DNA from: Cephalotus follicularis
Taxonomy: Eukaryota > Streptophyta > Magnoliopsida > Oxalidales > Cephalotaceae
Length of the DNA stretch: 64,000 nucleotides
Reading direction: 5' to 3'
Assembly (NCBI GenBank): GCA_001972305.1
Contig: BDDD01002390.1
Location: forward strand, 38,044 to 102,043
Shown here in pieces: positions 1-64,000 of this stretch. The notes below the pieces were generated by a model that worked only from the letters and a program-made list of their open reading frames with translations, had not been told where the DNA came from and made no database searches. How positions within the stretch are numbered: position 1 is the stretch's first letter; each line of letters begins with the position of its first letter. The position numbers and the translations under genes are program-made.

Positions 1-2114
1 TGCTAGTTTAGTCTCTTTCTATCGGTTTCTTGCTTTCATAGGCATGGAGTACGCTAGTGGTTTTGTTGGAGTTCTTATACATAGCTCTGAAGAGATCTGG
101 CGAGTAGCCAACAACGTTTATAAGAATAAATTTCAGTTTTATCTTTCGTTATTGTACGGATTCTCTTTGCTTTGGATTTCTCTGTTGGTTTTGTTTAAAT
201 GAATTCGGTTTTATGATTAATGTACGGATTATTCTTTCGTTCTTGGATACTCCGTTCGATTTTATTTGAATAAAGTCGGTTATGTTTTTGTACGGATGTT
301 CCGTTCCTTGATATCTCCTTCGGTATTGTTGGGATAAATTCGGTTTTGTTTTAGTAAATGAAGTACGGATGTCCTTCTTTCTTTGATATCCTTCTGATTT
401 TATTTGAGATAATTTCAGATTCTGTATTTTGTATGGATTTCCTTTCTTGGTTATCATCGATCGGTTTTTGATTGAATAAAACCCGTTTTATTGCCTAATG
501 GATATGTACGGATATTTCTGTTCCTTGGCTATCTGATATTCTAACTGAAAACAGTTTTGATAAGCTTCTTCGTTTATGAAATTGATAATGTTTTATGATT
601 TTGACACGTTTCGAAAATAAAGTAGGTTTGACATTGTAAATGATTCCGACTTCATACATATGATATGTTATGATACGATATGTTATGATACCGTTGTGAG
701 CGGTTTTCGAATATGTTGTGTGAAAACATATGTTATGTGATTTCAAGTTGATTTTGATAAATCAATTATTTTTGAAATAAATACTGAGTGTTGTACCCAC
801 CTATGGGGCGTACCATAGGCACGTCGTGGGCTGGCACGGGGACGTGACACTTCCCTAGCGGTGTGATTAGACTACGGCGTCTCTAAGGGTATGAACGAAT
901 CCAATGAGGTGGATTTGTGGATCCGCTATGTATGATAGAGGCGTATGAATCGATTCTAGTTTATGTGATCTGAGATGTGATCTGAGATGTGATCCGAGGT
1001 GTGATCGGATATGTGTTATGTGAGAATTGACTGTGTAGTGTCGTACACTTCAATTCTAGTGGGCATGTGGAATTAGCTACTCCCTTGCCAAATTTATGTT
1101 ATGTGATATGTTATGTGCCTCAGTATGGAACCTATGTTTTGGGAAAAATATGCTTTATGTTTTCAAAGTATGGAACTTATGTTTTGAATAGTTTGTCATA
1201 CGTTTTGAAAGTTATGGATTTGATTTTTATGAAAGTTCAGATGTGATTTCAAAGAATGATTCAACTGATATATTGCTTAAGATTTCTGTTTTGAGTTAAC
1301 TTTGAAATCTTACTGCTTTCAAATTATCATTTGTCGTTTACTGCTTTGTTTTGTTCCGTAATCTGTTTGTTTTTTACTATTCATAAACTATTTTCTTTTG
1401 TTCCGTAAATTGTTCTAATCTATTTCGTAGAGTGTTTCGTTTCGTGAAATGTTTTGTATCGCATCGTGTTTGTTTCAGATACTGTATTGAGCATGATATT
1501 ATTTTGTTTCGGATACCGTTTCATTTTGGTAAACTGCTTTGTTTCGGATACACTTTTGTTTCATTCTGTTAGGATTCGTAACTGATCTGTTATGATTCGT
1601 AACTGTTCTGTTTTGTTTCGTAACTGTTCTGTTTTGTTTCGTAACTGTTCCGTTTTGATTCGTATCTGTTTTGATTCGTATTTATGTTGTTTCGTTATTG
1701 ATTTGTTTCATAAATTGTTTTATGATTCTATATCTGTACTGAGGTTTGCTCAGCCGCGTTTTTGTTTTCCATGCGGCAGGTTTTCATGGACCGCATGGGC
1801 AAGTGTGATGAGAGAGTTACCCTATGTCAGAGGATCATCTAGGAGTTTGATCCGGTTATGTTATTAGTAGTGTTCTGGTCGTGTATAGGCCAGTTATCTA
1901 AACATTATTGTGATTTTTGGTTTATGACAAAGTTTTCAGCTTTATGTTTCAGATTCAGTTTATGTTCCAAGATGATACATGTTTTTAGATTTTTAGAACC
2001 ACCACGTATTGATGATGATTAAGATTAAGATCTTGATATGTTTTTAGTTCAGTTTTGTGTGACACACCGATCCCGAATCGGGAGTGATCCCGGTTCCGAA
2101 TCGGGGGTGTTACA
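1..2114 (+). repeat. 5' LTR of element A (Ty3/gypsy), cut by left window edge
   Basis: This AT-rich stretch ends in TGTTACA, followed four bases later by a tRNA-iMet primer site, so 2114 is the inner end of a 5' LTR. The LTR start is not in view. Reverse-complement blocks of the LTR at 17724-20175 match it, for example the ACCACCACGTATT block near 1990, the block around 780-960 with a gacgtctc-like step, and the TACGGATATTTC region. That makes A and F the same LTR family. The pyrimidine/GTTTCG-rich part at 1430-1700 is low complexity. No coding capacity is seen. The family assignment rests on by-eye matching. Confidence 0.75.
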
Positions 2115-2118
2115 GCTA

Positions 2119-2129
2119 TGGTATCAGAG
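2119..2129 (+). other. Primer binding site of element A
   Basis: TGGTATCAGAG is complementary to the 3' end of plant initiator-Met tRNA. It lies four bases inside the LTR end, the normal place for minus-strand priming in gypsy elements. Confidence 0.8.
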
Positions 2130-2560
2130 AATAGGTTTTTCTTTCCTTAGAAGACCTATCTAGGTTTGACCTGTGAGATGGGTAGACATTTGGGTTAGGG
2201 CTATTCCTTAAGAGTCGCTTCGATATATCCTTTGTATTCCAGTTTTCTGTCTCTCTTTGTTTTACACCATTTATGATTTGTTTCTTTGATGACATGAAGA
2301 GTCCAACGACTAAGGAATGTTAATCCGGAGGCTGACAAAGATGTTTCACAAGAGGATGCACGGTATGAGCCAACTGTATAGCGATTAAAAGACCGACAGA
2401 ATGAGCCGTAATGCTAAGCGATCGATCGAATGGGCCGAAAGGCATAAGTGTTGTCTGAATAGCTTCCTTATCGAATTGTGGTTGATCGAGATAGAATATG
2501 AATGGTCATTGCGAATGGATAGTGTATGGATGTCTAGTATATAATTATCGATCGCATAGT

Positions 2561-2710
2561 ATCGTTAAGGACCGTTATTGAACAGATCGTGATCGTAAGG
2601 ACCATTGTTGAACGGATAGTGATCGTGTGACCCATTATAGAACGGACAGTGATCGAATGGGTTGTTATTGAACGGTTAATGATCGGATGGACTGTTATCG
2701 AATGAATGGG
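2561..2710 (+). repeat. 30-bp tandem repeat, about five units
   Basis: Five units of 30 bp (2561, 2591, 2621, 2651, 2681), four of them starting with GATCG, share a middle part resembling ATTGTTGAACGG. The units are diverged but keep exact 30-bp spacing. The array sits in the leader of element A. Confidence 0.8.
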
Positions 2711-3244
2711 CATTGCATGGATGATTAAAATAGTTTGTGAATGAACCGATGTGACAGTTAACTACTTATATATGCTGGTATGTGACAGTATATGTATTTA
2801 GTCAACCCCTCGACTTCAACTACATATGGAGTTTACCTATACATTGATAGTGGAGTGTTATATGGCTGTGAATCATAAACGGATATGGAATGTATATGGA
2901 TATGGACCGTAAAAGGAGATGAAATGTAATAGATATAGCACGGTCATGGATTGATAAGGATAAAAAGCTTTGGATGATGACATATGGTGGAGTTACTAAT
3001 GATAGATTGTGTTATGGCTTATATGGATATGATATGACATGGTTCACATCTTTTTATGCTATATATGAATCTCACATGATCGATATTATACATATATCTG
3101 CTACACCTCTGTACACATTCACTGCTTATGATAATGGATATGGATTTGTTTATATGATTTGTAAAGAGTGCTTTTTGTTCATAAACTAAATTGTATAGAG
3201 TTATGAGACTTGTTATGTATAAGAGGTAACTTAAGAGATATGTT

Positions 3245-3685
3245 TATTCAGTTATCGACCTCTCCCGGCCATCTCTCCCATTTTCTCTCCCCTCTTACCT
3301 GCTGCCATCGCCGTCGGTACCGATATGGCGCCGGCGAAGACACCGGTCGAACCCCTGCAACGTCCTGAGTCAACCGCACCCAACCCATGCACCGGTCAAC
3401 GTCTCCAACAGCGTGCGCAACGTCTTCTCTCTCCCGGACCTGTTTGGCACCGTAGCTCCTTCTCCGGTGAACGTCACGACAAGAAGATCACATATTCGGC
3501 ACCCTGGCGACGAGAGGAAGCGAACCCGACCGGCCTCGACCCTTGGCGATGCCGGAAAAGCAGATCGGCGCAAAGTCAAGCCACGATCAAACGTCTCTGT
3601 TCTGGCCAAACACGGCGGTTTCATGGCAAACGCGCTATGGATTCGTGATCACTGGCCTCAAACTGTCCAGATCGGTTGGTTTGTA
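3245..3685. other. GC-rich segment of unknown origin, possibly a captured gene fragment
   Basis: Base composition switches here from AT-rich to clearly GC-rich, with CCGGCG, ACCGGTC and CACCGGTC words, then reverts near 3685 where gypsy pol homology starts. A C/T-rich run (3256-3298) is followed by an ATG at 3325 and an open stretch to 3648. A second frame from 3413 stays open and runs into pol sequence. Neither frame resembles a family I know. The C/T-rich run followed by a GC-rich ATG looks like the 5' end of a host exon, but that is inference. It could also be leader sequence of another element. Confidence 0.4.
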
Positions 3686-3689
3686 GTGT

Positions 3690-4247
3690 GTGAACAGAGT
3701 CTAGTGGGACCCAAGCTTGTGCAAGACACAACTGAGAAGGAAAAGGTTATTAGGGAAAGGCTTCTTACAGCGCAAAATAGGCTGAAAAGTTATGCAGACC
3801 ACCACAGGCGAGAGTTGGAGTTCGCAGTGGCCGTCATGTATTCCTTACAGTCTCTCTGACTAAAGGTATTTGAGGTTCGGAAAGAAAGGAAAGTTGGCCC
3901 CTTGGTTTATAGGACCTTTCGAGATCCTTGAGAGAGTGGGTACTGCTGCTTATCGACTTGCCTTACCACTCAGCCTGGTGGATATACACGATGAGTATAA
4001 TGTTTCGAAGCTGAGGAAGTACTACCCTGACCCTTATCATGTGCTGCAATGGGAACCATTGGAGCTGAGAACGGATATGAGTTTCGAAGACATACCAATC
4101 CAGATTCTCGACCGATGGATTAAACAGCTCAGGAGTAAAACCATTCCACCGGTGAAAGTATTATGGAAATACCACGAAGTGGATGATGCTACCTGGGAAA
4201 GAGAGGATGACATGCAGACTAAGTACCCCTATTTGTTCTCATGTTAG
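3690..4247 (+). pseudogene. Gypsy pol tail with chromodomain (element B)
   Basis: The translated pieces include LVQDTTEKEKVI, then the integrase C-terminal module (KGKLAPWFIGPFEILERVG, then a VSKLRKYYPDP-like block). They end in a chromodomain (IPPVKVLWKYHEVDDATWE and a KYPYLF end). This order is characteristic of Tekay/Del chromoviruses, where the chromodomain tethers integrase to chromatin. The stop lies just upstream of the polypurine tract, as expected for the end of pol. It is a fossil fragment. Confidence 0.8.
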
Positions 4248-4271
4248 GAAATCTTGGGACGAGATTTCTGT

Positions 4272-4280
4272 AAGGAGGGG
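4272..4280 (+). other. Polypurine tract of element B
   Basis: AAGGAGGGG lies four bases before the LTR start TGTAATGGCC. This is the plus-strand primer position, and the placement fixes the LTR start at 4285. Confidence 0.7.
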
Positions 4281-4548
4281 AGTATGTAATGGCCCTAGAT
4301 ATTATACAGTATTGTTATGGGGCCTTGGAATTTCTTTCTCTCCTTTGGGTCTGAATAGGTCATGGTATTGTGACATTGGGCTTAAAGGAAATGATTCTTT
4401 TTCCTTGGGCTGGATAGGAAATGTTAATATTGGGCCCTAGAGTGAAGGAAAGAAGAGAAGGCCCAAGGGAGGAGGTCGACCTAAGCACTAGACATAGTTT
4501 GCAGTCGTTGGAAATTGTCTAGGAAATTCTGGACTCTTCCATTGGGAT

Positions 4549-4555
4549 TATAAAA
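4549..4555 (+). promoter_or_regulatory. TATA box in LTR of element B
   Basis: TATAAAA, 264 bp from the LTR start and followed by GGAGG, is in the usual position for the U3/R promoter of a plant LTR. Confidence 0.5.
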
Positions 4556-4710
4556 GGAGGAAAATGCCGAAGGACACACTGTTTCCATTTTCCATACTCT
4601 TGTTCTAGAGAAATCGAGAGAAAGGCGAGAATGGTGGGCGATGGGGCCAGATGTTGGAAAAAGGGAGAAGAAGACAAGCAGGGGCCTTCATCGGAAGAGT
4701 CCCTGCCCAT

Positions 4711-4743
4711 ACACACACACACATACCTATATATATATATATA
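4711..4743. repeat. Compound (CA)n/(TA)n microsatellite
   Basis: A run of CA dinucleotides is followed by a run of TA dinucleotides, downstream of the TATA box in the LTR of element B. Confidence 0.85.
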
Positions 4744-5289
4744 CCATCTCCTGGAAGAGAAGGAAATCGTAAAAGAGTCAAGTGGAAGGTGATCAAAGTC
4801 GTGAGTTAGTCCTCGGCCAGAAGGGAGTCCAGAATCTGAGAAGGAAGAAGACAATCTCCATTTCCAACCGTTCTCTCGGTAGGTGGCTTCATGTCCGAGC
4901 GCCTACCAGCTTGTGTGTTGTATGTGTTGTTTGCTTTTGTTGATTGTTTAAATGCATGAGCTATTGTGTTTTATTTTGTGATTGTTTGTGTTTGTTAGTT
5001 TAGGATCCTGGCTTTTTACCTTGGAACAGTTACGTGGAATGCCTCGGTGCTTCGAAAAGCACTTAGAGATGAAGTAAATGCCTGAGGATCATAATGACCA
5101 AGGAGCATATTGCCTGAGGAGCGTAATGCCCGGGGAGCAAATATGCCTGAGGAGGACTAAGTGTCCTACCCGTGCTAGTACATCCGAGGAGGACTAAGTG
5201 TCCTACCAGTGCTAGTATGTCCGAGGTTGAGCATAATGCCCAAGGAGCTTGTGCCGAGGAGCCAGTACTCCCCAGGAGCAGAGGATCCC

Positions 5290-5445
5290 TAAACATGGCT
5301 TTCCTCTGCCAAGTGTCCGAGGATCCCATGCATGCCTTTCCTTTTCCATGTGTGTGAGGATCCCATACATGGCTTTCCTCTGCCATGTGTCTCAGGATCC
5401 CATACATGGCTTTCCTCTGTCATGTGTCCGAGGATCCCAAAGCAT
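5290..5445 (+). repeat. About 38-bp tandem repeats in LTR B
   Basis: Four to five units begin GAGGATCCCA and continue with CATGGCTTTCCTCTGCCATG and GTGTC. Spacing is about 37-40 bp, and neighbouring units differ by a few bases. BamHI-type GGATCC words recur at each unit start. Confidence 0.75.
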
Positions 5446-5744
5446 GTGCCCGAGGACCTCCTCAGTCATAAAGGCCAGAGGTGATTAATACTTGGAGAGG
5501 ATCTTTTCCCCAAGTACAGGGAAGAAGGAAGAGTAAGGTAGGGCACCTGAAGAGCGCCAAGCCGGACCAGGAGTCCGAGCAGAGCAGAGTTCCTTCTCTG
5601 GCTAAAGGATTGTATAAGAGCCGACCAAGTATAAGTATGGAGAGAAATAGGTAGCGCTAAGGGCACCGAGCTGACGAAGGGTCAGTGCATTACTGAGCAG
5701 AGTTCCTCCTCTGCCAAACGATATATGATAGATATGTGACATCC

Positions 5745-6020
5745 TATGATAGGTGAACTTAAAGAGTGAATCCACATAGAGACTGTCCTGAGATGGTGAG
5801 CCCACTAGGGGGAGAATTCTGCCGAGTAGGTGAACCTAAGGGGTGAATACCGCTAAGCAGGTGATCCTCGGGTGAACCCGCTTAATGGTGAACCTAATGG
5901 TGAATTCCTCAGTAAGCAGGTGATCTTAAGGGAGACTTCCGCGGGCAGGTGAGGAAAGGGTGAATTCCGCTCAGCAGGGGATCCCGAGAGTGAATTCCGC
6001 TGGCAGGTGAGCCTAATGGG
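5745..6020 (+). repeat. Degenerate GGTGAAC/GCAGGTGA repeats in LTR B
   Basis: Words such as AGGTGAACCTAA, GTGAATTCCGC and AGCAGGTGATC recur irregularly every 20-35 bp. It looks like an old, diverged minisatellite inside the LTR. Confidence 0.6.
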
Positions 6021-6589
6021 GAACCATGTAGATGACCAGACCTTAGGATACCGGACTTGACTCCTCTGCGTAATGTTTATGGATTGTATGGTTGAGTAAA
6101 GTAGTCCGAGGACCAGGGATGGCTTATGTGTTATGGTCTGCACTTATGTTTTGGCATGCACGCATTTCCTCTGTTTATTGTTTACTTCTCTGGTATGTGT
6201 CGTACATGTGGTTACCTACACAACCCCCAGGGTTGCTGACCCATTCTCTGAATGGGCCAGGTGCAGATACAGAACCAGACTTTAGTGGAGCACCTCGGCA
6301 ACAGCAAGGATAAAGAGAAAAGTAAGTTCCTCCACCTCTGGAGTACGTTCAAAGGTCAGATTGGCAGAGGATCATTGTCTATTTATTCTATATCCTGCCG
6401 GGTTGTGGCAGTGTATTTTATATGTATTATTTTTGGAACTGGGTATATATCAACACATTGAATAAATGGTTTCATGATGATCATTATGTTTTAAAATAAT
6501 ATGGTGATAAGTAAAGGAAATATATGGATTGCCACGTGTCGTGTCGTGGGGCTCAACCAGCGATTCGGGGCATGACACTGTGACACAGA

Positions 6590-7092
6590 AAAGCTACCTC
6601 TGACAACCAGAATTCACATTTGCTAAACTTTGCATATAATCGATGATCTCTGAGAGTTTGCAATGCCAAGTGCAGGTGTTCTCCATGTTCCTCCATTGTG
6701 TTAGAGTACACCAGAATATTATCAATGAAAACTACAGTAAAGTGATCAAGATATGGACTAAACACTCGATTCATCAAACTCATAAATGCAGCAGGGGCAT
6801 TGGTCACACTAAACAGCATAACTACAAATTCATAGTGTCCATACCGTGATATAAAAGTAGTCTTCGGGATGTCTTCCTCTCTGGCCTTGAGTTGATGATA
6901 TCCGAATCTCAAATCCAGTTTAGAGAACACCGTCGACCCCTTGAGTTGATCAAACAACTCATCAATAAGCGGCATCGGATATTTGTTATTGATAGTCACC
7001 TTATTTAGCTTCCGATAATTGGTGCACATTCTTAGCGATCCATCCTTTTTTTTAACAAATAAGACCAGTGCTCCCCATGGAGACACACTCAA
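6590..7092 (-). pseudogene. Gypsy reverse transcriptase domain (element D)
   Basis: Recognisable RT blocks are [65 protein letters not shown] and a [11 protein letters not shown] block at the active-site position. The order is that of plant Ty3/gypsy RT. Only the RT part remains. It is a fossil fragment. Confidence 0.85.
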
Positions 7093-7269
7093 TCGATGAA
7101 GCCTTTATCTAGTAACTCCTGTAACTGTGTATTCAATTCTTTCAATTCAGGGGGAGCCATTCGTTAAGGAGCTCACGATATAGGTGTTGTTTATGGTAGC
7201 AGGTCTATAGTGAATTCCACATCTCTGTCTGGAGGGAAGGACATTAACTCTTCCGGAAACACATCCAGG

Positions 7270-7740
7270 TATTCACACTACCGTAACATCACTCAAATTG
7301 GGCACCCATCTGTTATTGTCTACAATATGTGCCAAATAAGCATCGCAACCTTGCTTCAAGAGTCGGTCAGCCTGCATAGTAGATATCATTTGAATCGGCT
7401 GACATTCCAAGGTTCCAGTAAACTGGTAAGGAGACTGTTCTGGCACGTTGAAGATTATGACCTTTCGGTTACAATCCACGTAAGCATAGTGTGCCACTAA
7501 CCAATCCATTCCCAGTATTACGTCAATTTCCCCTATCGATAACACTATCAAATCTGCCAATAGAATATGTCCATCGATACCAATAGCACGAGATTTACAC
7601 ACCCATTCGGAGGTAACAGACTCTCCTACTCTTGTCTAACTTCCATAACAAATGGTAAAGGCTCGTGTTCCACATTCAGTCATTGTATAAAATGCAATGC
7701 AATATAATAGTGAGATGAACCGGAGTCTATAAGAGCCTGT
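7270..7740 (-). pseudogene. Gypsy aspartic protease region (element D)
   Basis: The region encodes the segment downstream of the catalytic loop: [19 protein letters not shown], then AHYAYVDCNRKVI. This DVILGMDWL pattern is diagnostic of the retropepsin-like domain between gag and RT in plant gypsy elements. The part expected to carry the DSG loop lies at about 7700-7740. Fossil. Confidence 0.8.
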
Positions 7741-8039
7741 GCTTCACAATGAAATAAGTAAACAGTACCTCCAATAACTGAGGCAGATCCTACTGCAGTT
7801 TTCCTGTCCAAAGCATACACTCTACCTTTCACGGTAGGTGTTGATCCCATTGGTTGATTCCCACGGTCTCCTTATCCTGAGTTGGTGCTAGGACGGTCCT
7901 GTCGTTGTTGTCCAGTATTACGATTTATTTGGGAACCTCCCTGTGAAGGGGCCGCACTCTGACCTGATTGATTACCATAACCATACCTCCCGTAACGACA
8001 TTATGCAACCTTATGATCCGTAGCTCGGCATATGATACA

Positions 8040-8758
8040 ATTTTCATCCTTCCACCAGCAATCATCAGAGGCATGGTTTGTACGATGACAATGTATACAT
8101 GGTTCATAAGAGGCCTGACTGCTGACTCGGCAAGTCTGGATTGACTTTTCTTTGGTGACAGTAAGCCTCTATCTCTTCATCGAGAGCCAAGACATCTCCT
8201 TCTTTGTTGTCTCTCAAATCTGGAAGAACCAGCTAGACTGCCATAACTACATGAGGATCCACTATGACCAGGGCTACTATTGTACCTCGATTTTTGGGAT
8301 TTATTACTACTACGAGAACTTCTACCAGATTGTCCACTTTGGGATACTGATCTTTTATCTCCCTTATGGATCCTCAATCTTTGTATCTCATTGGTCGCAA
8401 CTTCCATGTCTCTGGCTCTGATAGACACCTCAAAAAGAGATCTGAATCGAAGAGGTACCAGGTGCTGTCTGATCTCAGGTTTGAGGCCAATAAGGAACTT
8501 CTTGGCCTTTCTGGTTTCAATGTCGACCATATGGGGAGCTATACTTGACAATTCAACAAATTTGGCCTCATACTGGCCCACTTTCACATTACCTTGAGTT
8601 ATTTTGAGAAATTCATCTTCTCTCTTGTCCACTTCTACTTTGGGAAAGTACTGTTCATTAAATTCCTCTTTGAATATGTCCCATGATCTGACTATCCTTG
8701 ATCGTTCCCATGAATCAATAATCATTTTCCACCAATGGTCTGCTTCGCCCTGCAGCAT
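8040..8758 (-). pseudogene. Gypsy gag with zinc-knuckle region (element D)
   Basis: The capsid part contains GEADHWWKM, WDIFKEEFNEQYFP, FLKITQGNVKVGQYEAKFVE and KKFLIGLKPEIR, the classical plant Retrotrans_gag signature. A Ser/Arg-rich linker follows. Around 8040-8110 a C/H-rich zinc-knuckle stretch is seen in another frame. Gag packages the element RNA. Fossil. Confidence 0.85.
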
Positions 8759-9358
8759 ATATGTGGCGAAGAGTATTTATGAGAGTCAGAACATTCCACC
8801 ACTGTGAAGATCTTTTCAATCTACATTATCCATCTCTCAGCTGCTATAACATCTGCATCTCTGGTGAACACTGGGGGATTCACTCTCAAGAACCTAGCTA
8901 AGGGATCCTCTAGGCGTGAAGGTTGGTCAACTAATCTTCTTGTCGTCATTGAATGCCTAAGAGGTCTCTTAACCGGAGGTTGTTCAGGTGCTTCAGCCGC
9001 ACGTCTATCTGGTCTGGCAGCTGAGGTCTGTTCCTATGTAGTTGCATGTCACTGCATAAACTCGTTCATCTAAGTCATCATTGCCCGAATTCTTCTCATA
9101 AGACCCCTAGATTCCTGTCGAGTAGGGGCTGCAACTTCTGTTTCCTGGGCTGCATTTATTTCTTCCGCATCTCTACTTGCTCGAGTACGTCTAGTCGATA
9201 GCTCAGCTCTTGCTCCTCGTGCAGTTTTGCTTCGACGACCGTCCATTTCCACTTCTGTTTAACAACAAAAGGTTAATATCCACGCATCTTTTCTGCATTC
9301 CATTTACTTTAGAAGCCAGTGACTCCTTACTGGTATACCCAACATAGGAGAACCTCGG

Positions 9359-9369
9359 CTCTGATACCA
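9359..9369 (-). other. Primer binding site of element D
   Basis: On the minus strand this reads TGGTATCAGAG, the initiator-Met tRNA complement, four bases inside the LTR end at 9374. Confidence 0.8.
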
Positions 9370-9373
9370 AAAC

Positions 9374-11855
9374 TGTAACACCCCAAACCCCAAGGGTCAA
9401 CCCCCAAAGTTTGACGCGCTACCAATAGTATCATTTAATAAACTGCTGAAAATTAAAAGCGTTAAATCAATATAATAGTGCATGCAGAATTTCAAAAAAC
9501 AATAATCTCCGTGGATAAAACCCTGTTTATACAACATTATTTAAACGGTAGCTCTGTCACAGACCGGCAGGTCACAATACAATCACATCATACAACTCCT
9601 AGGTCATCGAATTGCAACTGCAAAGGAGGAGACTTACCTCGGTTAAGTCTTCTGCTTGTTATGAAGCTCCACCTGTACCTAACCCATTACATTACAATGC
9701 AATGGGTCAACAACCACTTGTTGTGTAAGAATCCCTACCTATGCATAAGTGGAATGCAATGCAACAGATATAAATATGTATGCTATGAGAGATGCAGTAA
9801 GAATAGTATAGTCCATACAATACATTCAATATAACAGTACATTTCCTTAACAGCCATTCATTCCATAACAGTCCTTAACAGTCATTATAAATCCTTATGC
9901 GGCATTCCCTACTTTAGGAGGAGCGGTAACGCATTCCAAACATTGAAGGCAGAGTAGCCAGGAGGAATAAACATTTCAATTTAGGCATACCAGTTCCTCG
10001 GCTTTAGGAAGAGCAATATACGCGCTCTAGGCGTCATAGGCAGAGGAGAGGAACATAAACATTCATTATGCAATAACAATCATTCAGTCAATATGGCACA
10101 TCTCGGTTGGTGATCCATTGGCTCATCTCGGTCGGTGATCCATTGGGCTATCTCGGTTACGCACCTGGTTCAGCTCAATTTGGTGACCCATTAGGTCATC
10201 TCAGAAATAGCCTTACTGGTTCATCTCAATGGTGACCCAGTGCCTTACATTAACAGTACACTAACATTTCAATATCACTACATTAACATTTCACTCTGAG
10301 GTCTGCCTTTATTACCACATTAGACTATGTTCCTTGCCTAAGATACAATACACTATATTAATATAATTTCGTACATTTTGTACTTCATTCATTGGTATAG
10401 GCTATGGTATACATTGTATACACGCAGGTGCCAGGCCCAAGCTCACATGTATGCATAAATTGGGGGAGCCCAGGCGCTAAGTACGCATTATAGATAGCCT
10501 AGAATTCATGACCTCGCATGCTCGGGAGCTAGGCTCACAACGTCATTGCACATTCTAGATACATTGTGCATGAACCAGTCAGCTTGGGATATATGACAGA
10601 GGATGATGCATGCATGGCAACAATGGCGCTCTGCACTGGCGCATCCTCAGATGCATGGCATAGGAGGACTCTGGCATCTTGGATGCACGGCGTATGACTC
10701 CTTGGGCATCTTAGATTCATGGCACATGGCACTGGTGCGTCCCCGACATGTGTCCTCGGCACATGGCATTGGTGCGTCCTTGGCATGTGTTCTTGGCACA
10801 TTCACACTGGTGCGTCCTCAGAAGTGTTCTCGAGAGTAAAGCACTGGTGAGTCCTCGACACACGGCTCCCTGGATGCAGTGCATATGGGTAGTGCTCGAC
10901 GTCATTACAGTGGAAGCTTGGTGTCATTGCATGCTCAGGAGGCATGCATGGGACATGGGGTTGCTCGGCACTTGCGATACATGCTCGGAAGTATGGCGTG
11001 GCAGCCATAGTTGCCACCTCGGCACATGCTTGGAGAGCTCGTCACCCAGGCACTGCATGCTCGGTACTTGACGTCTTCATGCTTGGATGCGTAACAGGGG
11101 AGCTCGGGCGTTCAAGGTGGCGTGCCCAAAACGCTTGCTGTGGAGAGCTCTGGTGTTACGCCAAATTTGAACGCCCGCCTAGCATGAGCATGACGACTCT
11201 GTGTGCTCAGGCGCTCATGCCATGGAGCTGGAACAAAGCTCACATGCTCAGCGCTCACTGTTGCTCTATTAAGAGCACAGTACGCTATTTATATGCTTAC
11301 AGTCGACATACTAACACGCACGGATGCGTGCTCGGCGTACGTGTCCGAAATAGGGTCCACGGTATAATTATGCCTATTCTATATATTCATTCATAGTATA
11401 TTAATTAAAATTACTAGGGAGTGTTGGTAGGAGATCCTACCTCAAAGTTGACCCTTGAACTGCTCTTTCCTTTGCTCAGCACAATTCCTTCAATTGCTCC
11501 TTGTTTTGCATTGGGTTGCTTTTCTCCACTAATTCTTCCTTTGCTTCCCGTCTCTATGAAAGTTGGAGGTGAGTAGGATTTAAGGAGAGAAAAAGGGGGA
11601 ACAAGAAGTCTCCAAAAATGGGCATTTCTTTGTCTCTTTCTCTCCCACAATTTCCCATTAGCCGTCCCCACTTCTCCCTTTTCCTTTTTAAAGTCACCAA
11701 AGGAAGGCTCTGGAACTCTCCACACAAGTCCACTATTTTCTTAACTAAATTGGACTGAGGACTAAGAAGTCAGCCCAATTCTCCATTTATTTCAATTAAC
11801 TCAATACATTAATCACTTCAAGCCCAATTCCATTTATTAATTCAATTCTAAATCG
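9374..11855 (-). repeat. 5' LTR of element D
   Basis: The inner end reads TGTAACACCCC on the plus strand. The outer edge is taken where LTR O begins at 11856. The length of about 2.5 kb is typical of this window. The region 10080-10250 repeats CATCTCGGTTGGTGATCCATT-like words about every 25 bp, and 10731-10885 is a 37-39 bp tandem array rich in CACTGGTGCGTCC. Both resemble the minisatellite-rich LTR of element B in style, but I could not show that they are one family. Confidence 0.65.
10731..10885. repeat. 37-39 bp tandem array in LTR D
   Basis: About four units each begin ACTGGTGCGTCC or a close variant and run through TGTGTCCTCGGCACATGGC-like sequence. Similar CATGGCA and CTCGGCA words extend on both sides (about 10600-11060). 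Confidence 0.7.
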
Positions 11856-13251
11856 TGTGACGCCCCCGACCCGAGTCCGCTTTATTCTCAAAGCGAGCTA
11901 CGAATATCGGTGCGTTACGTGGGTGTGACCTTTGACCGTCAAATCATTTAACCATTTAACGATCCATTTCATATCATAATCAATATGCTTATCACCTCAC
12001 AATATACATATCATAGGATCTACTTCATACTATTTAATGATCATTTGATCATTTGCAATCTATCATATTCAATAGCTTCATAGGATAAATTAACAACTTT
12101 TAATACCCATCTTAGAGTCATCATAAATCTCATGATTACAATCTTTTTCTAGCACCTTACATTTACACAAAACTTGACTTATTGCATTTCACAGCGGAAG
12201 TATAAACTTGTTATATCATAAAGCAATCATACTTATTGCAAACATTTGCCATTAACTTCTCATACCCTCAAGTATGTTCTATAACTTTCAATACCACTTG
12301 TGAACATTGTCATCTTATTTGAAAACATCGTAAACTATAGCATTTGTTTCTACACATTCACATATATACATCGTCTATAATAAAACATTATACAACGGAA
12401 AACATAAACTCATTACATCAAAAACAGATGTACAAAGCATCATAGCATAACATACTTCCTTTCCTTACACTTCTTTTGCGAACTTCCTCTAAAGCTCGCA
12501 ACTTCACGTTCACGTTTCGTGGAAGATTTGTTTGAAAACAAGACATTGAATGGAGTGAGCTTTAAAGAGCCCAGTAAGAAACGTAGTCATAAAACGTTAT
12601 CGAAATCCATTGTTTTTGATAATTTATATCAAAACGTTTCAACATCATACATTTTGAAACATCTTTGAAAATCATCTTCTAGTTTATAAGACCAGAAGAT
12701 TTTGACATCCATGTTTCGGATAACTTTCATAAAATCAAAACATTTCTAAAATCATACATTTTTCTGGTGCATAACACCGACATACTTGAAAACAATCAAA
12801 AACGTTTTCCATTCACACATTCTTATGGCATGTATCATAACCATACTTGAAAACATCATTAAATATCATTTTCTGGTATATTTCATAAAACTAGAACATT
12901 TCACATTCCTTTTCTTTTTCTGATCATATCTCATGATTCAGAACATTTCATAAAACTTAATGGTCATGAACCTCTAATGAACCCTTTCACACCGTTTCAC
13001 CGGGGCATTGTGCACTCCCCGATTACTATCCTTACATCACATGCATGTCCGTGAGCATGCTCCGCTCCATTAACATTGAGCATAATGCTCCATTCACCTT
13101 GGATCGCAATCCAAGGGTGGTTCTTTCATCATTAAACTCTTACTAGATTAATCCTCCCTGGACCGCAGTACAGTAGTTGTTCATTCTCATAAATTCATTT
13201 CACAAAACATTTCTTAATACTTTGAGTGACCAGCTCAAAGCATTCGTAAAA

Positions 13252-13383
13252 CATTTCTCTTCATTTGAGTAATTAACTCAAATGTATTCATAAAACATTT
13301 CTCTTCATTTGAATAGTTAACTCAAATGCATTCATAAAATATTTCTCTTCATTTGAGTAGTTAACTCAAATGAATTCATAAAA
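13252..13383. repeat. 44-bp tandem repeat, three units, each with an inverted repeat
   Basis: Units start at 13252, 13296 and 13340. Each contains CATTTGAG...CTCAAATG arms around a short loop, so each could form a hairpin. A diverged fourth copy precedes them near 13200-13250. The array lies within LTR O. The element E LTRs carry only a faint single version of the motif. Confidence 0.8.
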
Positions 13384-14194
13384 ATCATTTCATAAAACAT
13401 TTATAAAATAGCCGTGTACAACATTTCTAAAACTTGTTTCTCATGTAGAAACATTCATTTCATTTCCTTTCACAATCCATAAAGCATTTTCATTACTTTG
13501 AGTAATTTAACTCAGAACCTTCATAAAACAGTTTTGCATAACATTTCTAAATCTTGAATTTCATATATAAATAAAAACTTTCATACAAAACTTCAAACAT
13601 AAACATTAAATTAGACATCTTTATAAATTCAGAAAGCTCAAGATCATAAAAATTGGTTGAGAATAATCCGTTATGAATTTTTAAAGTCAAAGCTTCTATA
13701 TGAAAACAGAACATGAGCAGTAGAATGAAACATGGATTCTCATCAAGAATTTGACATTAGAAATTTCATCAAGAAATGGGCAAGATAAGAATAAAACTAT
13801 ATGCTGCATAATTTTGAAGTAAAACAGAGGAATAACTTTGATAAAATGGGTATTGGATTTCCTTACCTCACTTTGATCTCCTCCTCTCCTTCCCTTAGCT
13901 GAAATTTCCTCTCCAAACACAGCAGAAACCAACCCTTTTCGAGCCCAAAAACTGCACATATATATATAGTAGAGACAAACTTGGAGGCCAAGCTTGCATG
14001 GTGTCATCCATGACCTCACCTATGTGAGTTTGCCTCCTAGTTGCCCATGTGTTTATTTCAAACCAATTCAGTTGATGACACATGTCCCTTAACATCAAAA
14101 TATCATAAGTCTTCCTTCCCTTGCTTGACGCGTGTCCCTCGATCCATTTAATTCCTCCAAAACAGGACAAAAAGCTAGAATTATGCACCTGACA

Positions 14195-14220
14195 CAGGGC
14201 AAAGCGTCGACGCTTTCTCC
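14195..14220. repeat. Palindrome AAAGCGTCGACGCTTT in LTR O
   Basis: Positions 14201-14216 form a perfect 16-bp palindrome centred on GTCGAC. It is one of the sites of the LTR O array, which continues at 17120-17370 beyond the inserted LTR dimer. Confidence 0.9.
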
Positions 14221-14483
14221 CTAAGCCTCGCCAGTCACGGGATTGTCCTGAGTTCTTCAACCACTTTACAGGGCAATGTTTGGCATAAATATGTGTTGTT
14301 TTTAATGAGTTATTTGGGATATTTTTATGCTTGGAATAGACTACTTTGGTTGTGTTATGTTGATTTTCAGATATAAGTGCAAAAGGACAAAAGTGCAAGA
14401 ATACTACCCAAAGTTGTGCCAATTAGAGCTTGAAAGTGTAAAGAATGAAGAATTGACAAATTCAATAGAAATAGAGTAAAAGC

Positions 14484-14777
14484 GTCGACGTCTTTGGCTA
14501 AGGTTCGACGCCTTTTCTAGGTTTACAATAAACGCGTCGACGTCTTCGGCTAAGGATCGACGTCTTTTCTGGGAATTGCAACATACCTTCAAGATCTATG
14601 AGAAAGGGATCGACGTCTTTCATCAAAGGGATCGACGTCTCTGAGTGAAATCGACCTGTAACTTTTGGACCAAAACGCATCGATGCATTTCATCATAGGG
14701 ATCGATGTCTTTCAAGTGCATCCCAGCAAAACGCGATTTTTACAAAAAGACATCGACGTCTTCTGTTAGGGATCGAC
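14484..14777. repeat. Paired palindrome array in LTR T copy 1
   Basis: Core six-mers lie in pairs: 14484/14504, 14536/14556, 14609/14631, 14679/14701 and 14752/14772. Within-pair steps are 20, 20, 22, 22 and 20 bp. Cores are GTCGAC, TTCGAC, ATCGAC or ATCGAT, inside GACGTCGACGTC-like palindromes. The array ends about 95 bp before the TATA box. Confidence 0.85.
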
Positions 14778-14868
14778 GTCTTCCTCTGCAGCAGAAATAG
14801 AGAGTTAGATTTTTTGCCACATTTTGTAACTAGGATTGCTTTATTTCTATTTTTGATCAATTTTTTAG

Positions 14869-14875
14869 TATAAAA
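14869..14875 (+). promoter_or_regulatory. TATA box, LTR T copy 1
   Basis: TATAAAA follows TTTTTTAG and is followed by ACAACATATGG. The second copy keeps the same box at 16271-16277. Confidence 0.6.
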
Positions 14876-15165
14876 ACAACATATGGCCGGCCAAATTGAT
14901 ATGGAGAGGCTGGTAGAAACCCTAATTTCTTTTATCAATTTAGTTTTGTTTCACAATGTTTAGTAGCTAAACTTTTCAAAGTTTTGGGGAAGAACAAAGC
15001 CTAGATTGTTATTGTTTCAATTCCATCAATAAAAATCCTTGAATATTTGAATTGTTCTTCAATATTTTCTGCCTTCGCACACACTTTGTCTGTCTGATTA
15101 AAATCCACAAACATCTTGTTGGTGAAGCTGAAAGTTGGTGAATAAATGGTGCTTAAATCAACGGA

Positions 15166-15318
15166 GTCTACTCATACGATTTGTCACAACGAACACACTT
15201 CGTATAGACCAATCATGTCTACTCATACGTCTTGCCGCCGTTGCCATACTTCGTATAGACCTAGCATGTCTACTCATACGTCTTGTCATCACCGCCGCAC
15301 TCCGTATCGACCTAGCTG
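15166..15318 (+). repeat. 51-bp tandem repeat (17 codons), three units
   Basis: Units start at 15166, 15217 and 15268 with GTCTACTCATACG. The unit length is a multiple of three, so one frame reads STHTSC...TSYRPS repeats in an open stretch 15146-15526. The corresponding frame in the second LTR copy (16566-16720) is similar but shifted relative to its ATG. It lies about 300 bp downstream of the TATA box, in transcribed LTR. A coding role is not supported beyond the open frame. Confidence 0.7.
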
Positions 15319-15904
15319 CCGTTGTTTATCAAGGTATGATCGTTCAATTAAATGGAATTGTTCAATACAATCTATGGTGAGTTTCTATACTCTAAAACCG
15401 TTTCGTGATTATATATTTTATTCACTTTTATTAGTTGTTTTGATTAGTTTTAAAATTGCATGCTTTATTTCTTGGTATTTCGAATTCAGTGTTTTAAATT
15501 ATCGAACTCTTAATTTCCTGTTTTGATTATTTATTTTATTTGGCATAATTAGGAGTACTTTTTGATAGTTTATTTCAAATTTGGTACACTTCGCCTATGT
15601 TGGTTAGATTACAACTAGTTTATCGTTTCCCTGCGTTCGACCCGTTACTGCATGATCCGTGCACTTGCGGCTATAAATTTTAAAACATTCTTTTTAACAG
15701 TGAAGGCATAAAAATGTGTTGTTTTTAATGAGTTATTTGTGATATTTTTATGCTTGGAATAGACTACTTTAGTTGTGTTATGTTTATTTTCAGATATAAG
15801 GGCAAAAGGACCAAAGTGTAAGAATACTACCCAAAGTTGTGCCAATTAGAGCTTGAAAGTGTAAAGAATGAAGAATTGACAAATTCGGCAGAAACAGAGT
15901 AAAA

Positions 15905-16180
15905 AGCATCGACGTCTTTGGCTAAGGATCGACGTCTTTTTTGGGTTTACAATAAACGCGTCGACGTCTTTGGCTAAGGATCGATGTCTTTTCTGGGAAT
16001 TACAACTTACCTTCAAGAGCTATGAGAAAGGGATCGACGTCTTTGTGCGAAATCAACCTGTAACTTTTGGACCAAAACGCATCGACGCCTTTCATCATAG
16101 GGATCGATGTCTTTCAAGCACATCTCAGGAAAACGCGATTTTTACCAAAAGACATCGACGTCTTCTGTTAGGGATCGACA
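15905..16180. repeat. Paired palindrome array in LTR T copy 2
   Basis: Same arrangement as copy 1, with one pair fewer: GTCGACGTCTTTGGCTAAGG-type pairs followed by GATCGACGTC-type sites. It lies upstream of the TATA box at 16271. Confidence 0.8.
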
Positions 16181-16270
16181 TCTTCCTCTGCAGCAGAAAT
16201 GGAAAGTTAGATTTTTTGCCAGATTTTGTAACTAGGATTGCTTTATTTCCGTTTTTGATCAATTTTGTAG

Positions 16271-16277
16271 TATAAAA
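16271..16277 (+). promoter_or_regulatory. TATA box, LTR T copy 2
   Basis: TATAAAA lies in the same context as in copy 1, downstream of the palindrome array. Confidence 0.6.
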
Positions 16278-17119
16278 ACAACATATGGCCGGCCAAATTG
16301 ATATGGAGAGGCTGGTAGAAACCCTAATTTCTTTTATCAATTTAGTTTTGTTTCACAATGTTTAGTAGCTAAACTTTTCAAGGTTTTGGGAAAGAACAAA
16401 GCCTAAATTGTTATTGTTTCAATTCCATCAATAAAAATCCTTGAATATTTGATTTGTTCTTCAATATTTCTGCCATCGCACACACTTTGTCTGCCTGATT
16501 AAAATCCACAAACATCTTGTCGGTGAAGCTGAAAGTTGGTGAATAAATGGTGCTTAAATCAACGGAGTCTACTCATACAATTTGTCGCAACGAACACTCT
16601 TCGTATTTTCGTATAGACCTAGCATGTCTACTCATACGTCTTGCCATCGTTGCGGTACTTCGTATAAACCTAGCATGTCTACTCATATGTCTTGTCATCA
16701 CCGCCGCACTCCGTATCGACCTAGCTGTCGTTGTTTATCAAGGTTTGATCGTTCAATTAAATGTAATTGTTCAATACAATCTATGGTGAGTTTTATACCC
16801 TAAAACCGTTTCTTGATTATATATTTTCTTCACTTTTATTAGTTGTTTTGATTAGTTTTAAAATTGCATGCTTTATTTGTTAGTATTTCGAATTCAGTGT
16901 TTTTAATTATCGAACTCTTAATTTCCTATTTTGATTATTTATTTTATTTGGCATAATTAGGAGTAGTTTTCGATAGTTTATTTCAAATTTGGTATACTTC
17001 GCCTAGGTTGGATAGATCACAACTAGTTTATCGTTTCCCTGCGTTCGACCCGTTACTGCATGATCCGTGCACTTGCGGCTATAGATTGTAAAACATTCTT
17101 TTTAACAGTGAACAGGCAA

Positions 17120-17370
17120 TGAGCTGACGCTTTTCTCCAAAGCATCTCCACTTTAAGTCTCGTCCAGGTCAACCTCATGTACTTGTCTTCAAAGCGCTGA
17201 AGTTCACCTTTAGAGCGTCATTGGTTGCACTAAGCGTCGCCGCTTTCACTAAAGCGTCGGCGCTTAAATGACTTTGGCCTTAGCCCGTCGACGCTTCAAA
17301 GCATTCCTTCAACGGTTCTGCAGCCAACCTTAAAGCATCACCGCTTAGCTTCACACCGTCGGTGCTTTAG
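17120..17370. repeat. GTCGAC-type palindrome array in LTR O
   Basis: Degenerate AAGCGTCGACGCTT sites recur here, for example near 17235, 17260, 17285, 17335 and 17355. Many differ by one or two bases from the full palindrome. The array lies 350-600 bp from the presumed LTR start at about 17723. Confidence 0.7.
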
Positions 17371-19059
17371 GCATTTCCAGCCCAAAACAAAGCCAAGCAT
17401 GCAAAACACTTGCCACCCTCAACACTAACAACTAAGCATACAAAACATGACGAAAGCATGATACAACCTCTTAGAGCAAACAAATTTTCATTAAACAACA
17501 CTTTGATGAATTTGATGAAAATTCAGGTCATTACAAATCAGGTCATAAGTATTTTTGAGCCCATATTCCATTTTGGCTCCCGTAGCATGAAATTCCACTC
17601 AAGGCCCAAAAGCCATTTCTACCCCCATCCAATAACAATACATTTGTAAGCCCGAAATACCGTCCCTTAAAATACTGTATATTTATTCATTCAATTTTAT
17701 TTACAAAAATTTCTGGGTATTACTGTAACACCCCCGAAGGTGGGAGCCCTTACAGGTCATAATACAGAACACATCTAAACATGAACTCAAAGCATAATCT
17801 TATCTCTATTGAAAATACGTGGTGGTCTAAGACATAATCCAAAAAACATATCATAATCTGAAAACATAGTCTGAAAAACTTCATCATAATCCGAATCGAA
17901 AACCATAATCTGAAATCAAACACTATTCAAAAACCTGGCCCAAACATGACCATAACCCTATTGAAAACACAAACGGACCAATCTCCTAGATGATCCCCAG
18001 ACATAGGCGGAAAACTCTCATCACACCTTTCCTCCATGCTCCTGATCACCTGTCGCATGGAAAACAAAAACGCGACTGAGGAAACCTCAGTATGGATGAG
18101 GAATGTAAAACAGTAAATGGACATTTAAAAGATAACCCAAAGTATATGAACTTCAAAATCAGAAAATAAAACGATTAAATATTCTTTAATAAATAAAGCA
18201 GAATATTAAAATAAAGCAGTTATAAAATCTTCATAACCTTCCGAAAAGCACAGAACCAAAATTTTCATAACTTTATCTGATTTCATAATTCCATAACAGA
18301 GATCTGATATACATATATATAAGTGCAAGGGGTTCGCGAGGCCCACATGCTCTGACGGAAAAACATGTACGGCACTACACAATCAATCACAAATCTGAAT
18401 CTGATAATAACTAGAGTTGACTCATACGCCTCAAAAGTATCCATACCCTACCCTCAGGATATATATATTGAGAGACGTCGTAGACCGATCACACAGCCAC
18501 GGTAGGTGTCATGTCCTCCGTGCCAAAGAACATTCCTATGAGACCTCATAGGTAAGCTTTTCTCTGTATGTTATTATGCAAAAAATATCGTTTTGTTCTA
18601 AAACAATTTAAAACATAAATAGATTTTCAAAACAATTTTTGAACATATCTGAAATCAAAACCTTATTCGCAACTGAAATTAACATACTTCCGAAAGTGGA
18701 AGCCATGTCCATTTAACATATTTTTCGATAGTGAAAACTATGTTCGTTTAACATATTTTCGATAGTGAAAATCATGCACAAATTATAAAATCAGTAATAT
18801 TAACCATAGTAATAAAACATATTTTACTCAAAATAAAACCGAATATCCAACAACGAAAAATCCATTTCGATAAAAACAGAGAATAGCCAAGAATAAGAAA
18901 TATCTGTACGTTAGCTTATCGAAAACTAAACAAATCTGAATACAGAACAAAAGCACAGTAGGAGTATCCTAACCCCGCCAAAGATGATATCAAGACCTCG
19001 ACATTAACGCCCAAACATCACATAACATAAAAATGCAATTATCAAAAACTGCCAGAGAT

Positions 19060-19330
19060 AGCATCGACGTTATGGACCCAAAGCGTCGACGTGCATGTCA
19101 AAAGAGATGGCGCTTAACATAGTCGTCGACTGTTTTGACGCAGCAATAACCAAGGTATAAAACAAAGCGTCGAAGAACAATACAGCAAAACACGATATAA
19201 GCGTCGAAGTTTAACTAAAAGCGTCGACGTTTAAGCCATAAGCGTCGACGGATAAACAAAACAGTCGACACTTAGACACATGCATGGCGTTTAAAAACAG
19301 GTTTTACACACACAGGCATTGACGCTTAAC
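19060..19330. repeat. Second palindrome array of LTR F
   Basis: Core sites at 19203, 19223, 19244 and 19264 are spaced 20, 21 and 20 bp. Further degenerate GCATCGACG, GCGTCGACG and CATTGACGC sites extend from about 19060 to 19330. Distance from the LTR start (20175, minus strand) is about 0.85-1.1 kb. Confidence 0.8.
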
Positions 19331-19914
19331 GTCGAAAACATGAAACCAGTTGCAGGAATCAGCTGAAACAAATGACTTTAATCCAATTTCTTAAGCACGT
19401 ATTATTAAAACAGGGATACATATAAGTTCCAAAACATGTTTTCTATGCATGTCAATATCAGTATAACTTTTTGATGCATAAATATACAAGTTGCAGGTTA
19501 TATACATCAATATCAATCATGAAAAAAAAAATTCTTGTGTGATAACAGTTTGCATGGATTAATAACAGAATTTCGCATGAAATAAACTTATGTTTAATGA
19601 TAATAACAATATATATGATGAACATAAGATCAGTATACCATCATACCTGAAAATGATGAAAGCACAGTGCAGATTACGTTTGTAAGAGATAATGTTTTCA
19701 GTTTTTTGTAAAACATGCAGATGGTACAATTTTTAAAGATGAAAAGTGACAAACCGTGTGTTCTAATGACAGAATCAGTGAAGTAAAAGCTCTGTCCATA
19801 TGTACAAAACGCATCAAAACAAGTAAGGAAAACCCGGATGGAAAATTATGGCTAAAATCCTCTTTCCATAGGTGAGCCACCATCCAAACAGATAAGGGAG
19901 AAAGACTTTAAGCG

Positions 19915-20065
19915 TCGATGTTACAACAAAGAGTTGACGCTTACTCCCTTCTCACAAAGTGTCGACGTCAAAAATGAGGCATCGACGTTTTCAATACTAT
20001 GAACAAAACCACAAAACCACAACGCTAAGGCGTCGACGCTTAGAACAAAGGTGTCGATGCTTAAT
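19915..20065. repeat. First palindrome array of LTR F
   Basis: Sites such as AAGCGTCGATG, AGTTGACGC, GTGTCGACGTC, GCATCGACG, GGCGTCGACGCTT and GGTGTCGATGC recur about 105-255 bp from the LTR start. Confidence 0.75.
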
Positions 20066-20181
20066 GCCCAGAACAAAACAAAATGAGTTTTCAAAACCAA
20101 ATCAAATGGTCCAAAAACATAACACATAGCAAAAGACATAAACACAACATATATTTGTAAGGATGGGATATTACAACTACA

Positions 20182-21968
20182 GCGCCACTCCAACTCGTGG
20201 CATATACTTTACCTTTCGTGGTAGGTGTCGATCCATAGGCTGGATGATAAGGCAAGCCCATAGGAAATTCTACCTATTATCCCTTCATAAAGTTCCACCA
20301 AATTGAACTTCAGATCCCGATACATCATGCTAATCGCCGGATGTACTCAAAATTTGGAGCGATGGGCCTGCGATCACAGCTCATCCCTAAGCCATTTATT
20401 ACAAGGCATACAAACTTTGCCTTGGAATCTCTCAATTCATTACCATGAATCGATAACGCAGGTTCCAAACCATCCTGATCATTCAATGCAGCCTTAAACA
20501 TGATCCTGTTCATCACTTGTGCCTCTCGAATCCCATCCATCTACCATATTCATGCCTGAATCTGAGAAACATATACATATATCAATTCACAATCAATCGT
20601 AAAATGGCTCATGCCATTCCATACTCATAACATTCTAACTCATCCATAATTGAAAAATTCGTATCCACACGATCCAGAATCATATCGTTAATAACCACGC
20701 ATAATAGCCCTGCTCGATCGGTACCGCATCTCACAGATGAAACCATTGAACAACTTCATTCATCTCCTTTATCTCATACGTTGGTGCTCCTTGGAAGAAA
20801 AGATAACTCACTCTCATGGCTTGAGCATACTCCAAGTTGGAACCATATAAGTAATGTCTCCATTGTCCTTAGATAAAACTATGATCGTCGTAGATATCGG
20901 ATGATGTTTTAGCTCCCTTCACTACTGTCATCCCTGGAAGCAAATCAATTACAAACTCTGAATCCCTATCTAGGGATAAGGATGCCAACTCCTTCGAAAA
21001 TACATCCGGGTATTCACAAATAGGAACATCCTTCAACCTCGGTATCCATTTCCCGTAATCCAATAAATGCACCAGAAATACACTGCAACCCTGTCCCATA
21101 AGCGTACCTGCATGAAGGCCCAATATCTTCCAAAGTTGTTGATGATCTAAGGTCCCAATAAATTGGAATTGAGACTGTCTTGGCATATTGAAGATCATGA
21201 CCTTCCCGTAACAATTCAAAAGGGAAAAATGTGATGCTAACTAATCCATCCCATATCCATCCATTCCATAATAATCTGTTTGATATCCATCCATTTGCTA
21301 GCTCCACATAGGCTCTAGTCTGCAACAACCCATAAAGTCTCAGTCCCATAGAAGACTGTGCTCCCTGGTTCAACCACAAATGGAGGACCCAAGTGGTGTC
21401 ATTTCAAAGCAATTTCCCAGATTACATGTGTCAGACTACTAGACTTTAGCTCTAACCTTCAACCTTTGGCACTGGTCTGTTCGGCAGCATATAGTCCTCT
21501 CGACAGCCTTAAGGACAGCTCCGCTCGGCATTCAATAATGCAGGTCTGCTCGGCAGCCTTGAACGCTTGTCTGGTAGAGACAGTCCATTCAACAATCCAT
21601 TCAATCACAACAGGGAGGTTAGCTAAATATATACACTGTCCCAACCAGTATATATATGTAACTAACCACATACCTTCATATAACTAAACCATTCCATAAC
21701 TGTACCATCAGCCCATTCCATAAAACCACAAGACTAGGTCAACTTGCCTGCCCTCGGGCTCCCCTTCTTTTTCCTTCCCTGTTTACTTTGTATAAGGGCC
21801 AAAAGATTCAGCTATCGATTTTTGTGACCATAATTCAAAGAAACTCAATATAACACTTATTATTATTCTGCAACTCCAAATATCTCAAAATAGCACTTTG
21901 TCTCAATCATATCATCCTCAATTCCCAACAGCCAAGGACTCTATCCTAGCGTATCCAGAATAGGCTGG
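20182..21968 (-). pseudogene. Decayed gag-protease remnant of element G
   Basis: The clearest homology is at 20869-21260: CYGKVMIFNMPRQSQFQFIG, then the ICEYPDVFSKELASLSLDRD and SEFVIDLLPG blocks that link protease to RT in plant gypsy elements. Near 20195-20235 a VYA-type gag/protease linker resembling that of element D (about 7815-7850) is seen. The stretch 20300-20540 has one open minus frame of 71 codons I cannot place. It is a heavily broken fossil. Confidence 0.6.
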
Positions 21969-21979
21969 CTCTGATACCA
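21969..21979 (-). other. Primer binding site of element G
   Basis: On the minus strand this reads TGGTATCAGAG, three bases from the LTR end at 21983. It shows that the LTR to its right is the 5' LTR. Confidence 0.8.
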
Positions 21980-21982
21980 AGC

Positions 21983-23842
21983 TATCACGCCCCAAACTGC
22001 GAGAGTAAACCCCCACGACCCAATGCGTGAGATACCGTCCGCTTAATCCATTCATATCAAAAGTGCTATACATTTAAAACTTTAAATCAGAGTCGTGCAA
22101 GCGGAATAGTCAATTAAAATAAAAGCTAACTCTTAAAATCTCCCAAAAATCAGGCATGATATATTCGTTTATCAAACTATATACCCCTGTAAAGAAAACA
22201 CAGTTTATATCTTTGGCCCAAGCCCTCAGCAAACCACACCTAAAACAAAATCATATCATTCTAATACCTCAAGTGATGGGCCTTTCCCTGTCTGATACAT
22301 CAACACTCATAACATAAGCACTACCGCATGTCGGCAGGTCGATAGCTAAATAAAACTGTCATACCCAATTTTCAGGAACACACATAAAGCGGTAAGCGCA
22401 ATTTACATTAAGATTCAGCTTAACCAAATACCATCAAATTTTAAACTTTTCAAACAAGATATCAGTTGCGTAAGCATTAAAACTCATAAGCTGAAAAATA
22501 AGTAACGTGCATCCCATACTGCACATTACCAATACATGTCTGTCATAGTTAAGAGCCCACAAAATGGAGCGTGATCCAAATACATTATCCAGTAAAATCA
22601 TAATACAATACACAACACCCAAAGGGACATAACCCCTAGTAAAAACATTATTAAAACTTGTACTTCATCCATGCTAACTCCCAAAGCCGGTCCACTGCAT
22701 CAATCTGTAAAGTAGGGGGTTAGCCTTTGTCCTCACTCGGCTAAGTCATAAAAGTAGTTTGGGATCAACATTGAATGCATGTCGTGAAATGTATGCGTAG
22801 ATGATGAAGTGCAGTAGAAAATACCAGTTTATGTATATGAAAATATATAAAAGTTTAAGAGTATAGTAAAATAACAGTAGGGATATATGTGTGAAAATAT
22901 ATGTATATAATAACAGTACAGTAGTAACCCAGCCAGGGCTACATCAACAGACACAACAGTGTCCAAAAAAGGACCAGTAAACAGTATACTATGTCCACAA
23001 ACGGACTAACAAACAGGGAGGCAGTATATGCAACACTGCCAACTCCTGGCCCCACGTTGCACTCCCACTTTCGATCCCTCCTCCAGGCAACCAAGCAAGA
23101 CAACAGTACAGTACAGTGAGTTGCTCAGCGAACTCCTGGCTCCTAGGTCAACCCTGTCACTAGCCAACGCTGGCAGTCCCCACCATGCAACTAGTTGCTT
23201 AAGCACAAAGACATAAAATTCACAGAGCAGACATAGTGAATAATCACAGTAACAATGCAGTAAACAGTACAGCAATGATCGTTAGATCAACAACAGGCAG
23301 TTCATTTTAAAATATTTTTGATAGTTGTAAACATTTGAAATATGTATTTCCAATAAATAGAAAATACTTTAAACAGTTTCAGTAGTGGAAATAGCTTCCC
23401 AGTATGTTCGAAAATATAACAATACTTATTTTATATTTTCGTACTCAAACATAGCAGTTTTCAAACTCATGTGTGTTTCTAATTTAATATAACAATTTAG
23501 AAATCATAATAGTTCATAAATGGTCATTAAACAGGCAGCAAACAATACATATGCAATGCATACAAATGCTTAAATGCACCCTAACAGGAGTCGGGATCGT
23601 TTCGTATCATTAAGTAAGAAAACTTGCAAACAGTACAAGAAGGCGTCAATGTCTATCATTAGGCGTCGATGTCTTTGTCCCGTAAGCGTCGACGCTCAAG
23701 TCCTTGGCGTCAGCGCTTTCCACTGTTTCAAAAGCGTCGATGTCAAATTTATACGCATCGATGCTCGAGGTATGGAACCTTAAACTCCAGCGTATTGGTT
23801 AAGGCGTCGATGCGTTAAGGTAGGAACCTTAGGCGTCGACGT
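21983..23842 (-). repeat. 5' LTR of element G, inner segment
   Basis: It carries the shared R/U5 block at 22691-22747, a GCCAACTCCTGGCCCC block near 23036 and the inner part of a palindrome array (23640-23842). It is interrupted at 23842 by element H; the LTR resumes at 33244. Confidence 0.75.
23640..23842. repeat. Palindrome array in LTR G, inner part
   Basis: Sites GCGTCAATG, GCGTCGATG, GCGTCGACGC and GCGTCAGCGC run in steps of about 20, 23 and 21 bp. A further pair, GCGTCGATG/GCATCGATG, is 21 bp apart. The last site, GTCGAC at 23835, overlaps the target site of element H. Confidence 0.8.
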
Positions 23843-25901
23843 TGTAATAACCGCAAATTCAATTCGTGTACAGTGTAATATTGATTAATAAAATGTGCAC
23901 TCATTTGAATTTAATGTCCAATTATTATAAAAATTGTGATTGGTAATTGCTTTGGATGAATGGATATACAATTGGTGAAGTATCAAATTTAGGAAACCCT
24001 AAAACAGCCATCGACAGCCGACTGTCACAGGGGAACAGTTGACTATCTGAGGTGAGAGTTGGCAGTCGACTGCCTGTTGAAGACAGTCGACTAGAATGGT
24101 GCAGATTAGGCGCCTGGCAGACGCAGAGATAGTGATGCCAAGTGTTCTAAAGGTGGCATGCATGGGAAATACGTGTCACCAGCTGCCAAAACATGCAAGG
24201 GGAGTGCCTTGCATGTCCTCTATTCCCTCTGCAAGGATTGCAGACCTGCAACCTGCAAAATTGAAGAGAAAAGGTAAGAAAGAGATGCATGTGAGAGAGA
24301 GAAGGAAATGAGAGAAGAGTGAGTAATGAGCCTGGCCAATTCTAAAGCTCTAGACCTTTATATCAGCTGTCCAGGAGCTGAATGTGTGTTAGAAAACACT
24401 GAGAATCGATGAGGAATTGCTGGAAATCATTGGAGCTTGCATTTGAGGATTTAGAGAACTCAAACAAGGAGACTTGGAAGCTTTGGACTTCTCCTGGTAA
24501 GTTTCCAATTCGAAGCCACTTTAATGTAGTGATAGTGTGACCAGGAAGTTTCTTAAGACTTTCTCTTAATATGGATAAAGATTAGCATCTGCTAGAATTA
24601 AAATGGAAAGTAGCATATGGTTCAAGAAAATGGACATAAAGCTTAGATGATTTAACAACTCTAATTCGAGTTATAAATGTTGTTAGTTGTTAAGAAATGT
24701 ACATTGATTCTCTTAAGTATATATAAACCTTCTGTCCATATCAAGGGAGCCGAAATTGAATGATAGTTGACAAGGAGTTAAAAGAGGAAGTTGTAAAATG
24801 GAAGTTAAGACTTAAGGATTTGGTAATAAGCTACTGTTGAAGTAGTAATTGTAACTGTTAATTAGAAACCTATTGGTACTAATGCATGTGTCTGTAAACA
24901 TGCATGCACTGTATAGATTACACACTACTGGAATCAAAGAAGTGATTGGTGAAAGAGGCTTGGAAACTCAAAGAGAAAGATCATTTCAATTGATCTTGGG
25001 ATAAGCTATTGAGGTAGGGGTAATGATATATTCTGGAAGATATGAGTATGCATATTATGTATGTTTATTTTCTTCTTGATTGCTATATATGTAATATTAC
25101 TATTGAACTGAAATGATTGAATTGATTGTCTTTGTTATTGCCGATCAGTCGAGTGATGGAAGGTGTCACTGGCTAACGGAGGTGGTCCTATGTGCCAGGA
25201 GTTGGCTAGAGTACACACCCAAACTTATCTGCATTGCAGATCTTATTGTTAAACTTCCCGCTAATGCTGGTAGTATATGTTACCTTATCTATCATCTTCG
25301 GAGTGTAGGTTGATAGATCGGTGGTGCACAGTTGGTGCTAGGAGTTAGCGACATGTGATACCCAAACCACTGTATGAATTGATTGTACCCTTGTGCGGTA
25401 TTCTTGCATATGTATTGTTTATGACCACTTGGCATGATTGCTTATATATTGGCATATTTAAATGTTACTTTAAATATAAACTGTCATACATGTTGCATTC
25501 ATATATTCCTTAGCATGCATTATCTTCCTACTTAACCAAGTGAGGACAACGGCAAATCCCTACAATTTCAGATTAAGCGAAGACTTGGAGATTGCTGCTG
25601 AAGCTTGGAGAGCTTCTATTTGTCAAATTAAGGTTGTTATTTATGATGTTGTGTTGTAATTTGTAATGAACGGTTCATACCCCGTATGGTAGTATTTTCC
25701 TTATGTTAAGGATAATTATTGGATTATGCCTGCACGTAGTATGGGATACGTGCAGATGACTTGTATTTATATTTCGGCTTACTGAATGCTTTCGAAAATT
25801 TATTTATGAATTATTAATTGGAATGCTGGAATATTATTATGCTTATATCTGATATCACCATATATGCTTGTCCAACGTAAATGAAATAACGGGGTGTGAC
25901 A
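23843..25901 (+). repeat. 5' LTR of element H
   Basis: Starts TGTAATAACCGC and ends GGGGTGTGACA. The first palindrome array is at 24010-24091, a GGTAAGT donor-like site at 24496, a GAGGTAGGGG block at 25011 and the R/U5 block at 25531-25575. The second array seen in the 3' LTR is not present in this copy. Confidence 0.9.
24010..24091. repeat. CAGTCGACTG-type array, 5' LTR of H
   Basis: Core sites start at 24017 (GCCGAC), 24038 (GTTGAC), 24065 (GTCGAC) and 24086 (GTCGAC). Steps are 21, 27 and 21 bp. Confidence 0.85.
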
Positions 25902-25904
25902 GCA

Positions 25905-25915
25905 TGGTATCAGAG
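25905..25915 (+). other. Primer binding site of element H
   Basis: TGGTATCAGAG, complementary to initiator-Met tRNA, lies three bases inside the LTR end. Confidence 0.85.
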
Positions 25916-26011
25916 CATATTCCATATATGCTAAGCTGGGATAAGTTTCTCGGAAGTTAAATTTAAGTGAATTGTTTCCTAATGATTATGCCATTCCATG
26001 TAGGAAACTGA

Positions 26012-27190
26012 ATGGATCTCCAAATAGGAAGAAGAGGAAGGCGTAGAGCCGACGAAGGTGTCGACGCACCGGGGGTACCTGGAAATGACCCGGCAATGAA
26101 TGAGGGAGTTAATGTTTCCCCAGTGTGTGACGAGAGGAGTCACTTTGACCACATGGCTGATCTCTTTCAACAGCAGATGCAGGGGAATGTGGCCAACATG
26201 GAACAGATTCGGCAAATGTACGAGGCTAACCGTAACTATCAGCAAGCACCTGACGCTTGCCATGCTGGTGGATTTGGCCGAGATCTGGAGCGGTTCATGA
26301 GACATAATCCTCCGACTTTCAATGGTGAACTGAATGTGACTGCGACCGAGTAGTGGATGAAAGACCAGGAGAAAATATTTGCTGTTTTGGAATGTACTAA
26401 AGATTAGAAGCTTAATTTTGCTGTGTACCACCTATGGGGCGAGGTGACTTTCTGGTGGGAAAGGACTGAAGCAAAATGGGAAGCTCGTGGACTTGACAGG
26501 ACTTGGGACAGATTTTAATCCGAGTTTCTTGAGACTTATGTACCACAGATAGAGCGTGACCGATGGGAGACGGAATTGATGGAGTTATGTCAAGGAGACA
26601 TGACATTAGCTCAGTACCAGACTAGATTCGTGGGGCTGGCAAGGCATACACCTTATCTAGTGGAGGGTGAGTCACGGATGATTCGGAGGTTTCTGAAAGG
26701 CCTTCGACCAGACATTAGGTCTAAATTGTTGTTGTTGCAGTTGACCACTTTTGTTGATGTTGCTGAGAGGGCAATGATTCTTGAAGCTGACGCGAATGAG
26801 AGAAAGGTGGAACGGACTCATACTAATCAATCGAGGGTCGTACAGTCACAAGGGCAAGGAAGTAATAATCCTGCTAAGTCAACAAAGTCTGACAACAGAG
26901 GTCAAGGAGGTTCTCGACGCACATGATCTAGGACACCTAGCCGAAACAGTCAACAGAATGCAGGTGGATGTACTTTTTGTGGTCGTCAGAATCATGACGA
27001 GACTGAGTGCTGGAAGAAGATGGGGAAATTCTTGAGGTGTGGTTCACAGGATCACTTGATGAGTAGTTGCCCAATCGTGAGGGATGAAGCACGCGGCCAA
27101 CAGGGAAGTGCTGGTGCTAGTGGTAGTGTTGCGGCGGCTCAACCGCAGAGAGACACTAGAAAGGGGATTGTAAAAGTTAGGCTCTAAACC
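26012..27190 (+). pseudogene. gag of element H
   Basis: The chosen start is the ATG at 26012 (MDLQIGRRGRRRADEG), about 100 bp after the primer site; element I has the same start (MDLRRGRRGRRRADEG). The capsid part shows FGRDLERFMRHNPPTFNGEL and ARHTPYLVEGESRMIRRFLK. Near 26969-27075 lie two zinc knuckles of the CX2CX4HX4C type (CTFCGRQNHDETEC and a CGSQDH-type second one), which bind the element RNA. Broken fossil. Confidence 0.85.
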
Positions 27191-27199
27191 TTATCTAAA

Positions 27200-27660
27200 G
27201 ATGATGTGCCAGAATCTACTACTATTGTGGGAGGTACCATTTACATATCTGGCATATTAGCTCATGTATTGATTGACCCTGGTGTGACGCATTCATTCAT
27301 TACATCTGAATTTGCTCGCAATTTGCATGGTATTACTTCTAGACTACCTTATGTATTGGAGGTGAGTACTCCTACGGGTACTTGTCTTCTGTCTGATACT
27401 GTTATGAAAGATTGTGAGATCGTGGTAGCTGGGATTGAACTATCTGCTGACCTGATAGTTTTACCTATCCGGGATTTTGATGTGATCTTGGGGATGGATT
27501 GGCTGTATGCTCATCATGCTTGTGTTGATTGCTACAACAAGATGATGACATTTTATCTGTAAGATGGGACTGAGTGCAAGTTTATCGGAGAGAATAATGT
27601 TACTACTCCGATCATTTCCTATACACGAGCATAGAAATATCTCAAGCAAGGATGTGAAGG
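27200..27660 (+). pseudogene. Aspartic protease of element H
   Basis: The catalytic-loop region reads VLIDPGVTHSFI, where the family has DSGA. It is followed by [19 protein letters not shown] and [15 protein letters not shown]. Length and order fit a gypsy retropepsin between gag and RT. Fossil. Confidence 0.85.
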
Positions 27661-27664
27661 CTAT

Positions 27665-29290
27665 TTGGCGTATGTGATTGATCATATGAAAGGTACGCCT
27701 AGTATTGAACAAGTGCCTGTTGTATGTGATTTTCCTGATGTGTTTCCAGATGAACTCATTTCGTTGCCACCAGAGAGAGACATAGAGTTCAGTATTGAGT
27801 TGTTGCCTGGAGTTACTCCTATATCCAGAGCACCGTACCGAGTGGCTCTTGCCGAACTGAAGGAGTTGAAGATTCAATTGCAGGATTATCTTGATAAGGG
27901 CTTTATCAGACCGAGTGTATCACCGTGGGGAGCATCGGTTCTGTTTGTAAAGTAGAAGGATGGATCGATGCGGCTATTGATCGACTACAGGCTGCTAAAT
28001 CAGGTGACTGTGAAGAACAAGTATCCTCTGCCACATATTCAGGAGTTGTTCAACCAACTGCAAGGCTCAACTGTGTTCTCCAAACTTGACCTAAGAACAG
28101 GTTATCATCAGTTGTGGATTAGAGAGGGTGATGTGGAGAAAACTGCATTTCGAGCCAGATATGGGCACTACGAATTTCTAATACTGTCGTTTGGTTTGAC
28201 AAATGCCCCTGCCACCTTCATGTGTCTGATGAACAGAGTGTTCCAACCTTACCTAGACCAGTTTGTCGTTATATTCCTAGATGACATCCTGATCTACTCA
28301 AAGAGTATTGAGGAACACATGCAGCATTTGAGAATTGTATTGCAGACACTACGGAAGGAACAGCTGTACACCAAATTCAGCAAGTGCAAATTTTGGCTGG
28401 ACCATGTGACGTTCCTAGGTCACAACGTGTCGAGTGAAGGATTGTCAGTGGATCCTTCAAAGATTGAGAGTATTGTTGATTGGCCCCAACCGAGGAACGT
28501 TACGGAGGTTCGTAGTTTCTTGGGATTGGCTGGCTATTACCGAAGGTTCATGAAGGGATTTTCGAAGCTTGCTACACCGTTGACACAGCTGACTCAGAAG
28601 AAGTCAAGTTTTGTGTGGGATGATTCTTGTGAGGCAAGTTTCCAAGAATTGAAGAGTCGGTTGATTTCGGCTCCAGTGCTGGCATTACCGGAGGGTAATG
28701 AGGGATTTACTGTCTGCACAGATGCTTCTGGGAAGGGATTGGGATGCGTACTTATGCAACATGGTAGGGTGATTGCATATGCATCGAGGAAGTTAAAGCC
28801 GTATGAGGAAAATTATCCCGTACACGATCTTGAGTCGGCAGCCATAGTGTTTGCTTTGCAAAAATGGAGGCACTACCTCTATGGTGCGCAGTTTGAGATC
28901 TTCACGGACCACAAGAGTTTAAAATACTTGTTTTCCCAGAAGGAGCTCCACATGAGACAGAGACGATGGGTGGAGTTCTTTAATGATTATAATTGCAACA
29001 TTCAATACCACCCAGGAAAAGCGAATGTAGTGGCTGATGCGCTAAGTCGCAAGGCAATGATTACTGGAGCAATGGTTTCACAGTGGAATCTACTGGAGGA
29101 ATTTCAGAGACGGAATCTGTTCATGGTTTCCCGAGGAGTTATCATGGCAAGTATGAGAGCACAACCGGAACTTCTGAAGTGTATTCTGACTGCTCAGTAT
29201 AGTGATGCTGAATTGTGGAGTATTCGTGAGAACCTAGACACTGATTTTGAGTTCTCCATTCATACTGATGGCATATTGAGGTTCTGAGGG
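27665..29290 (+). pseudogene. Reverse transcriptase and RNase H of element H
   Basis: The linker [20 protein letters not shown] leads into RT ([43 protein letters not shown]). The active-site block FLDDILIYS is at about 28274. RNase H follows with [35 protein letters not shown] and [12 protein letters not shown] 439-codon stretch of this region remains open (27968-29287). Fossil. Confidence 0.9.
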
Positions 29291-29339
29291 TGGATATATG
29301 TTCTGGATGATGAGAGCATCAAGAATGAGTTACTGTAAC

Positions 29340-30588
29340 AAGCTCACAAATCGAGATACAGTGTTCACCCATGAAGTTCCAAGATGTGGCACGACCTGAA
29401 AAAGAACTACGGGTGGAGTGGTATGAAGAGAGAAATTGCGGAATACGTAGCAAGATGTTTGACTTGCCAGAGAGTGAAGGTGAACATCAGAAACCTGCGG
29501 GACTGCTACAATCACTACCAGTGGTTGAATGGAAATGGGAGCATGTGACCATGGACTTCGTGTCAGGCATACCGAGGTCACGAAATCAGCATGAAGTAGT
29601 GTGGGTAGTAGTGGACAGACTCACCAAGTCTGCTCACTTTCTTCCAATGAAGATGACGTACTCTATCGATAAGCTTGCTTGATTGTATATCCGAGAGATA
29701 GTGAGATTTCATGGGGTGCCGGTCAGTATTGTTTGTGACCGAGATGCTAGATTTACTTCAAGGTTCTGGAAGAAGTTCCAAACAACAATGGGAACAGCCT
29801 TGAACTTTAGCACTACATTCAACCCCCAGACTGACGGACAGTCCGAGCGTACTATTCAGACTCTGGAGGATATACTACGGTCTTGTATGATTGATTTTGC
29901 TGGGAGTTAGGAGGATCATCTAGCATTGATTCAGTTCTCTTACAACAACGGTTTTCACACCAGCATTGGAATGGCTCCCTATGAAGCTTTATACGGGAGG
30001 AAATGCAGATCACCTATTTGCTGGGACGAGGTAGGTGAGAGACTTGGACCGGACTTGGTACAAGAAACGACTGATAAAGTGGAGATGATCAAGAAGAGAC
30101 TGCTAGCTGCACAAAGCCGACAGAATAGTTACGCCGATATCAAGAGAAGGAAGCTAGAATTTGAGAATGGAGATCATGTATTCCTGAAGATCTCGCCTTC
30201 GAAAGGGATACACCGCTTTGGCCTGAAAGGGAAGTTGGCTCCAAGGTATATTGGACCTTACGAGATACTGGAGAGAGTGGGGGAGGTAGCATACCAGATT
30301 GCACTACCGCCTAGTTTGTCGGATGTGCATAACGTATTACATGTCTCCATGCTACGGAAATACGTACCCGACCCATCTCACATTTTGAGCTACGACCCTG
30401 GATTCATTAGCCCTAGATTGACATATGAGGAAAGGCCGACAAGGATTGTGGATCAAATGGAAAAGGTTCTAAGGAACAAGACCATTCCTATGGTAAAGGT
30501 GCTGTGGCATTTTCATGGAGCGGAGGAAGCTAAGTGGGAGCGTGAAGACGAAATGAGGGAGACATTTCCCCACTTGTTCGGAATGTAA
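29340..30588 (+). pseudogene. Integrase and chromodomain of element H
   Basis: The core shows [25 protein letters not shown] and [17 protein letters not shown], which hold the D, D and E of the catalytic triad. The C-terminal [19 protein letters not shown] module is followed by a chromodomain ([21 protein letters not shown], ending ETFPHLFGM). The chromodomain defines a chromovirus, and the signature fits Tekay/Del. Fossil. Confidence 0.9.
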
Positions 30589-30623
30589 TGTAAGGGCTAA
30601 ATTCGAGGATGAATTTTCTTTAA

Positions 30624-30634
30624 CGAGGGGGGAA
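30624..30634 (+). other. Polypurine tract of element H
   Basis: CGAGGGGGGAA directly precedes the 3' LTR start TGTAATACCCGC. Confidence 0.8.
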
Positions 30635-33238
30635 TGTAATACCCGCAAATTCAATTCATGTACATTGTAATATTGATTAATAAAATGTGCACTCATTCGA
30701 ATTTAATATCCAATTATTATAAATATTGTGATTGGTAATTGCTTTGGATGAATGGATGTACAATTGGTGAAATATCAAAATTAGGAAACCCTAAAATAGC
30801 CATCTACAGCCGACTGTCACAGGGGAACAGTCGACTGTCTGAGGCGAGAGTTGGCAGTCGACTGCCTGTTGAAGATAGTCGACTGGAATTGGGCAGAATA
30901 GGCGCCTGGCAGACGCAGAGACAGTGATGCCAAGTGTTCTAAAGGTGGCATGCATGGGAAATACGTGTCACCAGTTGCCATAACATGCAAGGGGAGTGCC
31001 TTGCATGTCCTCTATTCCCTCTGCAAGGATTGCAGACCTGCAACCTGCAAAATTGAAGAGAAAAGGTAAGAAAGAGATGCATGTGAGAGAGAGAAGGATA
31101 TGAGATAAGAGTGAGTAATGAGCCTGGTGAATTCTAAAGCTCCAGACCTTTATATCAGCTGTCCAGGAGCTGCATGTGTGCTAGAAAACACTGAGAATCG
31201 AGGAGGAATTGCTGGAAATCATTGGAGCTTGCATTTGATGATTTAGAGAACTCAAAGAAGGAGACTTGGAAGCTTTGGACTTCTCCGGGTAAGTTTCCAA
31301 TTCGAAGCCACTGTTAATGTAGTGATAGTGTGACTAGGAAGTTGCTTAATACTTTATGTTAATATGGATAAAGATTAGCATCAGCTAGAATTAAAATGGA
31401 AAGTAGCATATGGTTCAAGAAAATGGACATGAAGCTTAGAGGATTTAACAACTCTAACTCGAGTTATAGATGTTGTTAGTTGTTAAGAAATGTACATTGA
31501 TTCTCTTAAGTATATATAAACGTTCTGTCCTCATCAAGGGAGCCGGAATTGAATGATAGTTGACAAGGAGTTAAAAGAGGAAGTTGTAAAATGGAAGTTA
31601 ATACTTAAGGATTTGGTAATAAGCTACTGTTGAAGTAGTAATTGTAACTGTTAATTAGAAACATACTGGTACTAATGCATGTGTCTGTAAACATGCATGC
31701 ACTGTATAGATTATACACTACTGGAATCAAAGAAGTGATTGGTGAAAGAGGCTTGGAAACTCCAAGAGAAAGATCATTTCAATTGATCTTGGGATAAGCT
31801 ATTGAGGTAGGGGTAATCATATATTCTGGAAGATATGAGTATGCATATTATGTATGTTTATTTTCTTCTTGATTGCATGCATTGATTGGATTGGTATTAG
31901 ATTATGAAATAGATAACCTGCTACTGCCTGCATTTCTGGGCAGAAGCAGTCGACTGTTCTTCATGGCAGTCGACTGCTCAACATATTTAGTCGACTGTTA
32001 AGTAAACACAGTCGACTACTCAATCCAAACAGCCGACTGTTCTTGAGAAGCAGTCGACTGTCCTGGGTAAAAATGTATAATATTGACTGAATTGCTACTG
32101 TTTGAAATGTTGTTATTGTATATGCTACCATTATATTAGTATATACTGTTTTGGTGTTATTTAACACCACAACCACTTATATTTCAATGATGGAACCAAT
32201 TAAGTGCTATATGCACAATTTATGATAACAACTATCATTTCAAATGAAAACTATTGTTTAAAAGGAACTACTGATTTTCCTCCTATGTGAGGTACCTACT
32301 GTTTTGTTTCCCAAACTGGAAACCACAACTGTATTGATATCGTTTTCCTCTTATGAGATGTACGATCACTGAATTGTTATATGTTTCTAAAGAAAACGCT
32401 TTGATATTGCATATTATATATATATGTAATCTTACTATTGAACTGAAATGAATGAATTGATTGTCTTTGTTATTGCCGATTAGTCGAGTGATGGCAGGTG
32501 TCACTGGCTAACGGAGGTGGTCCTATGTGCCAGGAGTTGGCTGGAGTACACACCCAAACTTATCTGCATTGCAGATCTTATTGTTAAACTGCCCGCTAAT
32601 GCCAGTAGTAAATGTTACCTTATCTATCATCTTCGGAGTGTAGGGTGATAGATAGGTGGTGCACAGTTGGTGCTAGGAGTTAGCGGCATGTGACGCCCAA
32701 ACCACTGTATGAATTGATTGTACCCTTGTACGGTATTCTTGCATATGTATTGTTTATGGCCACTTGGCATGATTGCTTATATATTGGCAAATTTAAATGT
32801 TACTTTAAATATAAACTGTCATACATGTTGCATTCATATATTCCTTAGAATGCATTATCTTCCTACTTAGTCAAGTGAGGACAACGGCTAACCCCTATAA
32901 TTTCAGATTAAGCGAAGACTTGGAGATTGCTACTGAAGCTTGGAGTGCTTCTATTTGTCAAATTAAGGTTGTTATTTATGATGTTGTGTTGTAATTTGTA
33001 ATGAATGGTTCATACCCCGTATGGTAGTATTTTCCTTATGTTAAGGATAATTATTGGATTATTCCTGCACGTAGTATGGGATGCGTGCGGATGACTTGGA
33101 TTTATATTCCGGCTTACTGAATGCTTCTGCAAATTTATTTATGAATTATCAATTGGAATGCTGGAATATTATTATGCTTATTTCTGATATCACCATATAT
33201 GCGTGTCCAATGTAAGTTGTGAAAAACGGGGTGTGACA
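30635..33238 (+). repeat. 3' LTR of element H
   Basis: It carries both palindrome arrays (about 30810-30890 and 31949-32058), the donor-like sites and the R/U5 block (32867-32910), and ends GGGGTGTGACA next to the GACGT duplication. Confidence 0.9.
31949..32058. repeat. Six-site CAGTCGACTG array phased at 21 bp (H, second array)
   Basis: Core six-mers start at 31949, 31969, 31990, 32011, 32032 and 32053, giving steps of 20, 21, 21, 21 and 21 bp. Five are GTCGAC and one is GCCGAC. The linkers between sites are unrelated to each other, so this is not a freshly expanded tandem repeat. Confidence 0.95.
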
Positions 33239-33243
33239 GACGT

Positions 33244-34489
33244 ATAATACGTCAGTATCCATGCAGATAACCCAAAGGCGTCAATGTTTACCAAAGGCGT
33301 CGACGTGTTTCGAGCACCAGTCGTCTTCTTCCTCGTGACGTGACAAACAGTAACCAACACAGTCCATATACATGCAAGACAACATGTAATCAAGCCAGAA
33401 AACCAACATGCAGATACATATCACATACCCAGCATAACATGGCATTGATCCAGTGATCAAAAACAGTTCAATAACCATGGAAACTATGCATAAAAATCAT
33501 TCTCCATGCATGAATATTAAGCTCAAAATTACGATTATGGCTTCCCCTACCATTTTGTTCCAAGTCAGGAACTAGAAAGTCCACCTCTTTAAGTCCTAGA
33601 ACTGGCCACAATAGCTCCAAGGTTCGTCCACTGTTGCAATCCCACGAGCTCCAAGTTCCAGGCTCCAACCAAGTTCAACGATGGAGGTGTTCACACTCTC
33701 TCTCTAACTCATCCACTCATTGATTGCTTAGCTCCTCTCCTCTCAGTGTTTCTCTTTTTCTTCTCTAAGTCCATTTCAGGGAGAACAAGAACTTTTAAGT
33801 AGATTTCATTTTGTTTCCATCTGCCTAAATGCCAAATCTCTCTCCTTCTTCACACCTAGTTGCATGGCACACCAGGTGTCTTCCCTTTGCTGCCAGGCCA
33901 GCTGTATGCAGTCCCATGCCTTCTCCTTTCTGTCATTCCAGTCCTGGCAGTGTAGGGAGCTAAATTGCATGCTCAAAACCTCAAGAACTGCATGTTAAGA
34001 TGCCTGGATAGTGCCCCAAATGTGTCCCCTTGCACCACGTTACTGTCTGTGCATAACGTGCCTAATATTTGGCTTTATGCATCGACGTTTTCTTTAGACG
34101 TCAAAGTCTTTTCCTTTTATTTTCACGCGAGGGAGTCGATGTTCTCGCCTGTATCGACGTGCATGTACATGCGCTTACGCGCGTCATTTGTCTCAAAGGT
34201 GTCGATGCGTTAAATAGGCATCGATGTGCATGTGCATGATTCACGTGCACATCATTGCTGCGTAGGTGTCGACGCTTTCCAAAAGGCGTTGACGCTTTTA
34301 GCCAAAAATTTTTCCGTTTGACCTAAAATGCACTCTGAAAATTTCTTTAACATTCCTCTTCCAAAAATGACATTATTAGAGTTTGCAAAACATCATCAAA
34401 GTCGGGAATTTCATTATTCTCATCAATTCTATGATAAGGTTACATCGGAATTTATATTATTACAAAGTATGAAATTCTCGGGCGTTACA
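33244..34489 (-). repeat. 5' LTR of element G, outer segment
   Basis: It ends GGCGTTACA at 34489, so the minus-strand LTR starts TGTAACGCCCGAGAATTTC. A second-array remnant lies at 33275-33310 and the first array at 34075-34300. A GGCTTCCCCTACC block at 33539 is the reverse complement of the donor-like block shared with K, L and M. Confidence 0.75.
34075..34300. repeat. First palindrome array in LTR G
   Basis: Sites such as GCATCGACG, AGACGTCAAAGTC, GAGTCGATG, GTATCGACG, GTGTCGATGCG, GCATCGATG, GTGTCGACGC and GCGTTGACGC lie about 190-410 bp from the LTR start at 34489. Confidence 0.75.
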
Positions 34490-35227
34490 AAAACATATCT
34501 CTTATACATCTTTAGATTTGTCTCTTATACATAACTAGTCTTATGAATCCATGCAAACCAGTTTATAGATACAAGGCCTCTTTTAATACAACTCATACAA
34601 GCAAATCCAAATACAAGATCATATACAAACAACTCCCTATGCAATGAAACAACAAAGGTCTATCTTAGATGCCCATCCAACTTGGTTTATGTCACTGCAA
34701 TCCATCACCTCGGCCTAACCCATTCCATTTAATTGTAATGAAATGGGTCAGTGATATACGGTCTGGTAGGTATACTACATGTTATGAATGAAACAGTATC
34801 GCAATATGCTATGCGTGCAACAGGGTAGCAATATGCTATGCACGTCACAATATAACCATATGCCATGTATGTACCATATATGTATATGTGCCATGTATGT
34901 ATCATATATATATCCATGTTCCATGTATGCATCATATATATATATATATATCAATGTGCCATGTATGTATCATATATATATATATATATATATGTCATGT
35001 ATATGAATGACAATTATGGATAGCTTTAGTATACCCACTGTCCGTAAGCAGTGGTATACTCAGCTAGTCCTAATCACATCAAGGCCACAGGCTTGCAGAC
35101 ACTCCATAAAAAGTCATTAATTATACATGGGTATCGAGATAACCTGACATACATATCGGTCTGCCCGCAATGTGGGGTCCCATCCAGTCCTCCCGCAATG
35201 CGGGGTCCCATCGCGATTTACATCGGT
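34490..35227. repeat. S: LTR-like fragment between G and P
   Basis: This AT-rich fragment has no coding signal. A CCTAACCCATTCCATTTAA...AAATGGGTCA block near 34716-34750 resembles one in the LTR of element D (about 9675-9710), which suggests a remnant of that kind of LTR. It contains a TA-rich tandem array (34855-34995) and a duplicated CCCGCAATG.GGGGTCCCATC unit (35166-35213). Confidence 0.45.
34855..34995. repeat. CATGTATG...(TA)n tandem array
   Basis: The word CCATGTATGTATCATATATA recurs with TA-dinucleotide runs of changing length, the longest at about 34934-34951 and 34973-34993. Confidence 0.8.
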
Positions 35228-36254
35228 TGTCACACCCCGTTTCTATAACAACACTTAGGTCATGCCAATCAATGTAAAATATTCAGCTTAAACAATAAAC
35301 ATGAAAATTTAAAACTTTCCAAACATATAAACAATCGCAAAAGCATTTAAACATAAGTTGAATTAACATGTAACATGCATCCCACACTACATGTTACAAT
35401 AGTAATATCATCATTGTCAATTGCCTTTAAACGGAGCTTGGAAAATATTTAAAAAAATACATTAATCCATCAACACAGAAATCCAAATTAAATATCTCTC
35501 AATACATTATCAAATTTAACATTATACAAGGAAAAATTATTCCATCTTCTGTTCGGTTACCCGCGCTCAAGCGATATCAATCCCACCGCATCAATCTGTA
35601 ATTTGATAGGGTTAGCCGAATCCACTGGCTAAGTGGGAAAGATATAAATACATTTTATGATCAATGATAATGAATGTCATGTAACGGATGCATCGTGATG
35701 CAATACATAATATATAACAATACATATATATCTATACATGTGTATAGCTGTCAATAGTGAGCAACCATGCCAAGTGGCTACAATCCATCCATCAATCATT
35801 ACTACGAAGGCACCCCCATATCCTGGCCCAGATACTGTACTCCTCACTTCAGTCTCGTCTCTAGTCGACTCGAAGCAGGTTACAATCCAATGTCACTTGC
35901 ACTACGGCTAAGTAACCAACATGGGTTTCTCTAGCTATCTCCTAGCTCCTAGAGTCCAACCCGCCTATTAACGTCAGTGGAAATCTCCACCACCGCTACT
36001 AATACGGCAACAATCCAAATTACAATCCAATTCAAGTAATTGATATATAATAAATACTTGAAAACATATATTATTTCAATATATAACAATCAATTTTCAA
36101 GTAGTTTATGCGTCATAAAATACTTGTCACAACATATTTTACTGAAAATATGTATCAATCCCTGAAAATGTATTTCAATTTTGAACAAAACATTTTATGT
36201 AAAATTAATGATTTATAATTAAGTCATGAATGCAATTTCCTAAAATGATAAAAC
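35228..36254 (-). repeat. P: LTR 3' portion, minus strand
   Basis: It starts TGTCACACCCCG on the plus strand, the reverse complement of the CGGGGTGTGACA end shared by H, I, L and N. It carries the shared R/U5 block at about 35575-35635. It is cut on the right by LTR K. The rest of the element is not recognised in the window. Confidence 0.65.
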
Positions 36255-36427
36255 TGTAATACCCGGGAATTTCATGAATTGTAATAATTTAATTTCCAAT
36301 GTAAACTTATAATGGAATTAATGAGAATAATGAAATCCCCGAATTTGACATGTTTTCCCTTTTTAATGGTCGAAATTTGAAAAGGAATTTAAATGGTGTT
36401 CTTTGTTTTATGTATTGAAATTTCGGG

Positions 36428-36560
36428 CCAAAGCGTCGACGCCTATGCAGCAAAGATGCGCACATGAACCGTGCACATGCACGTCGACACCTGTTCATGA
36501 TGTCGACACCCTTTAGGCAAAACGCTATAAGCGTCGACGCCTACATGTAAACGTTGACGC
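36428..36560. repeat. First palindrome array of LTR K
   Basis: Sites are AAGCGTCGACGCC, CACGTCGACAC, ATGTCGACACC, AAGCGTCGACGCC and AACGTTGACGC, about 170-305 bp from the LTR start. Confidence 0.8.
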
Positions 36561-37334
36561 TTTGCGTCATGGTTCTGATATGCACAAACAGCAGATAGAC
36601 GTGTCGCATGGTGTCATGTTTGTGCCACACATCAGACGTCTTGGCAGGCACTTTAGGGACGTGTTATACATGCAATGTGGCGTCTAACTTGCCAGGAATG
36701 AAAAAGGAACTGAAGGGAAGGGACATGTGAACATGCATGAACTGGGAGAAGGAAGAAATAGACACCGGTTGCATCAGGTGTGCAAGAGAGAGGGAAATGA
36801 ACTGTTAGGTGCATGCAAGTGAAACAAAACAGGAAATGGCATAAAGTCGGTTCTCTCACCTCACTCTCATATGTTATTGAAAGCCAGAGAGTTTAGAGAC
36901 ACTGTGAGTGACAAAGGAGAGAAGAAAAATTAGAGAGAGGAAGCCCAACCACCATTGTTGAGCAAAGGAAGCTTGGAGCTTGGACATCGACTATTGGGAT
37001 GAACCAGGGATCCTTCAGGCCGAACCTTGGGACTAAAAGTGACTGATTGGATACTAAAATAGGTGGACTTTCGGCTTCTAACTCAAAGCTAGAGGTAGGG
37101 GAAGCCATAGTAGTATTTTGTGTTCAATAATTAGTGTTTGATCAGTGATGTTTATGCATAGATTGCATGGCCTGTTGAACTATTTTTAATCACTGAATGG
37201 ATGCCATTGTTTATTGGATGTGTAATCTATCATTACATGTCGGTTTCGTGGTTTTATTACATGTCTTGTGCATGTTTTTGGGCTTAAATTGTTACTGGTT
37301 TGTCATGTCGCGAGGAAGAAGATGACTGATGCTT

Positions 37335-37530
37335 GAAAACGTCTACGCCTTTGGAAAGCATCGACGCTTTGTACTGTGAACTGCATTTTATTTACTAAAT
37401 GCATTTTTAAACGTCGACGCTTATGGGAGAAGACATCGATGCCTAAGGTACAGAAAGTGCTGACGCCAAGGATCGAGCAACGACGCTTAGAGGACATAAG
37501 CGTCGACGCCCCAGGGAAAGACATCGACGC
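37335..37530. repeat. Second palindrome array of LTR K
   Basis: Cores sit in ACGTCTACGCC, GCATCGACGC, ACGTCGACGC, ACATCGATGC, GCTGACGCC, AACGACGC, GCGTCGACGCC and ACATCGACGC. Counted steps range from 19 to 24 bp around 21. Confidence 0.8.
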
Positions 37531-38244
37531 TTTAGAGTCCTGTTTGGATAGTTTTATGATTTTAATGCCCGATGATCTCGTTTCGTTTAGGATGCATTTG
37601 AGCATTTGTATGCATTGCACATGTACTGTTTACTTCCTATCTAATAACCGTTTATGAACCGTTATGACTTCTAAATCTTTATATTAATTTAGAAATGCAC
37701 ATATGAGTTTGAAAACTACTATGTTTGAGTACGAAAATATAAAATGGATATTGATATATTTTCGAACATACTGGGAAAGCAATTTCCACTACTGAAACTG
37801 TTTAAAGTATTTTCTATCTATTGGAAAGACATAGTTCAAATGTTTATGACTTTCGAAAATATTTTGAAATGAACTGCCTGTTATTGATCTAACGATCATT
37901 ACTGTACTGTTACTGCACTATTTACTGTGACTATTCATTGTTCATGCTTTGTGAATTTACTGTGTTTGTGCTTGAGCCGTACTACTTGTGTGGCTGGGAT
38001 TGCCAGCGTTGACTAGTGGAGGGGATGACCTAGGGGCCAAGAGTTGGCTGGGTAACTCACTGTACTTGTAACGCCCAAAATTTCCCTATGTTGTAATTTC
38101 ACAATGTAATGTGTTTTTATTGTGGAATTAATAAAAGAATGGATTACCTAGGCTTTGATGATGTTTTCCAAACTCTAATAATGTTGAATTTTGGAATAAA
38201 ATGTTAAAGGAATGTTTAAAGGGTAAAACGACGCTATTTTTGGA

Positions 38245-38400
38245 GAAACGTGTCGACGCCTTTCGAAACACATCGACGTCCTTGAAACGAAGGAGCGCAC
38301 GTAACTGCATGCACATGCACATCGATGCAGGCGAGGACGTCGAAGCCTCGTGTAAAAGGGGAAAGACGTTGACGTCTTCGAAGAATACGTCAATGCGTTT
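38245..38400. repeat. First palindrome array of LTR L
   Basis: Sites include GTGTCGACGCC, ACATCGACGTCC, ACATCGATGC, GACGTCGAAGCC, AGACGTTGACGTCTT and ACGTCAATGCG, 165-333 bp from the LTR start. Confidence 0.8.
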
Positions 38401-39149
38401 AACATTGAATGTCAGGAACGTTACTCTGCTGACAAATAACGTGCGAAGGGGAGATTTTTAGGGCCTTTTGCAGGTGCCTTGGGACATGGACGATACGTGT
38501 TGAGCATGCTAGCATGATGCCAGGCATGCAGGTGCTAGAATGGAAGGAAGGGCATGACACTTGGGTGTGCATGTAGGCTACGGTGCCACCTTCAACCCCT
38601 GCTCCTGCAAAAGAAGTGAGGCAGAGCTGGGAAAGAGAAAAGAATGGGAAATGGAGCCTGTGAGATGCATGCAACGGGCCAGAGAGGGAAGAGGGATGTG
38701 AGACTTGCATAAAATGCCTCCTCTCTACATCCCTGGTTCGGCTAAACACCAGTGTAAGAAAACAGAGAGTGAAAGAGGGCCATTATTGAACTTGGTTGGA
38801 GCTTGGAGCTTGGAACTGGTGGCTTGCAGCAACGGGAGGGACCTAGAGGCTGCCGTGACCAGTTTGGAACGCAAAGAGGTGGACTTTCCAGTTCCTAACG
38901 TGGAACAAAAGTTAGGGGAAGCCATAACTATAACCTTGAGATTTATATTCATGCATGGTCTATGGTTTTGGTGTATGAAATGCATGATTACTGAGTTGAT
39001 TTTGATCACTGGATTGATGCCATAACATGCTAGATATGTGATGTGTTTCTGCATATGGGTTTACTGCCTTGATTACATGTTAAATTGCATGTATATGGTT
39101 TGTTATGGCTACTGTTTGTTATGTCACGAGGAAGAAGACGACTGATACA

Positions 39150-39480
39150 CGAAACACGTCGATGCCTTTTTATGACATCGACGTCTTTTGATCAATTTCT
39201 GGGTTACTGATGTGAAACGGATCGACGTCTTTGGAAGGACATTGACGCCTTAGGATACCTGCCTGGGTTTTGACGTGTTACACGTCGACGTCTAAGGTTC
39301 CCACCTTAACACGTCGACGCTACAAGCAATACGCTGACGTTTCAAGGTTCCAGACCCTTAGCGTCGATGCGTATGATGGACATCGACGTCTTTAGACAGT
39401 AGAACACGCTGACACTAAGGACTTGGACATCGACGTTAATGGACAAAGGCATCGACGCCTTTTGATAGTCATCGACGTCT
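39150..39480. repeat. Second palindrome array of LTR L
   Basis: At least ten sites (ACGTCGATGCC, ACATCGACGTC, GGATCGACGTC, ACATTGACGCC, ACGTCGACGTC, ACGTCGACGC, GCGTCGATGCG and others) lie in steps of about 19-22 bp, or a wider gap. Confidence 0.8.
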
Positions 39481-39982
39481 TTTGGGTACTGTTTGAAAGT
39501 TTCTTCATCTAACGATATGTAACGATCGCGATTCCTGTTAGAGTGCATTTGAGCATTTGTATGCATTGCACATACACTGTTTACTGCCTGCTTGTGTACT
39601 GTTTATAAATTGTTTATGATTTCTAATGATGTGATATTTAGAAATGCATATGTGAACTCGGAATGTGCTATTTTGAGTATGGAAATATGTATTGGTTAAT
39701 AACGTATTTTCAAGCGAACTGATAAACAATTTACCCTACTGAAATGTTCAAAGGTATTCAACTACTGAAAAATACATTTTCAAATATTATTACTTTTAAA
39801 AATATTTGAAAATAGAACTGCCTGTTGTCGATCTGAACGATCACCACTGTACTGCTACTGCATTGTTTACTGCCTGAGTTCACTGTTTGCTCTGTGAATT
39901 GTTATGTGTTTGTGCTTGAGCCACTGGTTGCATGGCGGAGGCTGCCAGCGCCGGCTAGTGGTAGGGTTGACCTAGGGGCCAG

Positions 39983-42296
39983 TTATATCAGCTGATTGAA
40001 TGGTGTTGGAGTGTTAGAAAACACAGAGAGAAGAGAGGAATTAGTGGAGCTTGCATCGGATGACTTAGAGAACTCAAAAGGGGGGACTTTGAAGCTTTAG
40101 AATCTTGGTAAGTCCTTAATCCGAATTCTTTGTTATTTTGATGATTAAATGACTTGGAAAAATATTGTATATCTTCTGTTAATGGATTGGAATAACAATC
40201 TTTGGAATTGAAATGGAAAGTAACAATGAAATCAAGTGGAATTGGTGATATAGTCTCTAGAATGGATTATAATTGTTGTTAATGTTAGGATATGCTTAAT
40301 GACTCCTAAGTATGTATATACCTACTGTTGAAACATGCAAATCAGTAGATGGATTGAGTAAATTATTTGGAATATGGAGAGTGTTTTAAATGGAACTAGA
40401 GACTTAAGAGTTCTAGTAATTCTTGATGCAACTAGATAATAGTAATTGATTAGTATATATATACATACTGATTTCATGTATATATATCTTCTGTCAAAAC
40501 AAGTTAAGAACAATGAATCGAAGATTAATGATATTTGGCATAGAGTTCAAAGAAGGGAAGTGATAGAATGGTAAAGGAAAGTTAAAGACTTAAGTGGATT
40601 AATGATTAAACCACTGTATGAGTATTGAAACTTACTGATATTGATACATGTATTCATAAACGAACATGCTTAGATTGATTCTACTGGAAATTGAAAGAGT
40701 GATTGGTGAAAGTGACTTGGAACTCAAAGAGAAAATCATATTCAATTGATCTTGGGATAGCGATTTGAGGTAGGGGTAATGATATGTCATGGAAGATATG
40801 AGTATGCATATTATGTATGTTTATTTTCTGCATAATTACATGTATTGAATTGTTTGGGAATTGAATTAGCATTACATGACTTGTTATTTCTGCATTTTCT
40901 GGGCAGAGGCAGTCGACTGGCACCCAAAGCAGTCGACTACTCAACCCAACAGTTGACTGGTTCTTCATGGCAGCCGACTGTTCTGGGTAGAAAATTCATA
41001 CTTTGATTGAATTGTTACTGTTTGTTATTGTTATTGAATTGTATATGCTACCACCATCTAGTATATACTGTTTGATGTTATTTAACATCACTACTACTTG
41101 TATTACAATGATCGAACGAATTATGTACTATATGCACAATGCATGGTTTTAAACACAATTTTCAAGTGAGAACTCTTATTGCAAGAATTATTGATTTATG
41201 AAAGTGTTACCGAATGTGCTACTGTCACATTATTATAAACTGTTTTGGTGTCATTTATCACCACCACCACTGTATTTCAATGATTGAAACCAACTATGGA
41301 CTATGTATCCAATTTATGAAATCAAACTATCATTTTCAAGTGAATGATTATTGCCAAATAAACTACCGATTTTTCCTCCTATATGAGAGGTACTTACTGT
41401 TTTGTTTCCCAAATTGGAAACCATTATTTAAGTGATGTCGTTTTCCTCCAAAAAGAGGTACGATAAGTGAATTGTCAAAGTTTCTAAAGAAAACTACTTA
41501 TATTGTATACTATTGAAATATGTAATATTATTGAATTGAATTGATTGAATTGATTGTCTATGAGTGCCGTGGTTCAGTGGCGGAGGTTGTCATTGAATAC
41601 GGGATGTGATTCTGGGTGCCAGGAGTTGGCCAGAGTATCACCCCAGTGTTCTGCAATGCAGAAATTGATTGTTAAACTACCCGCTAACGCCGGTAGTAAG
41701 TGTTACCTTTTCTATCATCTTCAGAGCGTAGGGTGATAGTTAGGTGGTGCACAGACGGTGCTAGGAGTTAGCGACATGTGACACCCAAGTGAGTGTTGAA
41801 TTGATTGTACCCTTGTGCGGTATTCTTGCATATGGATTGTTTATGGCCACTTGGCATGATTGCTTATATATTGGCTCATTCAAATGTTATTTTGATATAA
41901 ACTGTCATACATGTTGCATTCATATACTCCTTATCATACATTATCATTCTACTTACCCAAGTGAGGACAACGACTAATCCCTACAATTTTAGATTAAGCA
42001 AGGACACTTGGAGATTGCGGCTGAAGCTTGGAGAGCTTCTTAATTTCGATTTAAGTTGTTCATGCCCTGTGTAGTATTGTATTTCCTTTTATGTGAAGAT
42101 AACTGTTGATTTTTTACCTGCACGTAGTATGGGATACGTGCGGATGTTTTTTTTATATATTCCGGCTTATCGAATGCTTCCGCAAAATTTTATTTATGAC
42201 TATTTGTTGAAATGCTGGAATATTATTTTATGCTTATTTCTGATATCACCACATATGCTGGTCCATTATACGTGAATGGAAATACAGGGTGTGACA
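39983..42296 (+). repeat. 5' LTR of element I (incomplete)
   Basis: From 39983 it matches the 3' LTR from about 46265 onward almost base for base. The second palindrome array is at 40912-40978, a GAGGTAGGGG block at 40767 and the R/U5 block at about 41950. It ends GGGTGTGACA. Confidence 0.85.
40912..40978. repeat. CAGTCGACTG array, 5' LTR of I
   Basis: Cores start at 40912 (GTCGAC), 40932 (GTCGAC), 40952 (GTTGAC) and 40973 (GCCGAC), in steps of 20, 20 and 21 bp. The 3' LTR repeats it at about 47195-47262. Confidence 0.9.
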
Positions 42297-42300
42297 AGCA

Positions 42301-42311
42301 TGGTATCAGAG
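42301..42311 (+). other. Primer binding site of element I
   Basis: TGGTATCAGAG lies four bases inside the LTR end; identical to that of element H. Confidence 0.85.
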
Positions 42312-42402
42312 CATATTCCATATATGCTAAGATGGGATAAGTTTCTCGGAAATTAAGTAAATGGTTTCCTAATGATTTTTTTCATTCCATATAGGAAACG
42401 AA

Positions 42403-43380
42403 ATGGATCTAAGAAGAGGCAGACGTGGAAGGCGTAGAGCTGATGAGGGGAACAATGCCCCGCCTGTTCACGAAAATGCCCCGGAGGTGAATGTTCCTCC
42501 AGTACACGATGAGAGGAGTAACTTTGAGCGCATGGCTGATCTTTTCCAACAGTAGATCCAAGCCAATGCAGCAAACATGGCACAGATGAGACAGATGTAT
42601 GAGGCAACTCAAGCCCAACAGTGTGTTCCAGAAGTCAATGATGTCGGCAACTTTGGCAGAGACCTGGAACGGTTCATGCGACAGAATCCTCCAACCTTTA
42701 ATGGCGAACTGAATGCCCTAGAATGCACTGATGACCAAAAGCTTAATTTTGCTGTATACCGCTTATGGGGCGAGGCAACCTATTGGTGGGAGAGAACTGA
42801 AGCGAAATGGGAAAACCATGGACTCGACAGGACTTGGGACAGATTCCAGTCCGAGTTTCTTGGTACTTACGTACGGCAGATTGAACGAGATCGTCGGGAG
42901 ACAGAGCTGATGGAGTTGCGTCAACGAGAGATGACGGTAGCTCAATATCAGACTAGATTCGTGGAACTGGCGAGACACACGCCATATCTTGTTGAGGGTG
43001 AGTCGCAGATGATTCGAAGGTTCTTGAAAGGCCTTCGACCAGATATCAGGTCCAAATTGTTATTGTTACAGCTGACCACTTTTGTTGATGTTGCTGAAAG
43101 AGCAATGATTCTGGAGGCAGATGCAAATGACAGAAGGATTGAGCAATCTCGTACTCATTGAGACCAGCACAGTCACAAGGACAGGGTAGCAACAAACCGG
43201 CTGGTTCTGCAAAGTCTGGAAATAAGAATCAAGGAGGTTTTCGACGCAACAATTTTCGATCAAGAACTCCTAACCGAAGTGGCCCACAAAACTCTGAAGG
43301 ATGCACTTTTTGCGGTCGTCCGAATCATGATGAATCATAATGTTGGAAGAAGATGGGAAAGTGTTTGAAGTGTGGCTCAC
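42403..43380 (+). pseudogene. gag of element I
   Basis: The start is ATG 42403 (MDLRRGRRGRRRADEG). A long stretch 42577-43161 remains open and covers the capsid (FGRDLERFMRQNPPTFNGEL, YRLWGEATYWWERTEAKWE, ARHTPYLVEGESQMIRRFLK). The zinc-knuckle part follows (CTFCGRPNHDES and CLKCGSQGH). Fossil. Confidence 0.85.
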
Positions 43381-45714
43381 AGGGTCACATACTGAAAGAT
43401 TTGATAGTCCTACCTATCCGAGATTTTGATGTAATCTTGGGGATGGATTGGCTGTATGCTCATCATGCTTGTGTTGATTGCTACAACAAGATGATGACGT
43501 TTTATCTGCAAGACGGAACGGAGTGCAAGTTTATCGGGGAGAAGAATGTTACTGCTCCGATCATTTCGTATACCCGAGCACAGAAGTATCTCAAGCAAGG
43601 ATGTGAGGGATACTTGACGTATGTGATTGATCATACAAAAGGTACGCCTAATATTGAACAAGTACCTGTTGTATGTGAATTTCCTGATGTGTTTCCAGAT
43701 GAACTCACTTCGTTGCCATCGGAGAGAGATGTTGAGTTCAGCATTGAGCTATTGCCTGGAACTGCTCCTATATCCAGAGCACCATACCGAATGGCTCCTA
43801 CTGAGCTGAAGGAGTTGAAAGTTCAACTGCAAGATTACCTTGACAAAGGGTTTATCAGACCAAGTGTATCACCGTGGGGAGCACCGGTTCTGTTTGCGAA
43901 GAAGAAGGATGGATCGATGCGGCTATGCATTGACTATAGGCTGCTTAATCAAGTGACGGTAAAGAACAAGTATCCTCTACCACACATTGAGGAGTTGTTT
44001 GACCAATTGCTGGGCTCAACTGTATACTCTAAACTTGACCTGAGGACAGGTTACCATCAGTTGAGGATTAGAGAAGGCGATGTGGAGAAAACTGCATTTC
44101 GAACCAGATATGGGCACTATGAATTTCTGATACTGCCATTTGGTTTGACTAATGCCCCTGCAGCTTTCATGTGTCTGATGAACAAGGTATTCCAACCTTA
44201 TCTCGATCAGTTTGTTGTTATCTTTCTTGACGACATCCTGATCTATTCAAAGAGTATTGAGGAGCACATGCAACAGTTGAGAATTGTACTGCAGACACTA
44301 CGGAAGGAACAGCTGTACGCCAAATGCAGCAGGTGCGAATTTTGGCTGGATCATGTGATGTTCCTGGGTCACATAGTATCAAGTGAAGGATTGTCAGTGG
44401 ACCCTTCAAAGATTGAAAGCATTGTTGATTGGCCCCAACCGAAGAATGTGATAGAGGTCCGTAGTTTCTTGGGATTGGCGGGGTACTACCGAAGGTTCAT
44501 CGAGGGATTCTCGAAACTTGCTACACCATTGACACAGTTGACTCAGAAGAAGTCCAGTTTTGTGTGGGATGATTCCTGTGAAGCGAGTTTCCAAGAGTTA
44601 AAGAGTCGGTTGATTTCGGCTCCAGTGTTGGCATTACCGGAAGGTAATGAGGGATTTACTGTCTATACTGATGCGTCTGGGAAAGGATTGGGATGCGTTC
44701 TGATGCAACATGGTAGAGTGATTGCATACGCATCGAGGAAGTTGAAGTCGTACGAGGAGAATTATCCTGTACACGACCTTGAGCTGGCAGCCATAGTGTT
44801 TGCTTTGCAGAAATGGAGACGCTATCTCTATGGTGCCCAATTTGAAATCTTTCCCTGATCATAAGAGCTTGAAGTATTTGTTTTCCCAGAAGGAACTCAA
44901 CATGAGACAAATACGATGGGTGGAATTCTTCAATGATTACAACTGTAATATTCAATACCACCTGGGAAAGGCGAATGTAGTGGCTGATGCGCTGAGTCGC
45001 AAAGCGATGATTGCTGGAGCTATGGTTTCACAGTGGAAGCTATTGGAGAAAATTCAGAGTTGGAATCCGTTCATGGTTTCCCAAGGAGTTATTGTGGCAA
45101 GTCTGAAAGCACAACCGGAACTACTAGAGCGTATTTTGACTGCTCAGTATAGTGACGCTGAATTGTGGAGTATTCGTGAGAACCTAGACACTGATTCTGA
45201 GTTCTCCGAGATGATCAAGAAGAGATTGCTAGCTGCACAGAGTCGGCAGAAGAGTTATGCCGATAGCAAGAGAAGAAAGCTGGAATTTGAGAACGGAGAT
45301 CATGTGTTCTTGAAAATCTCGCCTTCAAAGGGGATATACCGTTTTGGCCTTAAATGGAAATTAGCTCCAAGGTATATTGGACCTTATGAGATACTGGAGA
45401 GAGTGGGGGAGGTAGGATATCAGATTGCATTACCGCCTAGCTTGTCGGATGTGCATAACGTATTTCATGTTTCCACGTTACGAAAATACGTACCCGACCC
45501 ATCTCACATTTTGAGCTATGACCCTGGATTCATTAGTCCGAGATTGACATATGAAGAAAGGCCGACAAGGATTGTTGATCGTATGGAAAAGGTTCTAAGG
45601 AACAAGACCATCCCTATGGTCAAGGTGCTGTGGCATTTTCACGGAACTGAGGAAGCTACGTGGGAACGTGAGGACGAAATGAGGGAGACATTTCCCCACT
45701 TATTCAAAATGTGA
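43381..45714 (+). pseudogene. pol remnant of element I: protease end, RT, RNase H, chromodomain
   Basis: A 501-codon open stretch (43353-44858) holds [19 protein letters not shown], the RT blocks ([28 protein letters not shown] at about 44223) and RNase H ([16 protein letters not shown]). A second open stretch (44800-45714) holds the RNase H end, the [19 protein letters not shown]-like module and a chromodomain ([19 protein letters not shown]). The integrase catalytic core is not recognisable. Fossil. Confidence 0.85.
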
Positions 45715-45749
45715 TGTAAGGGCTAAATTCGAGGACGAATTTTCTTCAA

Positions 45750-45760
45750 GGAGGGGGGAA
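45750..45760 (+). other. Polypurine tract of element I
   Basis: GGAGGGGGGAA directly precedes LTR start TGTAATAACC, as in element H. Confidence 0.8.
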
Positions 45761-48607
45761 TGTAATAACCACAACTTCAATTAATGTATATTGATCCAAT
45801 TTTGAAATAAAATATACATTTTAATTGAGTTATTTATCCAATTATAATGATTTCTATTATTGGTAATTGCTTGGGATGATTGAATGTGCAATTGGTGAAG
45901 TATCAAAGTTGGAAAACCCTAATCTAGCCCAAACAGCCGACTGTCACAGGGCAACAGTCGACTGTTTGCCACGTGAAGAAGGCAGTCGACTGCCCACTAA
46001 TTCCAGTCGACTGGTTTGCTCCAGGACAGAATCCTGGCATGTGCAGGGACAAGAATGACAGGTGGGGAATGGCACTTATGTCTCACCACTTGCCAGAACA
46101 TGCAAAAGTCAGTGTTTGCATGTTCTCTGCAGACAACCAATCACCAATTTGATTAATTAAGAGAGAAAGTGGAAGTGAGGGAGGCATGTGGTGGAAAGAA
46201 TGAAAGAAAAATGTGAGTGCATGTGAGTAGGTGACAAATCTGACGAATTCAGAGGCCCTTGAGAGTTATATCAGCTGATTGAATGGTGTTGGAGTGTTAG
46301 AAAACACAGAGAGAAGAGAGGAATTAGTGGAGCTTGCATTGGATGACTTAGAGAACTCAAAAGGGAGGACTTTGAAGCTTTAGAATCTTGGTAAGTCCTT
46401 AATCCGAATTCTTTGTTATTTTGATGATTAAATGACTTGGGAAAATATTGTATATCTTCTGTTAATGGATTGGAATAACAATATTTGGAATTGAAATGGA
46501 AAGTAACAATGAAATCAAGTGGAATTGGTGATATAGTCTCTAGAATGGATTATAATTGTTGTTAATGTTAGGATATGCTTAATGACTCCTAAGTATGTAT
46601 ATACCTACTGTTGAAACATGCAAATCAGTAGATGGATTGAGTAAATTATTTGGAATATGGAGAGTGTTTTAAATGGAACTAGAGACTTAAGAGTTCTAGT
46701 AATTCTTGATGCAACTAGATAATAGTAATTGATTAGTATATATATACATACTGATTTCATGTATATATATCTTCTGTCAAAACAAGTTAAGAACAATGAA
46801 TCGAAGATTAATGATATTTGGCATAGAGTTCAAAGAAGGGAAGTGATAGAATGGTAAAGGAAAGTTAAAGACTTAAGTGGATTATTGATTAAACCACTGT
46901 ATGAGTATTGAAACTTACTGATATTGATACATGTATTCATAAACGAACATGCTTAGATTGATTCTACTGGAAATTGAAAGAGTGATTGGTGAAAGTGACT
47001 TGGAACTCAAAGAGAAAATCATATTCAATTGATCTTGGGATAGCGATTTGAGGTAGGGGTAATGATATGTCATGGAAGATATGAGTATGCATATTATGTA
47101 TGTTTATTTTCTGCATAATTACATGTATTGAATTGTTTGGGAATTGAATTAACATTACATGACTTGATATTTCTGCATTTTCTGGGCAGAGGCAGTCGAC
47201 TGGCACCCAAAGCAGTCGACTACTCAACCCAACAGTAGACTGGTTCTTCATGGCAGCCGACTGTTCTGGGTAGAAAATTCATACTTTGATTGAATTGTTA
47301 CTGTTTGTTATTGTTATTGAATTGTATATGCTACCACCATCTAGTATATACTGTTTGATGTTATTTAACATCACTACTACTTGTATTACAATGATCGAAC
47401 GAATTATGTACTATATGCACAATGCATGGTTTTAAACACAATTTTCAAGTGAGAACTCTTATTGCAAGAATTATTGATTTATGAAAGTGTTACCGAATGT
47501 GCTACTGTCACATTATTATAAACTGTTTTGGTGTCATTTATCACCACCACCACTGTATTTCAATGATTGAAACCAACTATGGACTATGTATCCAATTTAT
47601 GAAATCAAACTATCATTTTCAAGTGAATGATTATTGCCAAATAAACTACCGATTTTTCCTCCTATATGAGAGGCACTTACTGTTTTGTTTCCCAAATTGG
47701 AAACCATTATTTAGGTGATGTCGTTTTCCTCCAAAAAGAGGTACGATAAGTGAATTGTCAAAGTTTCTAAAGAAAACTACTTATATTGTATACTATTGAA
47801 ATATGTAATATTATTGAATTGAATTGACTGTCTATGAATGCCGTGGTTCAATGGCGGAGGTTGTCATTGAATACGGCATGTGATTCTGGGTGCCAGGAGT
47901 TGGCAAGAGTATCACCCCAGTGTTCTGCAATGCAGAAATTGATTGTTAAACTACCCGCTAACGCCGGTAGTAAGTGTTACCTTTTCTATCATCTTCGAAG
48001 CGTAGGGTGATAGTTAGGTGGTGCACAGTCGGTGCTAGGAGTTAGCGACATGTGACACCCAAGTGAGTGTTGAATTGATAGTACCCTTGTGCGATATTCT
48101 TGCATATGGATTATTTATGGCCACTTGGCATGATTGCTTATATATTGGCTCATTCAAATGTTATTTTGATATAAACTGTCATACATGTTGCATTCATATA
48201 CTCCTTATCATACATTATCATTCTACTTACCCAAGTGAGGACAACGGCTAACCCCTACAATTTCAGATTAAGCAAGGACACTTGGAGATTGCGGCTGAAG
48301 CTTGGAGAGCTTCTTAATTTCGATTTAAGTTGATTATTATGATGTTGTATTGTAATTTGATATTGAACGGTTCATGCCCCGTGTAGTATTGTATTTCCTT
48401 TTATGCGAAGATAACTGTTGATTTTTTACCTGAACGTAGTATGGGATACGTGCGGATGTTTTTTTATATATTTCGGCTTATCGAATGCTTCCACAAAATT
48501 TTATTTATGACTATTAATTGAAATGCTTGAATATTATTTTATGCTTATTTCTGATATCACCACATATGCTGGTCCATTATACGTGAATGGAAATACGGGG
48601 TGTGACA
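45761..48607 (+). repeat. 3' LTR of element I
   Basis: It starts TGTAATAACCAC and ends GGGGTGTGACA. First array at about 45938-46012 (steps 21, 28 and 21 bp), GGTAAGT donor-like site near 46388, second array at about 47195-47262, R/U5 block at about 48226-48270. Confidence 0.9.
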
Positions 48608-48709
48608 ATTATTGTGCTTGTGGATGTAGCCCTGGCCGGGTTACTACTATGCTGTTTCCTGCATAAATGTATTTCTTATATATGTGCCCACTGTTATTTT
48701 ACTGTATTG

Positions 48710-48740
<31 letters not shown>

Positions 48741-49268
48741 TTCTCGTATATACATATAAACTGGTATTTCCTGCACTGCATCATTTATGCGTACATCACA
48801 TGACATGCATTTAATGTAGATCCCAAGCTACCTTTATGAGTTAGCCAAGTGAGGACAAAGGCTAACCCCTACTTTACATATTGATGCAGTGGACCGGTTG
48901 GACTGGCATGAGCGAAGGACAAGATGTTATGATGTTCTGTTCTTGGTTTCACTTTTCTCCTGTTTTGTAATAAACTGGGTTTTGTTAAGGACTACTGATG
49001 TATCGTTCTTATGTTTTTGTTAACGATGGGATTTAATCTTGTACTGTAATCACGCTCCGTTTTTGTGGGCTTTTATCACGATGGACTTGTTTTGGGTAGC
49101 GTGTAGTATGGGATGCACGTTACATGTGTTTCAGCTTATGAATTTTATGCTTCGGCAGCTGATAATCTATTTACAAGTTTAAATTTTATGGTATTTGCAT
49201 AAGCTGGATTTCTATGTTATTTGCCTTTATCACCTATATGTGTGTCTACCGGTGAACGGGGTGTGACA
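48608..49268 (+). repeat. L: solo LTR, second segment
   Basis: It continues LTR L beyond element I and ends CGGGGTGTGACA, followed by the GTACT target duplication. It contains an (AT)n run at 48713-48740 and the shared R/U5 block at 48841-48893. Confidence 0.8.
48713..48740. repeat. (AT)n microsatellite
   Basis: An uninterrupted AT dinucleotide run of about 14 units inside LTR L. Confidence 0.9.
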
Positions 49269-49273
49269 GTACT

Positions 49274-49857
49274 GTACTGTTGACTTGCTTGGTTGTCCGG
49301 AGATGGGACCGAAGTGAGAGTGGAACGTGGGGCCAGGAGTTGGCGGTGTTGTACATACTGACTGCCTGTTTGTGGTCCCTTTGTGGACATATTGTACGGT
49401 TACTGGTCCTATTCAGACACTACTGTGCCTATTGATGTAGCGTTGGCCGGGTTACTACTGTATTGTTATTGCATACATATATTTTCATATATATGTCCCT
49501 ACTGATATTTTACTGTACTGTTAAATTTATATATTTTTTCATATATATATAAACTGGTATTTTTACTGCACTGCATCATTTACGCATACATTTCATGACA
49601 TGCATGTAATATTGATCCCAATTTGCTCTTATGACTTAGCAGAGTCAGGACAAAGGCTAACTCCCTACTTTACAGATTGATGCAGTGGACCGGCTTTAGG
49701 AATCAGTACGGATGAAGTACAAGATTTAATAATGTTTTTACTTCGGGTTATGTCCCTTTGGGTGTTGTGTACCGTACTTACGGTTACTTGTTTTATAGTG
49801 TTGCTGGATAATGTATTTTGGATCACACTCTGTTTTGTGGGCTTTTAACTATGACAG
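49274..49857 (+). repeat. K: gypsy LTR, second segment
   Basis: It continues LTR K after solo LTR L. The region GATGTAGCGTTGGCCGGGTT at about 49432 matches L at about 48622. The R/U5 block is at 49635-49690. It is cut at 49857 by LTR M before its own end is reached. Confidence 0.75.
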
Positions 49858-50233
49858 TGTAACACCCCAGAATATCATAAATAATTATTATGAAATTGGT
49901 GCGTGTACGGTTGTAATAAAACCGATAAAGGACCGGAGTAATAAAAAGGCATTAGGCATTGGAAGCCGTAATTATGTTGGCCAAAACAGCTAATAAAGCC
50001 TATTTTTAATGTGTGACAATGAAAGCTAAATGTTCGTATTTTTATTGCGATTATTTTGGTGGTCGTTTGGATAACTTATGTCACGATTTGCGGAAAAATC
50101 GGGACCCAGACCTTAGTATTTTACCAGTAAATACTAAAGCGAAGCAAAAATAATAAAAGGAGAGAGGGAGAGACACGGGCGCATCACACGCCCATGCAAG
50201 AAAGAGAGACAGCGGGCGCACAAGGCGCCAGCG

Positions 50234-50235
<2 letters not shown>

Positions 50236-50270
<35 letters not shown>
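50236..50270. repeat. (GA)n microsatellite
   Basis: A pure GA run inside LTR M, within a wider purine-rich zone from 50150 to 50300. Confidence 0.9.
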
Positions 50271-50272
<2 letters not shown>

Positions 50273-50548
50273 GGGAGAGAGAGTGGCAGATAGATCGGGA
50301 GAGGAAGCCGGAGCCAGCTACCGGACCGGGAGAGCACGACGGTCAACTCAGGCACGCCACTGACCGGTAATCTCTTCCCCCTTCTTCTCTTTTTCTTCTT
50401 TTTCCCTTTCTTCCCCGCCACTGTCGTGCCTCCGCCGTGCGTTTCCCGGTGCCGTTAGCGTCACGGATGGCGTGGGTTATGGTGTAGAAGGCCCGCTCTG
50501 CCCATTTCCACCACCGGTAAGGCATGATTTGGCCGGAATCACATGCCC

Positions 50549-50571
50549 GAGTCGACTCGTCGAGTCGACTC
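50549..50571. repeat. Double GAGTCGACTC palindrome
   Basis: Two GAGTCGACTC sites, 13 bp apart, together form an inverted repeat with 11-bp arms around a single central base. Further GAGTTGACTC and GAGTCA words follow to about 50730. It lies in the U3 half of LTR M. Confidence 0.85.
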
Positions 50572-51364
50572 ACTGTCGCCTGAGACCGCGTGTTTGGCGC
50601 CGAGTCTCGGCGAGTCACGGGCAGTGACGCGTAGGACTGTTGAATGTGTGGTGATTTTGGGTGGTGATCGGACCTGTTGAGGTCCAGCGAGTTGACTCAG
50701 TGAGTCATAACTCGCTGCCGGCCGTGGCGCGGCGTTTGGCGCCTATTCACTACGAGTTCTAAGCGGTTCTGTGTAGACCGTTCGATGTGGAATCTGTTTA
50801 TGGGTGTTTCATAAGCTGGATGAGTTGGCCGAAATCCGGTCGGCGTTTCGGCGACGACAATGTTTTATGTGTCGAGCATAACGGAAATGTGTTGTATGTG
50901 CAGTGTGTGAGCGTCATTTGGATTTGGTAGTGGAAAGGATCAATTAGCAAGAACTGGCTTCGGTTCAACGGTTTCTGGGTAAGGTTCGGCAATTGAACCT
51001 GCGGCTCAACTGTGCTGCTGCTACCGCGATTCCTAGCTTGGAATCAGAGGTAGGGGAAGCTATACATGCAAGTTTGAGTTCAATAATATTGTAATGCCAT
51101 TGATGAAATGCCTGGTTTGCGGATTGTGAATTGTGTGACTGTGATAGGGTTACTGTGAGTAGTTAACCTGTTATGCATATCATGTCGTAGAATGATTGTG
51201 GACTGTGGATTATGGATTGTGTGACAGTGTTAGGGGTTCTATGAATAGTTAATTTGTCATGCACATTGTGTTTTACAATGATTGTAGATCGGATTGCATT
51301 TGTTGTATGCTTGAACTCTATTGGTTTTGAGACGTGTTGAAGGAACCGTGTTTTGGTTCGCTTA

Positions 51365-51655
51365 ACCGTCGACGCTTAGGAAGGAAGCATCGATGTTATG
51401 GATTGTTACACGGAGAATCAGTCCTGATTCGCGATAAACGTCGATGCTTACAGAAAACGTCGACGCTATGATTCGTTGTATGTGAGAATGGACATGTGTA
51501 CCATTGACGCCTGAGGTTCCTACCTCAGAGCATCGACGCCAAAGGGATGAGACGTTGACGCATAAAGTTTCTGGTTGAAAGTGTTGACACTAAGAGTGCG
51601 GCGACGCTTAAGTGGCTGGGTTGAACATTAACGCATGTCTGGTACATGTTGACGC
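51365..51655. repeat. GCGTCGACGC-type array of LTR M
   Basis: Sites include CCGTCGACGC, GCATCGATG, ACGTCGATGC, ACGTCGACGC, CCATTGACGCC, GCATCGACGCC, ACGTTGACGC and GTGTTGACAC. Many depart by one or two bases from the full palindrome. Confidence 0.75.
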
Positions 51656-51752
51656 GAATAGAGCTCGTGTGCATTTTGAGCATATGTTTGCATTGCATGC
51701 TGTTATGGTTTGAAATGTATATAATTTCTAAAGTGTTTATCATTTTAGACAA

Positions 51753-52565
51753 TGAGGGCAGCAATTCGTTACACCTTACAATTTCGTGATTGACCTCAAT
51801 CAGAAGATCTTGACCTCAACACCTTAGAGGATTCTCCTCTTTTACAAGTAATTTGTGAAAGTGTTTACAAGATAACCTTTCAAATAGGTTGATATGACTT
51901 ATACAGATCACAATATGAAACACTCAGAAAAACTCAAAAGATAGAGCTTAGAAGCCTTTTAGAACACTATAGAGCACTTTGACTTTTTACACACTAGAAT
52001 GCTTGAATTTGATATCTCTCTTGATGTTGTGTAATTATTGTTGAATCTTGATTAATTGTTCTTTTTCTTCTGAGGCTTGAGTCTTCCTTTTATAGGCAGA
52101 AAAGATTTGTAGCCGTTGCATAATTCATGGAAGCTTTTGATTTTAAAATGTGTTAGTGACACTTTGAATTTGTCTCTGCTGACATAAAGACGTCGATGTC
52201 TTTTGAAAGGCGTCGATGTCTTTGATAGTTGCTATCCGTTGCAAGTGTGTTTACTATCCGTTCCATGTTTCCCGGGTCAATTCATTTAAAGAGACGTCGA
52301 TGTCTTTTTAAAGGCGTCAATGTCTTTTCTGGGAATATGTCCAGGCATTTGAAGGTATGAGCATCACATCGACTTCTTCTATAGGGGTCGATGTCTTTTC
52401 TGGGAATTGCAGATAGGTCTAGAAAGGCGTCAATGTCAATGGAAAGGGATCGACTTCTTTTCATGGACCTTCACGAGAAAGGATCGATGTGATCAATCAA
52501 TTTTGACCTGTAACATTTGCACCTTAAGACGTCGATGTCTTCCTGATAGGGATCGATGTCTTTTG
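51753..52565 (-). repeat. Copia LTR Q, inner segment with TATA and palindrome array
   Basis: The left end is taken at TGAGGGCAGC, where similarity of LTR M to K and L stops; it may be off by a few bases. The array at 52190-52560 has GACGTCGATGTC-type sites (last pair 52531 and 52552, 21 bp apart). A minus-strand TATA box lies at 52088-52094. The LTR continues beyond element E at 61119-61385. Confidence 0.65.
52088..52094 (-). promoter_or_regulatory. TATA box in copia LTR Q
   Basis: On the minus strand this reads TATAAAA within CTGCCTATAAAAGG, about 100 bp downstream (minus sense) of the palindrome array. Confidence 0.6.
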
Positions 52566-52778
52566 TGTGATGACCCGAATTTCCAGTAAGGATATTAATT
52601 ATGGAAAGATGATTGCTATTGTGTAGTTGGCAAATATTTCAAGGGACCCGTAGTATGACCCTACGCTCTGGGAGTACGGGGGTTCCACTGCCCGGACAGC
52701 GGGCTGCGGTTCGGGGGGCAGCGCGCCCTGAAGAAAATTTAATTTGGCTAAGTGTTGAGAAGGAAAACTGTCTAAAGT

Positions 52779-52992
52779 GCCGATAGTCCCACTTAAAGCG
52801 TCGACGGTTTGGTAGTAACGGTCGATGCTTTAAATGAAAAAGTCGACGCTTTGAAGATAAGTGTGTCAGTTGACCTGGAGGAGACTTTAAGCGGCGACGC
52901 TTTGTAGTAAAGCGTCAACGCTTTAGTCGGGATAGAGGTGAAAAACGCAGGTAAAGGCTGTGACCGTCGATGCTTAGAGATAAAGAGTCGAT
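52779..52992. repeat. GTCGAC-type array in 5' LTR of E, exact 21-bp steps
   Basis: Steps are 21, 21 and 21 bp for the first four sites, then two further pairs each 21 bp apart. Sites are variants of AAGCGTCGACGCTTT. The array ends about 215 bp before the TATA box. Confidence 0.95.
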
Positions 52993-53208
52993 GCTTTGCC
53001 CTGTGTCAGGTGCAGAATTCTAACTTTTTACCCCATTTTGGAGGAATTAAATGAATTGTAGGACACGTGCCAAGCAAGGGATGGAAGACTTATGTTTTTC
53101 TACTAGAAAGGGGCAGGTGGCATCATTGGATTTGATGGAATTCCATCACATGGGCTCTGAGTCTTGATGGCATGTGCAAGACTTTGCCTCCAAGTCACCC
53201 TTTCCCTT

Positions 53209-53215
53209 TATATAT
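53209..53215 (+). promoter_or_regulatory. TATA box, 5' LTR of E
   Basis: TATATAT after CCCTT, about 640 bp from the LTR start; the 3' LTR has the same box at about 59260. Confidence 0.5.
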
Positions 53216-55062
53216 GTGTGTCTTCTAAAGCTGAATAAAGAGTTGGTTTCTGCTAGCTTGAAGAGGGAGATTCGTGGGAAGGAAGAAGAGAAGGAGATCA
53301 AGTGAGGTAAGGAAATTCTATACCCATTTATGTCAAAGCTTCCTCTGTTTTGAATCAAAATTTTGCAGCAGATAGTTTATTTCAGATCTTGCTGAGTTCT
53401 TGATGAAATTTCGAATGGTTTAATGTTTTGAAAACCTCAAGATGTCTAGTTTAACTGTTATGTTTTATACATCTCGAAATTTTATCGAATTCTTGATGAA
53501 AAACTATGTTTTTTTCTACTGCTCAGGTCCCGTTTTCAAAAGGAAACTGCAACTTTAAAAATTCATTGCAGCTTCGTTTCTCAATGGAATTTTACGATTT
53601 TTATCTCTGTAGATTCATTGAGATGCCTCATTTAACTTCTATGTTTTAAGTTTTCTATGAAAATGACTGTTTCTATACGAAATATGTATTTTAGAAAAGT
53701 TGTGCAAAACTATTTTCTAAAGGTTTTTAAGTTAATTACTCAAAGTGATGAGAAATGTTTTATGATTGTGAAATGAATGTTTTTACAAGAGAAACCAGTT
53801 TTGGAAATGTTTTATGATGATGTTTTATGAATACTTTGAGCTGATCACTCAACGTATCAAGAAATGATTATTTTTACAAATGAGAAAATGCAACATACTG
53901 AGATGAACAACGACTGGATTGCGATCCAAGGTGGATTAATCTAGTAAAAGATTAATGTTAAGGAGCAGAGAGTGCTCTCGGGCTTGGAATGCTTAGTAAT
54001 GATAGTAATCGGGGAGTGCACAATAACCCGGTGAAGCAAAGGTTCAACAAGGTTATTTACGTTATGACAACCCCTCAGTTATTTATGAAATATTCTGATT
54101 AATGAGATATAATAAGAAAAAGAAATAAAATATTATGTTTCATGAGATATGAACAGAAAAAGAGTTTTAAAGATGTTTTCTTTCTAAATGTGAAGAAAAT
54201 GATTTTATCGATGTTTTCAAGTGTGACTGTGATACAAGCCAAAAGAAATTTTGAATGGAAAACATTTTTGACTGTTTTCAAGTATGCTGGTTATATATAC
54301 CAGAAAATCAATGATTTTAGAAATGTTCTGGTTTTTATAAAATTAGAAGATGATTTCCTAAGTTATTTTGAAAGGTATGATGTTGAAACGTTTTGATATA
54401 AATTATCAAAAACAATGGATTTCGATAACGTTTTATGACTATGCTTCTTACTGGGCTCTTAAAAGCTCACTCCTTTCAATGTCTTGTTTTTAAATAAATC
54501 TTCCAGGAAACATTGAACATGAAGTTGCGAGCTTTAGTGGAAGTTCGCGAAAGAAGAGTAAGGAATGAAAGTATGATATGCTGTGCAGCTATGTTTTAAT
54601 GTCAGGTGTTAATATTTTCCGCTGTGTAATGTTTTATGATAGACGATGTATTGATGTGAACGTATAGAATCGAATGCTATAGTTATGATGATATCAATAG
54701 TTATAGAACATACTTGAGTGTATGAGATGTTAATGGAAAAAGGCAAGTATATGATTATTTTATGATGTGATAAGATTACGTTTTTCCGCTGTGTAGGGTT
54801 ACATGATCAGTGATGTACATATGTAAACATGATAATGAGAATATGACATTTTGAAATTGGTGTTTCAAAGATGTAAGCATATGTGATTCTGTGAAGTTAT
54901 TGAGTAATAATGTTAGGTTTTAAATCTAAGCCAAGATTTTATGATATGAAATGGATCGTTAAATGATTAAACAATTTAACGGTTAAAGGTTACACACACG
55001 TAACGCACCGATCTTCGGAGCTCGCTTTGAGCTTAAAGTGGATTCGGGTCAGGGGCGCTACA

Positions 55063-58000
55063 AGAATGGTATCAGAGAGATTTTGGTGACTAGTACTTAT
55101 TACAGTAATGGTATTAGAGAGATTATATCAGAGAGTTTGATATTATTATGGAATATGAAGAGTTTGATATTATCAAAGAGTTGATTTTATGGTATTTGAG
55201 CATATAAATGGTATGAAAGTGTTTGCTAATCTGCTTTCTTTAGATTTCATTAAAGATTGAGTCAGATTATTTGGAGACCAGTATAAGATTTAATCACTAG
55301 GAATGAGGAACTTCGAGAAGAGAAATAAATTTATGAAGGATCCTAGCAATGAGCTGAGATGAATTTCATACTCGCAGATGTCAAATGAAAGAAATGTATA
55401 AGTGTAAGTTAGCAAGAAAGGGTGAGTGCTTTAGAGAAGCTAAGTTAAAGTATGAATGTTCTTTTGAGGTTTATATGGGAATGAGTGGAATAGTTACACG
55501 AGAAGATAGAGAAAACTTGCTGATAACGTTAAGGAGTATCTAAGAGGAGATGCCCGATGATGATGAGTCTAGCGATAAAGACTAGAATAATTGTGAGGGA
55601 GTTTTATGTAAGAAATGAATAGTAAAAGTAAGATATGTGCAAGGAAGTGTAGATGTTAGTTCTTTGTAAAGTCTTGAATAGAATCGTCTAAGGTTAATGG
55701 ATAACTCGCAAGTAGTAACGAGATGACCGACTTTAGACGAAGTCGCGGTCAAAGAAGGAACATACCGATCAACGAAGAAGAACCGTTTGCAAGACAACAT
55801 CCGAAAGCCTTTTCAGAGTGACAGATCCTATGGAGACCGAAGTATGGATCCAAGGAAAGGAAGAGATATTCAAAGCCTAGGATTGCGTGAATCGTCAGAA
55901 GAATGAGTTTCCGTTTGAGGAGATAGAAGGAGACGCATATCGATGGTGGGACATGATCGAGATGACGAAGACACGTCGGGAGTTAGAAGCGATGACGTTG
56001 GAAAATTTTAAGGAAATATTTATGGACAAATATTTTCCCCAGCCGATGAAGGATAAGATGGAAGAGGACTTTCTTTGATAGGAAGAAGGTAAGTCTGAAT
56101 CGATAGCTCTGTACAAGGCGAAGTTGAGAGGTTGTCTCGATATACGGCCCACATGGTATCGACGAAGCAAAGAAGAACGAATAAGTTCCGAAAGGGTTTG
56201 GAATCCAACGTTCGAGGGTTGTTGATAGCGTAGGATCCGCAAACCTACGAACTGGTGTTGATGCGTGCAATAATCCGAAATACCAGCAAAAGTGAAAGGA
56301 CTAAGGACAAGAAAAGAGGAAGGCAGATGAATCCTCTAGCTACAAAAGTAAGAAAGGGAGGTCTAATGGAGAAAGAGAGAATGGAGTTCTATAACTTAGA
56401 GCATCAGTTAGTACATACGCCATAAAAGCTAAAGATGTGAAAGAATTCTAATGACGTTGTAACAAGCATGGATTGACTTTCGGCGAATCATGTTTTTGTT
56501 GATTGGTATTAGAATAAGGATAAGTTTCGATAACCAATCAACCGGAATTTGGTTACCGAAGTGCAAAAGTCAGGAAATCCCTAAGTTTCATATGAGCAAT
56601 CCAAGCTAGACGATTGTTGGAAAACGACTGCGAAGGTTACCTCACTTATGTGGTGAACACTAAGGAAGAAAAGGTGAAAATATAAGATGTTCACTTTACG
56701 GGTATGTTTCCCGCAGATATACCGGACATACCACTTGATCGAGAGATAAAGTTTGCAATTGATTTAGTAACCAGGACGACTCCGATTTCAAAGGGTCCCT
56801 ATCGTGTGGCGCGGACCAAGTTAAAAGGTTTAAAGAATCAGTTGCAAAGAGCTTTTGGATAAAAGATTTGTCCGACATAGTGGAATGCACCAATGTTGCT
56901 TGTAAGGAAGAAAGACGAGACAATGAGACTCTGTACAGATTGCTAAGGATCGACGATCTGTTGGATCAACTTAAAGAATCGACATTAGATAAGGTTATCA
57001 TTAAGTAAAGGTCAAGAAGTGGGATGTACCGAAAACTGCTTTTCATACAAGATATGGACACCTCAAGTTTTGGTAATGTCATTTGGATTGACAAATACTC
57101 CAGCCATTTTCATGGATTTAGTGAATAAAGTATTCAACATTTATTGGGCCATGTAATTTCAAAATGAGCTATTTTCATGGTCCCTGATAAGACTATGACA
57201 ATGAAAGAATGGTAAAGACCAATGTTGGAAGCAGAAAATGACATTTTCTTGGATTAATACGCTACTACTGAAGGTTCATTAAAAGTTTGTCTCGCATTGC
57301 GAACCCTCTTACAAGGGTGACACGGAAGAATGTTAAGTTCGAATGGTCTGATCAATACGAAGAGAGTTTCTTGGAATCTTAAGGATTATGAGTGTACCAT
57401 CCAGTAAAAGAGAACATTTTGGCGGATGTTTTGAGCCACAGGAGCATCAAGGTTTTGACAACAATGATTATCACACAAGAGGAGTATTAAGGGATTTCCA
57501 AAGTTTGAACTTGGAAGTTAGAAAGCAAGGAGAAATAACATTCTTATCTCAAGTTGTAGTTCGACTGTCTTTAGTTGAATGAATCAAGTAGTGTTAGTTT
57601 GATGATCCAAAGTTTAAAGAAAATAATGGGAAGAGATGTTGAATGTCTATATATCGAGAGAAAACGAACGTCGTGACAGCTGTTTTAAGTCATGAGAGCA
57701 TGGGAAAGTTGGCAACGATGAGTTCCACACAAAAGGAGTTATCAAGGTATTTCAAAAGGTTGAGTTTGGAACTTAAAAGGAAAAGAGAAGAAGATTAATT
57801 ATGTCAAGTCATATCTCAACCATCTTTAGTGAAAAGAGTTGAGATGCATCAAGTTGATGATTCGGATGCTCAAGGAGGTAGCAGACGGAGATGATGAACG
57901 CTTATGTATGGGAAGAAGAAAGAGGAAGGAAATTGTTGGAAACAGAAAAGGTAAGTAAGGAAGCATCTTCTAGCAGCCCAAAGTGAATAAAAGAGTTATG

Positions 58001-58514
58001 CGGATAAGAGACAAAAAGAGTTACAATTGAAAGTTAGAGATCTTGTTTTTCTTAAAGGTTTTGCCTTAGAAAGAAGATTATGATTCTCTTAAAGGTATTG
58101 CATTGGAAACGAATAAAAAGATTTGACAAAAAGGGAAAGCTTAATCCGTAATACATTGGACCATTGGAAACTTTGGAAAGAATCGGAAAGGTTGTATATA
58201 GGCATGTATTGCTACCAAGTCTTTCTCATTTCCATGATGTGTTTCATATAGTCAACCCCTATCATGTTATGAGAGCTGAAACAATACAAGTACATGAGAA
58301 GTGATCATACAATGAGCGACTGGTGAGAGTTTTGGATTAAAAGAACAAGTTTTATGGACCACAACTTTTCTGTTTGGAAAAGTGTTATGGAGAAATAATG
58401 AAGTCTACAAAGTCACTTGGATGTTGGAAGAAGTAATGAGACATAAATACCCTCGTCTTTTGAGAATAAGGTATAACAAATTTTGAGGACAAATTTTTTA
58501 TAAGGAGGGTAGAT
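55063..58514 (+). pseudogene. Decayed gag-pol of element E
   Basis: Patches of homology remain in order. Gag at about 55890-56080 has EGDAYRWWDM and FKEIFMDKYFPQPMK. A protease/RT linker lies at about 56690-56790, with traces of RT at about 57040-57130. An integrase tail (about 58110-58260) resembles the [19 protein letters not shown] module and is followed by chromodomain-like sequence near 58380-58470. No frame is usable over any length. It ends in the purine tract AAGGAGGG before the 3' LTR. Confidence 0.7.
55067..55077 (+). other. Primer binding site of element E
   Basis: TGGTATCAGAG lies four bases inside the LTR end. Confidence 0.85.
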
Positions 58515-61113
58515 TGTGATGACCCGAATTTCCAGTAAGGATATTAATTATGGAAAGATGATTGCTATTGTGTAGTTGGCAAATATTTCAAGAGACCCGT
58601 AGTATGACCCTACGCTCGGGGAGTACGGGGGTTCCGCTGCCCGGACAACGGGCTGGGGTTCAGGGGGCAGCGCGCCCTGAAGAAAATTTAATTTGGCTAA
58701 GTGTTGAGAAGGAAAACTGTCTAAAGCGTCGATAGTCCCAATTAAAGCGTCGACGCTTTGGTAGTAACGGTCGATGCTTTAAATGAAAAAGTCGACGCTT
58801 TGAAGATAAGTGTGTCAGTTGACTTGGAGGAGACTTAAAGCGGCGACGCTTTGTAGTAAAGCTTCAGCGCTTTAGTCGGGATAGAGGTGAAAAACGAAGG
58901 TAAAGGCTGTGACCGTCGATGCTTAGAGATAAAGAGTCGACGCTTTGCCCTGTGTCAGGTGCATAATTCTAACTTTTTACCCCATTTTGGAGGAATTAAA
59001 TGAATTGTAGGACACGTGCCAAGCAAGGGATGGAAGACTTATATTTTTCTGCTAGAAAGGGGCAGGTGGCATCATTGGATTTGATGGAATTCCATCACAT
59101 GGGCTACTAAGGAGACTTTGACCCCAAGTCTTTATGGCATGTGCAAGACTAAGGAGACTTTGACCCCAAGTCTTTATGGAATGTGCAAGACTAAGGAGAC
59201 TTTGACCCTGAGTCTTGATGGCATGTGCAAGACTTTGCCTCCAAGTCACCCTTTCCCTTTATATATGTGTGTCTTCTAAAGCTGAATAAAGAGTTGGTTT
59301 CTGCTAGCTTGAAGAGGGAGATTCGTGGGAAGGAAGAAGAGAAGGAGATCAAGTGAGGTAAGGAAATTCTATACCCATTTATGTCAAAGCTTCCTCTGTT
59401 TTGAATCAAAATTTTGCAGCAGATAGTTTATTTCAGATCTTGCTGAGTTCTTGATGAAATTTCGAATGGTTTAATGTTTTGAAAACCTCAAGATGTCTAG
59501 TTTAACTGTTATGTTTTATACATCTCGAAATTTTATCGAATTCTTGATGAAAAACTATGTTTTTTTCTACTGCTCAGGTCCCGTTTTCAAAAGGAAACTG
59601 CAACTTTAAAAATTCATTGCAGCTTCGTTTCTCAATGGAATTTTACGATTTTTATCTCTGTAGATTCATTGAGATGCCTCATTTAACTTCTATGTTTTAA
59701 GTTTTCTATGAAAATGACTGTTTCTATACGAAATATGTATTTTAGAAAAGTTGTGCAAAACTATTTTCTAAAGGTTTTTAAGTTAATTACTCAAAGTGAT
59801 GAGAAATGTTTTATGATTGTGAAATGAATGTTTTTACAAGAGAAACCAGTTTTGGAAATGTTTTATGATGATGTTTTATGAATACTTTGAGCTGATCACT
59901 CAACGTATCAAGAAATGATTATTTTTACAAATGAGAAAATGCAACATACTGAGATGAACAACGACTGGATTGCGATCCAGGGTGGATTAATCTAGTAAAA
60001 GATTAATGTTAAGGAGCGGAGAGTGTTCTCGGGCTTGCAATGCTTAGTAATGACAGTAATCGGGGAGTGCACAATGTCCCGGTGAAGCAAAGGTTCAACA
60101 GGGTTATTTACGTTCTGACAACCCCTCAGTTATTTATGAAATATTCTGATTCATGAGATATCATCAGAAAAAGAAATAAAATATTTTGTTTCATGAGATA
60201 TGAGCAGAAAAAGAGTTTTAAAGATGTTTTCTTTCTAAATGTGAAGAAAATGATTTTATCGATGTTTTCAAGTGTGACTGTGATACAAGCCAAAAGAAAT
60301 TTTGAATGGAAAACATTTTTGACTGTTTTCAAGTATGTTGGTTATATATACCAGAAAATCAATGATTTTAGAAATGTTCTGCTTTTTATAAAATTAGAAG
60401 ATGATTTCCTAACATATTTTGAAAGGTATGATGTTGAAACGTTTTGATATAAATTATCAAAAATAATGGATTTCGATAACGTTTTATGACTATGCTTCTT
60501 ACTGGGCTCTTAAAAGCTCACACCTTTCAATGTCTTGTTTTTAAATAAATCTTCCAGGAAACATTGAACATGAAGTTGCGAGCTTTAGTGGAAGTTCGCG
60601 AAAGAAGAGTAAGGAATGAAAGTATGATATGCTATGCAGCTATGTTTTAATGTCAGGTGTTAATATTTTACGCTGTGTAATGTTTTATGATAGACAATGT
60701 ATAGATGTGAACGTATAGAATCGAATGCTATAATTATGATGATATCAATAGTTATAGAACATACTTGAGTGTATGAGATGTTAATGGAAAAAAGAAAGTA
60801 TATGATTATTTTATGATGTGATAAGATTACGTTTTTCAACTGTGTAGGGTTACATGATCAGTGATGTACAGATGTAAACATGATAATGAGAATATGACAT
60901 TTTGAAATTGGTGTTTCAAAGATGTAAGCATATGTGATTCTGTGAAGTTATTGAGTAATAATGTTAGGTTTTAAATCTAAGCCAAAATTTTATGATATGA
61001 AATGGATCGTTAAATGATTAAACAATTTGACGGTTAAAGGTTACACACACGTAACGCACCGATCTTCGGAGCTCGCTTTGAGCTTAAAGTGGATTCGGGT
61101 CGGGGGCGCTACA
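58515..61113 (+). repeat. 3' LTR of element E
   Basis: 2599 bp, with the same ends as the 5' LTR. Palindrome cores at 58728, 58749, 58770 and 58791 again step by exactly 21 bp. It is longer than the 5' LTR mainly because of a 42-bp triplication at 59109-59234. Confidence 0.95.
59109..59234 (+). repeat. 42-bp tandem triplication in 3' LTR of E
   Basis: Three units start at 59109, 59151 and 59193 with AAGGAGACTTTGACCC. The 5' LTR has only one partial unit at the matching place (about 53155-53182). The TATA box follows directly. Confidence 0.9.
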
Positions 61114-61118
61114 TTTTG

Positions 61119-61385
61119 TACGGACGTCGATGTCTTTTCTTGTAGGGATCGATGTCTTCATTAAAATTTGATCTGTAACTTTTGGCACTAAAGACGTCGA
61201 TGTCTTCTTGAAAGGGATCGATGTCTTTTGTACGGACGTCGATGTCTTTGCTTGAAGGTCGATGTCTTTTCCCTGCAGATGATTTTTGCCTTTTGTGGAA
61301 CTTTCTAATATCTTGCACATCAAGTAAACTTGTTAAATGCAAATATGTTATCATCAAAACTAGGATTGATACTAAATCGTCAACA
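61119..61385 (-). repeat. Copia LTR Q, outer segment, with palindrome array
   Basis: Array cores start at 61126 and 61148 (22 bp), then 61196, 61217, 61238 and 61258 (steps 21, 21 and 20 bp). The segment ends ...CGTCAACA at 61385, the reverse complement of the LTR start. Confidence 0.8.
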
Positions 61386-61399
61386 ATCTCCCCCTTTTT
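61386..61399 (-). other. Polypurine tract of copia element Q
   Basis: ATCTCCCCCTTTTT on the plus strand is followed by GATGATGACAAA. This is the polypurine tract context typical of SIRE-like copia elements. A second similar tract (CTCCCCCTTTTTTG) lies near 61651. Confidence 0.7.
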
Positions 61400-61700
61400 G
61401 ATGATGACAAAAATTTGCTCAAAAAGGCATAAACATAAGTAATACCAAATAAAACATAAATGATACCAATAGAGTTATCTTATAAAGTAAGCAATGTTCA
61501 TAAGAATGTTCCTTTTGAATGTGCCATATCAATTAGCTATGAGTTTTTCTTTTGAGAGCTCTTTCTCCCCATTAGTTATAGGATCAAATTAATATCAATC
61601 AAAGCTTTTGAGTTCTCTCCCATATATTATAAACTCTGACTTTTTGAGCCTCTTCTCCCCCTTTTTTGTATAGCATCAAAAAGGTAGAAATCATTAGCTC
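61400..61700 (-). other. 3' untranslated internal sequence of Q
   Basis: AT-rich, with no open frame of note on the minus strand resembling copia pol. It contains repeated CTTTCTCCCC, TCTCTCCC and CTCCCCC words, read as purine tracts on the element strand. Nothing else is recognised. Confidence 0.5.
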
Positions 61701-62555
61701 TGTCACACCCCGTTTGCATAAAACATGGACAACATGTAAAGTGGTACGGCAATCAACATATAAGTCCGGCTTATGCAAAATTTCCATAAATTTAAAACTT
61801 TTCAAATCCATTAACAACCTGCGGAAGCATCAAATATAAGCCGAACACATCACGCATCCCATACTACGCGATGCCCGATAAACCAAACATAACTGTTGAT
61901 CGCCCAAAACGGAGCGTGAGATAAAGATACAATACAAGATAACAAATATCCAATGTTACAAAAACCAAATAACATGATAAATGTTCAACAACCCAAAATA
62001 AGAGAAAGTAACAAGTCTTCTCTTTAAATCTTCGTGCATGCTCCATGTCAAGACCACTCCATCAATCTGTTACAGTAGGGGTTAGCCTTTGTCCTCACTC
62101 GGCTAAGTGAAATAAACCCATAAAATACAGTTCGAGTCACAAGATAAAGAATATCATGAATGAATGCATGATGATAACATGTAAATTTTATAGTAAAATA
62201 CCTCCGTGTGTACATATAAAAATATATGCATGCTCATAGTACAAGTATAACTCAACAGTTATATCAATACAAGCAGTAAATGTGTTCCCAAAAGGAACCA
62301 GACAGTCCAGTCGTCATGACCGTCGCCACCTCCTGGCCCCAACGCCACGCACTCTAACTCCGTCCCCGTTTGCGAACGGTTTTGGAGCAAGTCCTCCGTA
62401 AGTTGTTTAGCATGGCGACCAAACCAACAGCAGGTTACTAGCACATCGGCTAAGTAATCAACAGGTTATTAGCACGGTGGCTAATAATCAACAGGCACAA
62501 GCAATCCACAGTACAAGTCAAGCAATTACACATATTTACTTGATCAAATATATTT
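61701..62555 (-). repeat. 3' LTR portion of element N
   Basis: It starts TGTCACACCCCG on the plus strand. It contains GCGTAGTATGGGATGCGTGAT-like and ACTCCTGGCCCC-like blocks found in the other LTRs, read in reverse. The LTR start is not recognisable, so the right boundary is approximate. Confidence 0.65.
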
Positions 62556-63988
62556 AACTCAGCCGGAGCCATCCGATAGGGTGATTTAGAGATGGGAGCC
62601 GTTCCAGGAACAAGGTCAATAACGAACTCCATACTCCTCTTGGGTGGTAAGGATCCCAAGTCGTCAGGAAACACATCCGGAAACTCGCACACAACTGGAA
62701 TTTCCTCCAAGCTCAAGCTTTTACCCTTCCTTCTATCAATAACATAAGCCAGAAATCCTTCGCATCCGTTCTCGAGATACCTCGACGCACGGATGAAGGA
62801 TATAATCGGTGTAGAGAACCCCTTGTCTCCCTTGAACTGGAAAGTAGTTCCGTCGGGCAGACAAAAATCCACAGTCTTGTGGTAGCAGTCCATACAGGCA
62901 CGGTGCGCCGATAGCCAATCCATCCCCAATATCACATCGAAGTCACGGATAGGCAGTACAATCAGATCTGCATATAGAGGAATGCCTGCCATAGACATCT
63001 CACAACTCCTATATACCGTGTCAGTATAGATAGAAGTTCCAGTCGGTGTACTCACATCAAGTGTATAAGACAAGCAGTCAGGGTTAACATCTAAGCAAGA
63101 TGCAAAATGTGCAGATATAAATGAATGCGATGCACCTGAATCCATCAGTACTCTAGCAGAATAACCATATATATACAGAGTACCTCCAACAACGGAAGTC
63201 GACTCTGGAACCTCAGTCTGAGCAAGTATAAAGACTCTACCTTTTGCGATGCCCTTGCCGGTATCTCTCCTCTGTGATGGTCCTGCAGTCGTACCACTGC
63301 TGCTCCCAGGCCCAGTTGGTGCTGTAGCTGAACCCTTTGGGAAGTCTCTCACTGAATGGCCAGATGCCCCACACCTCAAGCATAGCCCATTCATCCTCCA
63401 GCAATCCTTCTGCAAGTGGCCCTTCCGACCACAGTGATAACAGGCTCCGGTTCTCGCATTACTCCCCAGGCTAGGAGTCCCCAGTGTGGCAGTCTGCCCA
63501 ATTCTGTTCCTTGATGACTTACTCAGAGAACCACTGCTATGCCATTTCAAAGAAGCTGGTCTTGTCGGGTTCTGTTTAACTTGCTGCACCCGAGCCCTCT
63601 CTGCTCGATCCTCACCAGATATGCTCTCAAGCAGTCTCGCCTTCTGAGCAACCTCTGAGAAAGTACCCAGCTCCATAGCCCTAATCCTCGACCGAAGGTC
63701 CGGTCGCAAACCCTTCAAAAACCTTCGTATCTTCTTCTCATCATCAGCCACCAGATATGGTGAATGTCTGGATAGCTCCATAAACCTGGCCTGGTACTCG
63801 GCCACAGACATCTCCCCTTGTCGTAACTCCAGAAGCTCACTCTCTCTCCGCTCTTGCTCCATCCGTGGTACATTAGAACCAAGGAATTCCGTTTGGAATC
63901 TCTCCCATGTGGCATCAAGTCCAACTGACTCCCATTTTGCTTTGACCATCTCCCACCAGTGAGTGGCTTCTCCCCAAAGACGGTACAC
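62556..63988 (-). pseudogene. gag-protease of element N (open over the visible part)
   Basis: One frame stays open from the right edge through gag and protease. Gag shows YRLWGEATHWWEMVKAKWE, FQTEFLGSNVPRMEQERRE, RFLKGLRPDLRSRI and two zinc knuckles (CYHCGRKGHLQKDC and CLRCGASGHSVRDF). Protease shows the catalytic loop VLMDSGASHSFIS and DVILGMDWL. Then come the linker [17 protein letters not shown] and VIDLVPGTAPISKSPYRMAP. The gag start lies beyond the window. Pol beyond the linker is absent, so the element as a whole is defective. Confidence 0.9.
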
Positions 63989-64000
63989 GGAAAATTTCAG

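Follow-up and report, generated by a model that had tools for sequence, protein, structure and literature searches.

Arrays of TCGA-centred palindromes with a two-turn neighbour step in LTRs of several retrotransposon families

Rows of palindromes with a GTCGAC-like core and a neighbour step of 20-21 bp recur in LTRs of several retrotransposon families within the window, the whole 64,000-base stretch of DNA that was analysed. Comparison with shuffled sequences confirmed that these palindrome arrays are real and more than chance. Judged from sequence, the arrays may well be promoter-proximal cis-regulatory modules made of sites for a dimeric host protein that would bind neighbouring sites cooperatively, a reading that we regard as evenly balanced between right and wrong.

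Abundance and spacing of the array cores

The hexamer GTCGAC occurs 58 times in exact form in the window (39.6% G+C by base counts), where about 6 copies are expected. Two sets of 500 dinucleotide shuffles were made, the first over the whole window and the second inside 1-kb blocks; these contained on average 6.4 and 5.9 exact copies, respectively, and never more than 15. Ten pairs of exact cores lay 20-22 bp apart, as compared to a maximum of one pair in the shuffles. When one mismatch was allowed, 50 pairs were found at this distance (shuffle means 1.3 and 1.4, maximum 6), and a harmonic at 40-43 bp comprised 20 pairs of near-GTCGAC cores (means 1.7 and 1.8, maximum 8). Both the 20-22 bp excess and the harmonic near 42 bp, which the first-pass annotation had expected of genuine arrays, are thus present within the window. 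Of the 64 palindromic hexamers, GTCGAC was the most enriched at 19-22 bp relative to its own background (6.95-fold, 58 pairs). After the second copies (H5, I5, E5, and G2) were removed, 8, 16, 19, and 4 pairs remained at 19, 20, 21, and 22 bp, respectively, and each remaining distance within 10-40 bp had 0-6 pairs. A scan of the window with site models gave 120 sites with 53 neighbour steps of 18-23 bp as compared to 11, 8, and 2 sites and no such step in three Markov shuffles, the models being built from the same window and therefore non-independent of it.

The arrays also contain longer steps (27-32, 47-53, and 66-73 bp), and strict long-range helical phasing was rejected on this ground. The phasing is between neighbours and does not extend over a whole array. 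Of the earlier proposal, two-turn spacing in LTRs of several families held, but strict phase past adjacent sites did not.

The index array, which is the second array of the 3' LTR of element H (31943-32063, forward strand), consists of six CAGTCGACTG-type sites with steps of 20, 21, 21, 21, and 21 bp. In our recount its cores start at 31949, 31969, 31990, 32011, 32032 (GCCGAC), and 32053. The first-pass annotation had placed the cores of this array and of the arrays in E, F, I, and Q correctly, but several of those listed for E, F, I, and Q are one or two bases off GTCGAC, among them those at 52779 (GCCGAT), 61217 (ATCGAT), 40952 (GTTGAC), and 40973 (GCCGAC).

Carrier elements and position of the arrays within LTRs

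LTR boundaries were drawn from self-comparison, primer sites, and target duplications. The primer sites of the elements in the window are tRNA-iMet-like, which together with the types of element suggests that the DNA is probably from a plant. The H LTRs lie at 23843-25901 and 30635-33238 with the target duplication GACGT. The 5' copy contains a first array (24011-24097, forward) and no second array, and about 540 bp of the 3' copy are missing from it. The first array of the 3' copy (30803-30889, forward) has four sites with steps of 21, 27, and 21 bp. The 3' LTR of element I (45761-48607) has a first array of four sites (45930-46017, forward; steps 21, 28, and 21 bp) and a second array of four sites (47189-47267, forward; steps 20, 20, and 21 bp). 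Its 5' LTR is truncated, lacking its first part, and contains the second array (40906-40984, forward). The E LTRs (52566-55061 and 58515-61113) share the target duplication TTTTG and carry an array of AAAGCGTCGACGCTTT-type sites at 52773-53000 in the 5' copy and an array at 58722-58949 in the 3' copy, both on the forward strand.

The T family is represented by three LTRs. T1 lies on the reverse strand and is interrupted by H; its first array is at 34075-34298 (reverse), and the portion of its second array left of the H insertion is at 23640-23846 (reverse), with the remainder near 33301. T2 and T3 are forward copies, T3 being nested in T2 with the target duplication GTACT. T3 (38067-39981 and 48608-49268) looks like a solo LTR that lies inside T2 and has itself been split by I. 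The first and second arrays are at 36429-36563 and 37335-37533 in T2 and at 38246-38282 (a pair) and 39131-39481 in T3, all forward. The putative LTR F, whose ends are unproven, has its first array at 19927-20063 and its second at 19057-19274 (both reverse). G (14277-17114) consists of two LTR copies head to tail that are 92.5% identical and lack an internal domain, with an array of ATCGACGTCTTT-type sites at 14478-14790 in copy 1 and an array at 15900-16165 in copy 2 (both forward). G interrupts a relative of the E LTR on the reverse strand with an apparent target duplication GGCAA, the ends of G and the duplication being read by eye; a degenerate array of this relative adjoins the insertion (17117-17368, reverse). 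Q, an LTR on the reverse strand, is interrupted by E, and the portions of its array left and right of E are at 52185-52562 and 61119-61270 (both reverse). An additional A-type cluster (51362-51610, no strand) has no element assigned.

H and I gave Pfam matches to Ty3 gag, protease, reverse transcriptase, and RNase H, and E and the interior of T1 contain weaker Ty3-like pol or protease remnants detected by tblastn. A non-exhaustive Pfam scan of 20 frames returned gag, protease, reverse transcriptase, RNase H, and integrase-tail domains only, or nothing. The start of the Q LTR carries AAAAAGGGGGAGATTG, a GGGGGAG-AT/TG junction compatible with the Sirevirus 5'-AT/TG-3' junction. No Ty1 pol was found in Q, so Q is a putative Ty1/copia LTR. 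G, which is linked to Q by a single 79% match within the array, would be a Ty1/copia LTR through its array similarity to Q alone.

The first arrays start at similar distances from the LTR start: 176 bp in H, 177 in I, 215 or 236 in E, 211 in G, 199 in T1, 230 in T2, 187 in T3, 120 in the putative F, and about 130 in Q. The second arrays (H3, I3, T1-T3, and F) start about 909 to 1436 bp into the LTR. We selected 107 array sites solely by a core and a neighbour 18-23 bp away. Ninety-eight of them lie inside delimited LTR intervals, some of which were drawn with the arrays in view. The six LTR copies of H, I, and E (14,921 bp) hold 39 array sites as compared to none in five internal regions (16,972 bp; H, I, E, and parts of S and R). 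Depending on the threshold, single LTR copies contain 10 (H3), 8 (I3), 8 (T1), 8 (T2), 10 (T3), 12 (F), 6 and 7 (E), or 6 (Q) array sites, and the two G copies together contain 13. The claim that nearly all LTRs of the window carry such arrays was too strong, since some have none: positions 1-14,000, with LTR ends of two elements at about 2114 (forward) and 9374 (reverse), hold a single core pair at this spacing (3348/3371), and it is outside the delimited LTRs.

TATA-like boxes were found at LTR positions 514 in H3 (a second at 876), 745 in E3, 594 in G, and 743 in Q, about 95-320 bp past the last first-array site. In E, H/I, G, and Q, the arrays near the LTR start thus lie upstream of the TATA-like box. 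In T1, T2, and T3, no clear TATA was seen after the first array. At about 900-1500 bp from the LTR start, the second arrays in H, I, T, and F are probably downstream of the transcription start. In H3 and I3 they start (31949 and 47195) directly after an acceptor-like TTTCTGGGCAG, and therefore the array may be part of a transcribed leader. A splice-donor-like GGTAAG in conserved context is present at about 24480-24500 in H5 and 53300-53315 in E5, positions being approximate from alignments; it follows the TATA-like box by slightly more than 90 bp in E and by about 140 bp in H/I.

Structure of the sites and growth of the arrays

We compared the 107 array sites with 157 other near-GTCGAC sites of the window. 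Arm complementarity at positions 4 to 7 was 0.72, 0.49, 0.52, and 0.64 in the array sites as compared to 0.35, 0.30, 0.29, and 0.31 in the others, and from position 8 outward it was about background. Because the complementarity extends through position 7, each site amounts to a roughly 14-bp palindrome centred on TCGA. At position 3 the array sites were lower than the others (0.58 vs. 0.66) because ATCGAC and GTCGAT are common among them. The TCGA centre is unbroken in 84 of the 107 array sites and in 72 of the 157 others. Individual array sites are often imperfect palindromes.

When arms were shuffled among sites, the observed symmetry of 0.577 (88 sites, second copies dropped) as compared to 0.406 was reached in none of 5000 shuffles. 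Within families the symmetry was 0.588 vs. 0.550, and 43 of 3000 shuffles reached 0.588. This is barely above the shuffles, and therefore the symmetry belongs mostly to the motif of each family. The consensus is CAGTCGACTG in H/I, AAgcGTCGAcGCTTT in E, CgTCGACGC in T, aCGTCGACgCTT in F, gATCGACGTCTT in G, and GACATCGAC in Q. The arms thus differ by family, with CAGTCGACTG in H/I and AAAGCGTCGACGCTTT and ATCGACGTCTTT in E, F, T, G, and Q; across the consensuses, TCGA is flanked by CAG-CTG, GCG-CGC, or GAC/GGA-GTC. These differences could mean that related factors of one family, not a single factor, would read the sites. C-type sites are 10-14 bp long and still have a step of 20-21 bp, and the H/I sites are shorter than those of E, F, and T with an equal step. 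Close packing alone therefore does not fix the step.

The linkers between the sites bear on a second explanation of the spacing, namely that repeated copying of a palindrome unit about 20 bp long (or 42-52 bp) was followed by decay, which would leave the spacing as a functionless inherited period. The first-pass annotation had called the linkers unrelated. This agrees with I, E, and Q, three of the five arrays tested, in which linker similarity was not significant against shuffles and which speak against copying, but not with the index array (mean identity 0.42 vs. 0.31 shuffled, p 0.004) or F (0.62 vs. 0.45, p 0.025). Since linkers are partly related in some arrays, duplication helped build the arrays. 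Tandem Repeats Finder listed repeats with a period of 20 in five other array segments and of 52 in G; the index array was not among its results. An 85-bp piece is duplicated within the Q array with 86% identity, and the second-array linkers of H and I have common pieces in different order. These findings favour copying. On the other side, the step is equal in families with different arms and site lengths at equal LTR position, and the palindromes are better preserved than the linkers in H/I. In the first arrays of H3 and I3, 46 of 48 palindrome positions are identical as compared to 18 of 33 linker positions (one gap; Fisher p 9.6e-6), and the flanks are identical at 47 of 59 and 30 of 50 positions. 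Among 16 further directed comparisons, the sites were kept significantly better in 5 (T2b-T3b, T1bL-T2b, and three of the four G-Q), and the difference was non-significant in 11, including all six T first-array comparisons and both between E and the relative on the reverse strand. Choosing the sites by their consensus in one of the two sequences biases these comparisons towards the sites. We consider it unlikely that the arrays are a mere by-product of tandem duplication. Duplication can be how a selected array grows and is compatible with selection, and we read the sequences as growth by duplication with palindromes and spacing retained.

A putative dimeric binder and comparison with known systems

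A cooperative dimer-type protein would be the simplest reading of these features. Rows of dyad-symmetric sites would be bound by a homodimeric (or pairwise binding) sequence-specific host protein. About two helical turns between sites would place adjacent dimers on one face of the DNA, where they could bind cooperatively. The binder would be host-derived and common to the Ty3 and Ty1/copia carriers, and the outcome would presumably be activation of transcription, not repression. The sites were matched to no known plant factor, and no motif library was used in this comparison. Stress-factor sites in plant LTRs, such as the heat elements of ONSEN, are a known case in which a host factor drives an LTR promoter. 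To our knowledge, ONSEN-type stress sites include no palindrome array of the GTCGAC kind.

The first-pass annotation knew of no description of such an array. Palindromic repeats in the LTRs of Sirevirus Ty1/copia elements, located upstream of the TATA box, were nevertheless published in 2010 (Bousios et al. 2010, PMC2829016). In the portions of that report available to us, palindromic repeated motifs (RMs) are described for 13 Sirevirus elements as lying in the upper LTR half and bordering CpG islands, with at least eight copies per element; 117 of 127 copies start 200-400 bp into the LTR, and a cis-regulatory role is proposed. The RMs were missing from the other Ty1/copia elements compared, and the term Sirevirus-specific was made against those only. 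The Vitis Sirevirus motif CGGTCGACCG contains GTCGAC and the Tnd-1 motif ACAATCGATTGT contains TCGA; a CGG-CCG signature is present in all published RMs except Tnd-1 (PMC2829016). The arrays described here resemble RMs in being dyad-symmetric palindromes with several copies per LTR, in the start of the first arrays 120-236 bp into the LTR, and in the TATA-like box downstream of them in H, E, G, and Q (unclear in T, unproven in F). They differ in that the family arms are without the CGG-CCG signature, most carriers are Ty3 elements, a common core is found across several families in one window, and second arrays lie mid-LTR. Neither a 20-21 bp step nor Ty3 carriers are mentioned for RMs in the portions of PMC2829016 available to us.

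Palindromic LTR repeats are therefore already known as a kind. The Ty3 carriers, the cross-family core, and the 20-21 bp step were not found described and look new. In the open-access literature the terms palindromic, LTR retrotransposon, and GTCGAC never occurred together, and this absence is weak evidence because subscription papers are mostly outside. Text searches of that literature for the site strings gave papers unrelated by title among the matches listed.

We tentatively entertain a broader scheme, in which several Ty3 lineages and also Ty1/copia elements of one genome would independently have recruited one host dimeric factor or factor family. Each would have built its own two-turn-phased row of TCGA palindromes at an equal place in the LTR, in a convergent control module of which the Sirevirus repeats would be one branch. 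If true, a feature called Sirevirus-specific within Ty1/copia would extend to Ty3 elements, and LTR annotation would gain a family-independent U3 marker. If one host factor reads both superfamilies, there would be a common handle for switching on or recognising retrotransposons. The arrays would also be ready substrates for identifying the protein, and they offer a natural test case for cooperative, helically phased binding in plant promoters.

The palindromes might act in LTR transcripts instead of in DNA, as RNA stem-loops or inter-palindrome duplexes that serve as small-RNA templates or dimer contacts. All nine array stretches folded below the mean energy of dinucleotide shuffles, eight of them with z from -3.09 to -6.73 and the G array with z of only -1.41. 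Any palindrome array folds, and the z-scores cannot separate the DNA model from the RNA model. A 2016 study of maize, seen through later reports (PMC5311732, PMC10760457), is described there as finding palindromes clustered in the regulatory LTR part, with structure and small-RNA hot spots over them. The motif described in those passages (CACCGGAC..GTCCGGTG) differs from ours, the carriers there are Ty1/copia only, and the passages mention no spacing. Arm mismatches on the sense strand argue against an RNA stem, since A with C (85) exceeded the wobble pair G with U (41), an excess that, with copies dropped, was seen in T, F, G, and Q, whereas H/I (6 and 7) and E (3 and 4) lacked it and are uninformative. 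Hairpins do not require a constant step of 20-21 bp, and transcription probably starts downstream of the first arrays. We regard a function in RNA as rather improbable.

It is scarcely probable that the arrays are epigenetic targets whose CpG is read by an anti-silencing or silencing factor, so that they would govern methylation instead of serving as classical enhancers: family-specific arms and a kept central CpG recall the VANC arrays of VANDAL, but VANC targets are family specific with a TE-encoded binder, whereas one core is common here to Ty3 and Ty1/copia-like LTRs, and the non-exhaustive Pfam scan of 20 frames returned hits to core domains of retroelements only. According to the parts of the VANC report available to us, the target motifs form arrays in non-coding DNA of VANDAL DNA transposons that grew by tandem repeat formation (Hosaka et al. 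2017, PMC5735166). A short motif array in TE non-coding DNA is the likeness to the LTR arrays; the DNA-transposon carriers, the TE-encoded binder, and the non-palindromic motif YAGTATTAY are the differences (PMC5735166).

Viral contigs were also scanned. A pol fragment of I and a pattern of two CAGTCGACTG sites found nothing in them. A two-CGTCGACG-site pattern matched at least 120 stretches, which were taken as chance matches in phage-like contigs from the composition of the pattern.

A role of the arrays as an integration hot spot was rejected, cores being within 20 bp in two of five resolved insertions (H and E, not G, T3, or I; p 0.068). The H junction (23838-23842/33239-33243) is 5 bp and the E junction (52561-52565/61114-61118) 14 bp from a core of another LTR's array. 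Another Ty3 element, S (reverse strand), has LTR-like DNA at 5281-5446 and 10641-10830 with different tandem arrays of about 37-bp period, and its array at 5281-5446 contains the dyad ACATGGC..GCCATGT.
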